DNA of 64,000 nt from NCBI GenBank assembly GCA_951799425.1, contig OX637395.1, positions 43,260,173-43,324,172 of the forward strand, given 5' to 3'. The stretch is from Ilex aquifolium. Lineage: Eukaryota > Streptophyta > Magnoliopsida > Aquifoliales > Aquifoliaceae. The notes beneath the pieces were generated by a model. That model made no database searches. It was not told where the DNA came from and worked only from the letters and a program-made list of their open reading frames with translations. The translations under genes were made by a program, and so were the position numbers. Shown one piece after another: positions 1 to 64,000 of the stretch (positions within the stretch are counted from its first letter, which is position 1; the number at the start of each line of letters is the position of its first letter).

Positions 1-568
1 CCGAATTGAATGTTGAATCTCATATTTGCAAATAGAGGTTTGAGTTTGAAAGGGTTTGGAGAAACTAATCCAAACCCCTCTCCAAAATTCATCCAAACAA
101 ACCCTTAAAGTTTTTGGGTTGATTTGTGGCAATGGACGGTTTATGCTAAGAGAAAAGATGGAGGAGAATTAAGGGTTGTTTGGTAAGGGGGTAGGGGGCT
201 TGGCAAGGTGGGTCTAGGAAAAATAGTCTAAAGGACCCCTAAATCTCAAGTTTATATGAAAAATTCAGTCCCGAATTTTCAAACCCGGCCCATAGCTGGC
301 CCGAAAATTAAACTAATGATCATGAATTTCGTTAAACCTAGGGAAGGGGTGGGTTTGGGAAGATGGGTAATGGGTTAAGGATCCAATAGACAATTGTACC
401 CCTTAACATGAGTATGAATTGAATTAATCAAAGGTAAAATAGTCATTTAAAAGACAAATAGTTATTAATAATTATGATATATCCATGAGTCAGTCCTACA
501 TGTGTTTGTGTTGCATACCAAACATGGGTATGAACTGGTCATGTGTTTTACAAAATCAAACCTTGAAG
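1..568. other. Intergenic, with a possible MITE end
   Basis: No coding exon is visible. The first ~107 bases end in CCAAACAAACCCTTAA, which looks like the right terminus of a miniature inverted-repeat element whose left part is outside the window. A similar TTAAGGGTTGTTTGGT start occurs near 170. The rest is AT-rich sequence in which I see nothing. Confidence 0.35.
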
Positions 569-1335
569 TAGGGGTGTCCATGGTCCGGGTTACCCACAGG
601 TCCCTTTATTTGATTCGAAAAAATAGGCTCGAAATTCGATAAGCCCGATAGTTGGTCTGCCCGAGCCCAATATTCTTTAAAAAAGGACTTGGGTATACCC
701 CCCAAACCCATTACTCGGCCCAAGGCCCGACCCAATAGCCCGCCCGAAAAAACCCGTTAAACTCAGCCCAATAGCTCGTCCACCTTTCATTTGAAAAAAA
801 GTTATATTTTTATACCATTAAATTTGAAACTTTGAAATAAGTCTTCCAATGTCGGAATTTGAAATTTTAAAAATTTAGATACTATAAATAATGTATTATT
901 TTCTTTTTCATGTATTAAGCATACAAGTTTTAAAGGGTAAAGTAATGTAAATGATAGATAAGTGAGTAGGTGTCAAACCTAGTTGAAATGTATTTATTCT
1001 ATTAGATGTAGTTCATACCCTAATCAAAAATAAAATTATTCATTATTTTATTTTTATCCATTTTGACTCTATTTTTGATTCAAAAATATAATTTACACAA
1101 ATATTAAGTTATAAAAATATTCATTATTTTTAAATGAAATTGTATATAAAAAAAACCCGCAAGCAGGCCCGCCCAATAAGCTCGCGGGTTGGGCTGCAAG
1201 TAGCCTACCCTTACCAGAAGCGCGGTCCGGCCCGACCGATAAATCACTTAGGTAACGACTTGAGCCTACACTACCTAGGTCTGATATGGAAAAAATTTCG
1301 CGGGTCTATTCCGGCCCGGCTCATAGACACCCCTA
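569..1335. mobile_element. Non-autonomous hAT-type element
   Basis: The termini are inverted: TAGGGGTGTCCATGG at the left, and the right end reads TAGGGGTGTCTATG on the other strand. The flanks are near-identical 8-mers, CCTTGAAG (561-568) and CATTGAAG (1336-1343), 7 of 8 matching, as expected for a hAT target duplication. The interior is rich in GGCCCG/CGGGCC words and has no transposase. It sits about 220 bp upstream of the TANGO2 start codon, so it may lie in that gene's promoter. The boundary call is firm; the family call rests on duplication length and terminal sequence only. Confidence 0.75.
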
Positions 1336-1557
1336 CATTGAAGGATGGAAATGTTATTTTTCATGTGTGAGAGGGTCTATGTGATTTTTCGCCCTTAAAA
1401 AAAAAAGGTGGATTATTGATAGTAATTAACAAAAATAAAATCCTCGCACGTAAAAGGTGATTGTGGCACAGTGGCAGTTCATTTTCACGCGTTTCAGAGA
1501 CGAAACTGAATTTGCGCGAGTAATCGATTCACAAAAAATTTGAAGAAGGCTACGGAA

Positions 1558-4444
1558 ATGTGTATAGCTGTGTTTCTATGGAGAGCTCACCCACTCTACC
1601 CATTTCTTCTTTTGCTCAACCGAGACGAGTATCACAATCGGTCAGTGTGTATCTTTTTATGAATGAATGAATAATGTTGTTTTCCTTTCTTTTGATTAGG
1701 CGTTTAGGTTATGAGACTGTCCTTTTTTCGTTTTTGTTGGAAGGCCCACGAAATCTTTGGCATGGTGGGAGGGTGGTGAGATACTGGGTGGCAGAGATGA
1801 GCTGGCGGGTGGGACATGGTTGGCTTCTACCAGAGATGGAAGGCTGACTTTCCTTACCAATGTTCGGCAACTCAAGTCTATCCCTAAAGCCAAGAGCAGA
1901 GGAAACTTGCCTGTTCGATTCTTAAAGGTATGAAATCACGGGCTCCACCTGTTTGTTTCATTTTCCAGGAGAAAGGTAGAGTCATAAGAATAATCATGAT
2001 GGCTGCGGCTGCTGCTTGAGTAGTATTTATGAAAACTCAATTCTTGGATCTTATAATGATGGGCCCTTCCTACTTTAATGGACGATTATACATGTCTCTT
2101 CTTATTGCTTTAACATTCACTTTGCTTCTGGATATCTGAAACAATTATTATCTACTTTGGGCAAAGACAATTTACTTACCTAGTTTGTCATAGGCACTTC
2201 CGTTTACTAGGAATAATGTTTACTGCGATTTAAGACCATCCATTTCTCTTGGAAGGCAAGTGTGATTGTTGTAATTCCATTGGTGTAGAGCAAGAAAAGT
2301 CCTACGGAGTTTGCTGAGGAAATCATGATAGAGGCAGATCAATACAATGGATTTAACCTGATAATAGCTGATCTCTGTTCCATGACCATGGTTTATATCA
2401 CCAACAAAATAAAAGATGCTACCAACTTTGTGACTGAGGTTTCACCTGGCATTCATGTGTTATCCAACGCAAGCCTAGACTCTCCTTGGCCAAAGGTAAG
2501 AAGGTAAATGATACACCTTGATCATTGCGTTTTCTCACCTGTGAATTCTGAATGAGAAGCCATATTACATCTTTTTAGTTTGTTTACTAACTAGGAATTT
2601 CTCTTCTGTGAGTACGATTTATACTTGATTTCTCTGTATCTATTGTTGTTTGCCACTAAATTTATTGTCAGTCTAAGTGGCATGAATTTTGTCGTTACAT
2701 CCATTTCCACTATTTGTATGGTGTAGCTCGGAAGCAAGACTAAAGGGATCTATACTGATAATGGTTAGTAATGCACCCATACAATGACCAAATAAGAAAC
2801 TTCCTCTATGTTCGAGAGTGCTTAATTCTTTTGTTGATCGTCATTTACTTGCTATAGCACGCTGATAATTGTTGAAGTACATCAGTACTTAAGCAACATT
2901 TTCTCTAGCAGTTTATGCTTTTGGACAAGTTGATTGTTTAAGATGGTATTAGAATAGGAGCACCTGCTTTGAATCATGCCACCACTCTAATAATCCAAAA
3001 CTTCCACATACTTGGTCCCAAATGTAACCTGCACGCATGGGCGCATGTTGAAGTATATAAATACTTAAGTTACTCACTCTCTAACAACTTAAGAATTCAA
3101 ATGAGTTGGTGGTTGAACTAGGTCTAGTAATACAGTGCGACAAAACAATCCCAAAATACTCCCTACCTTGAAATTCCTGCCCAGTTTTTCCTACAATTTT
3201 TCAACTTACCATAAAAGACCCTTTATCCACTGCCTAAGAACAAGTTGGGTGTAGAACTCTAGGCAAGTGGCTACCAATTTAACTTGTCAGGAATGAATGA
3301 TGTGATTGATGAGTAAACTAACAAGAAATTTCGCTGCACCTGTTTACTTCATAGAATGCCTTCATACTTGAGATATATTTGAAGAGAAGGGATGAAAGAA
3401 AGTACGTTAGTTTGTATAATGCAAAGGAAGTGGTGGAACACAAAGCTCTAAGTGAACAATTTGCTCAAATAAAGTGGCACAAAACTGTAATCACCCCTAT
3501 CTAGGGAGTGAAACACTTCTAGATGTGGGGATTGGATGATTAAGCCTTATTTTATAATCCTTTCTTTGAACAGACATCATTCGGAAAGCATTTGGTATAG
3601 AGCGTTCTTTGATTTCTATCAATTAAAGATGTTAAGATTGAACAGACATCCCCTTGACAGACAAACTAGCATGCTAAGCTTAAGGGTCCATGGGTCCATT
3701 TGATTAGCAACAAAAGAATGATGTAAAGTGAAAGTGAGAGAAAGTGAAGTGAAAGAAAAATGAATGAAAGAAAATATATTTTTTTGCATGTATTTGGGTA
3801 GCATGAAAAATTTTACAAGAAAGTTTTTAAAAAAAATCATTTTATTGTTTGAAAGAAAGGAAAGTTACAAGAAAATTTTTCTTGTTGTCTAAATTATCTA
3901 TAACTCGGTCTAAAGAAGAAAAAATATGTATTATAATACTCTCTTGTTGTTTTCCCATTATTTTTAAGATAAATTGTCTCTCAAATCATTTCCTTTCCAG
4001 GCGACACGGTTGAGGGATAGTTTCGAGGATTTACTGAATAAATATGGTGAAGGTGAAGCCCCCATAAAAGAGATGACAGGAGAACTGATGAGGAACATGA
4101 TTAAAGATGAGGAAAGTATGCTGCCTGGCATTTATCCTCCAGACTGGGAATACCTCCTAAGTTCCATATTTGTTGAAGCAGAAACTCCTCTGGTAAATCA
4201 CAGTGCCCCTCTATTTCTATTACTCTGTTTTTTGTCTATTGATACATGTTTGCTTGTGCATGCTTGTGTTTATTCTCGTTGAAACATCCCGAATTTTTCT
4301 GATGGATAGGGGCGTTATGGTACAAGAAGCACCTCCGCACTGTCAATGAAGGCAAATGGAGAGGTATGCTTTTATGAAACACATCTGGAGAATGAATCAT
4401 GGGAAGAGCAGACTGTGACCTACCAGATTGCGATAGCAGAGTAG
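1558..4444 (+). CDS. TANGO2: TANGO2/NRDE-family protein (transport and Golgi organization 2 homolog)
   Basis: Five exons join in phase: 1558-1640, 1744-1927, 2289-2495, 4001-4192 and 4310-4444. They total 801 nt and encode 266 residues, the usual size for the family. The start MCIAVFLWRAHPLYPFLLLL is followed by NRDEYHNR, the Asn-Arg-Asp-Glu signature that names the NRDE family. Further hallmarks are WWEGGEILGGRDELAGGTWL in exon 2 and the GRYGTRSTS block in exon 5. All introns are GT-AG. There is no signal peptide or membrane segment. TANGO2 proteins are linked to Golgi/ER organisation and to mitochondrial and heme or lipid handling in animals; the plant role is poorly known. Intron 3 is long (1.5 kb) with no recognisable element. 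No lesion was found. Confidence in identity and exon structure is high. Confidence 0.93.
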
Positions 4445-5657
4445 ACATTTTACTTGTTTGTCCAGGTACGTTCCTGAATGACGTGGCTGATAGTCTTTCC
4501 TCTACCAGTTTCGCTGAATAATCCTGTTAAGTGGATGCCATCCCTGGCTTCCTTGCATTCCACAATGCCTGGTAATTTGTTACGACTAAGATGTGTTTTG
4601 CCTCAACTTGTGTTTTTAAATAAGGAATCGGTGATGTTAAATAATCTGGCACCATATTGTTTGATGTGCATATTCTGCTTAATTTCCGAGGTTTTTGTTT
4701 TTTTCTTCTGCCAAACTGAGAAACAATAGTTCAAGATGATAAGACACTAGGTATATTCTGCTTCAGTTCCGGACGTGGCATTTTATCATTTTAATCAAAT
4801 ACTTGGACTCATACTCGGCACTTCTTTCTTGCCACCCACAACTGAAAAAGATACTAAAAGTTCTTCGACTGATTAAGGCTTCCCCTACTTGCTCAGTCAG
4901 GACTACAATACTCTATGGTACAATAGTCATTACCCTATGAACTTTTTGGTACATACTGGACTTCACTGGACTTCAGAGCAACAACAGTAAAGAAAGAAAT
5001 AGCGTAAAGTCCAAATCAATATATGAGGATGAAAACCAGATCTCAAGCATGGCGATGGCACCATCAGTACCGAAGGGCGACAACACGAGGAAATCATGTA
5101 CCGAATCAGATCTCAGGCTCTTTCTCTCACTCTGGCTCTAATTTGTACTAACTTTCTAATTTATATCACCAATATTTATGTTAATTTTGGTTCATATTTT
5201 CTCTTTTTTTTTTGTTTTGTGAATTGCGTGTGATATATATTTTTTTTATTTTGATTTTCTCGTGGCTTTTTGGATCTGTTGGTGTCTAGTTTGAATCTAT
5301 TTTTGGCTGGGAAGTGTTGACAGAGGGTGTGAGAGAATGTCATAGGCTAATTTTCCAGTGGGATTTTGACCTCGTAGCAAAAAACGAGCCGAACCGAACT
5401 GGGCTTTTTCATATTTTAACCGAGCGAGCCTAAGCAAAATCCATAACTCGATGGCTGAGCTTGAACCGAATCTGAACACCATAACACAAACTCGGAGGCT
5501 TGATTCAATTTGCAACCCTGGCTATAGTTAAGATATGCTAGTACTGGCGACCCTCAGTAGTAGAGAAGATATGGGGAGACAGACAGATATACAGGGCTAG
5601 AACTAACCATTATATACAATACCAGGAAGTTGGAGCATCGTCTTAAGAGGCGCATGA
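4445..5657. other. Intergenic, nothing recognised
   Basis: This is the 3' flank of the TANGO2 gene. It is AT-rich with short T runs. Around 5370-5510 there is a GAGCC/GAACCGAA-rich patch resembling the interiors of hAT-like repeats elsewhere in the window, but no termini could be defined. Confidence 0.4.
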
Positions 5658-5788
5658 AACACAGGTAGGCTTATCATTTGACCAGATTTTAATTTGAGTC
5701 TGATCTGAATCTGTACTCGTTTATCTAGATATGGAGTAAAATTTAATCTAATTGTCCGAATCCGATCCGATATATATATATATATATA

Positions 5789-6451
5789 ATAAAGTAGCTT
5801 ACAATTTAAATATCAAAAGATAAATAAAATGACTTGTTATTCGCGGTTAAGATCACTTTAAATTTTACTTTAAAGTTAATCTAACGGCTAATATTAACAC
5901 CTTAAATTTAATAGAAAAAATAGACCCCTAAAGATGTGTTTGAAGTGACTTTTTAAAAGTACTTTTAGAAATTATTTCTCATAAATATTTAAAAAAAAAA
6001 ATAGTGTTTGAAACTGCCCCACCACTACCTCTGTCGCCACCGCCACCACTACCACCGCCACCACCGTCGTAGCCGCCACCACCACCACCACTGCCACCAT
6101 CCCCCCCTCCACCACCACCACCGTCCCCACCACCGCCGTTGCCGCCACTACCGCCGCCACCATCGCTGTCGCCTCCACCACTGCCACCACCACCATTGTC
6201 GTCACCACCACCACCACCACTGCCATCGCCTCCATCGCCGCCACCACCACGGTCATTGCCACCCACCACAAACATCACCGTCTCCTACCATCACCACTGC
6301 CGCCCACCATCTCTCACCCCACTACAAACCGATGCTTAAATTCTTTTATCTCTTCTCTATGTTTGTGATTTAATTTTAGATATGAATACAAATATATTTA
6401 TTGTTTACTATTTTTTATTACTCTGTGTTTTCAGACACAGACAATAACTAG
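5789..6451 (+). mobile_element. Helitron-like non-autonomous element, copy 1
   Basis: The 3' end has the Helitron layout: a hairpin CTGTGTTT-TC-AGACACAG, a short spacer, then CTAG followed by T. The 5' border is blurred by a TA run but resumes with TATAATAAAGTAGC, like the 5' end of copy 2. An AT-rich block at 5800-6005 is followed by a CCA/CCG-rich tract to about 6310. There is no Rep/helicase coding. Copy 2 starts at the very next base. Confidence 0.55.
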
Positions 6452-8275
6452 TCTATAATAAAGTATAATACAATTAAAATCTCAAAAGATAAAAAAAATG
6501 ATTTTTCCTATTCGCAGTTGAGCTTTAAATTTTATTTTAAAGTTAATCTAACGGTTAATATTAACACTTGAAATTTAATATGAAAAATAGGCCTCTACGG
6601 GTGTATTTGAGGTTACTTTTTAAAAGTAATTCAAGGACTTATAATTTCTTATAACTACTTTAAACAAAAAAGTAATGTTTGGAATTGTCCCACCCCTACC
6701 CCCACCGCCCCACCACCACCACTACCATCACCCCCTCCACCGCCCCACAACCACCCCCACCGCCATCACCACTACTATCATAACTACCCCCACCCCACCA
6801 TCACCACCACCACCGTCGACGACGCCACCACCACCACCACTATCACCACCACCGTTGCCGCCACTCTACTACCACTACCATTACCACCGCCCCGCCACCA
6901 CCACTATCTCCACCCCACCACCACCATTGTCACCTCCCCACCACCACCATCCCTACTGTTGCCACCCCACCACCATCCCTACTACCACCACCCTCACCAC
7001 TACCGTTGTTGTTCCACCATCACCCTTACCACCACCAACCTCATCGCCCTACGACTATCACCACTACCGCCGTCGCTACCCCCACTACCCCACTGCCACC
7101 ACCACCACCATCACCGCCACCACCTACCATCATCATCATCATCTCATTCTTATATTTATTACAACTACCACTATCATCTCACGACTATCGTTGCCATCCA
7201 CCACCACCATATTGTTGCCCACCACCACCCGTCTGAAAAAAGATAAACAAAATAACTTTTGTTTTTCGCGGTTAAGATCTCTTTAAATTTTACTTTAAAA
7301 TTAATTCGACGACTAATATTAACACTCTAAATTTAATAGAAAAAATAGACCTCTAAGAGTGTGTTTGGTGTAACTTTTTAAAAGTGATTTAAGGACTGAT
7401 AACTTTTTATAACTACTTTAAACAAAAAAAGTAATATTTGGAACCGTCCCACCACTGCTACCACCATTGCCCCACCCCCACCCCCACCGCCATCACCGCT
7501 ACCATCATCGCTACCACCACAACTACCTCCACCACCACCACCTCTGTCACAATAACCACCATCACCACCGTCGACGTCACCCCCACCACCACCATCACTA
7601 CCGCCACCTTACTACCACCACCACCATCCTTACTATTGCCACCCCACCACCATCCCTACTACTGTCACCCCACCACCATCCCGACTGCCACCACTCTCAC
7701 CACCACAGTTGTTGTCCCACCATCACCCTTACCACCCCCACCGCTCCCATGACCATCACCATTACCACCACCATCGGCGCTACCCCCCACCACTATCCCA
7801 CCGCCACCACCCACTACTATCGTCATCTTATTCTTATATTTATTACCGCTATCACTATCATCTCATGACTATTGTTGACACCCACCACCACCATATTGTA
7901 GCCCACTACCACCCGTCGTCAACAACCACTATCACCCATTCTCACCACACCTACCACTACCACCCTTCACCACTCATCACTGCCGCTATCTACTGTCACT
8001 CACCCCTACCACATCTACTACCACCGTCATTCGCCACTACCTATCATACTATCACCCAGAAGCATCCGTCGTCACCCACCACCGTCGTCGCCCCACCACC
8101 ACGACTGGCAACAACCATTACCATTGCCCACCACCACCACCGTCGTCACCCATGGCTGTCACTACTACCATCATCGTTGCCAACCACAACTACCACCACC
8201 ACGGTCATTATCACCCACCACAACCATCACCGTCTCCTACCACCACCACTGCCGCCCACCACTTTTCACCTCCAC
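6019..8275. repeat. CCA/CCG/CAT trinucleotide-rich tracts (three blocks)
   Basis: Blocks at about 6019-6310, 6690-7225 and 7450-8275 consist of diverged CCACCA/CCACCG/CCATCA units, strongly C-rich on + and G-rich on -. They are separated by copies of one AT-rich module. All six frames give simple His/Pro/Thr or Gly/Val/Asp-rich peptides, so no gene is called. Confidence 0.85.
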
Positions 8276-8403
8276 TATAATCGATTATTAAATTCATTTA
8301 TCTCTCCTCTATGTTTGTGATTTGATTTTGGATATGAATACAAATATGTTTATTGTTTACCATTTTTTATTACTCTGTGTCTTTAGGCACAGGTAATAAC
8401 TAG
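6452..8403 (+). mobile_element. Helitron-like non-autonomous element, copy 2, with internal duplication
   Basis: It begins TCTATAATAAAG directly after the CTAG of copy 1 and ends with the hairpin CTGTGTC-TTTA-GGCACAG, a spacer and CTAG before T. The head-to-tail junction with no intervening base is typical of rolling-circle elements. The AT-rich 5' block (about 6470-6690) recurs at about 7240-7440, so the interior holds a second partial unit. Most of the remainder is CCA/CCG/CCT-type trinucleotide sequence. Open frames here (His-, Pro- and Thr-rich) are repeat artefacts. Confidence 0.6.
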
Positions 8404-9287
8404 TATATATATATATTTTTTTACATAAGGTTTTCAATTCTCAACCCAACACAATACCGCCCCCTCCTTCGCACCATCTGTTCCCCTTCACAGACAATAT
8501 ATCCCAGTGACTAGCTCAGGGTTGTTCGGCCTCTCACTCCTTGCCAAACCCCCTCTCTTCTTTTTGTTTTTCACTCTACTCCTAGTGTTTCAATGTTTCT
8601 TTATCAGTTCTACTACTCACCATTACTCTATTTTTTGCTTTGTCTATGTTTTTATACGGCCTTAATTTCTGTCTCTTGCTCCTCTCTTCTGCTCCATTCC
8701 TCTGCCTTTGTTCTCTTGCTCTCATTTCTACTCTCTGAACCTTCCTCTGTTCATAATGTACAAAATATAGTAGCGTTGGGGTTAGTTCATGGGGTTGTTT
8801 TCTTCATCTTTCTCAAGAAAGTCAGCGGCACTGAGCAAAACTTCGTGGGCAATTAGATCCCTAATATTTCGATTTTTAATCCAACATGCATTTGCTTGAA
8901 TTGAAGACGACAAACTAGGGCTTGAAGAACACGATTCCATTCAAGTAAATTTGATTTTTAGTTGTTTTGTTCTTGAATTAATTGGATTATTACTAATATT
9001 GAGATGAAATTGAATGGGATTTTGTTAGAATTGAGTGTTTTGGGGTTTAATTAGGATGAAAATTAGTGTGTTGGTGAAACTGTTGATTATTTTTTGAAAT
9101 TTTGTTCTAATTTATTTGATTCGGATCAGAATATCGAACTTGGTATCCGACTCTTAATGGAAACGGATTTGGATTAAGATTTTCATATCCATCGAATATA
9201 CGGATAAGATTTGAACTAGAATTTTTTAATTAAATTCGGACCGACTAAGATCTGATCTGATCTGAATGCGATCTGTTGACAGGCCTA
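8404..9287. other. Right part of the hAT-like element, no gene
   Basis: An 87-residue open frame at 8593-8856 is hydrophobic and Leu/Ser/Phe-rich, from a CT-rich sequence. I do not recognise it and think it non-coding. The 9110-9287 stretch is the GATCTGAT-rich subterminal region of the surrounding element. Confidence 0.4.
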
Positions 9288-9293
9288 AACACA

Positions 9294-11424
9294 TGTCACA
9301 CCCCCACCCCAGTTCACATAGGGTAGGCAGTGGACCGGCCACCAAGGCTTTAACCAACCAACCTTGTGCATAATAAATGCAAAATACAGCGAAAGACAAA
9401 TAATAAAGTGATCTTCCACCGACATAATGAATACTAGAAGAATAAACTAAACATCACCAACATCATTACTAAATTCATGTAAAACAATAATTAAACCGTA
9501 AGGTTCACTACTCTAAACATAAGTAATATTATTCTCAAAACAATTAAACATTTGTCTCAAAACTATAAAAGACATTTATTCCTGAAGACCTACAGTAAAA
9601 TAAATCTTCAAGTCTCCTAATCCCTTGTATATTCGCAGACTTACTTCTTACCTTGATTCTCACCTAAAAAATGTTAAATGTTTGGATGAGCACAATGACC
9701 CGTGAATAGCAACTACCTCTAATGAGGTGTGAAAATAAATCGCACGGTTTATATACAAAAATAAACTTTGATACATACATAAGTACAACAAATTGTACCC
9801 CAATTCCTTCCACATAATCATGTAAACAAAATGATCTCATTATCACAAATAACTTTACAAATGAAAAGATATTTATAACTCAAAACACCACTCATTTTCA
9901 CAAATAACTTTATAAATGAAAAGACATTTATAACTCAAAATACTCACACATACATTCAGTCCCAAATACATTTGTCAAATCATGTTTGTTACCACTAGTC
10001 TGGTAACTGGCTCCGTCTCTTGTCATCACTAGCCTGATGACTGGCCCCTATGTGCACATTTCTATATTGATCACACCGATATACAATCTCGTTACTATTT
10101 AGACCTGGTAACTCAGTCCCCCTCTCATAAACATGATTTTCACACTCACCAAAATTGTAGTTTTAGTTCCAACGCACATAAAATTTTCCTTTCATCACCA
10201 AAACAATGATATAAAATCATCCCACAAGTTTTCCAAAATTCACATATATAACAGTTCACAATTGCAAAACATTTAATTACAACCCCAAATATCAACACAT
10301 GTATCATATATATGAAAAATCTACACGCATGAACCCACACATTTAATATAGAAAATTCTCCCAAAAGAAGTAGTAACTAGTCACCTTGATTCCCAAAATC
10401 CAATTCAAAGCCCTCTTTCTCAACCTCAATGCAATCACCATCTAATCCAAAATAACATATAACGATCAATCCCTACTTTTAATTTCCGTATTTCCTATCC
10501 ATTGATATATACTTAATATATCCTTCACATATAAATATCCTTTCTAATACGAGGTAATAGGGTATAGAAGTATTCTGGGCTATTTAGAAAAAAAATTATA
10601 AAGTTTTGGGGTCAAATCATAATTTTTGAAACTTTTGGGGTCAAATTGTAATTTCTTTGAAAAATGAAATTTTCTATTTTTTGGGCTGTCATAAATTTTT
10701 CATAATAGTATTTAAGGTTCTAGAGACCCATTTTTCGAGAATACAACCTCGATTTGATTTATTAGAGTAACCATTGATTTTTAAACAATTAATCGAAACT
10801 TTTAGGGGTCATTTCAAAATTTCAGAAATTTTTCAAGACTTGGGGGCTGTTCTGAAATGACTATTTGTTTCAAACATATTGGGTCAGTTTTATAAATTAC
10901 CAAGTTCCATGGTGGTCAAAATTGTGTTTATAAATGTATAAGGGTCAAAACAAAGTTATTTAAAACTAAAAGAGAGGTTTCCAAAATTTCAGAATTTTCA
11001 TCTTCTTTAACCTTCGTATCCAGATTCCATACTCTGCATTTTTTTTTTCCTCTCTCCCTTTTTTTTCCAATATCTTCTTAACACAAATACCCACCATATT
11101 ATATTTGAATTCATATATTTTAACCCTATAAACCTGCTCATATGGATTACTTGCAAGATTATATCAGACTACAAACTTGTATATGTGTACATATAATGAT
11201 TAAATACAAAATTAAATTTCAATATGAAGACTAACCTTGATGATCAAATCTTTTAGTTTTCTTCCTTCTTCTCTAAATCCCTTTCTTTCTTTCTCTTCCT
11301 TTTTCTTTACTCAAAATCATAGTCTGTCCTCTCCTTTCTCTCATTTTAACGTATGTGTAGGTGTTGAGAAGAGAATATATATATATCGGTAGACGTCTAG
11401 GGCAACAAGGGAACTCATTTTAAT
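9294..11424 (-). mobile_element. Solo-LTR-like retrotransposon sequence
   Basis: Read on the - strand it ends in GGGTGGGGGTGTGACA, and a second, diverged copy ends the same way at 24507 on +. The two share most of about 1.6 kb, including the 'gaccccaaaagtttcaaa' type segment and the GATGACAAGAGAC-type repeats. The other end is placed near 11424 because similarity and the TG..CA pattern stop there; it is uncertain. No gag/pol coding lies beside it, so I call it LTR-like. No convincing 5-bp target duplication was seen. Confidence 0.5.
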
Positions 11425-11995
11425 CACACATTCTCCCCCCCCCCCCCCTTTTTTTTTTTCCACTGGATAGATGCCTTCACAAACCTTCTCACTAAAAGAC
11501 CATATCAAATCTAAATATATCTACACATGTATATATGAAGGGTTTGATCTATCCAACAATACTATCATATTTAAAACACATGTATAAGAGTATTAATAGG
11601 TCTCTCTAGGACAAGACTTTTATTAGAGACATATTAGTCTTCTTTAATTATTTTTATCCTTATATATATAATTACTTTTAGGCAGCCAATGCACCAAAAT
11701 AAAATAATATATTTTTTTATTATGGGTAATTACAACATAGGTGCAACCATCACCGCACAAGCACTGCCTATGCTGCATGTTGGGATCATCTTCACTCCCT
11801 GCTCGTCCCACTATATCGAATGAACTTGTTGCTGGCCCAGACATCAGTGGACCAGATCTAGTGGGGGGGAATCCACTTAGTTATTCATATCACATCAGAC
11901 CAGACCAAACCTTTTTTGTTGGGTTTTTGCTAGTCCTCTTTGACTACTGTTTTCTCTAGACTCGACATCAGTTTTAGATAGGCATAGAAAACTAT
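11425..11995. other. Intergenic with C/T homopolymer
   Basis: A run of about 14 C followed by about 11 T at 11435-11460 marks the left side. The rest is AT-rich, apart from a moderately GC-rich patch at 11740-11930 without a recognisable product. Confidence 0.4.
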
Positions 11996-12261
11996 GGACC
12001 TGTTTGGTTTGTGTTTAGAAAACAGTTTTTTGTTCACAAATCTCTAAAAACAAGGGAGATGATGTTTGGTTAAAGTTTTTGTTCTCCAATTTTTTGAAAA
12101 TTATGAGAATTGAAGTATGATTCTAGAGAACAATAAAATCATGTTTTCTGATTTTTTAGGCTAAAATAGAAAACAAGGGAAACAATTTCTCCTCTTTAAT
12201 GAGATTCACCCATCAAACTTCCTTAGCAGCAAAATGTATTTTTTTTCATTGAAGTATAAAA

Positions 12262-12262
<1 letters not shown>

Positions 12263-12327
<65 letters not shown>
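12263..12327 (+). repeat. (CT)n microsatellite
   Basis: About 32 uninterrupted CT units inside the 11996-12897 element. The Ser/Leu open frame across it is an artefact. Confidence 0.95.
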
Positions 12328-12329
<2 letters not shown>

Positions 12330-12509
12330 AACAACGTTGTGCAACGAAACAACAGCGTACTCAGATCGTCGTGCTCAGACGATCTTCACTTGATGTCGTG
12401 CTCAGACGACGCTGTGCAACGAAACAACAGCATGCTCAGACGCCCTTCACTTGATGGGAAACAACGGCGTCTTCTCCGTTCTCTGTCTACATAGATCTGA
12501 AGCACAGAT

Positions 12510-12511
12510 CT

Positions 12512-12560
<49 letters not shown>

Positions 12561-12580
12561 CGTGTGTGTGTGTGTGTTTA

Positions 12581-12632
<52 letters not shown>

Positions 12633-12677
12633 CGTGTGTGTGTGTGTGTTTATGTTTGTGTGTGCGTGTGTGTGTGG
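12510..12677 (+). repeat. (TG)n compound microsatellite
   Basis: Two TG arrays, each followed by the same interruption, TATGCGTGTGTGTGTGTGTTTATG. A unit of about 74 bp has therefore been duplicated as well as the dinucleotide. The Cys/Val open frames are artefacts. Confidence 0.93.
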
Positions 12678-12900
12678 GTTTTGTGAAGATAGAGAGAGGG
12701 GAAAGAAAGATAGAAATGAGAATTGTGGGAAAGAAAGATAGAAACAGATTTTACAATTTTTTGTTCTTTAAAACTATTTTCAAAAATATATAACCAAACA
12801 GGGTTTGCAATCTAAAATTTTCAAAAATACTTTCTTAAAATTCTTTTCAAAAACTTTTTTCGGATACTGTTTTTTGAGATGCAAACCAAACAGGTCCTAT

Positions 12901-13686
12901 AATTTATAATGGCAACTTTACTTGAAGTTGTGATAATGTAGCAGGACTTAGATAACAATGTCACACACTTTCTGGAATTGACATCTTAATAATTAGGCTA
13001 TGGTGAAAACTCCTCCTCAGTTTTGTTCGTGATAATTGGACAAAATGCGGTGGTAGTAGTAGTACAAGCATAATGACAACGATGATCCTTAATATGTGGG
13101 TGATAGTGGTAGTAGTACTATTGTGGGTTTGACTAATTAACAGTTGTTGATCACCGATGTTCAATTAAAGTGCGGCGGACCCAGCCAAGATGGGCAAGCA
13201 TTTTTGGCTATGTATTGATTAGCAATCATAACCTTTGTGTACCATTTGACTTATACTACTTGATATGTGATATGATTTTTATTTTTAAAAATTTAATAAA
13301 ATTAATAAGACTCGTTAATTTAATGTTACTCATTGAAATAATGCACAAAAATGTTGTATTAGATTCCTCCTGGCTGTCTGTGTTCCATTAATAAAATAGT
13401 TCTGAGCCACTCTCATCACCCCTTTGCCAAATAGTTCAAGCAAATGTTAAAAAAGAAGCACAACAATAGCTATATATCATCATTCTTACATGCTGATATT
13501 ATGGTTTTAGTGAATCGAGATTCTTATTTGTTGCAAAAATTTCATTGCTGGAAGGATTTATTAATTTGCCACTAATCGAAAAAATAAAAATTGAATTTGT
13601 GTACAATACATGCATGCTTGTTTTTGGGGATGGGGATGGGGATAGGGAGGGGGATGGGGAGGGGGGTAATGGCCTAATGGGTTTGT
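12901..13686. other. Intergenic, nothing recognised
   Basis: AT-rich sequence with short ATGGTAGTAG-type runs. GGGGATGGGGATAGGGA around 13624-13670 is a G-run patch on + that could form a G-quadruplex in the 3' flank of the EXO-like pseudogene. Confidence 0.4.
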
Positions 13687-14678
13687 TTAGTCCAAAACAT
13701 TTGGTCCAGCACAAGCCTTCAACACAGGACTCCATATCCACTGTACTAAAAGCTTCCTACCCCTTCTACCATTCAGATTGTAAGTCCTTCCTACTCCGTC
13801 ACCCATCACCTGCCCAATGTACCCACCCCCACCCCCACTACCGTACAAACCCTCACACAAATCCCCTATCTCCGTTGGTGTCGTAGGGTCCTCACCCGCA
13901 TACCACTCGTACACTAACGGGTTCGACGCCACCTCAGCAAACTCATGACCGATCACACTGATCATCCCATCAACACCCACGTCAGCATTCGGCGGCGTCA
14001 GCGCTCCGGGTCCACCACCACCCATGTAACCCGGCACTACAAACGGGTAAGTGCACACCTCGGGGCACTGTTTACCCAAATTTCCAACCCATGCGTAGGG
14101 GATGGTATACCCGACCTTGGATGGGAAGATGAAGAAGTGGAACCCGCACACCGATCGACAGAAGTCTTGTACTGTAAAGTCCACTGAGGTTAATATGAGG
14201 TAGATCCCGTTTCTGTGATCAACGGGAAAGGGTTTGGATTGGACAGCGGTGGCGATGACATCTTGAATTGTGAGGCGGGTGAGGTGGGTACCGTGGGAAT
14301 AACGGCGATTCGAGTACTCGTCAGTGATGAGGATGGAGTGACACGGTGCGCCACCACTCGACGACGGAGGGTAAAGGGGCGGCGTGGTGGTTGGCAGTGG
14401 AGATGGATAGTAGGAAGTCCTTGATGAGGAGTTGCTGTGATGGGTTCCACTTGTCGTACCATATGAGGTAGATGTTGATCGGTGAGGAGAGGACTGGACC
14501 CATGTGGTAGCGAAGGTCTACGAGGTCTGATGAGTCCTCAAATTTCTTGGAGGAGGAGAGTTCTGGGTGGGAGCTTGGGATTTAAGTATTGCGGTTTAAT
14601 GTCAATGGTTTGAACTGCTAGTGAAGCAGTACCATACTGCGTGAAGAAGAAGAATGAAAGTAAGAGGATTAGAGACAT
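13687..14678 (-). pseudogene. PHI-1/EXORDIUM-family cell-wall protein, broken
   Basis: Family members are secreted apoplastic proteins of about 300-320 residues induced by phosphate or brassinosteroid. The reading starts at 14678 with a signal-peptide-like MSLILLLSFFFFTQYG. It loses frame near 14556, where the CTC/TCC run appears two bases short, after LPPRTL. The next frame gives HMGPVLSSPINIYLIWYDKW and EWWRTVSL. Near 14342 about a dozen expected residues are missing and the frame changes again. From there the C-terminal half is uninterrupted to TAA: VPGYMGGGGPGAL, DGMISVIGHEFAEVASNPLV, GDLCEGLYG. Like most of the family it is intronless. Intact C-terminal coding suggests recent loss or sequence error. 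It cannot encode a full protein as written. Confidence 0.88.
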
Positions 14679-14784
14679 TTTGAGTGGAGGAACACGGAGG
14701 AGATGATAGATGGTTGTGGAAGTGGACGAAAAAGATAGGCAATAGTAAACTAGTAATGGTGAAGAAAGAGTGAAATGTTGGGGG

Positions 14785-14793
14785 GTTTATAAA
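14785..14793 (-). promoter_or_regulatory. Probable TATA box of the EXO-like gene
   Basis: TTTATAAAC on the - strand lies about 107 bp upstream of the ATG at 14678, a normal distance for a plant TATA box plus 5' UTR. Sequence match only. Confidence 0.5.
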
Positions 14794-15567
14794 GAGTCAT
14801 TAGGGGAAGAGAGTGTTTGGGAGGGAAATGGGCTGGTGACAACTGTCATCATGTGGGCACTCTCTCTCCTTCCTTACTACTGTGTTTTTTTCTGTTTCTT
14901 TGTGAAAAACTAGGAATCGCCTTTACTAGTGCACAGGTAAATATGAATATGACATGATGAAGGACCTCATTCATTCTTCTCTAAAAGATTGAGATTGACC
15001 CACCCTTGTGTTCTTACCTGCTATAACTATTCCTTATTTTTTTACTACCACATGCCACTAACTTTTCTTTGGATTTAATTAGCACTTTTTATTTTCATGT
15101 TTCGCTCTGCTGCAGTTGTCTAAAATGGCCGCACAAAATCCCACAATGGAATGATGGAAGCTATTCATTCATGTTGTTTGATGCAGCAAAAAACCATTCT
15201 AAATAGAAAGGCTTAGGAAAATATTATTCATTCCTAATTTGATTTATTTATAATTGTTGGATTAAAAATTGACTCTATTTAATATTAAAATCATAACTGA
15301 GTCCAATGACTCCAAATTCAATGGTACAAAAAAAAAAAGACTAATGAATCCCTTCTTCCTCTATAGAAGATGAAAAAGGCTTTCCCAGTACCAGCAATCA
15401 AATCATAAAAAAATAAAAATGTCCCAATTGGAAAACAATAATATTACAATTTTCGTGTAGGTCATAAACAATCATACCTTTACAGAGAAGATCTCTATTA
15501 GAGAATACCATGTCCCTGAAATCCCAAGAAACAAACCTAAGAGAATTAAGCCCACATCAGGAAACAC
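14794..15567. other. Intergenic between two - strand genes
   Basis: Upstream flank of the EXO-like pseudogene and 3' flank of the AVT3-like gene. AT-rich with short A runs. No element or RNA gene was recognised. Confidence 0.4.
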
Positions 15568-16777
15568 TCATTTCCAGCCCATTTTTTCCTTAAAGACTTT
15601 ATAATGAAACAAAGCAGGCAAAACAAAGCCCAACACATAGCAAGTGTTGCTCCCCACTAATGACAAGAAATCAGCAAAATTTGGGACCAATAGAGCCACC
15701 AAACTCACTACCAAAACCAGCAACCATCTCATCCACAAGCAGTAACTTCTTTCCCACAATCTGCTTTCAAACACCCCATAAACTGGATTCATCATCAATG
15801 GGAATGTGAAAAACAGATAGATGCAAAGGCCCAGTTGAACTAAAGTGCTCAATAATCCTTGTCCCAAGTTGCTCGTGATTATATCCTTTGTGTTCTCACC
15901 AAAAGCAAAGTAACCAAAAGCTCTGAATGATCCGTACATCAAATCAATGAACAACATGGTCAAGCCCAATATTTTCCCAAACTTGCTCTTATCTTTCATC
16001 TCCGATTCCAAGAGCAAAACCATTCCAATTCCCTCAAATGAGTAAACAACCACACCCAATCCATAGAAGAACATGGATAGACTCCCAAAAGCCTCAGCAA
16101 CCGGTCTATGCTTGGTGAAAATCAACACATCCCCAACCAATACCACGCCCATTGCACCAAGGTCAACGATATCAGCAAAAATACTTAAGAGGAGCCAAAA
16201 GGGTCAGTGAAGAGATCGAATTTAACCCCACTTGGAAGGGAAAACAACTCCAGATGTACAAAATTTTGGCCGAAATTCCCCAAATCTTAGGGTGGACTAA
16301 ATTGAAATTGAGATAGGCGGCGAGCGTTGAAGATGAACTGAATAGATTGGCCAATGTGTTACCAATGAATATGAGATAGCCCACGCAGAACCCAGCTTGA
16401 GAGAGGACGACCATGGCGTCGACGGCGAATCGACCAACAGGCCAACAGACATCGAAGCCGAGGTCGCCGAAAGAGGCGATGTTGTCGGAACCGAAGGGGG
16501 ATTCGAGTTTTTTTCGGGTGTGGATGAGAAGCATCATGTAGTGGTAGGTCAGGGCAGCGACAACGAAGATCATAATGAGGCTGGTGAGCCACCCGATCCT
16601 TATGAAGGTGAAAGGGAGGCCCAATACGCCCGCAGCGACAATGGAGATGAAAACATTAGCGAAAGTCTTGGGTTGAGAGGAGAGATGCTTTGATTTGCCC
16701 ATGTGAGGTGTGTCTTCTCTTGGGAGAGGGCGGAAGAGGCCATTGGAGTACGAATTCGCTTCTTTGTCGAACCCCAT
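15568..16777 (-). pseudogene. AVT3-type amino-acid transporter (AAAP family) with one frameshift
   Basis: AVT3 proteins are 11-helix vacuolar amino-acid exporters of the amino-acid/auxin permease family, about 400-430 residues and intronless. The first frame (16777 to 16172) starts MGFDKEANSYSNG and contains SSQPKTFANVFISIVAAGVLGLPFTF and FAVDAMVVLSQAGFCVGYLI. At about 16184-16189 an extra base turns the expected PLSIFADIVDLGAMGVV into KYFC-stop. The second frame resumes exactly there and runs to TGA at 15570-15568: FFYGLGVVVYSFEGIGMVL, YGSFRAFGYFAFGE, LFFTFPLMMNPVYGVFE. Nothing else looks damaged, so a single assembly error would restore it. Otherwise it is a young pseudogene. Identity is strong; functional status is open. 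Confidence 0.85.
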
Positions 16778-17230
16778 TATAATGATCTCTCAACGTAATT
16801 TGGGAAGAGGTTCAGGCTACATATATAAATAAATAATTGGCGATAAGTTATGTATAAGTAAGGGGAGAGAGAGTATCTGAAATTATTGTTGATGCTTGGA
16901 GATCATGAAATGGGAATATGATATGCTGAGAGAGGAAGTAGTCGAGAGAGATGCGATAGTTCCTGTTCGGATAATTTGAGAGAGAAAGTTGGTGAGTTCT
17001 ATCTATCTTTAGCAAAGGATAAGAGATCAGTTTTGAATACGTCATGGTTGTTGAGTTCAGTCAGGACACGTACGGAATTGGGGTTGGGGTGATAAATAAA
17101 AAAATTCTAAATCTTAAATTTCATCTTCAACTCTATCTGTAATGGAGAGCGGACTCCATGGATTGAACGTTTTTCTTTCTCCTACTATTTGGGGTGGTTT
17201 CTTTTTGTTAAGAAATGATGAGATACTCTA
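16778..17230. other. 5' flank of the AVT3-like gene
   Basis: Contains GAGAGA-rich patches (16860-17000), common in plant 5' UTRs and promoters on the - strand. No clear TATA box or element was assigned. Confidence 0.35.
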
Positions 17231-17234
17231 ATCC

Positions 17235-17545
17235 ATGCTTTTATCCTAACTCATGTTTTTTTTTTTAAACTTATACCCAAAAGAGAGCCGTTTTCAAACT
17301 ATTTTTCAAACCCAGACATTTTTAAAAACGTTAGTTGGAATAACGTTTTTATACCAAAAAGACGTCATTTGGATTAACGTTTTTCTAAAAACGTCACTTC
17401 AACAAATGTTTTAGGAAAATTTTTATTTTTAAAAAAAAATCACATAAATGTTGGTCTGACCAACGTCTTTTTAAAAAAGTTGCTTTTAGCTTCTTAAAAA
17501 CGTTGGTTTAACCAACATTTTTATGCTTATTTTTTATATAATTAG
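17235..17545 (+). repeat. Long inverted repeat, left arm (partner at 26050-26305)
   Basis: The segment containing CTTATACCCAAAAG, CAAACTATTTTTCAAA and repeated AACGTT/AACGTCATT words reappears in reverse orientation at 26050-26305. The arms are about 250-300 bp and diverged. The layout fits a long-TIR element of Mutator type about 9 kb across that holds all the insertions between, or two related elements in opposite orientation. No clean target duplication was found. Confidence 0.55.
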
Positions 17546-17614
17546 GGAGAATTAGACTCTGACCTCCTGAGGTTTATCACTTAATCACTCAGACTCCTTG
17601 GCATTTGAAATATT

Positions 17615-17755
17615 ACATAGACCCTCTAAGGTTTGTACGCGCGTAACATTTAGACCCCTGCTGTAAATATATCCGTTAATAAATTATACGTAGACCCCCT
17701 GAAATTTGTACGCATATAATACTTAAATCTCTTAAGTTTAAAATGTTATACTTAG
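17615..17755 (+). repeat. Direct repeat, left copy (partner at 24505-24640)
   Basis: ACATAGACCCTCTAAGG through TTAAGTTTAAAAT..ACTTAG occurs again at 24505-24640 with a modest number of substitutions. The uninterrupted family arrangement is visible at 26575-26790. The repeat therefore looks like a duplication created around the sequence lying between the copies. Confidence 0.75.
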
Positions 17756-18286
17756 ATTTGAAATAATACCCAAGGTAAAAAAAAAAAGTAATAATAATAA
17801 AAGTGAATAAGTTAGATTTGAGAAATTTTAAACTTTTGTTTGACTTGGGTTCTATCCTTATGGGCTTATGGATATGATTTGGAAATCAATGGAGATAATT
17901 TAATTATTTGGTGTAGGGGAAATATCAGATAATTATAGAAGTTTAGTCGGATAGAGTTTTAAAATTGTAGAATTGGTTGAACACTAATTCCTTATTACTA
18001 AAGAGACTTTAGTGTTATTAAAAATAGTTGACTGCTATACCTTATATGTAATTGAACGGCTACCCTAGGTTGTCTTGCCTCATATTTTATTAATATTGTT
18101 TGGGCTGGAAGGAATAGAATAGGAGGTGGCAGAGAGAGAGAAAGAGAGAGAGAGAAGGAAGAAAGAAAGAAGAACGAGAAAAAAGAGGGATTGGACCCAT
18201 TGAAGGTATGAATTCATTAATTATTTGATGGATTTTGTAATTTATTCAATTACATAGTATTAGATTTATCATAAATCGTGATAATG

Positions 18287-18294
<8 letters not shown>

Positions 18295-18330
<36 letters not shown>

Positions 18331-18340
18331 GATATATATC

Positions 18341-18376
<36 letters not shown>

Positions 18377-18380
18377 TTCA
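18295..18380. repeat. (CA)n-(TG)n palindrome with AT core
   Basis: TGAACACACAC... runs into CACATATAGATATATATCTATATGTG and out through a TG array ending GTTTGTTCA. The whole ~86 bp folds on itself almost perfectly. It ends ten bases before a 206-bp duplicated segment starts. Confidence 0.92.
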
Positions 18381-18390
18381 TGGTAAAGAG

Positions 18391-18596
18391 TATTGATGAA
18401 TATGTAAATGAGTTTTATTGAAAGTTGCTAAGTTAAGTGTTTTTTGACCTAATTTAGATTAGTTGGTATTGAAGTTTTTAAAGAATTTAATCAATGTGTC
18501 AAACTGGAAAAAAAAAAAAAAAAAGAAGAGAAAAACAAGGAAGGAAAAAGAAAGAAAGTTGGGCTCTGCAACTTCCGTAAGGTTGAAGAAGATGGG
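18391..18596 (+). repeat. Direct repeat flanking the 4.1-kb insertion, left copy
   Basis: TATTGATGAATATGTAAATG through GGTTGAAGAAGATGGG is repeated at 22688-22884 with only a few substitutions and a shorter A run. Comparison with the LTR copy at 9294-11424 shows that the right copy is continuous with the rest of the LTR, so the left copy is the extra one. Confidence 0.92.
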
Positions 18597-18883
18597 GGTG
18601 CAGATCGTCTGCGGTTGGAAGAAACCGCATGACATACGGTTTAATGAAACGCCGGCGTTTCATTTGGTTTTTCAAATTTTTTTTTAATTTCCCCCTTACC
18701 AAAACGACGTCGTTTTGGACCTTTTAAAAACCAGATTCAGTCCCCTCCATTTTCTTTCTCCCGCTTGTTCTTCATCGGCCTGGTTCTCCCGCTTGTTCTT
18801 CATCCGGACTGGTTCTCCTGCTTCTTCATAGCTCAAACTTCTCCATCTTCTTCTTCGGCTGGTCTGGTTCTCCAGCTCAAGCT

Positions 18884-19198
18884 TTGAGCACTTGTCCGGT
18901 TCTCATTACCCTTTCTCTTACATTTCTGGTATGGATGGAGCCATTGTTTAACTTGTTTCAGAATATCTTGAATCATAATATTGTTATGACCCAAGATTCA
19001 GTTGATCAACTTGTCTATAGAGCTTGCGAATCCACAGACTACTTTTCTAATTTTTTGAAGTTTGGGAACTATTTATTATGCTTAGTCAACAAATGTGCTC
19101 CTTTATTGAAGTCTCACAAGCTTTTATTGACTGAAGCTGTTGAGCATACTACTACTTTTGTGACCAAATCCATCCTATCAAAACTGGCTAGCTTGTGA
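18884..19198 (+). CDS. Unidentified open frame, possible captured gene fragment
   Basis: A 104-residue frame with a complex, non-repetitive composition: QDSVDQLVYRACESTDYFSN, LKFGNYLLCLVNKCAPLLKS, then LLTEAVEHTTTFVTKSILSK. It looks like helical coding sequence, but I do not recognise the family. The start is arbitrary, because the upstream 18740-18880 region is CT-rich and promoter- or leader-like, with a repeated 'cccgcttgttcttcat'. It could be the 5' end of the FAR1-like gene transcript or a separate captured fragment. Confidence 0.35.
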   Translation: MSTCPVLITLSLTFLVWMEPLFNLFQNILNHNIVMTQDSVDQLVYRACESTDYFSNFLKFGNYLLCLVNKCAPLLKSHKLLLTEAVEHTTTFVTKSILSKLASL

Positions 19199-19619
19199 AT
19201 GCTTATATTATTGTCTATGGAAGGTTTTCCTTGCTGCGGGCTTCAGCTACTTTTAGACAGTTTAGAAATTTTGAATAACTTGGGTGTCGGTTCAAAACTC
19301 TTTCTGATCTTACCTAGCTAGGACCATCTATAGGAATGTTGTTTCTCTGGTTTTGTTGCAGGAAACTACTTTTTTATTTCTCAGTTTTGATCCACAGAGT
19401 TGTCTCATTTTTCATAAACTTGAAATGATAGTTTCCATTGTGCATTGTAAATAATGATTATGTTGTGATGTTTTCACCCAAATCCTTGCCATTGAATGTT
19501 GTAAAGAGCTAAAATCTCTCTTATTGTTGTATCTAAATGTTGCATTGGATGCCCTAATTTTATAACAAACTAGTGTTTTTTTACAAAAATTATGTGTATT
19601 AATCTTATTGTAGGATACT

Positions 19620-20177
19620 ATGATGGATGATTTGGGAGTTAATGCGACTGATAATATACCTCATATTGGTATGCATTTTGATACGGAGGAAGATGCTTAT
19701 GTGTTTTACAATAGTTATGGAGGTGGTTTAAAAAGAAAAGAAGGTGGTTACAAGGGTTGGGGTCGACTAAAATCTTGGCATGAGAAAGCAACAAAGAGAA
19801 AAAAAGGAGCTTCCCAACCATCACATATGTCTATGGTATCGTATAAATATAATTGTAGATTTTTTTAATTCACTTCATATTTTTATTCACTTCCTATTTT
19901 TATAAACATAATTGTAAGTATTTTTGTATTTCAGGTACAAGGTTTCAGTCACCCGTGTACATCAGCATATGGTCATTCGATGTCTTCTCAAACTTCAAAT
20001 AGTGTACAAAGTGTTATGGTATGTGACCTTATTGTTAAATTTATTGATTCACATATTTATCAAGTTTCTTTGTCTGACCCCTTCTCATTAATGTAGGGTA
20101 CTCCGACTGATTCAACATATGTGCATTCTTTAAATGACGCTGAATCATTTTTCGTGAATGGGAGATACAACTTGTAA
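19620..20177 (+). CDS. Shortened FAR1-related protein
   Basis: Three exons in phase (19620-19835, 19935-20018, 20097-20177) with GT-AG introns give 126 residues. The N-terminal IPHIGMHFDTEEDAYVFYNS is the opening of the FAR1 DNA-binding domain found in FHY3/FAR1 proteins, which descend from Mutator-like transposases. The domain breaks off after NSYG and passes directly into a KRKEGGYKGWGR..KKGASQPSHM tail and a Ser/Thr-rich C-terminus. The zinc-ligand region, transposase core and SWIM finger of full FAR1 proteins (about 700-850 aa) are absent. Earlier exons may exist, since 19616 follows a good acceptor. It is probably a deletion derivative carried by the 4.1-kb insertion. Confidence 0.6.
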
Positions 20178-20287
20178 TGATGGTTGGAGAATTAGCAGTT
20201 ATGTGGATGCAGATGGAGACTTCTCATTTTGTTGAAAACTTTTTATTTTTAATGAGACTACTAGCTGTTGTAAGGATTCTTGTTGTA

Positions 20288-20440
20288 TTTTTAATGAATC
20301 TGATCTTTTTTTAATGAATGTGGTCTTTTTAATGAATGTGATCTTCTTAATGAATGTGATATTTTTAATGAATGAGATCTTCTTTAATGAATGTGATCTT
20401 CTTCCCATCTGTGATCTTTTTTGATGAATATGATCTTCCA
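20288..20440. repeat. 18-bp minisatellite (TTTTTAATGAATGTGATC type)
   Basis: About eight imperfect tandem units of TTAATGAATGTGATCTTC lie between the convergent FAR1-like and GRF-finger genes. The open frame of repeated Phe-Ile-Lys-Lys on - is an artefact. Confidence 0.85.
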
Positions 20441-20529
20441 AGTCACAACAATATACAAAACACATAATTTCATTCAAATTAAACGCACAAGTTCATTTAT
20501 AATACAAGTTTCATCGCTACACCATTGCT

Positions 20530-20889
20530 CTACTTCACTACAATCACAAATATAAGCATCACCACTACAAAAGTGACTACAAACATATTTGACTTCATTG
20601 AACCTTCTTTAGCCACAACACGTTGAACTACATTACAAAGTTCTTCAATTCGTCGTACATTGTCTTCAATTCGTCGTACATCCATCCTCTCATTTGTAAT
20701 TTTCGAAGAGGGGAGAGGAGTCATCCACTTAAAAAAGTGATGGGAATCGTCTTGACATTTGCAGTATAGCTTCCCAGGATTTTTTTCAGATTCGGACACT
20801 TTGATAATCGCTCTTTCTCTACAAACAAGGCAATGCATATTGCGAAATCTTAACTCGTCGTTGCTTGTTGCCGTGCTTGAAGATGCCAT
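20530..20889 (-). CDS. GRF-type zinc-finger protein with C-terminal membrane segment
   Basis: Single exon, 119 residues. CLVCRERAIIKVSESEKNPGKLYCKC..HHFFKWM (residues about 20-56) matches the plant GRF zinc finger: paired Cys, the NPGK/R turn, an aromatic-Cys pair and a closing FFKW. The fourth metal ligand is replaced by the DDSHH segment, so His may substitute. A short coiled coil (VRRIEDNVRRIEELCNVVQR) follows. The end, MFVVTFVVVMLIFVIVVK, is a tail-anchor-like hydrophobic helix. Small GRF-finger genes of this design are common and often repeat-associated in plants; GRF fingers bind nucleic acid. It is convergent with the FAR1-like gene and inside the same insertion. Confidence 0.65.
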   Translation of the reverse strand: MASSSTATSNDELRFRNMHCLVCRERAIIKVSESEKNPGKLYCKCQDDSHHFFKWMTPLPSSKITNERMDVRRIEDNVRRIEELCNVVQRVVAKEGSMKSNMFVVTFVVVMLIFVIVVK

Positions 20890-20949
20890 TTTTCAACACT
20901 ACAACCATGAAAGGACAATGGTATTAAAACTCAACATTATAGCATAATG

Positions 20950-21070
20950 ATATTAAGCACACATAGCAGCAAACATAGCAGCACACATAGCAGCAACCTT
21001 GATGAGGCTGTAGCAAACATTGCAGCACACATAGCAGCAAAACAGCAGCCAGTAAACATTGCAGCACAAC
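20950..21070. repeat. AGCAGCACACATAGCAGCAA-type imperfect repeats
   Basis: Diverged tandem units of ACATAGCAGCA and ACATTGCAGCA upstream of the GRF-finger gene (read on -). Confidence 0.75.
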
Positions 21071-22385
21071 AGCAACACAGAAACAAGTTCTCTTTGAAAA
21101 TTGTTTAACTTTTTCATCCTAAGTTTTCTAATAACAAGTGTACAGGACCCAATGAAGCAAAGTTTTAGTATTCACTAACATAATTTTCTCCCTTGCTTAA
21201 AAGTTACAAACAGTCAAGTCATTCAATGATTTCAATATCAAAGGATGCAAAGGATTCAAAGGATGCTTGCAAAGGATTCAAAGCTCTTTCTAAATTATAA
21301 CTCTTTCTAATTTATATGTAGTATGCAAAGGATTCAAAGCTTCATTTAACTTTTTCTCAGTATGCATTAACCAACAATTCTAAAGCATATCCAGCATGAA
21401 TTGCCCTCTTTTTATCCATCTTTTGGAAACAATCAGAAGCTTCGCCAAGAGCTCTGACAATTACAAGCAGGCAACAATTCTGTTGCCCAAGTGTAGATGG
21501 GGCAAACCCAATGACTTAGTCTCAACTTTCAGTGTTGAATCTTTGTTTGGGTCAGGTCCATCTACTCAAATGTGAATGTTCTCCTTTGTTGGTTGTGTTG
21601 TCTAGCATACTCTGCACTCTGGACTGTTGGTGTATGTGATTACCTGTTTTCATTTCATTTTGCTTATATACAAGCACAGCAACGTGAAAATAAGAAAAGA
21701 CAACAACATAACATATTTTTTGTTTAGTTTTCTCATGTTAGACCAGAAGAATAAAGTTGGATAGCATGTCACAATGCAGGATTATAAAGTTTAATGCTTT
21801 AGTCACAAGCTTTAGTCACAATGCAAGAAAATCAAAGAAGTCACAATGCAGGATTCTAAAGTCAAGCTTTAGTCCAAGCTCTGAATCATGTTAAGCAGTA
21901 AAACCAATTGAATGATCTCCATAGAAGTTTAAAATTAAAAAAGCACAGAGTAACCCATAATTGATAATCTAACAATCAAACGCTTCAAAAAAATAATTAA
22001 TTTTCTGAGATGGTTTACAAGAATGGGATTCATACCCATAAACGTAAACAACACAGTACAAATTATGTACAATGATTCTATATGAGACTCAAGCATCTCA
22101 TAAATCCTATACATAAAGCCTATACATAAAGCCCATCCTTTCTGGCATTTTCTCAAACAGGTGGAGGGTGGGGAGGTGTGTGTGAGAGATTTGCTTGAAG
22201 GAGAAAGAGGGAGCCAATTTTAACATCAAATGGTCATGGAATTAAACCAACGTTTCAACATCAAATGCTCAATGAAAGGTTCTATCGAAAAAACATACCA
22301 GCTAATAATCACCTACATACTAGCCTTAACGAATAATTGAGTTTGATGCTGAAATTGATGACAAATCATACCAACCATAACGAAT

Positions 22386-22490
22386 AATTGAGCCGCCTGA
22401 AGTCGGAGCCACCTGAAGTCGGAGCGGCCTGAAGTCGGAGCCACCTGTAGTCGGAGCCACCTAAAGTCGGAGCTGCTTGAAGTCGTCGGA
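22386..22490. repeat. 18-bp minisatellite (GAAGTCGGAGCCACCT type)
   Basis: Five to six units of GGAGCCACCTGAAGTC with point changes near the right end of the 4.1-kb insertion. The WLRLQVAPTSG-like open frames on - come from this array. Confidence 0.85.
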
Positions 22491-22687
22491 GTTGCCTGAT
22501 GTCGCAAAGGCTCTGCTGTTGCAAAGGCTCTGTTGTTGAATAAGAGGGGCACAATGGTTGTTCAAGGCTGGAATTTGCCCTACTAAAACGACGTCGTTTT
22601 AGTAAGGGCTGTTAAAAAAAAAATTGCAAAAAGCACCGTAAAACGGTGCCGTTCCACTTAACCGCATAGCAAGCGGTTACCTCCTTA

Positions 22688-22884
22688 TATTGATGAATAT
22701 GTAAATGAGTTTTATTGAAAGTTGCCAAGTTAAGTGTTTTTTGACCTAATTTAGATTGGTTGGTATTGAAATTTTTAAAAAATTTAATCAATGTGTCAAA
22801 CTGGAAAAAAAAAAAGAGAAAAACAAGGAAGGAAAAAGAAAGAAAGTTGGGCTCTGCAACTTCCGTAAGGTTGAAGAAGATGGG
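22688..22884 (+). repeat. Direct repeat flanking the 4.1-kb insertion, right copy
   Basis: Partner of 18391-18596. It is continuous with the LTR-like sequence that follows (TATTCTGGAATTATGG onward), which matches the antisense copy near 10980-11060. Confidence 0.92.
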
Positions 22885-23643
22885 TATTCTGGAATTATGG
22901 AAAGCTCCCTTTTAGTTTCAAAGAGTTTTACTTTGACCTCTATATTCTTCTAAACGTAATTTTAATCACTGTTCTACTTGGGAAGTTGGAAGAATAGAAT
23001 TTTGGAAAATTTATGGCAGCCTCGAAAACAAAAAATTCTTTTTTCAAAGAAATTACACTTTGACCCCAAAAGTTTCAAAAATTATGAATTGACCCCAAAA
23101 TTTTAGATTTTTTTTTCTAAACAGCCCAACATACTTCTATACCCTATTACCTAGTATTAGAAAATGATATTTATATATAAATGATATATTAAGTATATAT
23201 AAATGGGTAGGAAGTACGTAAAATAAATATAGAATCGCGGAATGACAAAGTTAGAAATACGAATTGATCGCTATATGTTATTTTGGATTAGGTGGTGATT
23301 GCATTGAGGTTGAGAAAAAGGGTTTTGAATTAGATTTTGGGAATCAATGTGAGTAGTTTACTACTTCTTTTGGGAGGATTTTCTATATTAAATGTGTGGG
23401 TGCGTGCGTGTGGATTTTTCATATATATGATATATGTGTTGATGTTTGGGGTTGCAAGTAAATGTTTTGAATTGTAGACTGTTATACATGTGAATTTTGG
23501 AAAACTTGTGGGATGATTTTATATCATTGCTTTGGTGATGAAAGAGAAATTTTGTGTGCGTTGGGACTAAAACTACAATTTTGGTGTGTGTGAAAATCAT
23601 GTTTATGAGACGGGGACTGGGATTACCAGGTTTAAGTGATAAC

Positions 23644-23815
23644 AAGAGACCGGGCCAGTCATCAGACTAGTGATGACAAGAGACTGTGCTAGTTACCATG
23701 CTAGTGGTAACAAGAGACGGAGCCAGTCATCAGGCTAGTGATGACAAGAGACTGGACCAGTTACTAGGCTAGTGGTAACAAGAGACTGGACTAGTTACCA
23801 AGCTAGTGATAACAA
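23644..23815 (+). repeat. Tandem ~40-bp repeats in the LTR-like sequence
   Basis: Four to five alternating units of TGATGACAAGAGACT and GGTAACAAGAGACT, each followed by a CAGTTAC/CAGTCATC segment. The antisense LTR copy (about 9985-10110) has fewer units, so the array has changed length since the copies separated. Confidence 0.8.
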
Positions 23816-24504
23816 ACATGATTTGACAAATGTATTTGGAATTGAATATGTGTGTGAGTGTTTTGGGTTATGCATGTCTTTTCATTTATAAAGTATGTTG
23901 TGAAAATGAGTGGTGTTTGGGTTATAAATATCTTTTTATTTATAAAGTTATTTGTGATCATAAAATTATTTTGTTTTAATGATTATGTGGGAGAGGTTGT
24001 GGTACAATTTGTTGTACTTATGTGTGTATCAAAGTTTATTTTTGTATATAAATTCTGGGATTTATTTTCACACCTCATTAGAGGTGGTTGCTACTCATAG
24101 GCCATTGTGCTCATCCAAACATTTAAAAATTTCAGGTGAGGATTAGGGTGAGGAGTAAGTTCACAAATAGACAAAGGATTAGAGGAATCGAAGATTTATT
24201 TTATTGTAGGTCTTCAGGAGTAAAAGTCTTTTATAGTTTTGAGACAAATGTTTAATTGTTTTGAGAACAATATTGTTTATGTTTAGAGTAGTCAACCTTA
24301 TGGTTTAATTATTGTTTTACATGAGTTTAGTAATGATATTGGTGGTGTTTAGTATATTCCTCTGGTATTCATTAGGTCGGTGGAATTGATCACTTCATTA
24401 TTTGTCTTCCGTTGTATTTTGCATTTATTATGCACAAGGTTTGTTGGTTAAGGCCTCGGTGGCCGGTCTGCCGCCCACCCTATGTGATACGGGGTGGGGG
24501 TGTG

Positions 24505-24640
24505 ACATAGACCCTCTAAGGTTTGTACACGCGTAACACTTAGATCCCTACTGTAAATATATTCGTTAATGAATTATACCTAGACCCCCTAAAGTTTGTA
24601 TGCATATAATACTTAAATCTCTTAAGTTTAAAATACTTAG
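24505..24640 (+). repeat. Direct repeat, right copy (partner at 17615-17755)
   Basis: Begins with the ACA that also ends the LTR-like sequence and runs TAGACCCTCTAAGG to AAATACTTAG. Confidence 0.75.
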
Positions 24641-26049
24641 ACAAAAAATACTCCAATCAAAGATAGAATGTCAAATATTTTAAATTTTACAACCAAAATT
24701 AATGATATATTGTATCATTTATTGAAATAAAATCAAAAATAAAATATTTTTCCTTAACATTAAAACCGATATTTACAAACATAGTATTACAACAAACTAA
24801 TGCACCATACCTTTTACATTCTAGATAAAACAACAAAAGACTATATACAATTATGTTACTTATCATTTTGTACATTCAGACAACAACTCCTCTACATCAA
24901 ACTAAATCGCCCAGTGGACCACCTTCAACATCCCGTGAGTCCTGAAAACAAAGAATTGTAGAGGGGTGAGCAAAACCACACACTTAGTGAGTTTAAAACA
25001 CAATTTTCACATAATTCTTAAATTCAAATTCAAACATCATCATACAATACAACATCCTTCCGCACATTATTTTCTTTGAATGTTCACATCCTCCTCCACT
25101 TTTTTCCATTTTATTTCTAGTTCTCTCGACTCCAACAAAGTGTTATAGTTGATTACCATTACATGAAATTGTGAAGTACAATAAAAAATGGGGGTCAAAG
25201 TGTAATTATAGGAATCAATGGGAGAAAGAATGACAAAATAATAATTCTAATCAAACTTTAAATAATACAACTTAATGGCAATTTAACACCCATCCACTTT
25301 AAATAACAAAAATCAATTGTACAATACGTCTCATAAATATAAGATTTTCAAAAATACTTACATTAATATTTTATAGGGTCTAAATGTAAATATTCTATTA
25401 TATATAAAACTAAGAGAGTTTTTAGAATTTTGGGGGGTTTTCAGAATTTGGAGGTAATTATTCCATTTTTTCATCTTCGCTATAACAACTAGAAACATTT
25501 TCCATGTTTATAGCTTCTCAATGAAACACTCTGTTTGAAAGCTCAAATCTTTTAGATTTTTGACAGTTTCAGAGGAACAAAAAAAGGTCAAAATTCTGAA
25601 TTTGGGGGGGGGGGAGGGGGGGGGGGATTTAAGAATTGGGGGAGATGGGTTTCGGAATGGGGGGGAGGTTTCGGATGCTCTTACCAGATTTTGTTCGGAT
25701 GGTGGTGGTGTCGGGTATGGGGTTTCGGATGGTAGTGGTGTTGTGGTTGGGGGGTTTGGATGGTGGTGATGTTGGGGCTGTGGGATAGTGATGGTGGTGT
25801 TGTTGGTGATTTCAGATGGTGGTGGTGCTGGGGCTATGGCTAGTGATGGTGGTCTTGCTGGTAGTTTCGGATGGTGGTGGTGCAGGGACTATGGGATAGT
25901 GATGGTGGTGGTGCTGGGGCTGGGGGCTAGTGGTGGTCGTGTTGCTCATGGTTTTGTATGGAATAGGGGTCTGTAATTTCAAATGAGGAAGAGAATTTGG
26001 GGGGAATGACAAAATGAAGGCAGAATGGAAAGAAAAGAGAGAGGCTCAG
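24641..26049. other. Non-coding part of the long-inverted-repeat element
   Basis: AT-rich to about 25590, then a G run interrupted by one A (25603-25626) and a TGGTGGTG-rich tract to about 25930. The Gly/Val-rich open frames there are repeat artefacts. No gene was recognised. Confidence 0.5.
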
Positions 26050-26305
26050 ATAGCAACGATAAAAACGTTGGTTCAACCAACATTTTATCTGACTTTTTTA
26101 AAAAATAAAATGTTTTTAAATACGTTTGTTCGAACAACGTTTTTACACAAAAACGTCAATTTAACTGATATCTTTTACTCTAAAAAACGTCAGTTGGAAT
26201 GACGTTTTTAAAAATACATAGATTTGAAAAATAGTTTGAAATCAACTCCCTTTTGGGTATAAATTTGTAAACATGCTTGGGTTAGGGTAAAAGCTCATAC
26301 TGGGA
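26050..26305 (-). repeat. Long inverted repeat, right arm (partner at 17235-17545)
   Basis: Read on - it gives CTTTTACCCTAACCC, TTTATACCCAAAAGGGAG, TCAAACTATTTTTCAAA and AACGTTGGTTGAACCAACG-type words in the same order as the left arm. Confidence 0.55.
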
Positions 26306-26574
26306 GAGAGTGCAATAAAATTAAACATCTGCATTTACATTTTCTACTCCTACTCTTAATCCTGCTTCTACCCGCTGCTATGAGCCATGACCGCTGTCCA
26401 TATCAATGGTTATTTGCCTCATAACCAAGGGGGGAGGTTTTCAGCATTGAGGTTCCCTGATAATTGTTCCTCAACCCTCATTGCGCCAATTTGGGGTGGT
26501 TGGGCTCACACGCATGCTCACAAGTTGGTCTCAATATCCAATCTCTCATTAGCAAAGCAATAACAAATTTTTTT

Positions 26575-27540
26575 GAAAAAATTACACCAGACCTCTTGAG
26601 ATTTGTCACTTAATCATCTAAACTCCTTGATATTTAAAATATTACAAACATACATATACTTGTGTAACACATAGTATATTCATTAATTAGTTACATCCAA
26701 ACTCTTGAAATTTTAAATGTATAATACTTAAACTATTCAAGTTTAAAATATTATATTTAGACAAAAAATACTTCAATTAAAGATAGAATATTAAATATTT
26801 TAAATTTTATAACTAAAATTCTTGTTCTATGATGTTATTTATTGAATGTTGATGCCAAAATTTGGATGACCTTCATGTCAGTTTAATAGACTTTGCTCAG
26901 CTGCAAAAGAAGTTGGAAACCGGAGGGGAGCTCCGGGGTCAACTCTCTGATGCCTAAGTCAGTAAGTGACTTAAAGGTAAAACTGTGTTTAGAAGTTACG
27001 AGTTACATACCTGGAGCATCTTGAACTAAATGAACTTTTCACTTTGGGTCAATATTTTCATTATCAAGTACGAACACATGAAATAAGTCTAATCAATATA
27101 TTTGTATGTTCCATTATATCATCTATTGACATAAATTTCAAACAAAATTCTAATTTTTTGAGAAAAAAAAATTGTAACTAGTATAAATGTATTAAAGAAC
27201 TCAAATCAACACTCATTTGCCTGCAATTATACTGCCTATTGGAATAAAACTAAAAAAAATCAAACAAGGGGTCAAATTGTAATAGACACAATATCTTTTA
27301 TTTTTAATTGGGGTAATTTGATCGTTTAATAGATTCCGTTAGTTTTGTAACTAATAAGGGGTTTAAGTGTAATATTTTAAATTTGAGAGGTCCAAGTATT
27401 ATACGTCTATAAACTTTAAGGGGTCTAGGTGTAATTTACTAATGAATATCGACAAGTGACTAAGTGTTACGTATGTATAAATCTTAAGGGGTCTATGCAT
27501 AATATTTTAAATATTTAGGGGTCTTAATATAAATAAATCT
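26575..27540. mobile_element. Palindromic 'drifted-date' repeat element (~1 kb)
   Basis: The left arm (26575-26800) reads ATTACACCAGACCTCTTGAGATTTGTCACTTAATC. The right arm (27300-27540), on the other strand, gives AAGACCCCTAAATATTTAAAATATTA and CTTAGTCACTTGTC, the same family in inverted order. Between the arms is AT-rich sequence with no transposase. It belongs to the same family as 17546-17755 and 24505-24640. Exact ends are not resolved. Confidence 0.5.
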
Positions 27541-27684
27541 TCTTATTAGCTGCTTTCCAATTTCAAAAGATTATGAAAACTATGGATAGTTTCGAAAATA
27601 TTATGAAGCACATCCAAACGTTATCGAATAAAATATTTTGAAATATTAAAAATTGGAAAAAAAAACGTTTGGAAATATATTTTA

Positions 27685-28236
27685 GGGTTAATTGCACTAG
27701 ATGTCTCTAAATTATGGGGTTTGTCTCATTTTGGTCCCCAATATTTCAATTGCATGATTTTAGTCCCTTAAGTATTGAATATGTTTCTATGTAGTCTCTC
27801 AAGCAGACAGCGTCCATATTGTTAACAATTTTTTTATCATAAATTTGTCATGTGATACCTAAATATAGACAAAAAAATAATTTGGATAACTTTTGACTAA
27901 ATTTTTACCCAAAATTTGGTCAAATAGCTATTCAAATTACATAGTTTTAATCATGAATTATCCCAATTTTAGTCAATAACTACCCATATTACACATTTGT
28001 GGTCAAGAGCTACTCAAATTTTGGTCAAGAGCTACCCAAATTATATTTTTTGTATATATTTAAGTATCACGTGACAAGTTTATGATAAAAAATAGTCAGT
28101 AATCTGGACGCTGTCTGTTTAAGAGACTACATTTAAACATATTCAATACTTCAGAGACAAAAATGATGCAATTAAAATATTAAAAACTAAAATAAGACAA
28201 ACTTTATACTTTAGGAACCTCCAATACAATTAACCC
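27685..28236. mobile_element. Mutator-type long-TIR miniature element
   Basis: The ends are inverted over about 220 bp each: GGGTTAATTGCACTAGATG at the left, GGGTTAATTGTATTGGAGG read from the right. They contain matching blocks such as AAGTATTGAATATGTTT and CAGACAGCGTCCA. The flanking 9-mers TATATTTTA (27676-27684) and CATATTTTA (28237-28245) match at 8 of 9, as expected for Mutator-like insertion. There is no coding. Confidence 0.82.
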
Positions 28237-28256
28237 CATATTTTAATCCTTGTGAT

Positions 28257-29471
28257 CAATGTTTTAAAACCTGGCCTGACCTGACGGGTCAACCCTATGA
28301 ACCGGTGCTCGAACCGGTCCGGTTCTCATAAAAGACCGTTTATGCATAGAATTTGGGATCAAACCGTTGAACCCGTGAGACAAGGGTGAGTTAACCAAAC
28401 CGGACGGTTAATTTCATTTGTATAAATATGAGAGTTTTTTCATCATTTTTTGGCATTTTGTTTTTTACCCTTTTGTTTTGCCCTAAATCGATCCAGACCA
28501 GACACCACCAGCGACTGAGCAGTGAGCGCAGCCTCCACCACCAACGACTGAGCACAGTCCAGCCTCCACCAGCGGCTCCATTCTTCAGTCCAGCCTCCAG
28601 CACCAGCAGGCAGCAGCGATCCCCTTTTGTTTTGCCCTAAATCGATCCAGACCAGACACCAGCAACCAGCGACTGAGCAGTGAGCACAGCCTCCACCACC
28701 AACGACTGAGTCCTGCTTCCAGTCCAGTCGACTCCAGCGACTCCAGTCCACCCGCAGCGACTCCAGTCCAGTGAGTTTCCCTCTCTCTCTCTCTCTCTCT
28801 CTCCCCCTTTTTCTCTATCTCTTTTGCGCTTCAATCCATCATTTATAGCAGAGAGTGGAGGTTAATTGCTTGGAGCTTTAACTTTCAGATCAGCTGTACT
28901 CACAATTGTATTTGCAGAGTTCTCTTTTATCTGGTAATGAGTTAACTATATGGGTCTTTTCTGATTGTGTATAGTTCATGGCAATTCATCTCCATTTTTG
29001 TAAACCCATTTGCTCTTTTTTGTCTTTTTGGCTCTCTTCAGCGCTTATATTGTCAGTGAATCAAGATCTATCATTCTATGTATACTATGAAAGCTTCGTG
29101 CTTTGTGGGTTGATTACTGGTGTGAGCATGTGAAATTCTCATTGTGTTTAACTGCACTGCATACATTTTAGAGTTTAGAGATTGTGAAATTCTCCTTGTG
29201 AGATTGTTTGATTGCACTGCATAAATTCTCCTATGAGCTCTACTATTTTCATTGAAATTGGATACATGTTTGATTATTTTTCTCTACTTTACTTTACATA
29301 TTTGATGTTATTTTTATAATTATTGTGATTTTTTAGCCTATTTATTAGTATTTATAATTATTTTTTTAATTTTTTATTATATTACCGGTCCGAACAGTGA
29401 CCCAAGAACCAGTGACTCATTGACCCAGCCCCTTCACCGGGTTGCTGTCCGGGCCGGGTTTTAAAACTATG
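28257..29471. mobile_element. hAT-type non-autonomous element
   Basis: The left end CAATGTTTTAAAACCTGGCC and the right end, read as CATAGTTTTAAAACCCGGCC, are inverted. The perfect 8-bp duplication CTTGTGAT flanks it (28249-28256 and 29472-29479). The interior has a duplicated ~85-bp block (28469-28553 and 28621-28708, around CTAAATCGATCCAGACCAGA) and a CT run. There is no transposase. Confidence 0.88.
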
Positions 29472-29479
29472 CTTGTGAT

Positions 29480-29872
29480 GCATTTGGGCAATTGGGCGTG
29501 AAAATGATGCATTTACACTAATTAATGTGGTTTTTACTTTTTACAATGAAAAGGCCACGAGTGGGAAAAGTTGAGATGGAGAGGTGGACGTCATCGTTGA
29601 GACGGACGGAGAGGTGTTCGGTGTAGCCTTCATAGGGATGGGGAGTAGAGCAACGTTGGAAAAGTTGGGCTACAACACACCTACACCTAGGAAGAAGTCA
29701 AGAAGACGCGAGTTCTAGAGCTGGGATTTGGGTATTCCATTGGCTTGGACATTAGCGTTCAGATTTGTTGACTTCGGAGCCGCCGCTGTGCAGTAAAATT
29801 CAATCAACAACTAAATTCACGATTGCTCGAGATCGCTTTCTCTCCGAATCCTGTCGAGATCTTAATTATTAA
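29480..29872 (+). promoter_or_regulatory. Presumed promoter and 5' UTR of the GnTI gene
   Basis: GC content rises from about 29550, with CGTCGTTGAGACGGACGGAGAGG-like sequence and a CT-rich leader just before the ATG. No canonical TATA box was identified. Confidence 0.35.
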
Positions 29873-32690
29873 ATGGCCAAATGTTCATGGGATTTTCGGT
29901 ACCTTCTCCTCGCAGCCGCTATCGCATTCATCTACATCCAGGTCAGTTCATTTCTTCCGTTCTTCGGAAATTAATTAAATTTATACATTATATTCTGTAT
30001 ATGCGATGTAAATCCAGCTTGTTGATCACTTTACTGAACTATATGGTTCCTTTCGATTTGTTTAGAGAGTGATGAATGTTGTATACGTTCGCATATGGCT
30101 CTGTTCCATTTGAAGTTTGATGGTGAGGATTGTGTGGTCCTGGATAGGTTTGATTTAATATCAGGTCCATCTTATCTGACTGAAATTTCCATTTAGCATC
30201 CTGCAATAAGTTAGTTGCTTGCACATGAAATTTTAACAGAATCCTCCTAGCTTCCAAATTTCTTTTCGGCCGGTTTACTCCCAGTCTTATCCAGCATCTG
30301 CATTCATTGTTATACCCTTTTGTTGATGTAGTATAATATTTTGCAAATGATGTAAGATTATGGCATTTTATTTTTAAGCCTTATAGAATAGTTGTTCAGT
30401 GTATTGTCTTTTATATATCATCATCTGTTTCTTTTTCTCCCAGATGCGCCTTTTTGCCACACAATCGGAGTATGCTGATCGCGTTGCTGCTGCTGTATGT
30501 CTAGCCTAATTCATGTCATTTGCTTATTTTTTCTACATTTGATTTTTTTATAGTATAGTATATGATTGCCAATGCCAATACTCCCAGTACTTTACTATTG
30601 TAATAGTGCTTGCAGATCTTTGAGGACGTATCCTTAAAAGAAAAAAGCCCTTACCCTAAAAATCGTGTACTGTATTCTAATAATAGCCTACAGAAGCTTT
30701 CCTATGTCATCCCATATCTTACAGCAAATGGCATTCTGTGTAACACTCTAATCCACGTTCCTTTAGCAATGACAAATAATTATCACTAATAAAGGAGGAT
30801 TGCAGAGCTGGATTAAGGTCGCAGGAATATGACAAACTAATTATCACAGAGATATGTGATATAAAACTTAGCATTCAGGAACTTTTCTAAAGGATACCAA
30901 GTGCAAGTATTCTTCGTTTGGATTTGGGTTTCCAATTAGCATATAGCTGCTCCCATGTATTGACAAGGACCCTCCAAAAGAATATAAGTTGAAACTTTTC
31001 TGTTCACTTAATCTAGTATTTGGGAATGGAAATGTGCCATGTTTGGCTTGTGCAAAATGGACTGCGTATTTCTATCCTATCAACAATTTCCGATTAGATT
31101 GTTCTCAATTGTATGTTTTTTTTCTTTGATGCCTCTTATTTGTTACCCAAATATCACTCATAAGGGGTCAAATTTGGAGCACTTGCAAGTGTCAATCCGC
31201 CAAATCAGTATGCCGCGAGTTCATATTCAGGAAAGACTGTCTCAAATTCAATTTCGGGAAATACTGCCTACCACCTCCTCTTCCAGATCTTAGTATTGGT
31301 GAGAGTCTTGCCCATTGGGTATGACCTTGATGACGGCATATAACTTTGATTAGGTTGTTTTTTCTAAATGCATATGATATGCTACGAAAAAGTGGTTACG
31401 TGAACATCTATTACTTATAATAGGTTTCAAGATTTGGTGGGTAACACAGGTTTTTTCCTTGATAAGTGGAATAGACTGGCACTCAATTAGGTAGAAGGGG
31501 AAAATGCTAATTGAAGCAGATACCATGTCACATTTCAGAAACGGGCCCAACCATGTCAATTTCAAAAATATGTTTCATTCCCATTTTAATTAGTCTTTAT
31601 TATTGCTTTCTATCCACTTTGGTCTAGGGATGTGCATGCTGTGGCAGTGTTTGTGGGGCAAGTTTTATTACTTCCAAATATAGTACCTAACATACACTTG
31701 TCCATTGGATTAAAACAGGTGAAATCTGAAAATCATTGTACAAGTCAGATGCGATTACTAATTGATCAGATAAGCATGCAACAAGGACAAATTGTGGGCC
31801 TAGAAGGTGTGATCTATTTCTTAGTGCAATCTCGGGTGGTCTTTTCGATTTTGTTTCTATTAGATTTTATCTATTGCCTTTATCATTGCAAAGGAGGTTT
31901 TCGAAAGAGTCAAATTTGGATTTCCAACTCAGCATATATTATAGCACCTTTTAATTAAATACAGTAGATTTACATATGCACTTACTGATGGTATACTTTA
32001 TAACTCAAAAAAGAGAAGAACAATCAAATACTTGAGGTGTGCCTTCTTTGCTTTGGGAGTTTAATTCTCGAAAAAGAGAAGCTGCTACCATTTAAAAAAG
32101 TGGATGGCAATTTTTTTTCTGGCCTCTATTTTGGGTTGCATGCAGCAGCCCATTTCTTTCTTTTGTGTTGGGGTTGTGGTTGGATTTTTTTCCTTCAAAA
32201 GCCAAATCAGTTTGAAACCTAGTTGTGGAGAGATTTAATGGGAGACTTTTATTGTGTAAAAGTCTGTAGGGCCCCTATGGAGAGAGGCAAACTTTTTTTT
32301 TTTTTTTTTTTGAGAAGCAAACTTGATGCTATGCTATTGCGTTTCCCATGACGTGCATCAGTATTTATTTTCGATAATGTCTCTTTGTTGAAAAAATGAG
32401 AAAAAAAAAGGAGATCACTTTTATGCTATTCACTTTGAAAGAAGGAAGTGAGCAACTATGCCTCTTTTCTACAGGTGCTCGCATCATTCTCTTGTTTTTG
32501 CCTTGTGATTTTCATTTTGGTTTTTCAATTATTAGATAGCAATAGCTAATTCACTGCACATTGACTTCCATTTTAGATTTATTATGTTACCTTCCTTATT
32601 AGTGAAGAGATATCAAGTAGTTATCTGGCCATCTATAACTGAGAACTTGATACAATTTCAGAAGAAAGGAAGCGAAAAGACGAGGAGTGC

Positions 32691-32693
32691 TGA
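32691..32693 (+). other. In-frame TGA in GnTI exon 4
   Basis: Reading KRKDEEC-stop-QLRALIQDLE. The frame continues normally beyond, so this is a point substitution; the family commonly has Gly (GGA) here. Translation would end at about residue 79, in the stem region. Confidence 0.85.
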
Positions 32694-35600
32694 CAACTGA
32701 GGGCTCTTATCCAAGATCTTGAAAGTATGTTCTTCCATCAATGGCTCCTATTATTAGTTTCTTTAATACAGTTTTCTTCTCCTTATTCAAGTCAGATTGT
32801 TATTACCATGTAACCTACACAGGTTAGTAAATGGGTTATTACTTATTACAGCTAAGGAAAGAATAGACCGCTTATTTAGACACAACTTGGTCAAATATTT
32901 GATATCTCTTTCAGGTCCCTGTGTTATTTATTGATATGAAAGTAAAAATTGCTGGGTAGCAAAAAAGTCTATTTTGTCTATTTCACCAAAAATAAATGTC
33001 GACATCGCATCCTCATTTCCACTCTCATTTTCATCTTCACTATCTGAATAATCTTTAACCTCGTCCCAAACAAAGTGAATCCAAATAACCTTGCATTTTT
33101 AAGTCAAAGGCCCAACCCAAATCCAAATTTATGCGAAATGGCAGTGAAGTTTGATGGAAAATGGGGTAGGCTACTGGGAGGAGCTAGAGCTCTTCTTAGC
33201 AGGGTTTCACAGAGTCATGCCATTGTCAAGGCCATACCAAGCACTCTGTAGGAAAAGAGTCGTCAATGGGACTACAACTTGTCTATAGATGTTGGGATCC
33301 ATGGATGGTCAGTATCTTCACGCACAGGGGGGGATCTCTGCAAGTGTTTCATTGGGAAACAAGGCAACAACATCTCTATAAGTTTCCTAATAATAATGAT
33401 GACCAAGGAGATGGGTATGATTGTTTTCCTGTTTCAAGTGCTTGCTAATAAACCTAGGGTTTTTAATAAGAGTGTACCAGTAACTGCAGACACAGTTGAA
33501 TCCCCACAGGGATTTTGTGGGCAGCCTTGAGAGTGGGGATGAAAAAGTCATTGCTCTTTATGGTGCAATGGACAAAAGGGAAAGTCATGGACTAATGAAA
33601 CCTTTCACTATGAAACAACTTTTATTGTTGGAAAAAAGCTCTCCTATGCTTCATGCCATTTTCTTCCACATTTTTGAAACTTCACTTTCAACTCTACCTA
33701 TTTTAAGACCCTGGTACAAAATCCTATCCTTTTACTCTCTCTCAGGCCGTTAATTTACCATTTGTAGAAAGCAATCATTATATCATTACTTCACTATCAA
33801 ATTCTTGTATTATTTGGTAATATTGTTGTGTTCTTTCTGATATACCATTTGCGTCTCTCTCTCTCTCTCAAAATATATTCTTATAATCTTATGTATCATG
33901 CTTGCATGGTTTAATGCTGATATGCTGCTTGATAGTTTGTTTTTCTGTTATATTGCAGGGAAAGGCATACAAAAATCGTTTGGAAAAATACAGGTTTCAA
34001 TAGAATGGAGGATTTAATTGTTATTTCTGCTCTCTCTCTCTAACTCTTAGTCATTCCATCATCCATTTCTGTGTTTATCAGGTGCCAGTGGCAGCTGTTG
34101 TGGTCATGGCTTGTAATCGTGCTGATTATCTGGAAAGGACTATCAAATCTATCCTAAAGTATGTTTTTTGTTGATGAGTTTTTTTTAGTTGTATTGTTTT
34201 CGCCTCGCATATTTATAGTTGACCATCTTTGGCAAAATTCTTCATATTTTTCAGATATCAAACTCCTGTTGCATCAAAATATCCACTTTTTGTATCCCAG
34301 GTACACATTGTTAGGAATTCTTGTTGCAACTTGTTTAGTTAGTCTCATCCGGATTAATTTCTCATTTGATGAGAATGAGGAATGTGTATTTGGCAACTTA
34401 ATTTAGTTCTTTCGCCCTTTATTCCTCCAAGGATGGATCAAATCCTGATGTCAGAAATAAAGCTTTGAGTTATGATCAGCTGACCTACATGCAGGTAGTT
34501 GTTTCCTTTAATCTTCTGTTGTAGCATGTAGATAACTGGGAATATTGCACAGCCTATATGTTTCAAACTCATCCAATATGTTGATCGGAAATTTTCATTG
34601 CTGCTTTTCAGTTTTGTGTCTAATGTTAGAAGCCTTGAGCTCATATGCAACTTGTATTTTGAGAGACAAATGAAATGTATTTGAGCTGCACATTTCTTTT
34701 TTGCATACTGTGCAATTCTGCTAGTAAATGTTGATGACCATAATATAGAGCAAGTCCTACGGGGTTCATTCATTCTTTATGTTTATATTCAAAATGACCT
34801 TTTTACTGCAATATTTCCACAATAAGTGTTTGAATCTGGTATGTCTAATCTTGGCATTCATGTGAGAAAATTGAATAGTAAACCGTATGTACTTCAAGTT
34901 AGAAGGTCAGTATTATCTTAATGTATTTTTGAGCTTAATATAATAAAGTGATTCAAAAGTGTTTTACACTTGCTGCGATTTAAAATTATTTATTTATTAT
35001 TTGTTTTAAATATGCACATAGAGTTATAAATATAAATATTGATAAGTGAAGAGATATTTAATTTTTAAAATGGTAGTAGTGTTATTGATTGATAATCGTA
35101 AATACATATTTACATTTATTTATTTCAGTTATTAGATAAAAATGAATATAATAATGAGTCATAAATTAAAAGAAGACATTGGGGATTAATAAATATTAAT
35201 AAGGACAAAATGATCAATTAAAATTTTTTCATGTTAAGGTATTTTTACTAGTCGTATACATTCCTGCCGTATGTAAAGTGATTCTTTGTATTTAATAAAA
35301 TCACAAAGTTAAATGGATTAATGAGTTAATGTATTATGACGAATCATTCTTGTAATGAAATATAATTCTATTAAAATAGGCAAGTAAAAGAATCGTGAGA
35401 AAGCATTTGTTCAATAATGCTCCACTTACTCCATTGATTCGGGAAAGAAGAAAAAATGTAAAGTAAATTATTTTTGAGAAAAAAGATAATATGAAAGTAA
35501 GAGAGAAATGTTTTGATTCAACCCATCATTTCCCTTTCCTCTTTTTATGCATCAGATTTGAAAGATTTTTGGCAGAAAATATGACGCGATTTGTCTTTGG

Positions 35601-36822
35601 TTTCATTTTTCTTTTCATTTGCTTTCCTTCTCCAAATCTGCGAACCTAAGGGAGTGTGATTGTCATTTAATTTATAACTTGATTTGATGTGTTGAAGTTC
35701 TTTTACATGCAACATGCTGCTCGTGGCTTCTATTTCTATCAACCCGTCTAATATTTGTAGTGTTAGCATTTGAGGTGGACATATGGAGCATTATGCTTGT
35801 CTCAGAGAGCATAAGGGGAATGTTAAATTGATAGTACACACCTTGGCCAGTGAGCCTCTTTAAGTCTCAAGGTTGTTCGATGAGGCATTTTCGTTGAGCT
35901 CACTTCACTATGTCTGTCGAGCTGAAGTGTAAACCTCAAAATCCTAGTATTTGCTTGAAATTTAATGCATGTTTACAGAAAACTGGATTGGACTACTTGT
36001 TTTCTTTTTCCTTTTCCCATGTTCTAAATGTCTCCTTCAAGAATGGCGTCAGAAAAGTTCTTATCTGTACTAAATTGATGGCTAAATAAATTTATTGCGG
36101 CATTTGGATTCTGAACCTGTACATCCTGAAAGGCCTGGGGAGATAATTGCATACTACAAAATAGCGCGTAAAGATTGTTTATGAAGATTTTCCTCTCTCT
36201 CTGTCTCTCTCTCAAGATAAATTATCTTCCCCAACTTCCATTATTTGAGCACTGGTTTTTGTAGGTCATTACAAGTGGGCATTGGATCAGTTGTTTTACA
36301 CATATAATTTTAGTCGAGTTATTATCCTTGAAGGTGCAAATGGTCTTCCTCTTGAACTATTGTATACTCTGTTTTGTTTTTACCGGGTACTGTGAAGCTC
36401 CATGCTTAAAATATGTCTTAGAAAAGTGCAGATGATATGGAAATCGCTCCTGATTTTTTTGACTACTTTGAGGCTGGATCCATCCTCCTCGACAGCGATA
36501 AGTGAGTCTTGCATGTCGAATTGATTTCTTACTAGCTAAGTTTAGTATTAGAGCCTCAGAACCTCTTGTGGCACTTTCTTGGTGTGAAATCATTGTAGGT
36601 CCATTATGGCTATTTCCTCGTGGAATGACAATGGCCAAAAGCAGTATGTTCAAGATCCTTGTAAGTTTCTTTGTTTCTTCAGATTGCTGTGCAACTTCTT
36701 CTGGTTTTTTCAGCCAACTGACAACCTCTATAATGGCATCAATTTGTTACTATTTGTGTTCCTCTAAAGAGATTGTTGCTTCCAATGCTCTTCATAAGAC
36801 ATCATATTTTTCATGTTCTTGG

Positions 36823-37470
36823 TAGGGGTGCAACTCGGGCGGGTTGGACGGATTGAGAGGTCAATCCTAGCTTAACCCTAGGTATATAATCTTCAACTCT
36901 AACCCTAATCCTAACCCTACCTCAATCAGAAGTACTCAACCTGAGTACTGTTCGAGTTTAATTTGGGCAGGCTTGGGTTGAATTCAGGTTACTTAATTCG
37001 GGCTGATTTCAAGTTAAAAATCGGGTTGGGCTTGGGTTACTTAATTCGGGTTGATTTTTTAAAGTGTAGATTTGATTTTTTCAAGTGTAGATCTGATTTT
37101 TTCAAGTGATCTGAGATGAAGGGCGAGGCGCAGAGGAATACGATTGAGAGAGGGAGGAGTGACGAGTAAGAGAGAGATCTGAGAGTGATGGAGGTGTAGG
37201 GGTGAAGACTTGAAGTGAAGTGAAAGTCTGGACTCTAAAGAGTGAAGATAAATACTAACCCTAGTTAAATATATTTATATATTTATGTATATTCGGGTTC
37301 AACCTGATTTTAATATTCAGGTTAAACCCGAGGCCTCAACCCGAGGCTTGCCCAAATTCAATTCGGGTTGAAATTTTTTTGCCCAGGCCCAACCCAAGTA
37401 TTAAAAATTCTAACCTAAGCCCTTTTTTTTCGGGTTGGATTCGGGTTGGCCCGCTCACGTTGCACCCCTA
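36823..37470. mobile_element. hAT-type element in GnTI intron 12
   Basis: The left end TAGGGGTGCAACTCGGGCGGG and the right end, read as TAGGGGTGCAACGTGAGCGGG, are inverted. GTTCTTGG (36815-36822) and ATTCTTGG (37471-37478) are 7/8 identical flanks. The interior is full of TTCGGGTT/AACCCGAA words and has no coding. The termini are close to those of the 569-1335 element. Confidence 0.85.
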
Positions 37471-38296
37471 ATTCTTGGGAAGACTAATTGTAAATTGTAG
37501 TTAAAGCTATAAGTTGCTCTGGCCCTTTAAATTTAAAGATTGATTCGTTTTGGTTGCTGGGATATCGTTGGCATTCTGTTTGATGTGGTCACAACATATT
37601 AATTGTGTACCTCGTAGTGTCTTTGATACGTGCCACCCCAAATTTGTCACAAATATAATTTTGTCACTGTTCTTTTCTAGCTGTCTAATTTTAAAATACT
37701 TATCATAAAATGTGATTGTGTGCAGACAAGTCAACTGGGAAGACATTCTTTTCGGCCACCACCTTCCCTCTGTCCTCTTTGTGGCATCTATTTGACTGAA
37801 ATTCTATTGCTTCTCATTATCAGATACATTAACATTTTGTCACACGTGAATAATCATTGAAACTCATCTCATTTTTCACCTATTGGTGCTTTCTCTGAGT
37901 GCTCACTTAGTGATGCATTCCCAATTCCATGTTAGTCTCTTTTTTGGTAAATCTGACCTATGTTAGTCTTGCTACTCATGAATAATTCATCTGTCATGAA
38001 TTTCCGTATGGTTACAAACTCGTTCTATTGACATATTTTTGGATTGTCTAAAAGCGTTACCTGTATTTGCACTTTTAAAATAATAAACTCTACGTGTTGA
38101 TATGCATAAATTCCTATGGGAAAAAGGTTGGCAATCTCTTGATTATTCTCTCGACCACAAACATTGAAAATTATTCTCTGATCTGCTCAGTGATAGTCTT
38201 TGCAGATATACTTTATCGCTCAGACTTCTTTCCAGGTCTCGGGTGGATGCTCTCTAAATCTACATGGGATGAACTATCTCCTAAGTGGCCAAAGGC

Positions 38297-38416
38297 ATAT
38301 CCTTTTAGCTAGTGTATTGGTTTTTGGTTCAAACTTCAAACCTACCAATTTTCTTTTCTTTTCTTTTTTAATTCACATGCATCTCTTTGAAGCAATTTCT
38401 TTGACAAAAGACTCAC
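38297..38416 (+). other. U12-type AT-AC intron of the GnTI gene
   Basis: The intron begins ATATCCTTTT, identical to the minor-class 5' splice consensus ATATCCTT, and ends ..CTCAC before exon TTACTGGGATGATTGG. TTCTTTGAC at 38397-38405 differs at one position from the branch consensus TTCCTTRAC and puts the branch A 12 nt from the end. Joining GC + TTAC.. restores KAYWDDW exactly. All other assigned introns use major-class-like sites. Confidence 0.93.
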
Positions 38417-40619
38417 TTACTGGGATGATTGGTTGAGATTAAAAGAGAATCACAAAGGGCGCCAGTTTATTCAGCCCGAAGTGTGCAGAACATATAATTT
38501 TGGTGAGCATGTAAGTATGTCCTAATTAGTGTGAGAGTATCTGTTTTTCAGCAGCACACCCCAATCATGGGCTTACCTATCTGTGTTTGAACTAATGCTA
38601 GTTCATTTCAGTTGAAATAGTAAAAGTGATATTAGGGTTAGAGATAAAGAGAGAAGGAGAGAAGAAATTGAGACAGAAGAAAGAGAATAATCAGTTGTGT
38701 AGACAATGCTGCCCTGCACTCTCTTATTTATAATAAGCTGACATTATGAGCAATTGCATTATTGCCCTGCAATACTAATAATCTAAAATAAGAACTCTAA
38801 CAATTTCTATGTTTGAAAATGCTGCTCATCACCTTCACAAGTGTTGATATAGCAAAATTAACCAGTGGACAGTACACTAATTTCTATAATTTGAAGGATT
38901 TAGTACATCCTGACTCCTTGAGGGTTGTCTCTAATTACATGGACCCCCTTAGGTATTGTAAAGAACACTTTCAGTCCCTGTCATCACCATTTCAAAGAGA
39001 AAAGTAATAGAAGTGCAAAAAGACAGATATTGTTGGTTAATAAGAAACAACTTATCATTGTTCCAAAATGTTTTAAAATATTAACCTTGTAAAGAACTTC
39101 TGAAAACCTCGGGAAAACTCGTGGAAATTTATGAAAAAATTTGCTTCTAGAATTTTTGTAGTTTTACTTGTGGTGTTGAAACCTTTCTTTTTCAATTGAT
39201 CATGCAACGTTTTACGTACAATTATATGTCTTTAATTATCCCCTGAAGGTTACATTCTCATTTGTTAAGCATCATTTAGTGCTTCATTCTAGTTGGATTA
39301 CAGGTTCTTAATTTTCAATAAGTTTCCTGTTCAACACATGTTTTAATTGCAGTAATGGAGGGTTGAATATTTTTGGTGTAAGAATATCTATCTTTCTCTC
39401 ACACTTAACCATGCATACACACCTTAGTATTGTTTATTGATCTCCAAGCTGACCAGAATGGAATCTACATTCATGTCAAATATTGTTTCCAACTCATCAA
39501 TGTTTATCTACTTGGAGTTGGAGGGCAATACCCAGAAATAGTTTCAATCTTTAACTTTCTGCCTCGTGTCCTCATGAGTATAATTTCCTTAAAACGTTGC
39601 TTCCTGCACGCTAATTGATTTCCTTGCAGGGTTCTAGTTTGGGGCAGTTTTTCAAACAATATCTTGAGCCTATTAGGCTGAATGATGTCCAGGCATGTAA
39701 TTGTCATGTACCTTTTTTTCTGTCTGATTTTCTTTCTGCATTTCTCTTTCAATATCAATGTTTTTTGCTGCTTTTTCTGGAAGGTTGTAGGAAATCTATG
39801 GATTTGAGCTACCTGATGGAGGTATAGAACACATTTTGAAGACTCACGAGTGGGTGCATGTGTGTGTGTGTGTGTGTATTGAGCTCTTGGGAATTCATAA
39901 TTCTGCACATTGGCCTACTAATGTTGCTTCACTTTCCTAGGACAAATTTGTAAAGCACTTTGCTGTCATGGTTAAGAAAGCAAAACCTATCTATGGGACT
40001 GATGCTGTTCTCAAGGCATATAATATAGATGGTGATGTGCGTATTCAGTACAAAGATCAGGCAGAATTTGAAACCATCGCTCGTCAATTTGGGATATTTG
40101 AAGAATGGAAGGTGATTTAGTTCCCTTATTTTGGCATGTTTTGTTTACACTAGAACCAAACACAGATGACTTAGGTTGAATTTTTCTTTTGCTTGAATTC
40201 AGAAAGAGCTATTGATTTGTTAATTTAGTGGACTCTGAGCTTCAAGAGAGAGCTTGGTCATCACTTCAATGCCGTACTGTTGCAATTTCTATCAATTCAT
40301 TAGGCATACCTCGGACTATTCCTTCTTGGAGTTTTATAGGCTCCTTGTTTCCTGTTTTTTTGCAAGTATGATTTGTGGCAAGTAGTTTGCTTTAATTTTA
40401 TGCTAGTGGAACTATGCTGGACTGCAGTTAGGTGTCCTTGCCCAAAGTTATTGTTATGTATTTCTCTCCCATAAATTAACGCCTCCATTTTTCCTTTTTC
40501 AGGATGGTGTACCTAGGACGGCATATAAAGGAGTGGTTGTTTTCCGATACCACACCCCAAGGCGTGTGTTCTTTGTTGGCCCAGATTCTCTCCAACAGCT
40601 AGGGATTGAACAATTGTGA

Positions 40620-41735
40620 TACCAAATGAGGTTAGTGAGCAAATGCCACTGGTATGTGCATTGTTTTTTCAAGTAATCTTTTATTGACACCTTTTGAGTT
40701 TTGAGTCTTGAGTCTTTTGAACAAAACCTGACATCCAATATGTTTCTTTCTTCATTCAGACACCAATGGTGAAAGGTAGTCTCAACTGATAGCTATGAAC
40801 GTCTGTCTTCCCCCTTCCCCTTTTATTGGCTCAGTTAACAGAGTTCCAAATAGACAGCAGTTCCCAATCAATGTCAGGAGTGAGATGTGTAAAAGAATTA
40901 CTTCAGCAGTATATGAATTCACTGTATTATCACATGGGGCAACGATGAACTAATAACAATTGCCACATATTTGCGCTCCTCAAGTTTTGATTGGTCTATT
41001 ATAGGAAGAAAGGATGGTTTATGTTGTAGGTTTTGTAGTTCCTATTTTTTAAAAATTGTAGTTTGTCGTCTTCAACCAGTATCTTCTGGGTCAATACAAA
41101 CACCGATGCTCAATGTATGGTAACTTTAGACGTCATACATATTGGACAAGCCCTTTTGGCCAGGTGGTATCAGGTTGGTCTCTCAACCTTCATGTTAGGA
41201 TCTCAAATTTCTTAGTTGTATATTTTTTTAAAGAAAACAGACACTGGATGATATTGCAGTAACTTAACAATTATAGATGAGTTGTCATGCATTTCTTTAC
41301 GCATGGGTTTTGTAATTAAAGAAATGTTATTGTTGTTTTATTATATTTCTACACCTTAACTGTCCTGTTATTTCCAGCCATGGAACAATGTTGTCTGATG
41401 GTAAGATTTTGTAGTTTGCGATTTTGTTTTGCAAGTCGCTAATGGGTTGCAACTCTATTTGGTGGGTTTGGGGTCATTACTAGTCAGGTCCTATATCATC
41501 GACTGGGCATTTCTGTGCCAGAATGCAGGTCCTTGTCTTATGCATGGAAAAAAAAAAAAAAATCCCCTATTCTTAACTCGTAAGTAATTTTTTTGCCTGT
41601 GGAGTGTGCTTTGTACATGACATGTCTTAAGTTCTTGAGGTATTAATGCAATTTCTGGATCAAATTGCATTCGACTTACTGTTGTCATCTGAGGAAAAGA
41701 TCCTTCTGTTTCCACTCATGCTTTACATGAAATGA
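40620..41735. other. 3' flank of GnTI
   Basis: Presumed 3' UTR and AT-rich flank. Around 41155-41225 a TGGCCAGGTGGTATCAGGTTGG segment weakly resembles the A box of a tRNA-derived SINE, but no matching B box or tail was confirmed. Confidence 0.35.
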
Positions 41736-42023
41736 ATGTTTCACGCTCTTCAGGATGGAGAATATGTGTTAGGAAATGGTTTTCGTCTAAGCCTTAGTAC
41801 TATTACTAGGCAATCTCCGAAAGAACAGCGTGAAATCCCTGTTCATTTGAGATGGTCTCGAGTAAATTATTGTCAAAGATTGATGTATTTTGATTCATGG
41901 AATATGATTGATACTCAAGTTACTGCATATGTCCGATCACTTTGTGGGGGCAGGTTTGTCCAACTAACTTCAAGGTGCATTCTTAGTTTTGTAGGGTATA
42001 TTAATCGCAACTTTTTATTATAA
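41736..42023 (+). CDS. Unidentified 95-codon open frame or exon
   Basis: The frame has balanced, non-repetitive composition and opens after a plausible acceptor (CTCTTCAG at 41747-41754): DGEYVLGNGFRLSLSTITRQ, then REIPVHLRWSRVNYCQ. It ends 93 bp before the convergent stop of the reductase gene. I do not recognise the family. It may be a stranded exon of a lost gene or chance. Confidence 0.3.
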   Translation: MFHALQDGEYVLGNGFRLSLSTITRQSPKEQREIPVHLRWSRVNYCQRLMYFDSWNMIDTQVTAYVRSLCGGRFVQLTSRCILSFVGYINRNFLL

Positions 42024-42115
42024 TGAACTTTTAAGGTAATTGTCAATGTCATATTGCAGTACACAAGGATTAAAAGAAAGGCCTAAGGTGCAAAAGTGAA
42101 CATAGACATCAATGG

Positions 42116-43498
42116 CTAGGCTGAAGAAAGGTAGCCTTGTTCCTTGAAAGAAGCAATGCAATCGTCAAACATCTCTTCAACAGACTTGAACTTAAATCCC
42201 AAACTCTTCAGCTTGGAGGTGTCCAACTCATAATATGGTCGACCAAGTCTCTTAAACCTGGAATAGTGGGGGGGGGGGGGGGGGGGGAAGAAAAAACATG
42301 TAATATCTTCTGGGCGTGGTCTAGTAATATTCATTCAATCAATGGTATGTTTGTCAAAAAAAAAAAAAACCTCTTTGGAATAGGTAGTGCCGGATAGCGA
42401 GCTGATAGAATTGATGCTAGCTGCATATTGTCAACGACAGTGGAGCTGCAAAGGTAACGGCCGTGAGCATTTTGGTGCTCAAAAACAAGGATGTGGCAGA
42501 GGGCGACATCATCAATGTGCACAAACCCCATCCGTCCGTGCCATTCAAATTTCTCTGTCTCCCCTGTTTTATTCAACAGCAACAGGTTGCAACAATTCGG
42601 GTGTCGTCAGATTAGTTAGTGAGTTGGTCAGTTAGTTACTACCGAGCTACCTACCCTACCTACCTTTAAGCAAGCCAAGTATATCAGCTGCTGTGGAACA
42701 TAATTCAGGAGGCAAACTAGGTCCGACAACAAACGAGGGGAGAAGGGTCACCAGATCGATCTTGTTTTCCTGGCAGAATTGCCATGCAGCCCTCTCAGCC
42801 AGGGTTTTTGATAGAACATACCAAATCTGTACAACAGTCAACATCACCACAAATTAATGGCAGTCGATAGAGCCGAGGATGTCCTTTTGGCAAGCAACAT
42901 ATATATATGTATGTGAATGGAAAACTGAAAGTGAAGGAATACCTGGAGTCTTTCACAAAGCTCCACGGAGCTCCAAGATGACTCGTCCAAGGGTATATTT
43001 GGATCAAAATCATCTCTTGCCCTTACAGTGGAAGATGACGACGTGAGAACCACGCGCTTTAGTGATGGATTCTTTTTACAGGAGCGTAGCACATTTAATG
43101 TTCCCTCTATTGCAGGTTTCAAGATTTCAACCTAATCGCAAGATTAATTTAATTTAATTTAATTAATACACTCACCAGTCCATCAATCACCAAAAGTAAG
43201 AAAGAATTGAGGGGGAAATTAATTAATTAAGATTTAAGATGCCTTGGGATCAGAGGTGGGTCGCCCAAGTACGGGCGAAGCGGTGTGAAAGACGCCATCG
43301 CATCCCATGATTGCATCGTCAAAGCTGCCCTCCTCCACTAGATCAGCCCTCACCAAACGGAGTCTCTCCTTCGCTCCCTCCAGCATCCACAGGTGCGCTA
43401 CTTTCTCACTGTTTCCTACTCATTCATACATCAATCACACAAACTCATGATCAAAACCATTAGGAGGATGCATGCAGCTGCACGTTAATTTTTGTTTT

Positions 43499-43536
<38 letters not shown>

Positions 43537-43663
43537 GGTCTCTAACTGTTCCAATGACACGATAACCAGACAATAGAAGTCGCTTGATCAGCCAAGAAGC
43601 CAGAAAACCAGAAGCCCCTGTCACACAAACTCTACCCTTGAATTCAAGCTTTTGATCCTCCAT
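42116..43663 (-). CDS. TKPR1: Tetraketide alpha-pyrone reductase 1 (TKPR1/DRL1-like)
   Basis: Six exons on - (43663-43534, 43415-43243, 43131-42943, 42826-42664, 42563-42371, 42257-42116) total 990 nt and encode 329 residues, the normal size. It is an NADPH-dependent short-chain reductase of the CCR/DFR superfamily that reduces tetraketide pyrones during sporopollenin synthesis in the anther tapetum. [11 protein letters not shown] is the nucleotide-binding glycine motif, and WYVLSK holds the catalytic Tyr-x3-Lys. [25 protein letters not shown] and [16 protein letters not shown] are typical of TKPR1 and differ from CCR, which has NWYCY at the catalytic motif. Intron 2 uses a GC donor (AAG|GCATCT); the others are GT-AG. 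Intron 1 starts with a GA/CT microsatellite and intron 5 has a ~20-base C run (read on -). No lesion was found. Confidence 0.93.
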
Positions 43664-43766
43664 ATTTTCCTTGGCTCAGAGATAGGGAAGTCCCCCACCC
43701 CAGTAGTTTGTCTCGAGATAAGCAGCCGCACCACCCACACCGTCCCCCACTCCCAGTTGAGTATGT

Positions 43767-43776
43767 GATTTATATG
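43767..43776 (-). promoter_or_regulatory. Possible TATA box of TKPR1
   Basis: CATATAAATC on - about 104 bp upstream of the ATG. Position and sequence are plausible; there is no other support. Confidence 0.4.
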
Positions 43777-44162
43777 CCAAGTAAGGCCTCTGGCACGTCT
43801 TTTTGGTCTTTAGGAGAAGGTAAGTCATCTCATGCTTGTGGTTCCAAAAAAAATTATGAAGAGGAAAGAGAGATATCAAACCCAAATTATGGTTAGAAGT
43901 AGGCGATGCAGCCAAAAGTAATGAGTGCTCCATGAATTTCATACAATAATCAGCCCAACGCTGACCATCCTCAACTAAATGTTTTTTGGAAACCTCTCTA
44001 GAACAACCTACACTACTCAAACTTTGGCGCTTTTACCTCATTTTTATGTTTGCTAATGCTAATGCATTGTGATCAGTGTATTTAATATTGAAATTCACTA
44101 ATAATCTAATGACTATAATTATTATATCCCCAAATTATTTACCAATAGTATTGATTACATTG

Positions 44163-44379
44163 GGATTTTTTTTTTTTTTTACTAAAGGATGTCTAAACTT
44201 TCGCCGACTACTCTCTCAAACTCAACGGTTGGCCAAGGTAACTTGAGCTGGTCTAAAGTATGCCCCCAAAGGGACAAGAATGACTAACCCTTAGAGAATG
44301 TGAAAATGAATTAAACCTTAAAACCTCTAAATTATCAAAAGACCAGTCCAATCACTAGACCACCCCCTAAGAGACCCTT
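44163..44379 (-). mobile_element. tRNA-derived SINE
   Basis: Read on -, the A-box-like TGGTCTAGTGATTGG sits near the start and the B-box-like GGTTTAATTC about 40 bp on. The body continues with CCCTTTGGGGGCATACTTTAGACCAGCTC and ends in an A tail (T run at 44167-44180 on +). The flanks ATTGATTACATTG (44150-44162) and ATTGATTGCATTG (44380-44392) are 12/13 identical, a convincing target duplication. No other element in the window shows this structure so clearly. Confidence 0.9.
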
Positions 44380-44392
44380 ATTGATTGCATTG

Positions 44393-45588
44393 ATTAAGCA
44401 GTTTGCATGGCCCTGAAACACCTCGATTGTTGTTGGTCAAGTTTTTGAATCATATTTTTCTCAAACAAGCGGCTAGCATTCAAATACTATCATCCGGTTC
44501 AAGTTGAGATATTTACTGACAGAAATTCTTTGAATGGTTAACTATGAACCATGTTTCAATTTTCTACCTCAAGTAAAAATATACCTTTATTGGCCCCTCC
44601 AACCATGCAACATTGATTTGTGGCCAGACGAAGGGACGGAAGGAGACGGTTCCCTTGCTTGGCAATGCTTTTTTTTAGTACTAAAAATTGAACTTGTTGA
44701 TGCTCCCCTCCGGAATAATTGACAAGAATTCTCAACTTGAAATATTAGAAGGTGCAAAATTAATGGATGTCAAAGTTGCTACAATTGTTCCTAATCAAAT
44801 ATGTCCTCTGTTCGACTTTAATGTGACAGCTAAAATACAAAAATAAATAAATAAACTTCATGCAAATTGTACGCAACACGTACCACTTAATCAAGACAAA
44901 ACCTTATTTTACAAACCTTATTTTCACCGACTCAAGGATGAGCCTGGTCTGGCGGTAATGGACATAGGCTTGGCCTGGTAAAGGACAGATTGATTGGCAG
45001 TTGTGAACAATAGCAGGCCATGATCCGACTAAGAAATGGAACCCGCACTGTTCAGGACGGAGTCCCATCAACATGTGTAACCACTGTATGGTACATCAGT
45101 AGTTCAAGGTTCGAGTCATGGCTGCAGGTGACAAGCGGGGAAGCACAATATCCTGTAATTTTTAGGGAACAAGGGCAAGCCCAAGGGAAAATTACAATCG
45201 TCTTCCAATTTATAATCATCATCTTCTCCCAATCTGCTATTTTACAAAAAAGGTCTATGCAATCCCTATTACTGTTTAGAAAGTTGCCAAATAAGAGAAT
45301 AGAAACTTCATACCATAGACCCGAACATTGCTATTGAAGCTTTAAATAGAGCACGCAACTGACATTCTAATATTGCTACCCTAACAATATCACAGAGAAA
45401 GACATAATTCCACTAGTTTTGATTGAAGTTACAATAACAAATCTTATAAAATCACGATAACAAATGCCAGAACTTGTAAAAGGACAAATCAGTACCTCCT
45501 GCAGTATAAATGTTGCAATATTCAAACAAAATTGTGGGGCCAAAATTCTTCCATGTGTGTGTGAGGATGAGAGAGGGAGATCACTTGG
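44393..45588. other. Intergenic between TKPR1 and NOC4
   Basis: No gene. GGTTCGAGTC at 45108-45117 is a perfect RNA polymerase III B box, followed by a SINE-like CAAGGGCAAGCCCAAGGG, but no A box or duplication was found. The 45465-45590 part is presumably the NOC4 3' UTR. Confidence 0.4.
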
Positions 45589-48500
45589 TCACGAGCATTC
45601 TATCCGCTGTCGTTTAACAAAACTATGGTCATGTTCTTCATACGTGCTTTTCTTCCTATTTTCATCTTCATTTGTAGTAATAGGCTCCTCCTCATCACAG
45701 TTGGACTTGAAAGTCCAACCAGGAAAATCAGACTCCGAAAACAAAGAGGTGGGAGTTGCCTTGTAGAATGCCAATGGTACCTGTTTAATTCTTCGTCCAA
45801 TCTGAAATTTAAAATTGAAAGTGTAAGAGGCTATCATGTAGCCCACAAGGAAGACACATTACTTTCAGCGTAAAAATAGTTATCGGGTAAAGCGACAAGC
45901 TCAGTGACATAGGGAAAATGGACAATAGGCTACATTCAAAAAAACATCAAACTAAGCAGGCTGGTTTATCTTACACGTCAAAAGAGATACTGGTGAACCT
46001 ATGCGGTACAGCTATAACAGCATTTAATGTCCAGGGAAGTAATGCTAAGACCATATTGGATGCTAAATAAGGTTCAGAAAAATGAAAATGCCCCCTCAAC
46101 ATACCAAGTAATTCATCAATCACCATAAACATGTCGACAAAGATTTACCGGATAACCTCATGGGATCTAAAGAATATAAATTGAAGGTGAAAAAATTATT
46201 ATTTTAATAAGAGAAAATTTCATCTATACCTCCGATAATTAGGTCTAAATTCAATGACGCCCCCTCTCAATTCTGAAACTTCACTGCACCCCTTTCTAAT
46301 TTATACTTTCAAATCAATGACACCCCTTTAACGGTAACTTTTGTCTCTGTCAGTAGATAAAAATTTTATGATTTGACTAAATATTTTGTAAAAATACTTA
46401 AATTATCCTTTGTTATGTAAATATACTACAAATGTCCTCAATCCTTTCCCCATTATATATGCCCTAACTAGCCCGCAAATGTGATTTCTATTATTATATT
46501 ATCCAAATGAATTTTTATCATTTTAAAGAGTTGCATAATAGCTTTGTTATAATATTAATTATCATATTATCACTCATTTCGCTACATAATCAAGTTTTTA
46601 TAATTTTTATAGTTAAAAATGATTTTTCTATAATAAAAATTACAATCGATAAAGTCAATGTCAAATTCCCATCCATTTTTAACTCCTCTGCTATCATTTA
46701 TACTCCACGTCACTCGATCACTCTTCATACATCATCCTTCATATATAAAATTTAAATATTATTTGATAAAATTTAATATTAATTGAATAAATTTAATCTT
46801 AATTTGATAAATTTAAATATTAATTTGATATTAATTTGATAAAATTAAATATTAATTTAGTATTGATTTGATAAAATTTAATGTTAATTGAATAAATTTG
46901 AATGTTGCTTTAGTGAAATTGAATGTTCATTTGGTGTTAAATTAAAAAAAAAAAATATTAATTTGATAAGGTTAAATGTTAAATTAATGAAATTTAATAT
47001 TCTATTTAATATATTAAATTTTAATTTAATAAAATTGAGTGTCAATTTAGTGTTGATTTAATGAAATTAAATAGTAATTTAATGTTAAATTAAAGAAATA
47101 ATATTAATTTGATGAAATGAAATATTAAATTAATCTATACTACTCTCAAATATCAACATATGTGAAAAACATTTTTTTTCACTTTAATCCCCCAAAACCA
47201 CAACTATGACATTCTTATCCCTCAACATTAAAGCCAAAATAAACTTATTATCAAGTAAACTTATATCTTCACTCCACTTTTGCCGTTATAATTCTCTATC
47301 TCTCTCCCTTCCCTATATATTCAACCAGCCACACGATCTCTCTTCATCTCCCCCCCCCCCCCCCCCCCTTCACCTTTTAACATTTCTATTAAGTCACCTT
47401 TGTTATTTAATTAATAATAATAATCATCCTATATATAGTTGCCACACATCCAAGAGTCATTTTGTAACAGGTAACAACATAACATGGTCACTCAACAGTC
47501 TCATGCCCTTTTGTTTTCTCTAATTCACTCTTAATTTCCTTTTTTTAGCTTTTTCCAGAAATCAAATTCAAATGCTCATATTCCAGACAACATAAAATTC
47601 TCCTCGACTCATTTTCTAATGTCTTTTTTCTTTTTTCTTTTTTCTTTTTTAGATCGATCCTCTTCTCTTTGTTCATCTTCTTTATCTTCTTTTGTTTCGT
47701 CCTCTGTTCGGAAGTCGTGGGTTTTTGGCTCACCATCGCTGTGTAAGCTCGGTGTTTACGAGGTTGCTTCCACTTACTGCCAGGGACTTTTATGGTGATC
47801 ATATTGTCACAGGAGGGCTTTATTGATAGCTCACATATTCAATTGAACACTTGAAGTTGCTTTATTTTGCAAAATATTATTCCCCTTCATTGTTTTTGAA
47901 TTGACAAATGTATTCTTCTTTGTTATGTATTTTACTTTTTCTTGCATTAATTGATTTTCTTACTGGCTCCTATTTTTGTTCCATGCTGATGTATGACATG
48001 CATATCAAACTGATCATATTTTCGTATACCAAACTAATCAAGGCGGTCTTGGTGTACTTGGTTAGTAGCTGCTCTCTTGTAAGAATTCAATTTTTGTGCA
48101 CCGTAATTGAAATTGATGATTGCCTTTGGAGATTCATGCATTTGGCAATCTATTGTTAAAGATTTGGCATCAACCCTGTTTCGGAGGTCAGTACATATAT
48201 TTTAAATTACAAGTTTGGTTGTTTAATTATGTTATGCTCATTTTGTAAATTTTTAGATAAGCGCACTTTTTCTTATATATATAGGCAGTTATGTACTGCG
48301 AAATAGTAGAGTAGAATCCCAGAACCAAGACTGTTGATTATTTTTTACTCTATGCTATCGATCTGACGGTTCAATTCCTATGTTGAAAAAGTGACCATTC
48401 AATCGTTTAAAGGACTGTTGTCATATCTATGTTAAGTACTACATTTTTTACTTGTCTGATAGTTTTATTTTTGTTCTGCTTCCTTGTTTCCCATGTTCAA

Positions 48501-51500
48501 CTTGTACCAAATGCAAATGGAGGCCAATCTCCATTTCCATTTCGTACTCACCTTTGTTTCTTTGTTTTAGGTACGTGTTTCACATTATTTTTGGTGTTTA
48601 ATATGAGGTAGAACACATGTCTTTATTAGACCAATTCAATTGAAAAAGTAGTATTTTCGCACCAGTTCAATTTTTTCTGTTGCTTGGATAGTCTCAAATT
48701 TTGAATTGATAGTTCGAAATATTTGCAAACTACGGGGTCGTTTGGTAACGTTTTTGTTTTTGTGTCTTCAAAAAAATAAAAAACAGAGACAATTTTTGTC
48801 TTTGTTTTGTGGTAAACATTGAAACAGAAAACATGTTTGGAAGTCATTTGTGTCTATCAAATTATAAGAATAAAAACAAAAAACATGTTTGGCACCTACT
48901 TCAAGTTTTATCTTAAATATACTTTATAATATCTCATACAACAAAATATAAATCCAAAAATTCTTTAACCCAACATATCCACTAATTCAACAAACAACAA
49001 AGAATTACAAGAATTTTGGAACACCAAAAATACAATCCAAGGCTTCAATCCTTCAACAAAAAAACCAAAAAAAAATTTCATTACTTCCATGGCAGCAACC
49101 TTTCTCCCAGAATTCATCTCCTTGCAACCCAACCTCATTCACACCTTAGCATCCTCAGTCCAGCAGCATACTCCAACTCAGTCAACCATGATCAGATTTC
49201 AGCTTATGGAAATCAAATATGTAAATTCATACCCATAATTGCAAATGCATAGACATACCCAAAATAAATCCCAATTCAATCCCACCCCCAATTCTTTTTT
49301 TTGTTTTTTTGTACAAAACCCCCAATTCAATCCTAAAGTAAATGTCAATTCAATCACAATCTCAATCTCAATTCAATCACAAACACAACACACACACACA
49401 TAGAACACAACACACACACACCCAGCACACAGAACACACACACACACCCCAAGCACACAGAACACACACACATACAGCACATGGAACACACACGCAACAC
49501 ACAAAGATCTGTGTGTGTGTATATATATATATATTTTGTAAAATAAACCAATATCAAATTGAGAGTAAAATTGATCATTATAAAATATTTTGAACATTAA
49601 GATCAAATCCTTCTTAAATAACATTTTAAAATTAAATAATAAATAGAAGCCCCGGATCAATCTGAACATCAACCAATTTCATCCCCTCAATGCTCCAGTT
49701 CCAATGAGTATTACCCGCAAGCTTCAACTGGCAAGGCATATATACACACAGATCTGTGTGTATATATAGAGAGAGAGCGAGATGAGATGAGAGAGGGAGA
49801 AAGAGAGAGAGAGAGAGAGAAAGAAAAGGGGCTTACCTCTTCGTCGGTGAGAGAGAGGAGAGGAGATCGTTGCTCCTCGTCGTCGTCGTCGGTGATGGTG
49901 AGAAAATGGAGAGAGTGAGGCAACGATGGAGATGAGAGAGTAAGGCAGAGAAAATGAGGTGGGTTTAAATAGCTTCACGAAAAAAAGACTATTTTTGTTG
50001 CTAAGGAAGTTCGAAACCCGGATCTCTTTAATTCCCTTTAGCGCTTGTTTTTGTTTTGCTTGTTTTCTGGAACACAAATTTTTTGTTCCCATTTTTTTGT
50101 CTTTGTCTCCAAAACAACTAATATAAAACAAGAATAAAAATATTACCCAAACATATTCTTGTTTTCATTTTTGACAAAAATTGAAAACAAAAACACAAAA
50201 CACAAGACAAAAACAGTAAACAAACAGCCCCTACATCTCTATAATAACAGTTTTGTCCATAAAATCCCTTCGCAACTTAGACGTTTGTCAAGATTGCAAA
50301 CATTGATGTGGTTCAGAATTTTACTATGTCACTTTTGATTGAGGTTCCTTTATTGATCATTTTGTGTATTCAAGATATTAGACCATGGATTATATTTTGG
50401 AGCTCTGCTATTCCATTTGAGTTCATTAGAATTGAAAGCCACATGTATGGCTTAACATTGATTGGATCCTGCTACTTTCCTCTCAAATGTAATCATTGGG
50501 GCATGGACTTCAAACTACATTTATATACATATGGGATACAATTTGTAATTCTTACGTTAGTATCTTTATGATACATTATGCCAGTTACAGTGTCATGTAA
50601 CTATTGGTTGTAGTTTGGGCTAAAAGATGAAGTTTAGTCTACTTCGTACTCTGTTATTCCATTTGAGTTCATTAGAATTGAAAGTCACATGTATGGCTTA
50701 ACATTGATTGAATCTTGCTGCTTTCCTCTCAAATGTAATAATTGGGGCATGGACTTCAAAGTACATTTATATACATATGGTATACAATTTGTAATTCTTA
50801 CGTTAGTATCTTTATGATACATTGTGCCAAGTACAGTGTCATGTAACTATTAGTTGTAGTTTGGGCTAAAAGATGAAGTTTAGTCTACTTCGTACCCCAT
50901 TGCTTAAATCAAATATGCATGTAGGTTAGAATTGAAGCTCACTATTAGTTCCATATTATGGAATGATTATGCAACTCAAATGCCAAGAAAATTAAGTGGG
51001 AAGCTATCCGTTTGAGATGCTCTTTTTCATTTTTTTTTTTTAGCAATTTTTCCTGATCTTTTCTTTTCTTGTTTTTCCAGGAAAAAAGCTCTAATCGGGA
51101 TGTCTATAATTAGGTTTATATTCATATTTTCTTTCTTTTTTTTTTATTTCATTGCTTCCCACATTGTTTCTTAATTTTATAGAACATGCAAGCAGATTAG
51201 CCACTTGTTACAATTTATTTATTTGAATATTACAACTAGATCCTTGACTAAAACAATACATTTCCAAGCGTATTATCCACAGTTTGCTATGGAAACAATT
51301 TTTTTTTTTTTTTGTGAAAATTGGTCCTACACAATTATATACAATATTTTATTCTTAACACAGTCCACATGCAATGCTCGTGGACATTAACTAGTATAAC
51401 TAAATGCTAATTTGATAAAATTAAATATTAATTTTGTGTTGATTTAATGAGATGAAATACTACTTTAGTTTAAATTAAATAAAAGACATTAATTTGATAA

Positions 51501-54500
51501 AATTAAATATTAATTTTGTATTGATTTGATGAGATAGAATGTTAATTTAGTTTAAATTAAAAAAAGGACATTAATTTGATAAAATTAAATATTAAATTGA
51601 TCAACCTAAAGTTAGGTCTATTTACAAGGGGTGTTATTAAAATTATGTCTATTTACAAGGAGTGTGGATAAAATTTACCCTATAAAATGCTCAGGGGTAT
51701 TTCTGTAAATCAACCATCGTCGTTAACGCCGTACCTTGACAATCACTGACAAAGGATGACAGTTAAATTTTAGAATCGAAAGGAGGTGTCATTAAATTTA
51801 GACCTAACTACAGGAAGTGTGGATGAAATTTTCTTTTTTTATAATTATCACTAATTTTATATCAATTTAAGCTGTCACAATTATATCAGACCATCACGCC
51901 ATCAAAATCATTGAAGTTCAACATGAATATATGTTTTCTTTAAAAAGAGTAAATTCGTAGCATTCAGAAGAATAGTTCACTCCCAAAGATAAAACATCAA
52001 CCATACAGGCAACTGAACCAAGGAGACCAACTACCCCATGCAAAAATATTTTATATTCTAAAGAGCCAAATCGTCGTATGTCAACACTGCCACTTTAGGA
52101 TGACAAATCCATCTGACCATCCTCACATTTAAAATTAGTTCTTCCAGAGAAGTTATTGACTAAGAAGGTGTTCTTTGATAAAACTTAAAGCCGAATGCTG
52201 AATTTTAATTCACGAACTGTTTAGTACGCACTAAAATTTAAGTATTTAATTAAATCAAATTGTTTGATAACTACAGAGCTAACGTCTGAAAATAAATTAT
52301 AGTTATATCCTTCCACTCTTTACTTTAAAAACATTTATAAAATATGCATTTATCTAATAAAAAAACCACGAAATATCACTACAAGTAATTCATAACATAA
52401 ATCATAATCATTATTATCATATTGTAGTCTCATTCACACTCTCAACAAAAAAAATAAATTGAATAAATCAATAAATAATTAGTCCAATACAAAGAAAGAA
52501 TTGAACAATAGCAAATTCAACAAACAGCATAAAATAATTGAACAAATCTAATAAAAAAAATTGAACAAATAAACTACTAACCAAACAAAGCAAGAATATG
52601 ATCATATAACAAATTGGATAACAGAATAATCGAACAACAAATATTAAAAAAAAAATATTGAATAAATTAAAAATAGCATAACAAAGAATTGAACAAATAT
52701 TTGTAGATGCCCTAATTTAATCATTGTGTGTAAATTTGTGGGATTATGTGTAATTTATGTGGGTATATGCGTGTGATTTGGTGTGTGTGTGTGCGTGCGC
52801 GCGCAGTGTGTGTGTGTTAATCTATGTGTATGAGCAGGAGAAGATATGAGAAAGAAAGGATTGTGAAAAGAAGAAGGAAGAATTAGGGATGAGAAGAGAA
52901 GAAGAAGGAAATGAGAAAAGAAGAAGAAGGGGATGAGAATAGAGAGAGAATTTGAGGAAGAAGGATTCAATATCAATAATCAATAATAATCAAAAATCTC
53001 CTACAACAAATATGTATCCCCTATATATATAGGAGTTCACAAATCCTATATATATAAGGAGATCACAAAACCTAAAATAAATAAATAATCAAAATGACAA
53101 CTAAACCCTTAAAAGGTAAAAGAAATTACTTAAAAGATAAATACTAAAAATATCTAAATAACTTTTATAATTAATCTATAATATATATCCAATTCCTACA
53201 CGATCCCCATCAATTTCATAGTAAAATTGTCATATTGAAAAAATTATAAAATGCTCCTCTTGAAGCTTTCAGCTTTCAAAACTAAGGGATATCTTATTCA
53301 TATTTTAGCCTATTTTTAAGTAGCACCTAACATTTTAAGAGATTTTAATTTTAATTATCAAACGGGCTTAATTAATAAGTGTCGAATACATTAATTTTAA
53401 GTGCTGAATTTGAGTTAACAAACACACCCGGTGTTTGATAAGTTTATTCAATACTTCAAACTGAACACATTCGGCACTTTTTCAATTAAGTATGTTTGAT
53501 AACCAAAATTTATAACACTTAATTTAAATTAGAAAACCACATACTTATCTCTTAATGGTGAAAATATTAGTAAGAATTTTATAAACTTCTCATAATTGAC
53601 AAAGTTTACCCAAAAATAATTTGATCTTAATCCATTTTACACTTCAACTTTCCAATATCAATCATCCAACCACTACCACCACTGTCGCAACCACCACCAC
53701 TCACCAATTGTTAATGAGTGAAGTGGCCCCCAAGTATATAATTTCACTTTTCAGTACTTAATTTTCAGTTTTATCAAACACCACCTAACTTGAAAACTCA
53801 AATTGGACGAAGGACTGATTAGGTTCAGAAAAGTGCTTACCCATTTTGGAAGGTTCAAAGTTTTGGCACACACAAGACCAAGGCACCTCTATATGCTTGT
53901 ACACACACGGGACCAAGGCAAGTCTATAAGCTTGCGGACACACACAAGTTTTATTGCTGCTAACTGAAGAAAGATAATGAGTTCTTCACGAGCTCAAAAT
54001 CATCAATGAATTTCAATTTTTTATCATCTAACATCAACTAGGAAAAAGAAAATCTTATCTAACCCAATCTCCACAAGTTTCATAAACTTCTAAGCAAAGA
54101 AGGTAAATAGCATTTTATCCAAAGGTAGAAGCATCACCTAATGCAAAAACTCTTCCACCTACAATAAAATAGAAAGACAAGTACGTAGTTGAGTTTTCAA
54201 AATTTTTTGATGAGAGTAGGCTAATTACCACGAAATGGAACGCATTGACAAGAACTCCAAACTTCACAGATTTCAACTTTTTTTTCAATTCTTCATATTT
54301 TGTTTATCCAATTTCTAGTAGAAGGCTAAAGAACAAGTAAATTGTGATAATCAAAAAACTGAAGCACAAATTGAACAAAAAACTTACTCATGGCATTAGT
54401 TTTTAGAGGATCACTTTCCTCATTTTTAAAATGATCAATGCCTGGCTTGTCACTAGACATATACATGTTGGCACGAGAGAATCCTTCACCATCACCAATC

Positions 54501-57500
54501 TCCTTTTCTGCTCTTAAAGCATCTTTACCTGTCCCATCACCATCCTGTTCCATATATACAACAATTTACTTCTCATAGAGAAAGGAGTTTTTAATCGATC
54601 AAGTAATGTACAATAATGTTCATTTAATGAATGAAAGTCTTGTTTCTAATCCCAAAAAAAAAAAAAAAAGTAATGTATAGTAATGTATGCTCTCCATCAG
54701 TGATGAGGCGCATAAAAGGTGCCTGATAATCAAAAGATGCTACACATAGAAGCAAGCGTCTAGTCAAATTCAAGAAACCACATATGAAGGTGAGAGAGTG
54801 AAACTAGAGGTGCAACATACTAAATTCCATTTTATCTGACATCTAGGAATTTTCATTAAAAGTAGCACATTGTACTTCTGACAATGCCTTGATTTCCTAA
54901 GCATTTCTTACAGCAAAGCATGCACTGAATTTGAATCTAAATGAATTTCATACAAAGTAAAATAGTACTAAGTTTTTCTTATTCATGGACATGTTTCTGG
55001 ATCAGTATCACGCTGTGCTTCAAGTTGAGACTTCTTCCTCCAATGAAATCTGTCACTTTAGGTCATCTTAATTTTTAGCTTAAATAAAAGAAAATGTTGT
55101 ATTGCTGAAATGCGTTTGACGGGCAAAAAGGAAAGAGACGAAGGAATTAGAGTTTATTTAATGACAGAGTACAAATCATAACCCACATGAAATAATATCA
55201 ATAATCAAGTAAACCAACCCACATGGGTAGCCCGGTGGTGTTGAATTAGCTTGGGATAAACAGCAGTAAATTAGGACATACTGAGTTCAACTCTCGCTGG
55301 TGACTCCCGAATTTAACCAATACATGTGGCTAGCGGGTGATTGCAGATATCTGATGTTTACTCTGTAGGGATGGGTCCAATATAACCCTATTTTGGAGAG
55401 GTCGTCATAAGAAAAGAAAAGTAAATAACCAAGTCAAACCATCAATAGATACTATTTGCTGCAAGACTCTAAGGTGGTTTGAGAGGTGTGCATTGGTGGC
55501 TTTTTTGTGAGTAATAGGGGTTATGCCAGTGTTATTTAAGGCGTAAAGCGAACCAAAGCGACCAAGGCTCCTAAAGCCTAGCCGAGAAGCAAAAAGCGAA
55601 GTGAAACGCTTTGAGGCGAAGCGAACAGTTAAAAAAAAAGTAAATATTTTAGTTTAGTTACTTCTAAACATCTAAGTTCTAATTTTATATATACTAAATA
55701 TTTAAATACAAGTAAAACCATAAACATTTAAATTAAAACAGCAAATAGCATTACAGAAAATTAGCATTCATGATTACAGAAAATCAGCACTACTATCAGC
55801 AAAATAGCATTACAGAAAATCAGAATCATCAGCTATACAAAATCAGAAGCAGAAAAAAACAGCAGAAGTAGAAGCAGAAAAAAAAAAAAATCTCAGCATT
55901 AGAAAATCAGCAGAAGCAGGAAAAAAAACATAAGCGGAAAAAAAAAAAAAAAAAAAAAATCAACAAAATATGCATTTACAAAAAATCTCAGCATTAAACA
56001 TAGAGAAGAATAAGAGAAACAGAACCAGTGTGTGGACCAACTAGGACCAGAACCAGAACCAGAAGCGAGAATAAGAAGATAACCAGAACTAGAACCAGAA
56101 CCAGAAGCGAGAATAAGAAAAGAACTAGAACCAGAAGCGAGAATAAGAAAAGAACCAGAACCAACACCAGAACCAGAAGTGAGAAGAATAAGAGAAACAG
56201 AAGAGAGAAAAAAAAAAAAAGGAGGAGACAAACATGTGTGTGGACCAGCGAGGAAGGAGCAGCAGTAACAGCAGTCGTCGTCTCTGACCAGCGAGGAAGG
56301 AGCAGTAGCAGCCAGCACTCGTCGTCTGACCCTTTGAGCAAAATTAGGGTTTGGGTGTTGTATTTATGGGATAAGGGGGTAATTGGGTGTATGGACATCT
56401 TATAATTTTTTTCCAATTGCCCCAATCCAACGGTCCATAATAAAAATAAAACAATCCAAGACAACCTCACTTCGCATAAATAAGGCGTTCGCTTTCTCAC
56501 TTTTTGCTTAAGCGCAAGGCGCTCGCTTTTCTCGCTTTTTCCTCGCTTCAGTCACATTCGCTTCGCCTGGGGTGCTCAAGGCGACAGACCCTCGCTTAGC
56601 TTCGCTTCTCGCCTAGGCGAGCTTTTCAAAACACTGGGTTATGCCAAGGACTATGGAGGAGATGTTGTGTAGTTGGAAAGGCACCCCTTTGTTTGATGTG
56701 GTCCATTTGGAGGGAGCAGAATAGAAGGCCATTAGAGGGGGCAACGATCCGACAACACAAGCTTTAACTTTTTATATGTTCCCTTTTGTTTTTTCTTTTT
56801 CCATTTTTGTTTTACTACTTTGACTTAATGAAGTATACCTATTACCCAGGGCGCCTACAGTTACATTTCTGATTTTTCATTGGGAGCCTAGTTGTTCATA
56901 TGTTTTGGGTGCTCCTTTTGTATGCATCATGCCTACATGGGTTGCACGCCCTTTGGTGCATTTGATGAAATATTTACTGGAAGAAAGAACAAAAATAAGA
57001 TCATGGTTAGACCTGGTGCACCAAGCAGTTGATTGAAGGATGTCTCCGCAAAAGGTTGTGAATTAACGCAATAATGACCAATGCTCCGGAAGGTGGAACA
57101 GAAAGCGTGAGTCTACTCAATTTCTTAGTAAAAGCAGCAGCCAAATATGCAGGAAGAAGAGGTGATTTCAGGCAAGCATCAAGAAGCTGCCCACAAAAAA
57201 AAAATTGTAATCAGTAAGAAAATAAGGATTCCCAGAAAGACAAACACAATATACTAAACTCTCACCCCATAATTGCTACACATTGGTGCATCATGATTTA
57301 CAATTTGTTTAGGCCCCATTTTGGTCAATGCATATGATTTACACCCTTGCCAAAGTAGCAATTTAATAGCCGAAGTGCATTTCAAACAGCCAAATAGAAA
57401 CAAAAAACACAAGCAGATACTACCATACATACACACCTCACCTACATACATGCGGTGATATATTTTGAGCTTCCTGAGACTTCCAAGGATTCATTTCAAT

Positions 57501-60500
57501 TTTTCCAGTGATAGATGCAACTCAAATAATTATAGCACTTGACCATGTAGGATTAGGAGGATAGAGAACAACCTTGTCATTATCTAAATGATGATGCCTT
57601 CTAAAAGATTGCTGTAGGCATGTTGTTAATTAAAACATCTTCCCTTCAAATCAAAGGTTATAAAGCAAAAAGTATCCCAAGAAAATGTTGTTTCTTCTGA
57701 AGAAAGTGCAAGTTATTGTGAAAAATATTTGCTTGATGGTATGCCACATGGGATCAACACGCATGCCAGCTTGAAGAGGGTGTCTCTGGTGATTTTTCTA
57801 ATCTCCAAACCATGGGACATGGGGACATACATAGCCAAATTATCACCAAACCATGGGACATGGTTTGGTGATATTGTGAAAAATATTTGCTTGATGGTAC
57901 GCCACATGGGATCAACACGCATGCCAGCTTGAAGAGGGTGTCTCTGGTGATTTTTCTAATCTCCAAACCATGGGACATGGGGACATACATAGCCAAATTA
58001 TCACCATGGTTCTTGGACTGTGTACCCTATCATCAACTTGAGGAAAAAAAAAGTTCATAAGCAGGATGACCTCTTAGATATGGATCCTTAGACTCATTTT
58101 AGAAAATCCATGTGAATAGAGGAACAAATTCAGAAAGTCAGCCGGTAAACTAAATATATGTTTCTTTAATCATTCGCTCTTCCGAGGGTAAAAAGCATCA
58201 AACAGTAAATGTGCAAGACACCTACCTTATGTATCCAGAAAGTGTAGAACACCACATTAACCATGTCAGCACATATTGTAGCCTAAAAGTAAAGTGCAGA
58301 ACACCATATTGCCCATGCCGTGTCCGATTCTCCACACATATTTTTGGCAAAAAGTAAACTGACTAAAAACCACAACTTAATAGGATCCCCATGATTCCAT
58401 ACAAGGATTATATTCATAATAAACTTTTTAAGTAAAACAGCACAGTTTTTTCTCAAAACGACTAAATATGTAAATATTTGAGATTACCTGGAAAAAATTT
58501 GCCCTATGTTTTGCCATAAAAATAGAGGGTTCCAACAGTGCATAAAGCTTTTCATAAAAATTGGGATACTCTAGACCATGTTGCGTCATAAGAACATAGA
58601 GGCTGTTAAGTGCCATAACACTGATAACACCACCAAGGTCATACGATCGTGTCAAAAAGTCACTGCACAGTTATTTAAGCTCTAACATGATTAAAATTTG
58701 ACAAAATTAAGAAGTATCAAATCTTTAAGCAGGCAGCAGGTATTTCAATATGTGATTTACCATAACATAATGGGATTAGACAGATGAGGGATAACAGCCT
58801 GATGGAGAGTAACAAGAACCTAAGCATCAGAAGGCAATCAAGTCAGAAAACATAACAAACATAACACAGTTTACGCAATGACATGCAGCTAATGACAGAC
58901 AATGAGAATCTAAATATCTAACTTTGTCTGTCCTTGTTTTTAAATAAAAAAAAAAAGTAGCTATCCACAAAAAGAGATGATGATATAACTGCCCAAAAAT
59001 ATCAAGATTTCACAACCACTAAAACAATAGTCCAACACAATAAACAACAATTATACAAGCTATGACTGAACTGGTGGAGTCAGAATATTAGAATATGGCA
59101 CTACCCTAATTTTGGAACATTACTAGATGGTCCAATAAAGGGGTCTAGCCCTCTGCCATGCCATAACCATCCCCTCCTCCCAAAAAAAGGGAAGAATCAT
59201 GACAGCCTTGACTTTTGCACATGACAAAAAACAAGTATGGCACGGCAACCCCTACCGGAATTTTTATCTAACAGATCTTGTTTACCTTTTTTCACTGCCA
59301 AGTTTGGTAAAATCAGTCAAAGAAAATTAAAACAATAAAGAGACAAAGACAGAGATGGGGGCATCCGGCCAGCGACCAGCCATCCCTGCCTCCTTCCGCC
59401 TCAGGCAGCCTTCCCTGACCCCCCTTCCCCCTCTGCTCCTTTCCCCACCCCAAAACCCTTTCCTTGAAACCCCTCCCACCATTTCGCAGACCCCACCACC
59501 TGACAACCCCATCGAAACCCACCAACACGGTTACAACCCCGCTTCTGCCACTAACATCAATACAAACTCCCCATCTACTACCGAACAGGCGCACTCATGC
59601 TTCAAGTCACAAGGAACCCCAACAATTTAACCTAAAAAAAAACACCAAAACAACAAAACCTAGGGATCCAAGAGATTTGTCACAGCCATTTTACATTTAA
59701 TGGCTGCGCCAGATGAACATAAAAACCACACTATGTTAAACCTCATTAGAAAGTCATGCAACAACAAGTAAAACATGCAATTCATCAGGACAGTAAAGCC
59801 AAAGCACAAAAGGAAAAGAACAACCAAGTGTTGGAACATGCAAGGGTAAAGGGAGTTACTACGACCTCCACTTTGGTTGTAAATCGTAAAATACGCTCAA
59901 TTTTAAAGGATATAAAATTGAATATATCTATAAGTTTAATAACCAAGAATCAAGATTTCGTTTCAAAACGTCAGAAACGTTTCCGTTTTCAAGGAGACCA
60001 AAACAAATCAGTGATGGAATCGAAATTTTAATATTTCAATGTATTCTATAATAGTATAATGTTTCGAGATGTTTTATAATATTTCAATGCATTTGCACAA
60101 TTATTGCGGAATGTTTCAAGGTATTTTACGATATTTTGATATATTTCGACTAATGTTTTGCAAAAATAATTCTTAAATTTTATATTTTTTTCATTATATT
60201 TCCGAAACTGGTCGAAACGTTTCCGAAACACGTCGAAACGTTTCTATTTCCTAGATGACCGAAAGAAAATTTTGATCCTTGTTAATAACATATACTATCC
60301 AAAATTATATAAATAACATTTTAACTAACTAATCACTTCATGCAATGCATGTTTGCGAAAGAGATTGAAAGGGAGACATCATTTCATCTTCGCAACAGAG
60401 ATCGAAAAATAGTTAGGATTTTGTCCATTTGAAGAAGAACAAGAAGATTTGAGCAAAAAGAAGTGCGTCATTGCGGGCTTTGTCTGTTTAAGATCGAACC

Positions 60501-62171
60501 AAAGGAACAAATAGGCTATACAAAACATATCGTACAATTTCTACCAATATTACCCACAATTATTTTAAATCACATATGCATAGAACAATTTCTAAAGTCA
60601 ACCACTTTTCAATACAAATTCAATGATCATGGTATCAACTAGGAAATATTGGTTAAATGTAGACAATGTTTTCGATAAGCTGTAAGCATAAAATTTCGCT
60701 ACCTGGTTCAATTGTCCACAAGTAGGGTGATATTCGAGATGATGCTACTTACAAAATTAAAGAAAAATAGGTCAATTTGTGGAATGTATTTGGTACATCA
60801 CATAATCGACGTACACCTCTTAAGCTGAAAGGTAAGTAAAAAAACTAGTTATGTATCATAGTCTAGGAAGCACGGATACTTGAGAGGGTGGTCGTGGCAG
60901 TGTTAGATACGTGTCGATGGTCAAACCTCGATCGACTTCGATCGGACCTCACCAGGGTTTTTTTTCTTTTTTTGGGTTTTATTACTTTTGTGCAATGATT
61001 TTGTATTTAGGTTTTAGATTTATCTGGTTTGTTAATTTGATTTTGTATTTAGGTTTCAATTTTTGGGAGATATTTTGGGATTAGATATTTATGGTTAATA
61101 TGATTGTGTTGCTTGCTGTATATGCAATGTTTGCTACGACTTGTTTGTTATATTTTGGAATTTTGTCGTATCCCAGTGTCTGTAACAATACAGACACGAC
61201 ACCAGTGTCCGTAATGCAATATGCTAGGTAACTAAGACAGAACATATTCAGTACATTTAGCAAAACTTTAGATGCAAAGACTGATGTGTAGTAATAAAGA
61301 AAGTAAAGTAAATGACTAAAAATGATCATATTTGTGAGTTGGTCAACGTAGAACCGATATGATATAAATCTAGAAAACACCAACCAAACTAGTTTAGCTA
61401 TGTCGAGAAATGGGACATGTAACTCCAAATAAAGGGAAAGCCAAGTGTGAAGGAAGATCAAAATTAACACAAACAAAGATGGAAAAGAAGAATATAATAA
61501 ATAGAAATTAAACAAAACAATATGGCTTTAGAAAAAGCATAATAGTAGAACATGGTTCAGTTAGTCGCCCTGAATAGTTCGAGAACGAAGCTTAGTTGAG
61601 TTGAATGTGAAGTCATAATTATAATTTATAAAGCATTGGTGACTGAACTATAAATCAAGAGCCTAAGCCTAATTTGACTCGGGAAATAATAAAGCCAAAA
61701 ATAATACAATCTTTTCTTTTTTTGTTGGGTTACTATATTCCAATCATCTAATAACAATAAATACAATCCTGAGTGAGGAACGAAGAGCATTACCTCCTTA
61801 TACACATCAAGAGGAAGCGGCAAGCTAAGAAATGATATCCACGCTTTGGTAAACTTTAATTTCATCTTCTTGCCAACATTGGCTCGAGGCAGAACCTGAA
61901 GATAATAGGATATCAAATAACCCAATACATTTATTCTAGGGCAAAACAAAGCAATTTTAATAACTAATTTAATTTCAATTAAACATCTACATGAAAATCC
62001 TTTTTCATAGTCATTTCATGAAAATCCTTCTTCATAGTCATGAAAGAAACTTGAGATACGTCAACAACTTAAAATTTACATTATTGGCAGCCTTTTTCGT
62101 CATCTTCTGTTTATCTTCTGCTTTAAGAAGCTCAGAATGCTCTTTGTCATTGCGTTCTTTAATAAAAATAC
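45589..62171 (-). CDS. NOC4: Nucleolar complex protein 4 (NOC4/CBF-Mak21 family), 3' part; possibly broken
   Basis: NOC4 works with NOP14 in nuclear maturation and export of the 40S ribosomal subunit. Exons on -: 62171-62080, 61895-61794, 58819-58761, 58662-58488, 57186-57013, 54544-54388 and the last exon 45801-45589. The first six join in phase through KMKLKFTKAWISFLSLPLP, TLHQAVIPHLSNPIML, FLTRSYDLGGVISVMAL, LMTQHGLEYPNFYEKLY, AYLAAAFTKKLSRL, ALIHNLLRRHPS and GIDHFKNEESDPLKTNAM. The last gives IGRRIKQVPLAFYKATPTSL and a charged tail ending at TGA. N-terminal exons lie beyond the window. The block expected between TNAM and RRIKQVP (about 50-60 residues in plant homologues, with a HHYCP motif) was not found in 8.6 kb. 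The 54388 donor (phase 1) does not match the last acceptor (phase 0). Confidence 0.85.
48734..50231. mobile_element. Inverted-repeat element nested in the Helitron
   Basis: The left end GGGGTCGTTTGGTAACGTTTT and the right end, read as GGGGCTGTTTGTTTACTGTTT, are inverted, with direct TAC flanks (48731-48733 and 50232-50234). The interior is rich in TTTTTGTTTTTG, contains CA/GT microsatellites (about 49384-49520) and GA runs, and has no transposase. It resembles the 11996-12897 element in ends and microsatellite content. Confidence 0.65.
50402..50896 (+). repeat. 248-bp tandem duplication
   Basis: CTCTGCTATTCCATTTGAG to TTTAGTCTACTTCGTA (50402-50649) is repeated immediately at 50650-50896 with only about ten differences. 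It lies inside the Helitron-like element. Confidence 0.93.
52167..53429. mobile_element. Miniature inverted-repeat element A in NOC4 intron
   Basis: The left end GGTGTTCTTTGATAAAAC and the right end, read on - as GGGTGTGTTTGTTAACTC, are inverted and continue into AAATTCAGCACTTAAAATT-like subtermini. It abuts a sibling element at 53430. A TG/CG-alternating run (52780-52816) lies inside. Confidence 0.6.
52780..52816. repeat. Alternating TG/CG tract
   Basis: GTGTGTGTGTGCGTGCGCGCGCAGTGTGTGTG is almost purely alternating purine-pyrimidine, a classic Z-DNA-prone composition. Confidence 0.8.
53430..53785. mobile_element. Miniature inverted-repeat element B, sibling of A
   Basis: The left end GGTGTTTGATAAGTTTATTC and the right end, read as GGTGGTGTTTGATAAAACTG, are inverted. 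The element begins at the base after element A ends. TAA follows the right end and also precedes element A at 52161-52163, compatible with a PIF/Harbinger-like site. Confidence 0.6.
55217..55425 (+). mobile_element. tRNA-derived SINE (probable)
   Basis: The A-box TAGCCCGGTGG (55228-55238) and B-box-like AGTTCAACTCT (55284-55294) are about 45 bp apart. The flanks CAAGTAAACCA (55206-55216) and CAAGTCAAACCA (about 55427-55441) look like a target duplication. It sits in a NOC4 intron, antisense to the gene. Confidence 0.65.
55527..56636. mobile_element. hAT-type non-autonomous element in NOC4 intron
   Basis: It begins CAGTGTTATTTAAGGCG, and its right end reads CAGTGTTTTGAAAAGCTCGCC on the other strand. 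The perfect 8-bp duplication GGTTATGC flanks it (55519-55526 and 56637-56644). The subtermini are rich in AAGCGA/TCGCTT. The interior holds an ACCAGAACCAGAAGCGAGAA minisatellite (about 56040-56200), which creates Arg-Thr/Ser-Glu-Asn-Lys open frames that are not genes. Confidence 0.93.
57715..58007. repeat. 158-bp tandem duplication in NOC4 intron
   Basis: ATTGTGAAAAATATTTGC to CATAGCCAAATTATCACCA recurs with period 158 and is nearly identical, with one T/C change. A palindrome ACCAAACCATGGGACATGGTTTGGT lies at the junction. Both strands show open frames across it, caused by the duplication. Confidence 0.93.
59944..60281. mobile_element. Small hAT-type element in NOC4 intron
   Basis: The left end CAAGAATCAAGATTTCGTTTC and the right end, read as CAAGGATCAAAATTTTCTTTC, are inverted. 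The perfect 8-bp duplication TTAATAAC flanks it (59936-59943 and 60282-60289). The interior repeats GAAACGTTTC. There is no coding. Confidence 0.88.
60290..61793. other. NOC4 intron sequence, nothing firm
   Basis: AT-rich. TAGGAAGCACGGATACTTG at about 60866 and CAGTGTCCGTAATGCAATATGC near 61202 may be ends of another degenerate element, but the match is weak. The long hydrophobic frame on - (61081-61515) is unsupported. Confidence 0.35.
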
Positions 62172-62640
62172 CTAATCCATAAAAGAAATAAGCATGCATA
62201 AGATTGTGGCCACCAACAATAAAAGCATTGATAAAGATGCAGAGAAAAATAGGACAAAGGAACAGGAATTAAAAAATATAAAGTTCATGTTAAAAGTGAT
62301 CCAAACAAGTGTAGAAGTTCCCTTAGCTGAAGAAATCATGGATATATAAAACATGAGGTACGATTTCCTAACGAGCCAGATTAGAGTCATTAGACGGCAT
62401 GAGGCCAGATGTTACTTGGATCGTGGGTCACTTTGGTACGTGGTATAGGTACAAGTACGCGGTACTACACTTTCTTGGGTAAGTGGTACGATGGAAATAG
62501 GTTTAGCTAGTACGCTATTTTGGGTCGCAATTCGTTTTGGAATTTTTATCTAAATCATTTTCACTATTATACAACATTATTTATGATAGAATAGAACATC
62601 CCTCGGCTATTTTTGGGAATATTTTCCATAGAAAAAAAAA

Positions 62641-64000
62641 ATATTGTTGGCCAGGTTGGAAAGAATCCAAAAAGCACAAGAACTACGCTATTCACATAAC
62701 TTAGAATACCTTGAGGAGTCCCTGTTAAAGGAATACCATGAAGTTCTTGAACAGGAGGAACTTCCCTGGTACCAAAAATCTAGGTCTAAATGGATTACAC
62801 TTGGGGATAGGAACACGAGATTCTTCCACATCTCAACAATTATTAGGAGGAAGAACAGACCTCAATCCCTTAAGAATAGCCGAGGGGATTGGATGACTGA
62901 TCAAACACAAATTGCTAATGAAATTGTTAGATATTTTAAAGACTTGCTTGCTAATGAGGACCCATATAACTGGGTGGGGTTAATCCAAGTTTCCAGGCTA
63001 AACTGTCCCAAACTGAGAAGAACTTAATGGAGTTAACTGTCACTCAAGATGAAATTTGGAATACTGTGAAAAGGATGAAGGGTTTTAAAGCACATGGGCC
63101 AGATGGTCTCCAGTCACTTTTTTACAGAAATACTGGGGGATAATGGGGAAGTCAGTGTGTCATTTGATTCGGGATGTTTTACATAATTGTGAGTTCCCCA
63201 AGAAGTTGAATACTACTTGGATCACTCTTATTCCCAAGATTGATAATCCTACCTTGGTATCACAATTGAGACCCATTAGCCTATGTAATGTGTCGTATAA
63301 AATCCTAACAAAGATTTTGGTCAATAGAATAAGGCCCTTCTTAGATAGACTCATTAGCACTAACCAGAGTAGCTTTATCCCAGGGAGGCAAACCCTTGAT
63401 AATGTTGTCATTACTCAAGAAGTTGTTACTTCTACGAGGAGGAAAAAAGGTAAAGTTGGGGAAATGATCATTAAAATTGACTAAGAAAAAGCCTATGATA
63501 GAGTTAATTGGTCCTTTTTGTGTCAGACACTAAAGGATTTTGATTTCCCCCAAGTCCCGGATTGACATCATCATGCGTTGTGTCACATCATGCGTTGTGT
63601 CACAGGTTCCTCACTGGATATCCTCTGGAATGGCTCTCCCCTTGAATCCATAGTTCCTAAAAGAGGGCTAAGACAGGGTGATCCACTGTCACCCTATCTG
63701 TTTGTGCTTTGCATGGAGAAACTGGGGCAACTCATTAACCATAGAGTTCATCAAGGTCTCTGGAAAGGGTTGAAAGTTTCTAGAAATAGCCCATAGATAT
63801 CACATCTCCTCTTTGTCGATGATATCTTGCTATTCTTTAAGGCCAACCCAAGACTGTGAAATGATTAGGGAAGTCCTAGATACCTTTTGTAGCATTTCAG
63901 GGCTCAAAGTTAGTCTCTCCAAATCGAAAGTGTTTTTCTCCCCAAATGTTGGCAGGTCAGAAGCTTCAAGGATTAGCAGGATCATTGGAATGGCCAGATC
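62641..64000 (+). pseudogene. L1-type LINE ORF2 (reverse transcriptase), dead, cut by window end
   Basis: The sequence starts abruptly inside ORF2, with no endonuclease domain, as in 5'-truncated LINE copies. Segments in order: WYQKSRSKWITLGDRNTRFFH, IRRKNRP, FKAHGPDGL, LIPKIDNPTLVSQLRPISLC, NRIRPFLDRLISTNQSSFIP, EKAYDRVNW, RGLRQGDPLSPYLFVLCMEK and FVDDILLF (the catalytic box, usually FADD in plant L1). There are at least two frameshifts (near 63000-63030 and 63128), a TAA at 63482-63484 in place of a sense codon before EKAYDRV, a 17-18-bp tandem duplication near 63575-63610 and further stops after 63790. It lies antisense to NOC4, upstream of the first visible exon. Confidence 0.92.

Follow-up and report, generated by a model that had tools for sequence, protein, structure and literature searches.

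Known systems with long target duplications

Long duplications around insertions are already in print, for Arabidopsis transposed genes and for HERV-K. Patch-repair tandem duplications in rice were reportedly described by Vaughn and Bennetzen in 2014. In the relevant passages of Woodhouse et al. (2010, PMC2869330), transposed genes of Arabidopsis have flanking direct repeats of 30–287 bp that are also found at the A. lyrata target site; among the transposed genes with repeats >30 bp, the repeat sequence is present at that site for 13 of 18, and circle integration is the model favoured by the authors. For HERV-K (HML-2), PMC5488345 reports insertions with 111- and 250-bp duplications, and its authors also consider rearrangement as their origin (‘pseudo-TSD’). 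The premise of a sequence-only reading of the present locus, that known elements make duplications of 2–20 bp only, is too narrow in view of the lengths given in these two sources.

The locus lies in a 64,000-nucleotide stretch of the Ilex aquifolium genome (contig OX637395.1, positions 43,260,173 to 43,324,172), here called the window, which has 36% G+C and no N. As in the Arabidopsis transposed genes, an insert is found between long direct repeats whose sequence occurs at the target site; there, mostly genes with gene-derived repeats are concerned, whereas here a transposon-like unit resides in an LTR. With HERV-K (HML-2), as presented in the portion of PMC5488345 cited above, the locus shares mobile DNA between near-identical long target copies, but those insertions are retroviral LTR elements of primates. 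The rice patch-repair duplications, in the part of PMC7971508 that deals with them, are comparable in being direct duplications near 50–200 bp with a repair explanation; the copies adjoin in rice and are separated by a 4.1-kb unit here. Reversed-ends transposition of maize Ac similarly yields a direct duplication with a single element at its junction, but the extracts of PMC3744419 describe duplications from 8,157 bp to ∼5.3 Mb, a hAT element and the need for two neighbouring elements. As it stands, the Ilex locus is a further example of the pattern known from Arabidopsis and primates. It is a natural case, with copies ∼2% diverged, of a whole-looking mobile unit, rather than random filler, within a duplication of the break-repair type.

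A duplicated LTR segment around a 4.1-kb insert

The duplication and the insert were delimited by self-comparison of the window and by alignment, with comparison of the ends for the insert.

18391..18596, plus strand: left copy of the duplicated LTR segment, 206 bp
18597..22687, unstranded: transposon-like insert, 4,091 bp
22688..22884, plus strand: right copy of the duplicated LTR segment, 197 bp

Self-comparison gives 93.7% identity between the two copies over 206 columns (E 1.66e-81), and alignment reduces their differences to four substitutions, all in the first half of the segment, and one 9-bp gap inside a poly-A run. Given this identity, this E value and the few differences, the match is not due to chance. 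The near-identical duplication of about 200 bp that had been read around a 4.1-kb insert is therefore real, and the limits proposed for the insert hold to the base. The segment starts with TATT, and TATT recurs directly after it; a match of this type of at least four bases is seen in 0.7% of random pairs. No direct repeat other than the 206-bp one abuts both borders of the insert. An LTR retrotransposon with 200-bp LTRs was rejected as the source of the repeats, which run TATTG...ATGGG and not TG...CA; the collinearity of the right copy with another LTR through the right border also counters this source.

This other LTR, of the same family, lies in the window on the minus strand, from 9293. 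The last part of the right copy and its downstream neighbour are collinear with it through the right border (downstream, GGTTAAAGAAGATGAAAATTCTG versus GGTTGAAGAAGATGGGTATTCTG), and the 3′ end GTGTGACA is common to both LTRs. The segment alone is scarcely alignable to the LTR from 9293 (score 38, against a mean of 27.6 and a maximum of 39.5 in 200 shuffles), since the clear relationship is confined to its last part. Through the shared 3′ end, the earlier assignment of the duplicated segment to LTR sequence is upheld for its 3′ part. The LTR from 9293 has one copy of the segment in a comparison that covers the segment's 3′ part only, the LTR being too diverged to test the 5′ part; within this scope no second segment was found (second-best score 24.5, below the shuffle mean of 27.6). 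Since the alignment of the segment is marginal, the case for a single ancestral copy rests on the last part of the segment and one LTR. A native tandem of the segment, which the sequence-only reading had named as the contrary case, is likewise not seen in the 3′ part of this one other LTR.

Ends of the insert

Both ends of the insert carry inverted and palindromic sequences, located by comparison of the ends (with folding for the outermost stretch) and by a window-wide pattern search for the inner palindromes.

18597..18616, plus strand: 20-bp stretch between the left border and the inverted repeat, containing a short fold-back
18617..18660, plus strand: core of the left terminal inverted repeat, 32/44 match
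18702..18715, unstranded: inner palindrome AAACGACGTCGTTT, left
22586..22599, unstranded: inner palindrome AAACGACGTCGTTT, right
22641..22684, minus strand: core of the right terminal inverted repeat

When the first 200 bp of the insert are aligned with the reverse complement of its last 200 bp, the score is 106, whereas 1,000 dinucleotide shuffles average 27 and never exceed 49. Among 2,145 pairs of sub-windows compared within the insert, the two ends also form the best inverted match (92), and the best pair located elsewhere reaches 51. Their ungapped 44-bp core, with 32 matches, starts 20 bp in from the left border and 3 bp in from the right, so that the insert has terminal inverted repeats as expected of a MULE or Pack-MULE. 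The 20-bp stretch outside the left repeat may be junction filler or an extra end module, and might simply belong to the normal element.

Three palindromes occur at each end, in the same order. The outer one, AACCGC-N7-GCGGTT, is present at both ends, the left occurrence having one mismatch; if two mismatches are allowed, it has only these two occurrences in the window, but 2 of 100 shuffles also reach two. The middle one reads AAACGCCGGCGTTT on the left and AACGGTGCCGTT on the right. The third, AAACGACGTCGTTT, is exact only at the two insert ends within the window; with up to two mismatches it occurs four times (0.05 expected), including once at 17357, outside the insert. With its flanks it gave no match in viral_contigs, and no occurrence of its letters was found in the literature searched. 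As single-stranded DNA, both insert ends fold better than all 200 shuffles (z −3.46 and −4.37). Helitrons end 3′ in CTRR; the right end of the insert is CTCCTTA, and a Helitron was rejected.

An ordinary short target duplication was sought as direct repeats of 8–11 bp with at most two mismatches at end positions near the inverted repeats. The 23 candidate pairs compare with a mean of 17.1 over 300 random placements, and 23% of these placements have at least as many, so that no 8–11-bp duplication beside the inverted repeats stands above chance. The best short pair, with one mismatch in eight, does not adjoin the inverted repeats. The 8–11-bp target site duplication expected of a MULE or Pack-MULE was not found beside the repeats.

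Content of the insert

Three stretches inside the insert resemble protein-coding sequence.

18902..19186, plus strand: fragment resembling the FANCE C terminus, scoring below the Pfam cut-off
19620..19835, plus strand: putative start of a FAR1-type MULE protein, read by eye
20530..20892, minus strand: open reading frame of 120 amino acids, containing a GRF-zinc-ribbon-like stretch that scores below the Pfam cut-off

The FANCE-like fragment has Pfam E values of 3.8e-4 and 2.2e-4 (20.5 and 21.2 bits, the cut-off being 22.2), and the GRF-zinc-ribbon-like stretch one of 2.2e-4 (21.7 bits against 25.9). The stretch at 19620..19835, which we take by eye to be a FAR1/MULE remnant, has no Pfam match. 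No transposase domain was matched by Pfam in six plus three stretches, eight of them in or overlapping the insert. Rfam gave nothing at gathering scores in 15000–26000, and ARAGORN nothing in the window. Among the matches listed, the literature contains neither a link of FANCE with transposons nor one of ‘GRF zinc finger’ with FAR1/MULE. A transposon insertion combined with filler DNA had no match in the literature searched. Elsewhere in the window, an amino-acid transporter reading frame was recognized (Aa_trans, E 4.9e-22); such genes and the LTRs give the window the look of plant DNA.

To judge from its sequence, the make-up of the insert suits a non-autonomous DNA transposon carrying gene fragments, of putative superfamily only. 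Pack-MULEs and Jittery-type MULEs are alike in their inverted ends and, possibly, in a host gene-like fragment inside and a FAR1-like remnant, and unlike in that here neither a transposase domain nor an 8–11-bp target duplication was found (family traits in the passages on MULEs of PMC6446971 and PMC2528002).

Other duplications in the window

Four other duplicate pairs were inspected; those at 50403 and 57714 were used, and those at 28468 and 56049, gapped or of low complexity, were omitted. A tandem duplication at 50403–50894 has a unit of 246 bp with 234/246 identical positions and no spacer. A second, smaller duplication has a unit of 135 bp (134/135 identical) and a 23-nt spacer that, by eye, is able to form a fold-back with the end of the first copy. 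In both, the start of the unit and the sequence following it match by one base only, versus TATT for the 206-bp segment.

In addition, a repeat of ∼140 bp flanks the whole LTR block (17618–17757 and 24508–24645; 124 identities, 11 mismatches and 8 gap positions). It is ambiguous as a second long target duplication, because its unit belongs to a dispersed repeat, with a related stretch at 26580–26846 and an inverted one near 27362–27524, and because TAGAC stands at the start of the unit and again after its end.

Origin of the duplication

In the reading favoured here, held with about even confidence, a break staggered by ∼200 nt in an old LTR was filled in on both sides and trapped a whole 4.1-kb DNA-transposon-like element. 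Nicks on opposite strands ∼200 nt apart would have opened the LTR; both ends would have been filled in, which would double the 206-bp segment, and then end-joined, with the element, come as an excised or copied molecule, caught between the filled ends. In favour of fill-in, the 206-bp repeat is the sole one to reach both borders, and short target duplications do not exceed chance. The unequal 20- and 3-bp offsets of the inverted repeats, together with the left fold-back, are easier to reconcile with end joining and filler than with clean transposition, although natural ends are possible. The 246-bp and 135-bp duplications of the window may be regarded as smaller analogues that lend support to fill-in. 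Elsewhere, tandem duplications are the commonest insertions in rice, enriched at 50–200 bp and ascribed to adjacent-nick repair in the part of PMC7971508 that treats them, an account also given in a section of a review (PMC7407515). In mouse ES cells, fill-in of overhangs by Pol alpha-primase leads to tandem duplications, according to an extract of PMC8355091.

Several points speak against fill-in. A random trapped piece is not expected to have transposon ends at both borders; the model requires that the trapped molecule was an element already excised or copied. The recurrence of TATT at the start of the segment and after it is not required by a simple two-nick model. A length of 206 bp falls at the long end of the range and counts against the model, because the share of tandem duplications in rice is down to 5% of events by 200 bp, in the same portion of PMC7971508. 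Of the two explanations put forward from the sequence, break-and-fill repair is the better supported and an unrecognized mechanism, though conceivable, is not required, but the insert is transposon-like with inverted ends and not anonymous filler. If other copies of the element have ordinary short duplications, a transposon molecule trapped at a break would be documented; if they have long ones, a new integration mode would be.

The presence of element ends at both junctions is also what alternative transposition or recombination would give, with the left end of one element and the right end of another, or of a sister-chromatid copy, joined to target points 206 bp apart. This would leave a single element with a copy of the segment on either side and, on the other chromatid, a reciprocal deletion; the explanation appears unlikely here. 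A matching short duplication is predicted to be missing when the halves separate, as is the case, and maize reversed-ends events yield direct duplications with one Ac at the junction in the passages of PMC3744419 already cited; those duplications, however, start at 8,157 bp and extend to ∼5.3 Mb. Moreover, a second element end is required nearby, but the exact inner palindrome is confined in the window to the insert ends, and these ends are unequal (20 versus 3 bp). Homologous integration, in which a circle with the element and a related LTR piece recombined with the LTR and left the shared piece on both sides, is decidedly improbable. It follows the published model of how transposed genes of Arabidopsis came to lie between direct repeats (PMC2869330, as excerpted), and LTRs are repeated, so that homology would be available; the ∼2% difference with all four substitutions in the first half is possible for a chimera, yet four substitutions are too few to make a pattern, and the origin of the joining of element and segment is shifted elsewhere.

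That the 206-bp segment was already in tandem and the element inserted exactly at its junction is harder still to credit, even if the window has tandem duplications of similar size and the start of the segment repeats the following TATT. Such an event needs a hit of about 1 in 206 and no target duplication (none abuts the ends), and the LTR from 9293 is without a second segment, though too diverged for the 5′ part. Uncoupled strand transfer, in which a transposase attaches the two ends of the element to target strands at points ∼200 nt from each other and repair of the gaps doubles the stretch, would account for both element ends at the junctions and for a direct target duplication, but has very little probability. 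The ∼140-bp flanks of the LTR block would imply more than one insertion at the locus with such flanks and so favour it, but that case is ambiguous; no transposase domain was found in the insert by Pfam, and MULEs are described with 8–11-bp duplications (PMC6446971). In a broader form, with similarly slight probability, it might be speculated that the ends of some family of plant DNA transposons, palindromic and modular, are joined to target strands about one nucleosome repeat apart, duplications of 100–250 bp being the normal signature of the family and not the mark of a repair accident. Doubling of a flank next to a large insert is a recognized assembly fault. An artefact of this type is nevertheless scarcely believable in a window devoid of N, where the copies differ by four substitutions and an indel and where the insert borders abut different target positions, unlike a falsely doubled flank.

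Palindrome upstream of the segment

Self-comparison and folding locate a further structure outside the duplicated segment.

18284..18381, unstranded: CA/TG palindrome just upstream of the segment

The palindrome seen in the sequence-only reading is present, but ends nine bases before the segment rather than ten. The fold of 18282–18390 has a z of −9.01, and the palindrome could have acted as a fragile site.

Repeats around and beyond the LTR block

The LTR block, old LTR sequence in which a transposon-like insert sits between copies of its target, lies in turn between direct repeats. Repeats and duplications are as follows:

17618-17757 and 24508-24645: direct repeat, ~140 bp, flanking the insert-bearing LTR block
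27685-28236: inverted repeat, MITE-like, arms ~220 bp (27685-27905 versus 28236-28016)
50403-50894: tandem duplication, 246 bp, copies perfectly adjoining
57714-58006: duplication, 135 bp, with a 23-nt spacer

The copies flanking the LTR block agree at 92% over 130 bp, and TAGAC stands at the start of the ~140-bp unit and again past its end. The pair is a second long target duplication, or else it reflects an insertion between units of a dispersed repeat, the family to which these copies belong.

The 135-bp copies are identical at 134 of 135 positions, and the spacer can form a fold-back with the first copy's end. This arrangement looks like a footprint of break repair. Identity in the 246-bp tandem reaches 234/246, and the arms of the inverted repeat are 81.5% alike.

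An amino-acid transporter ORF (16172-16777, minus strand; Aa_trans, E 4.9e-22) adjoins the repeat-rich stretch. A minisatellite-like, CCA-rich region (6037-8413) contains long open frames and displays strong strand asymmetry (GC skew -0.65 at 6001-8000).
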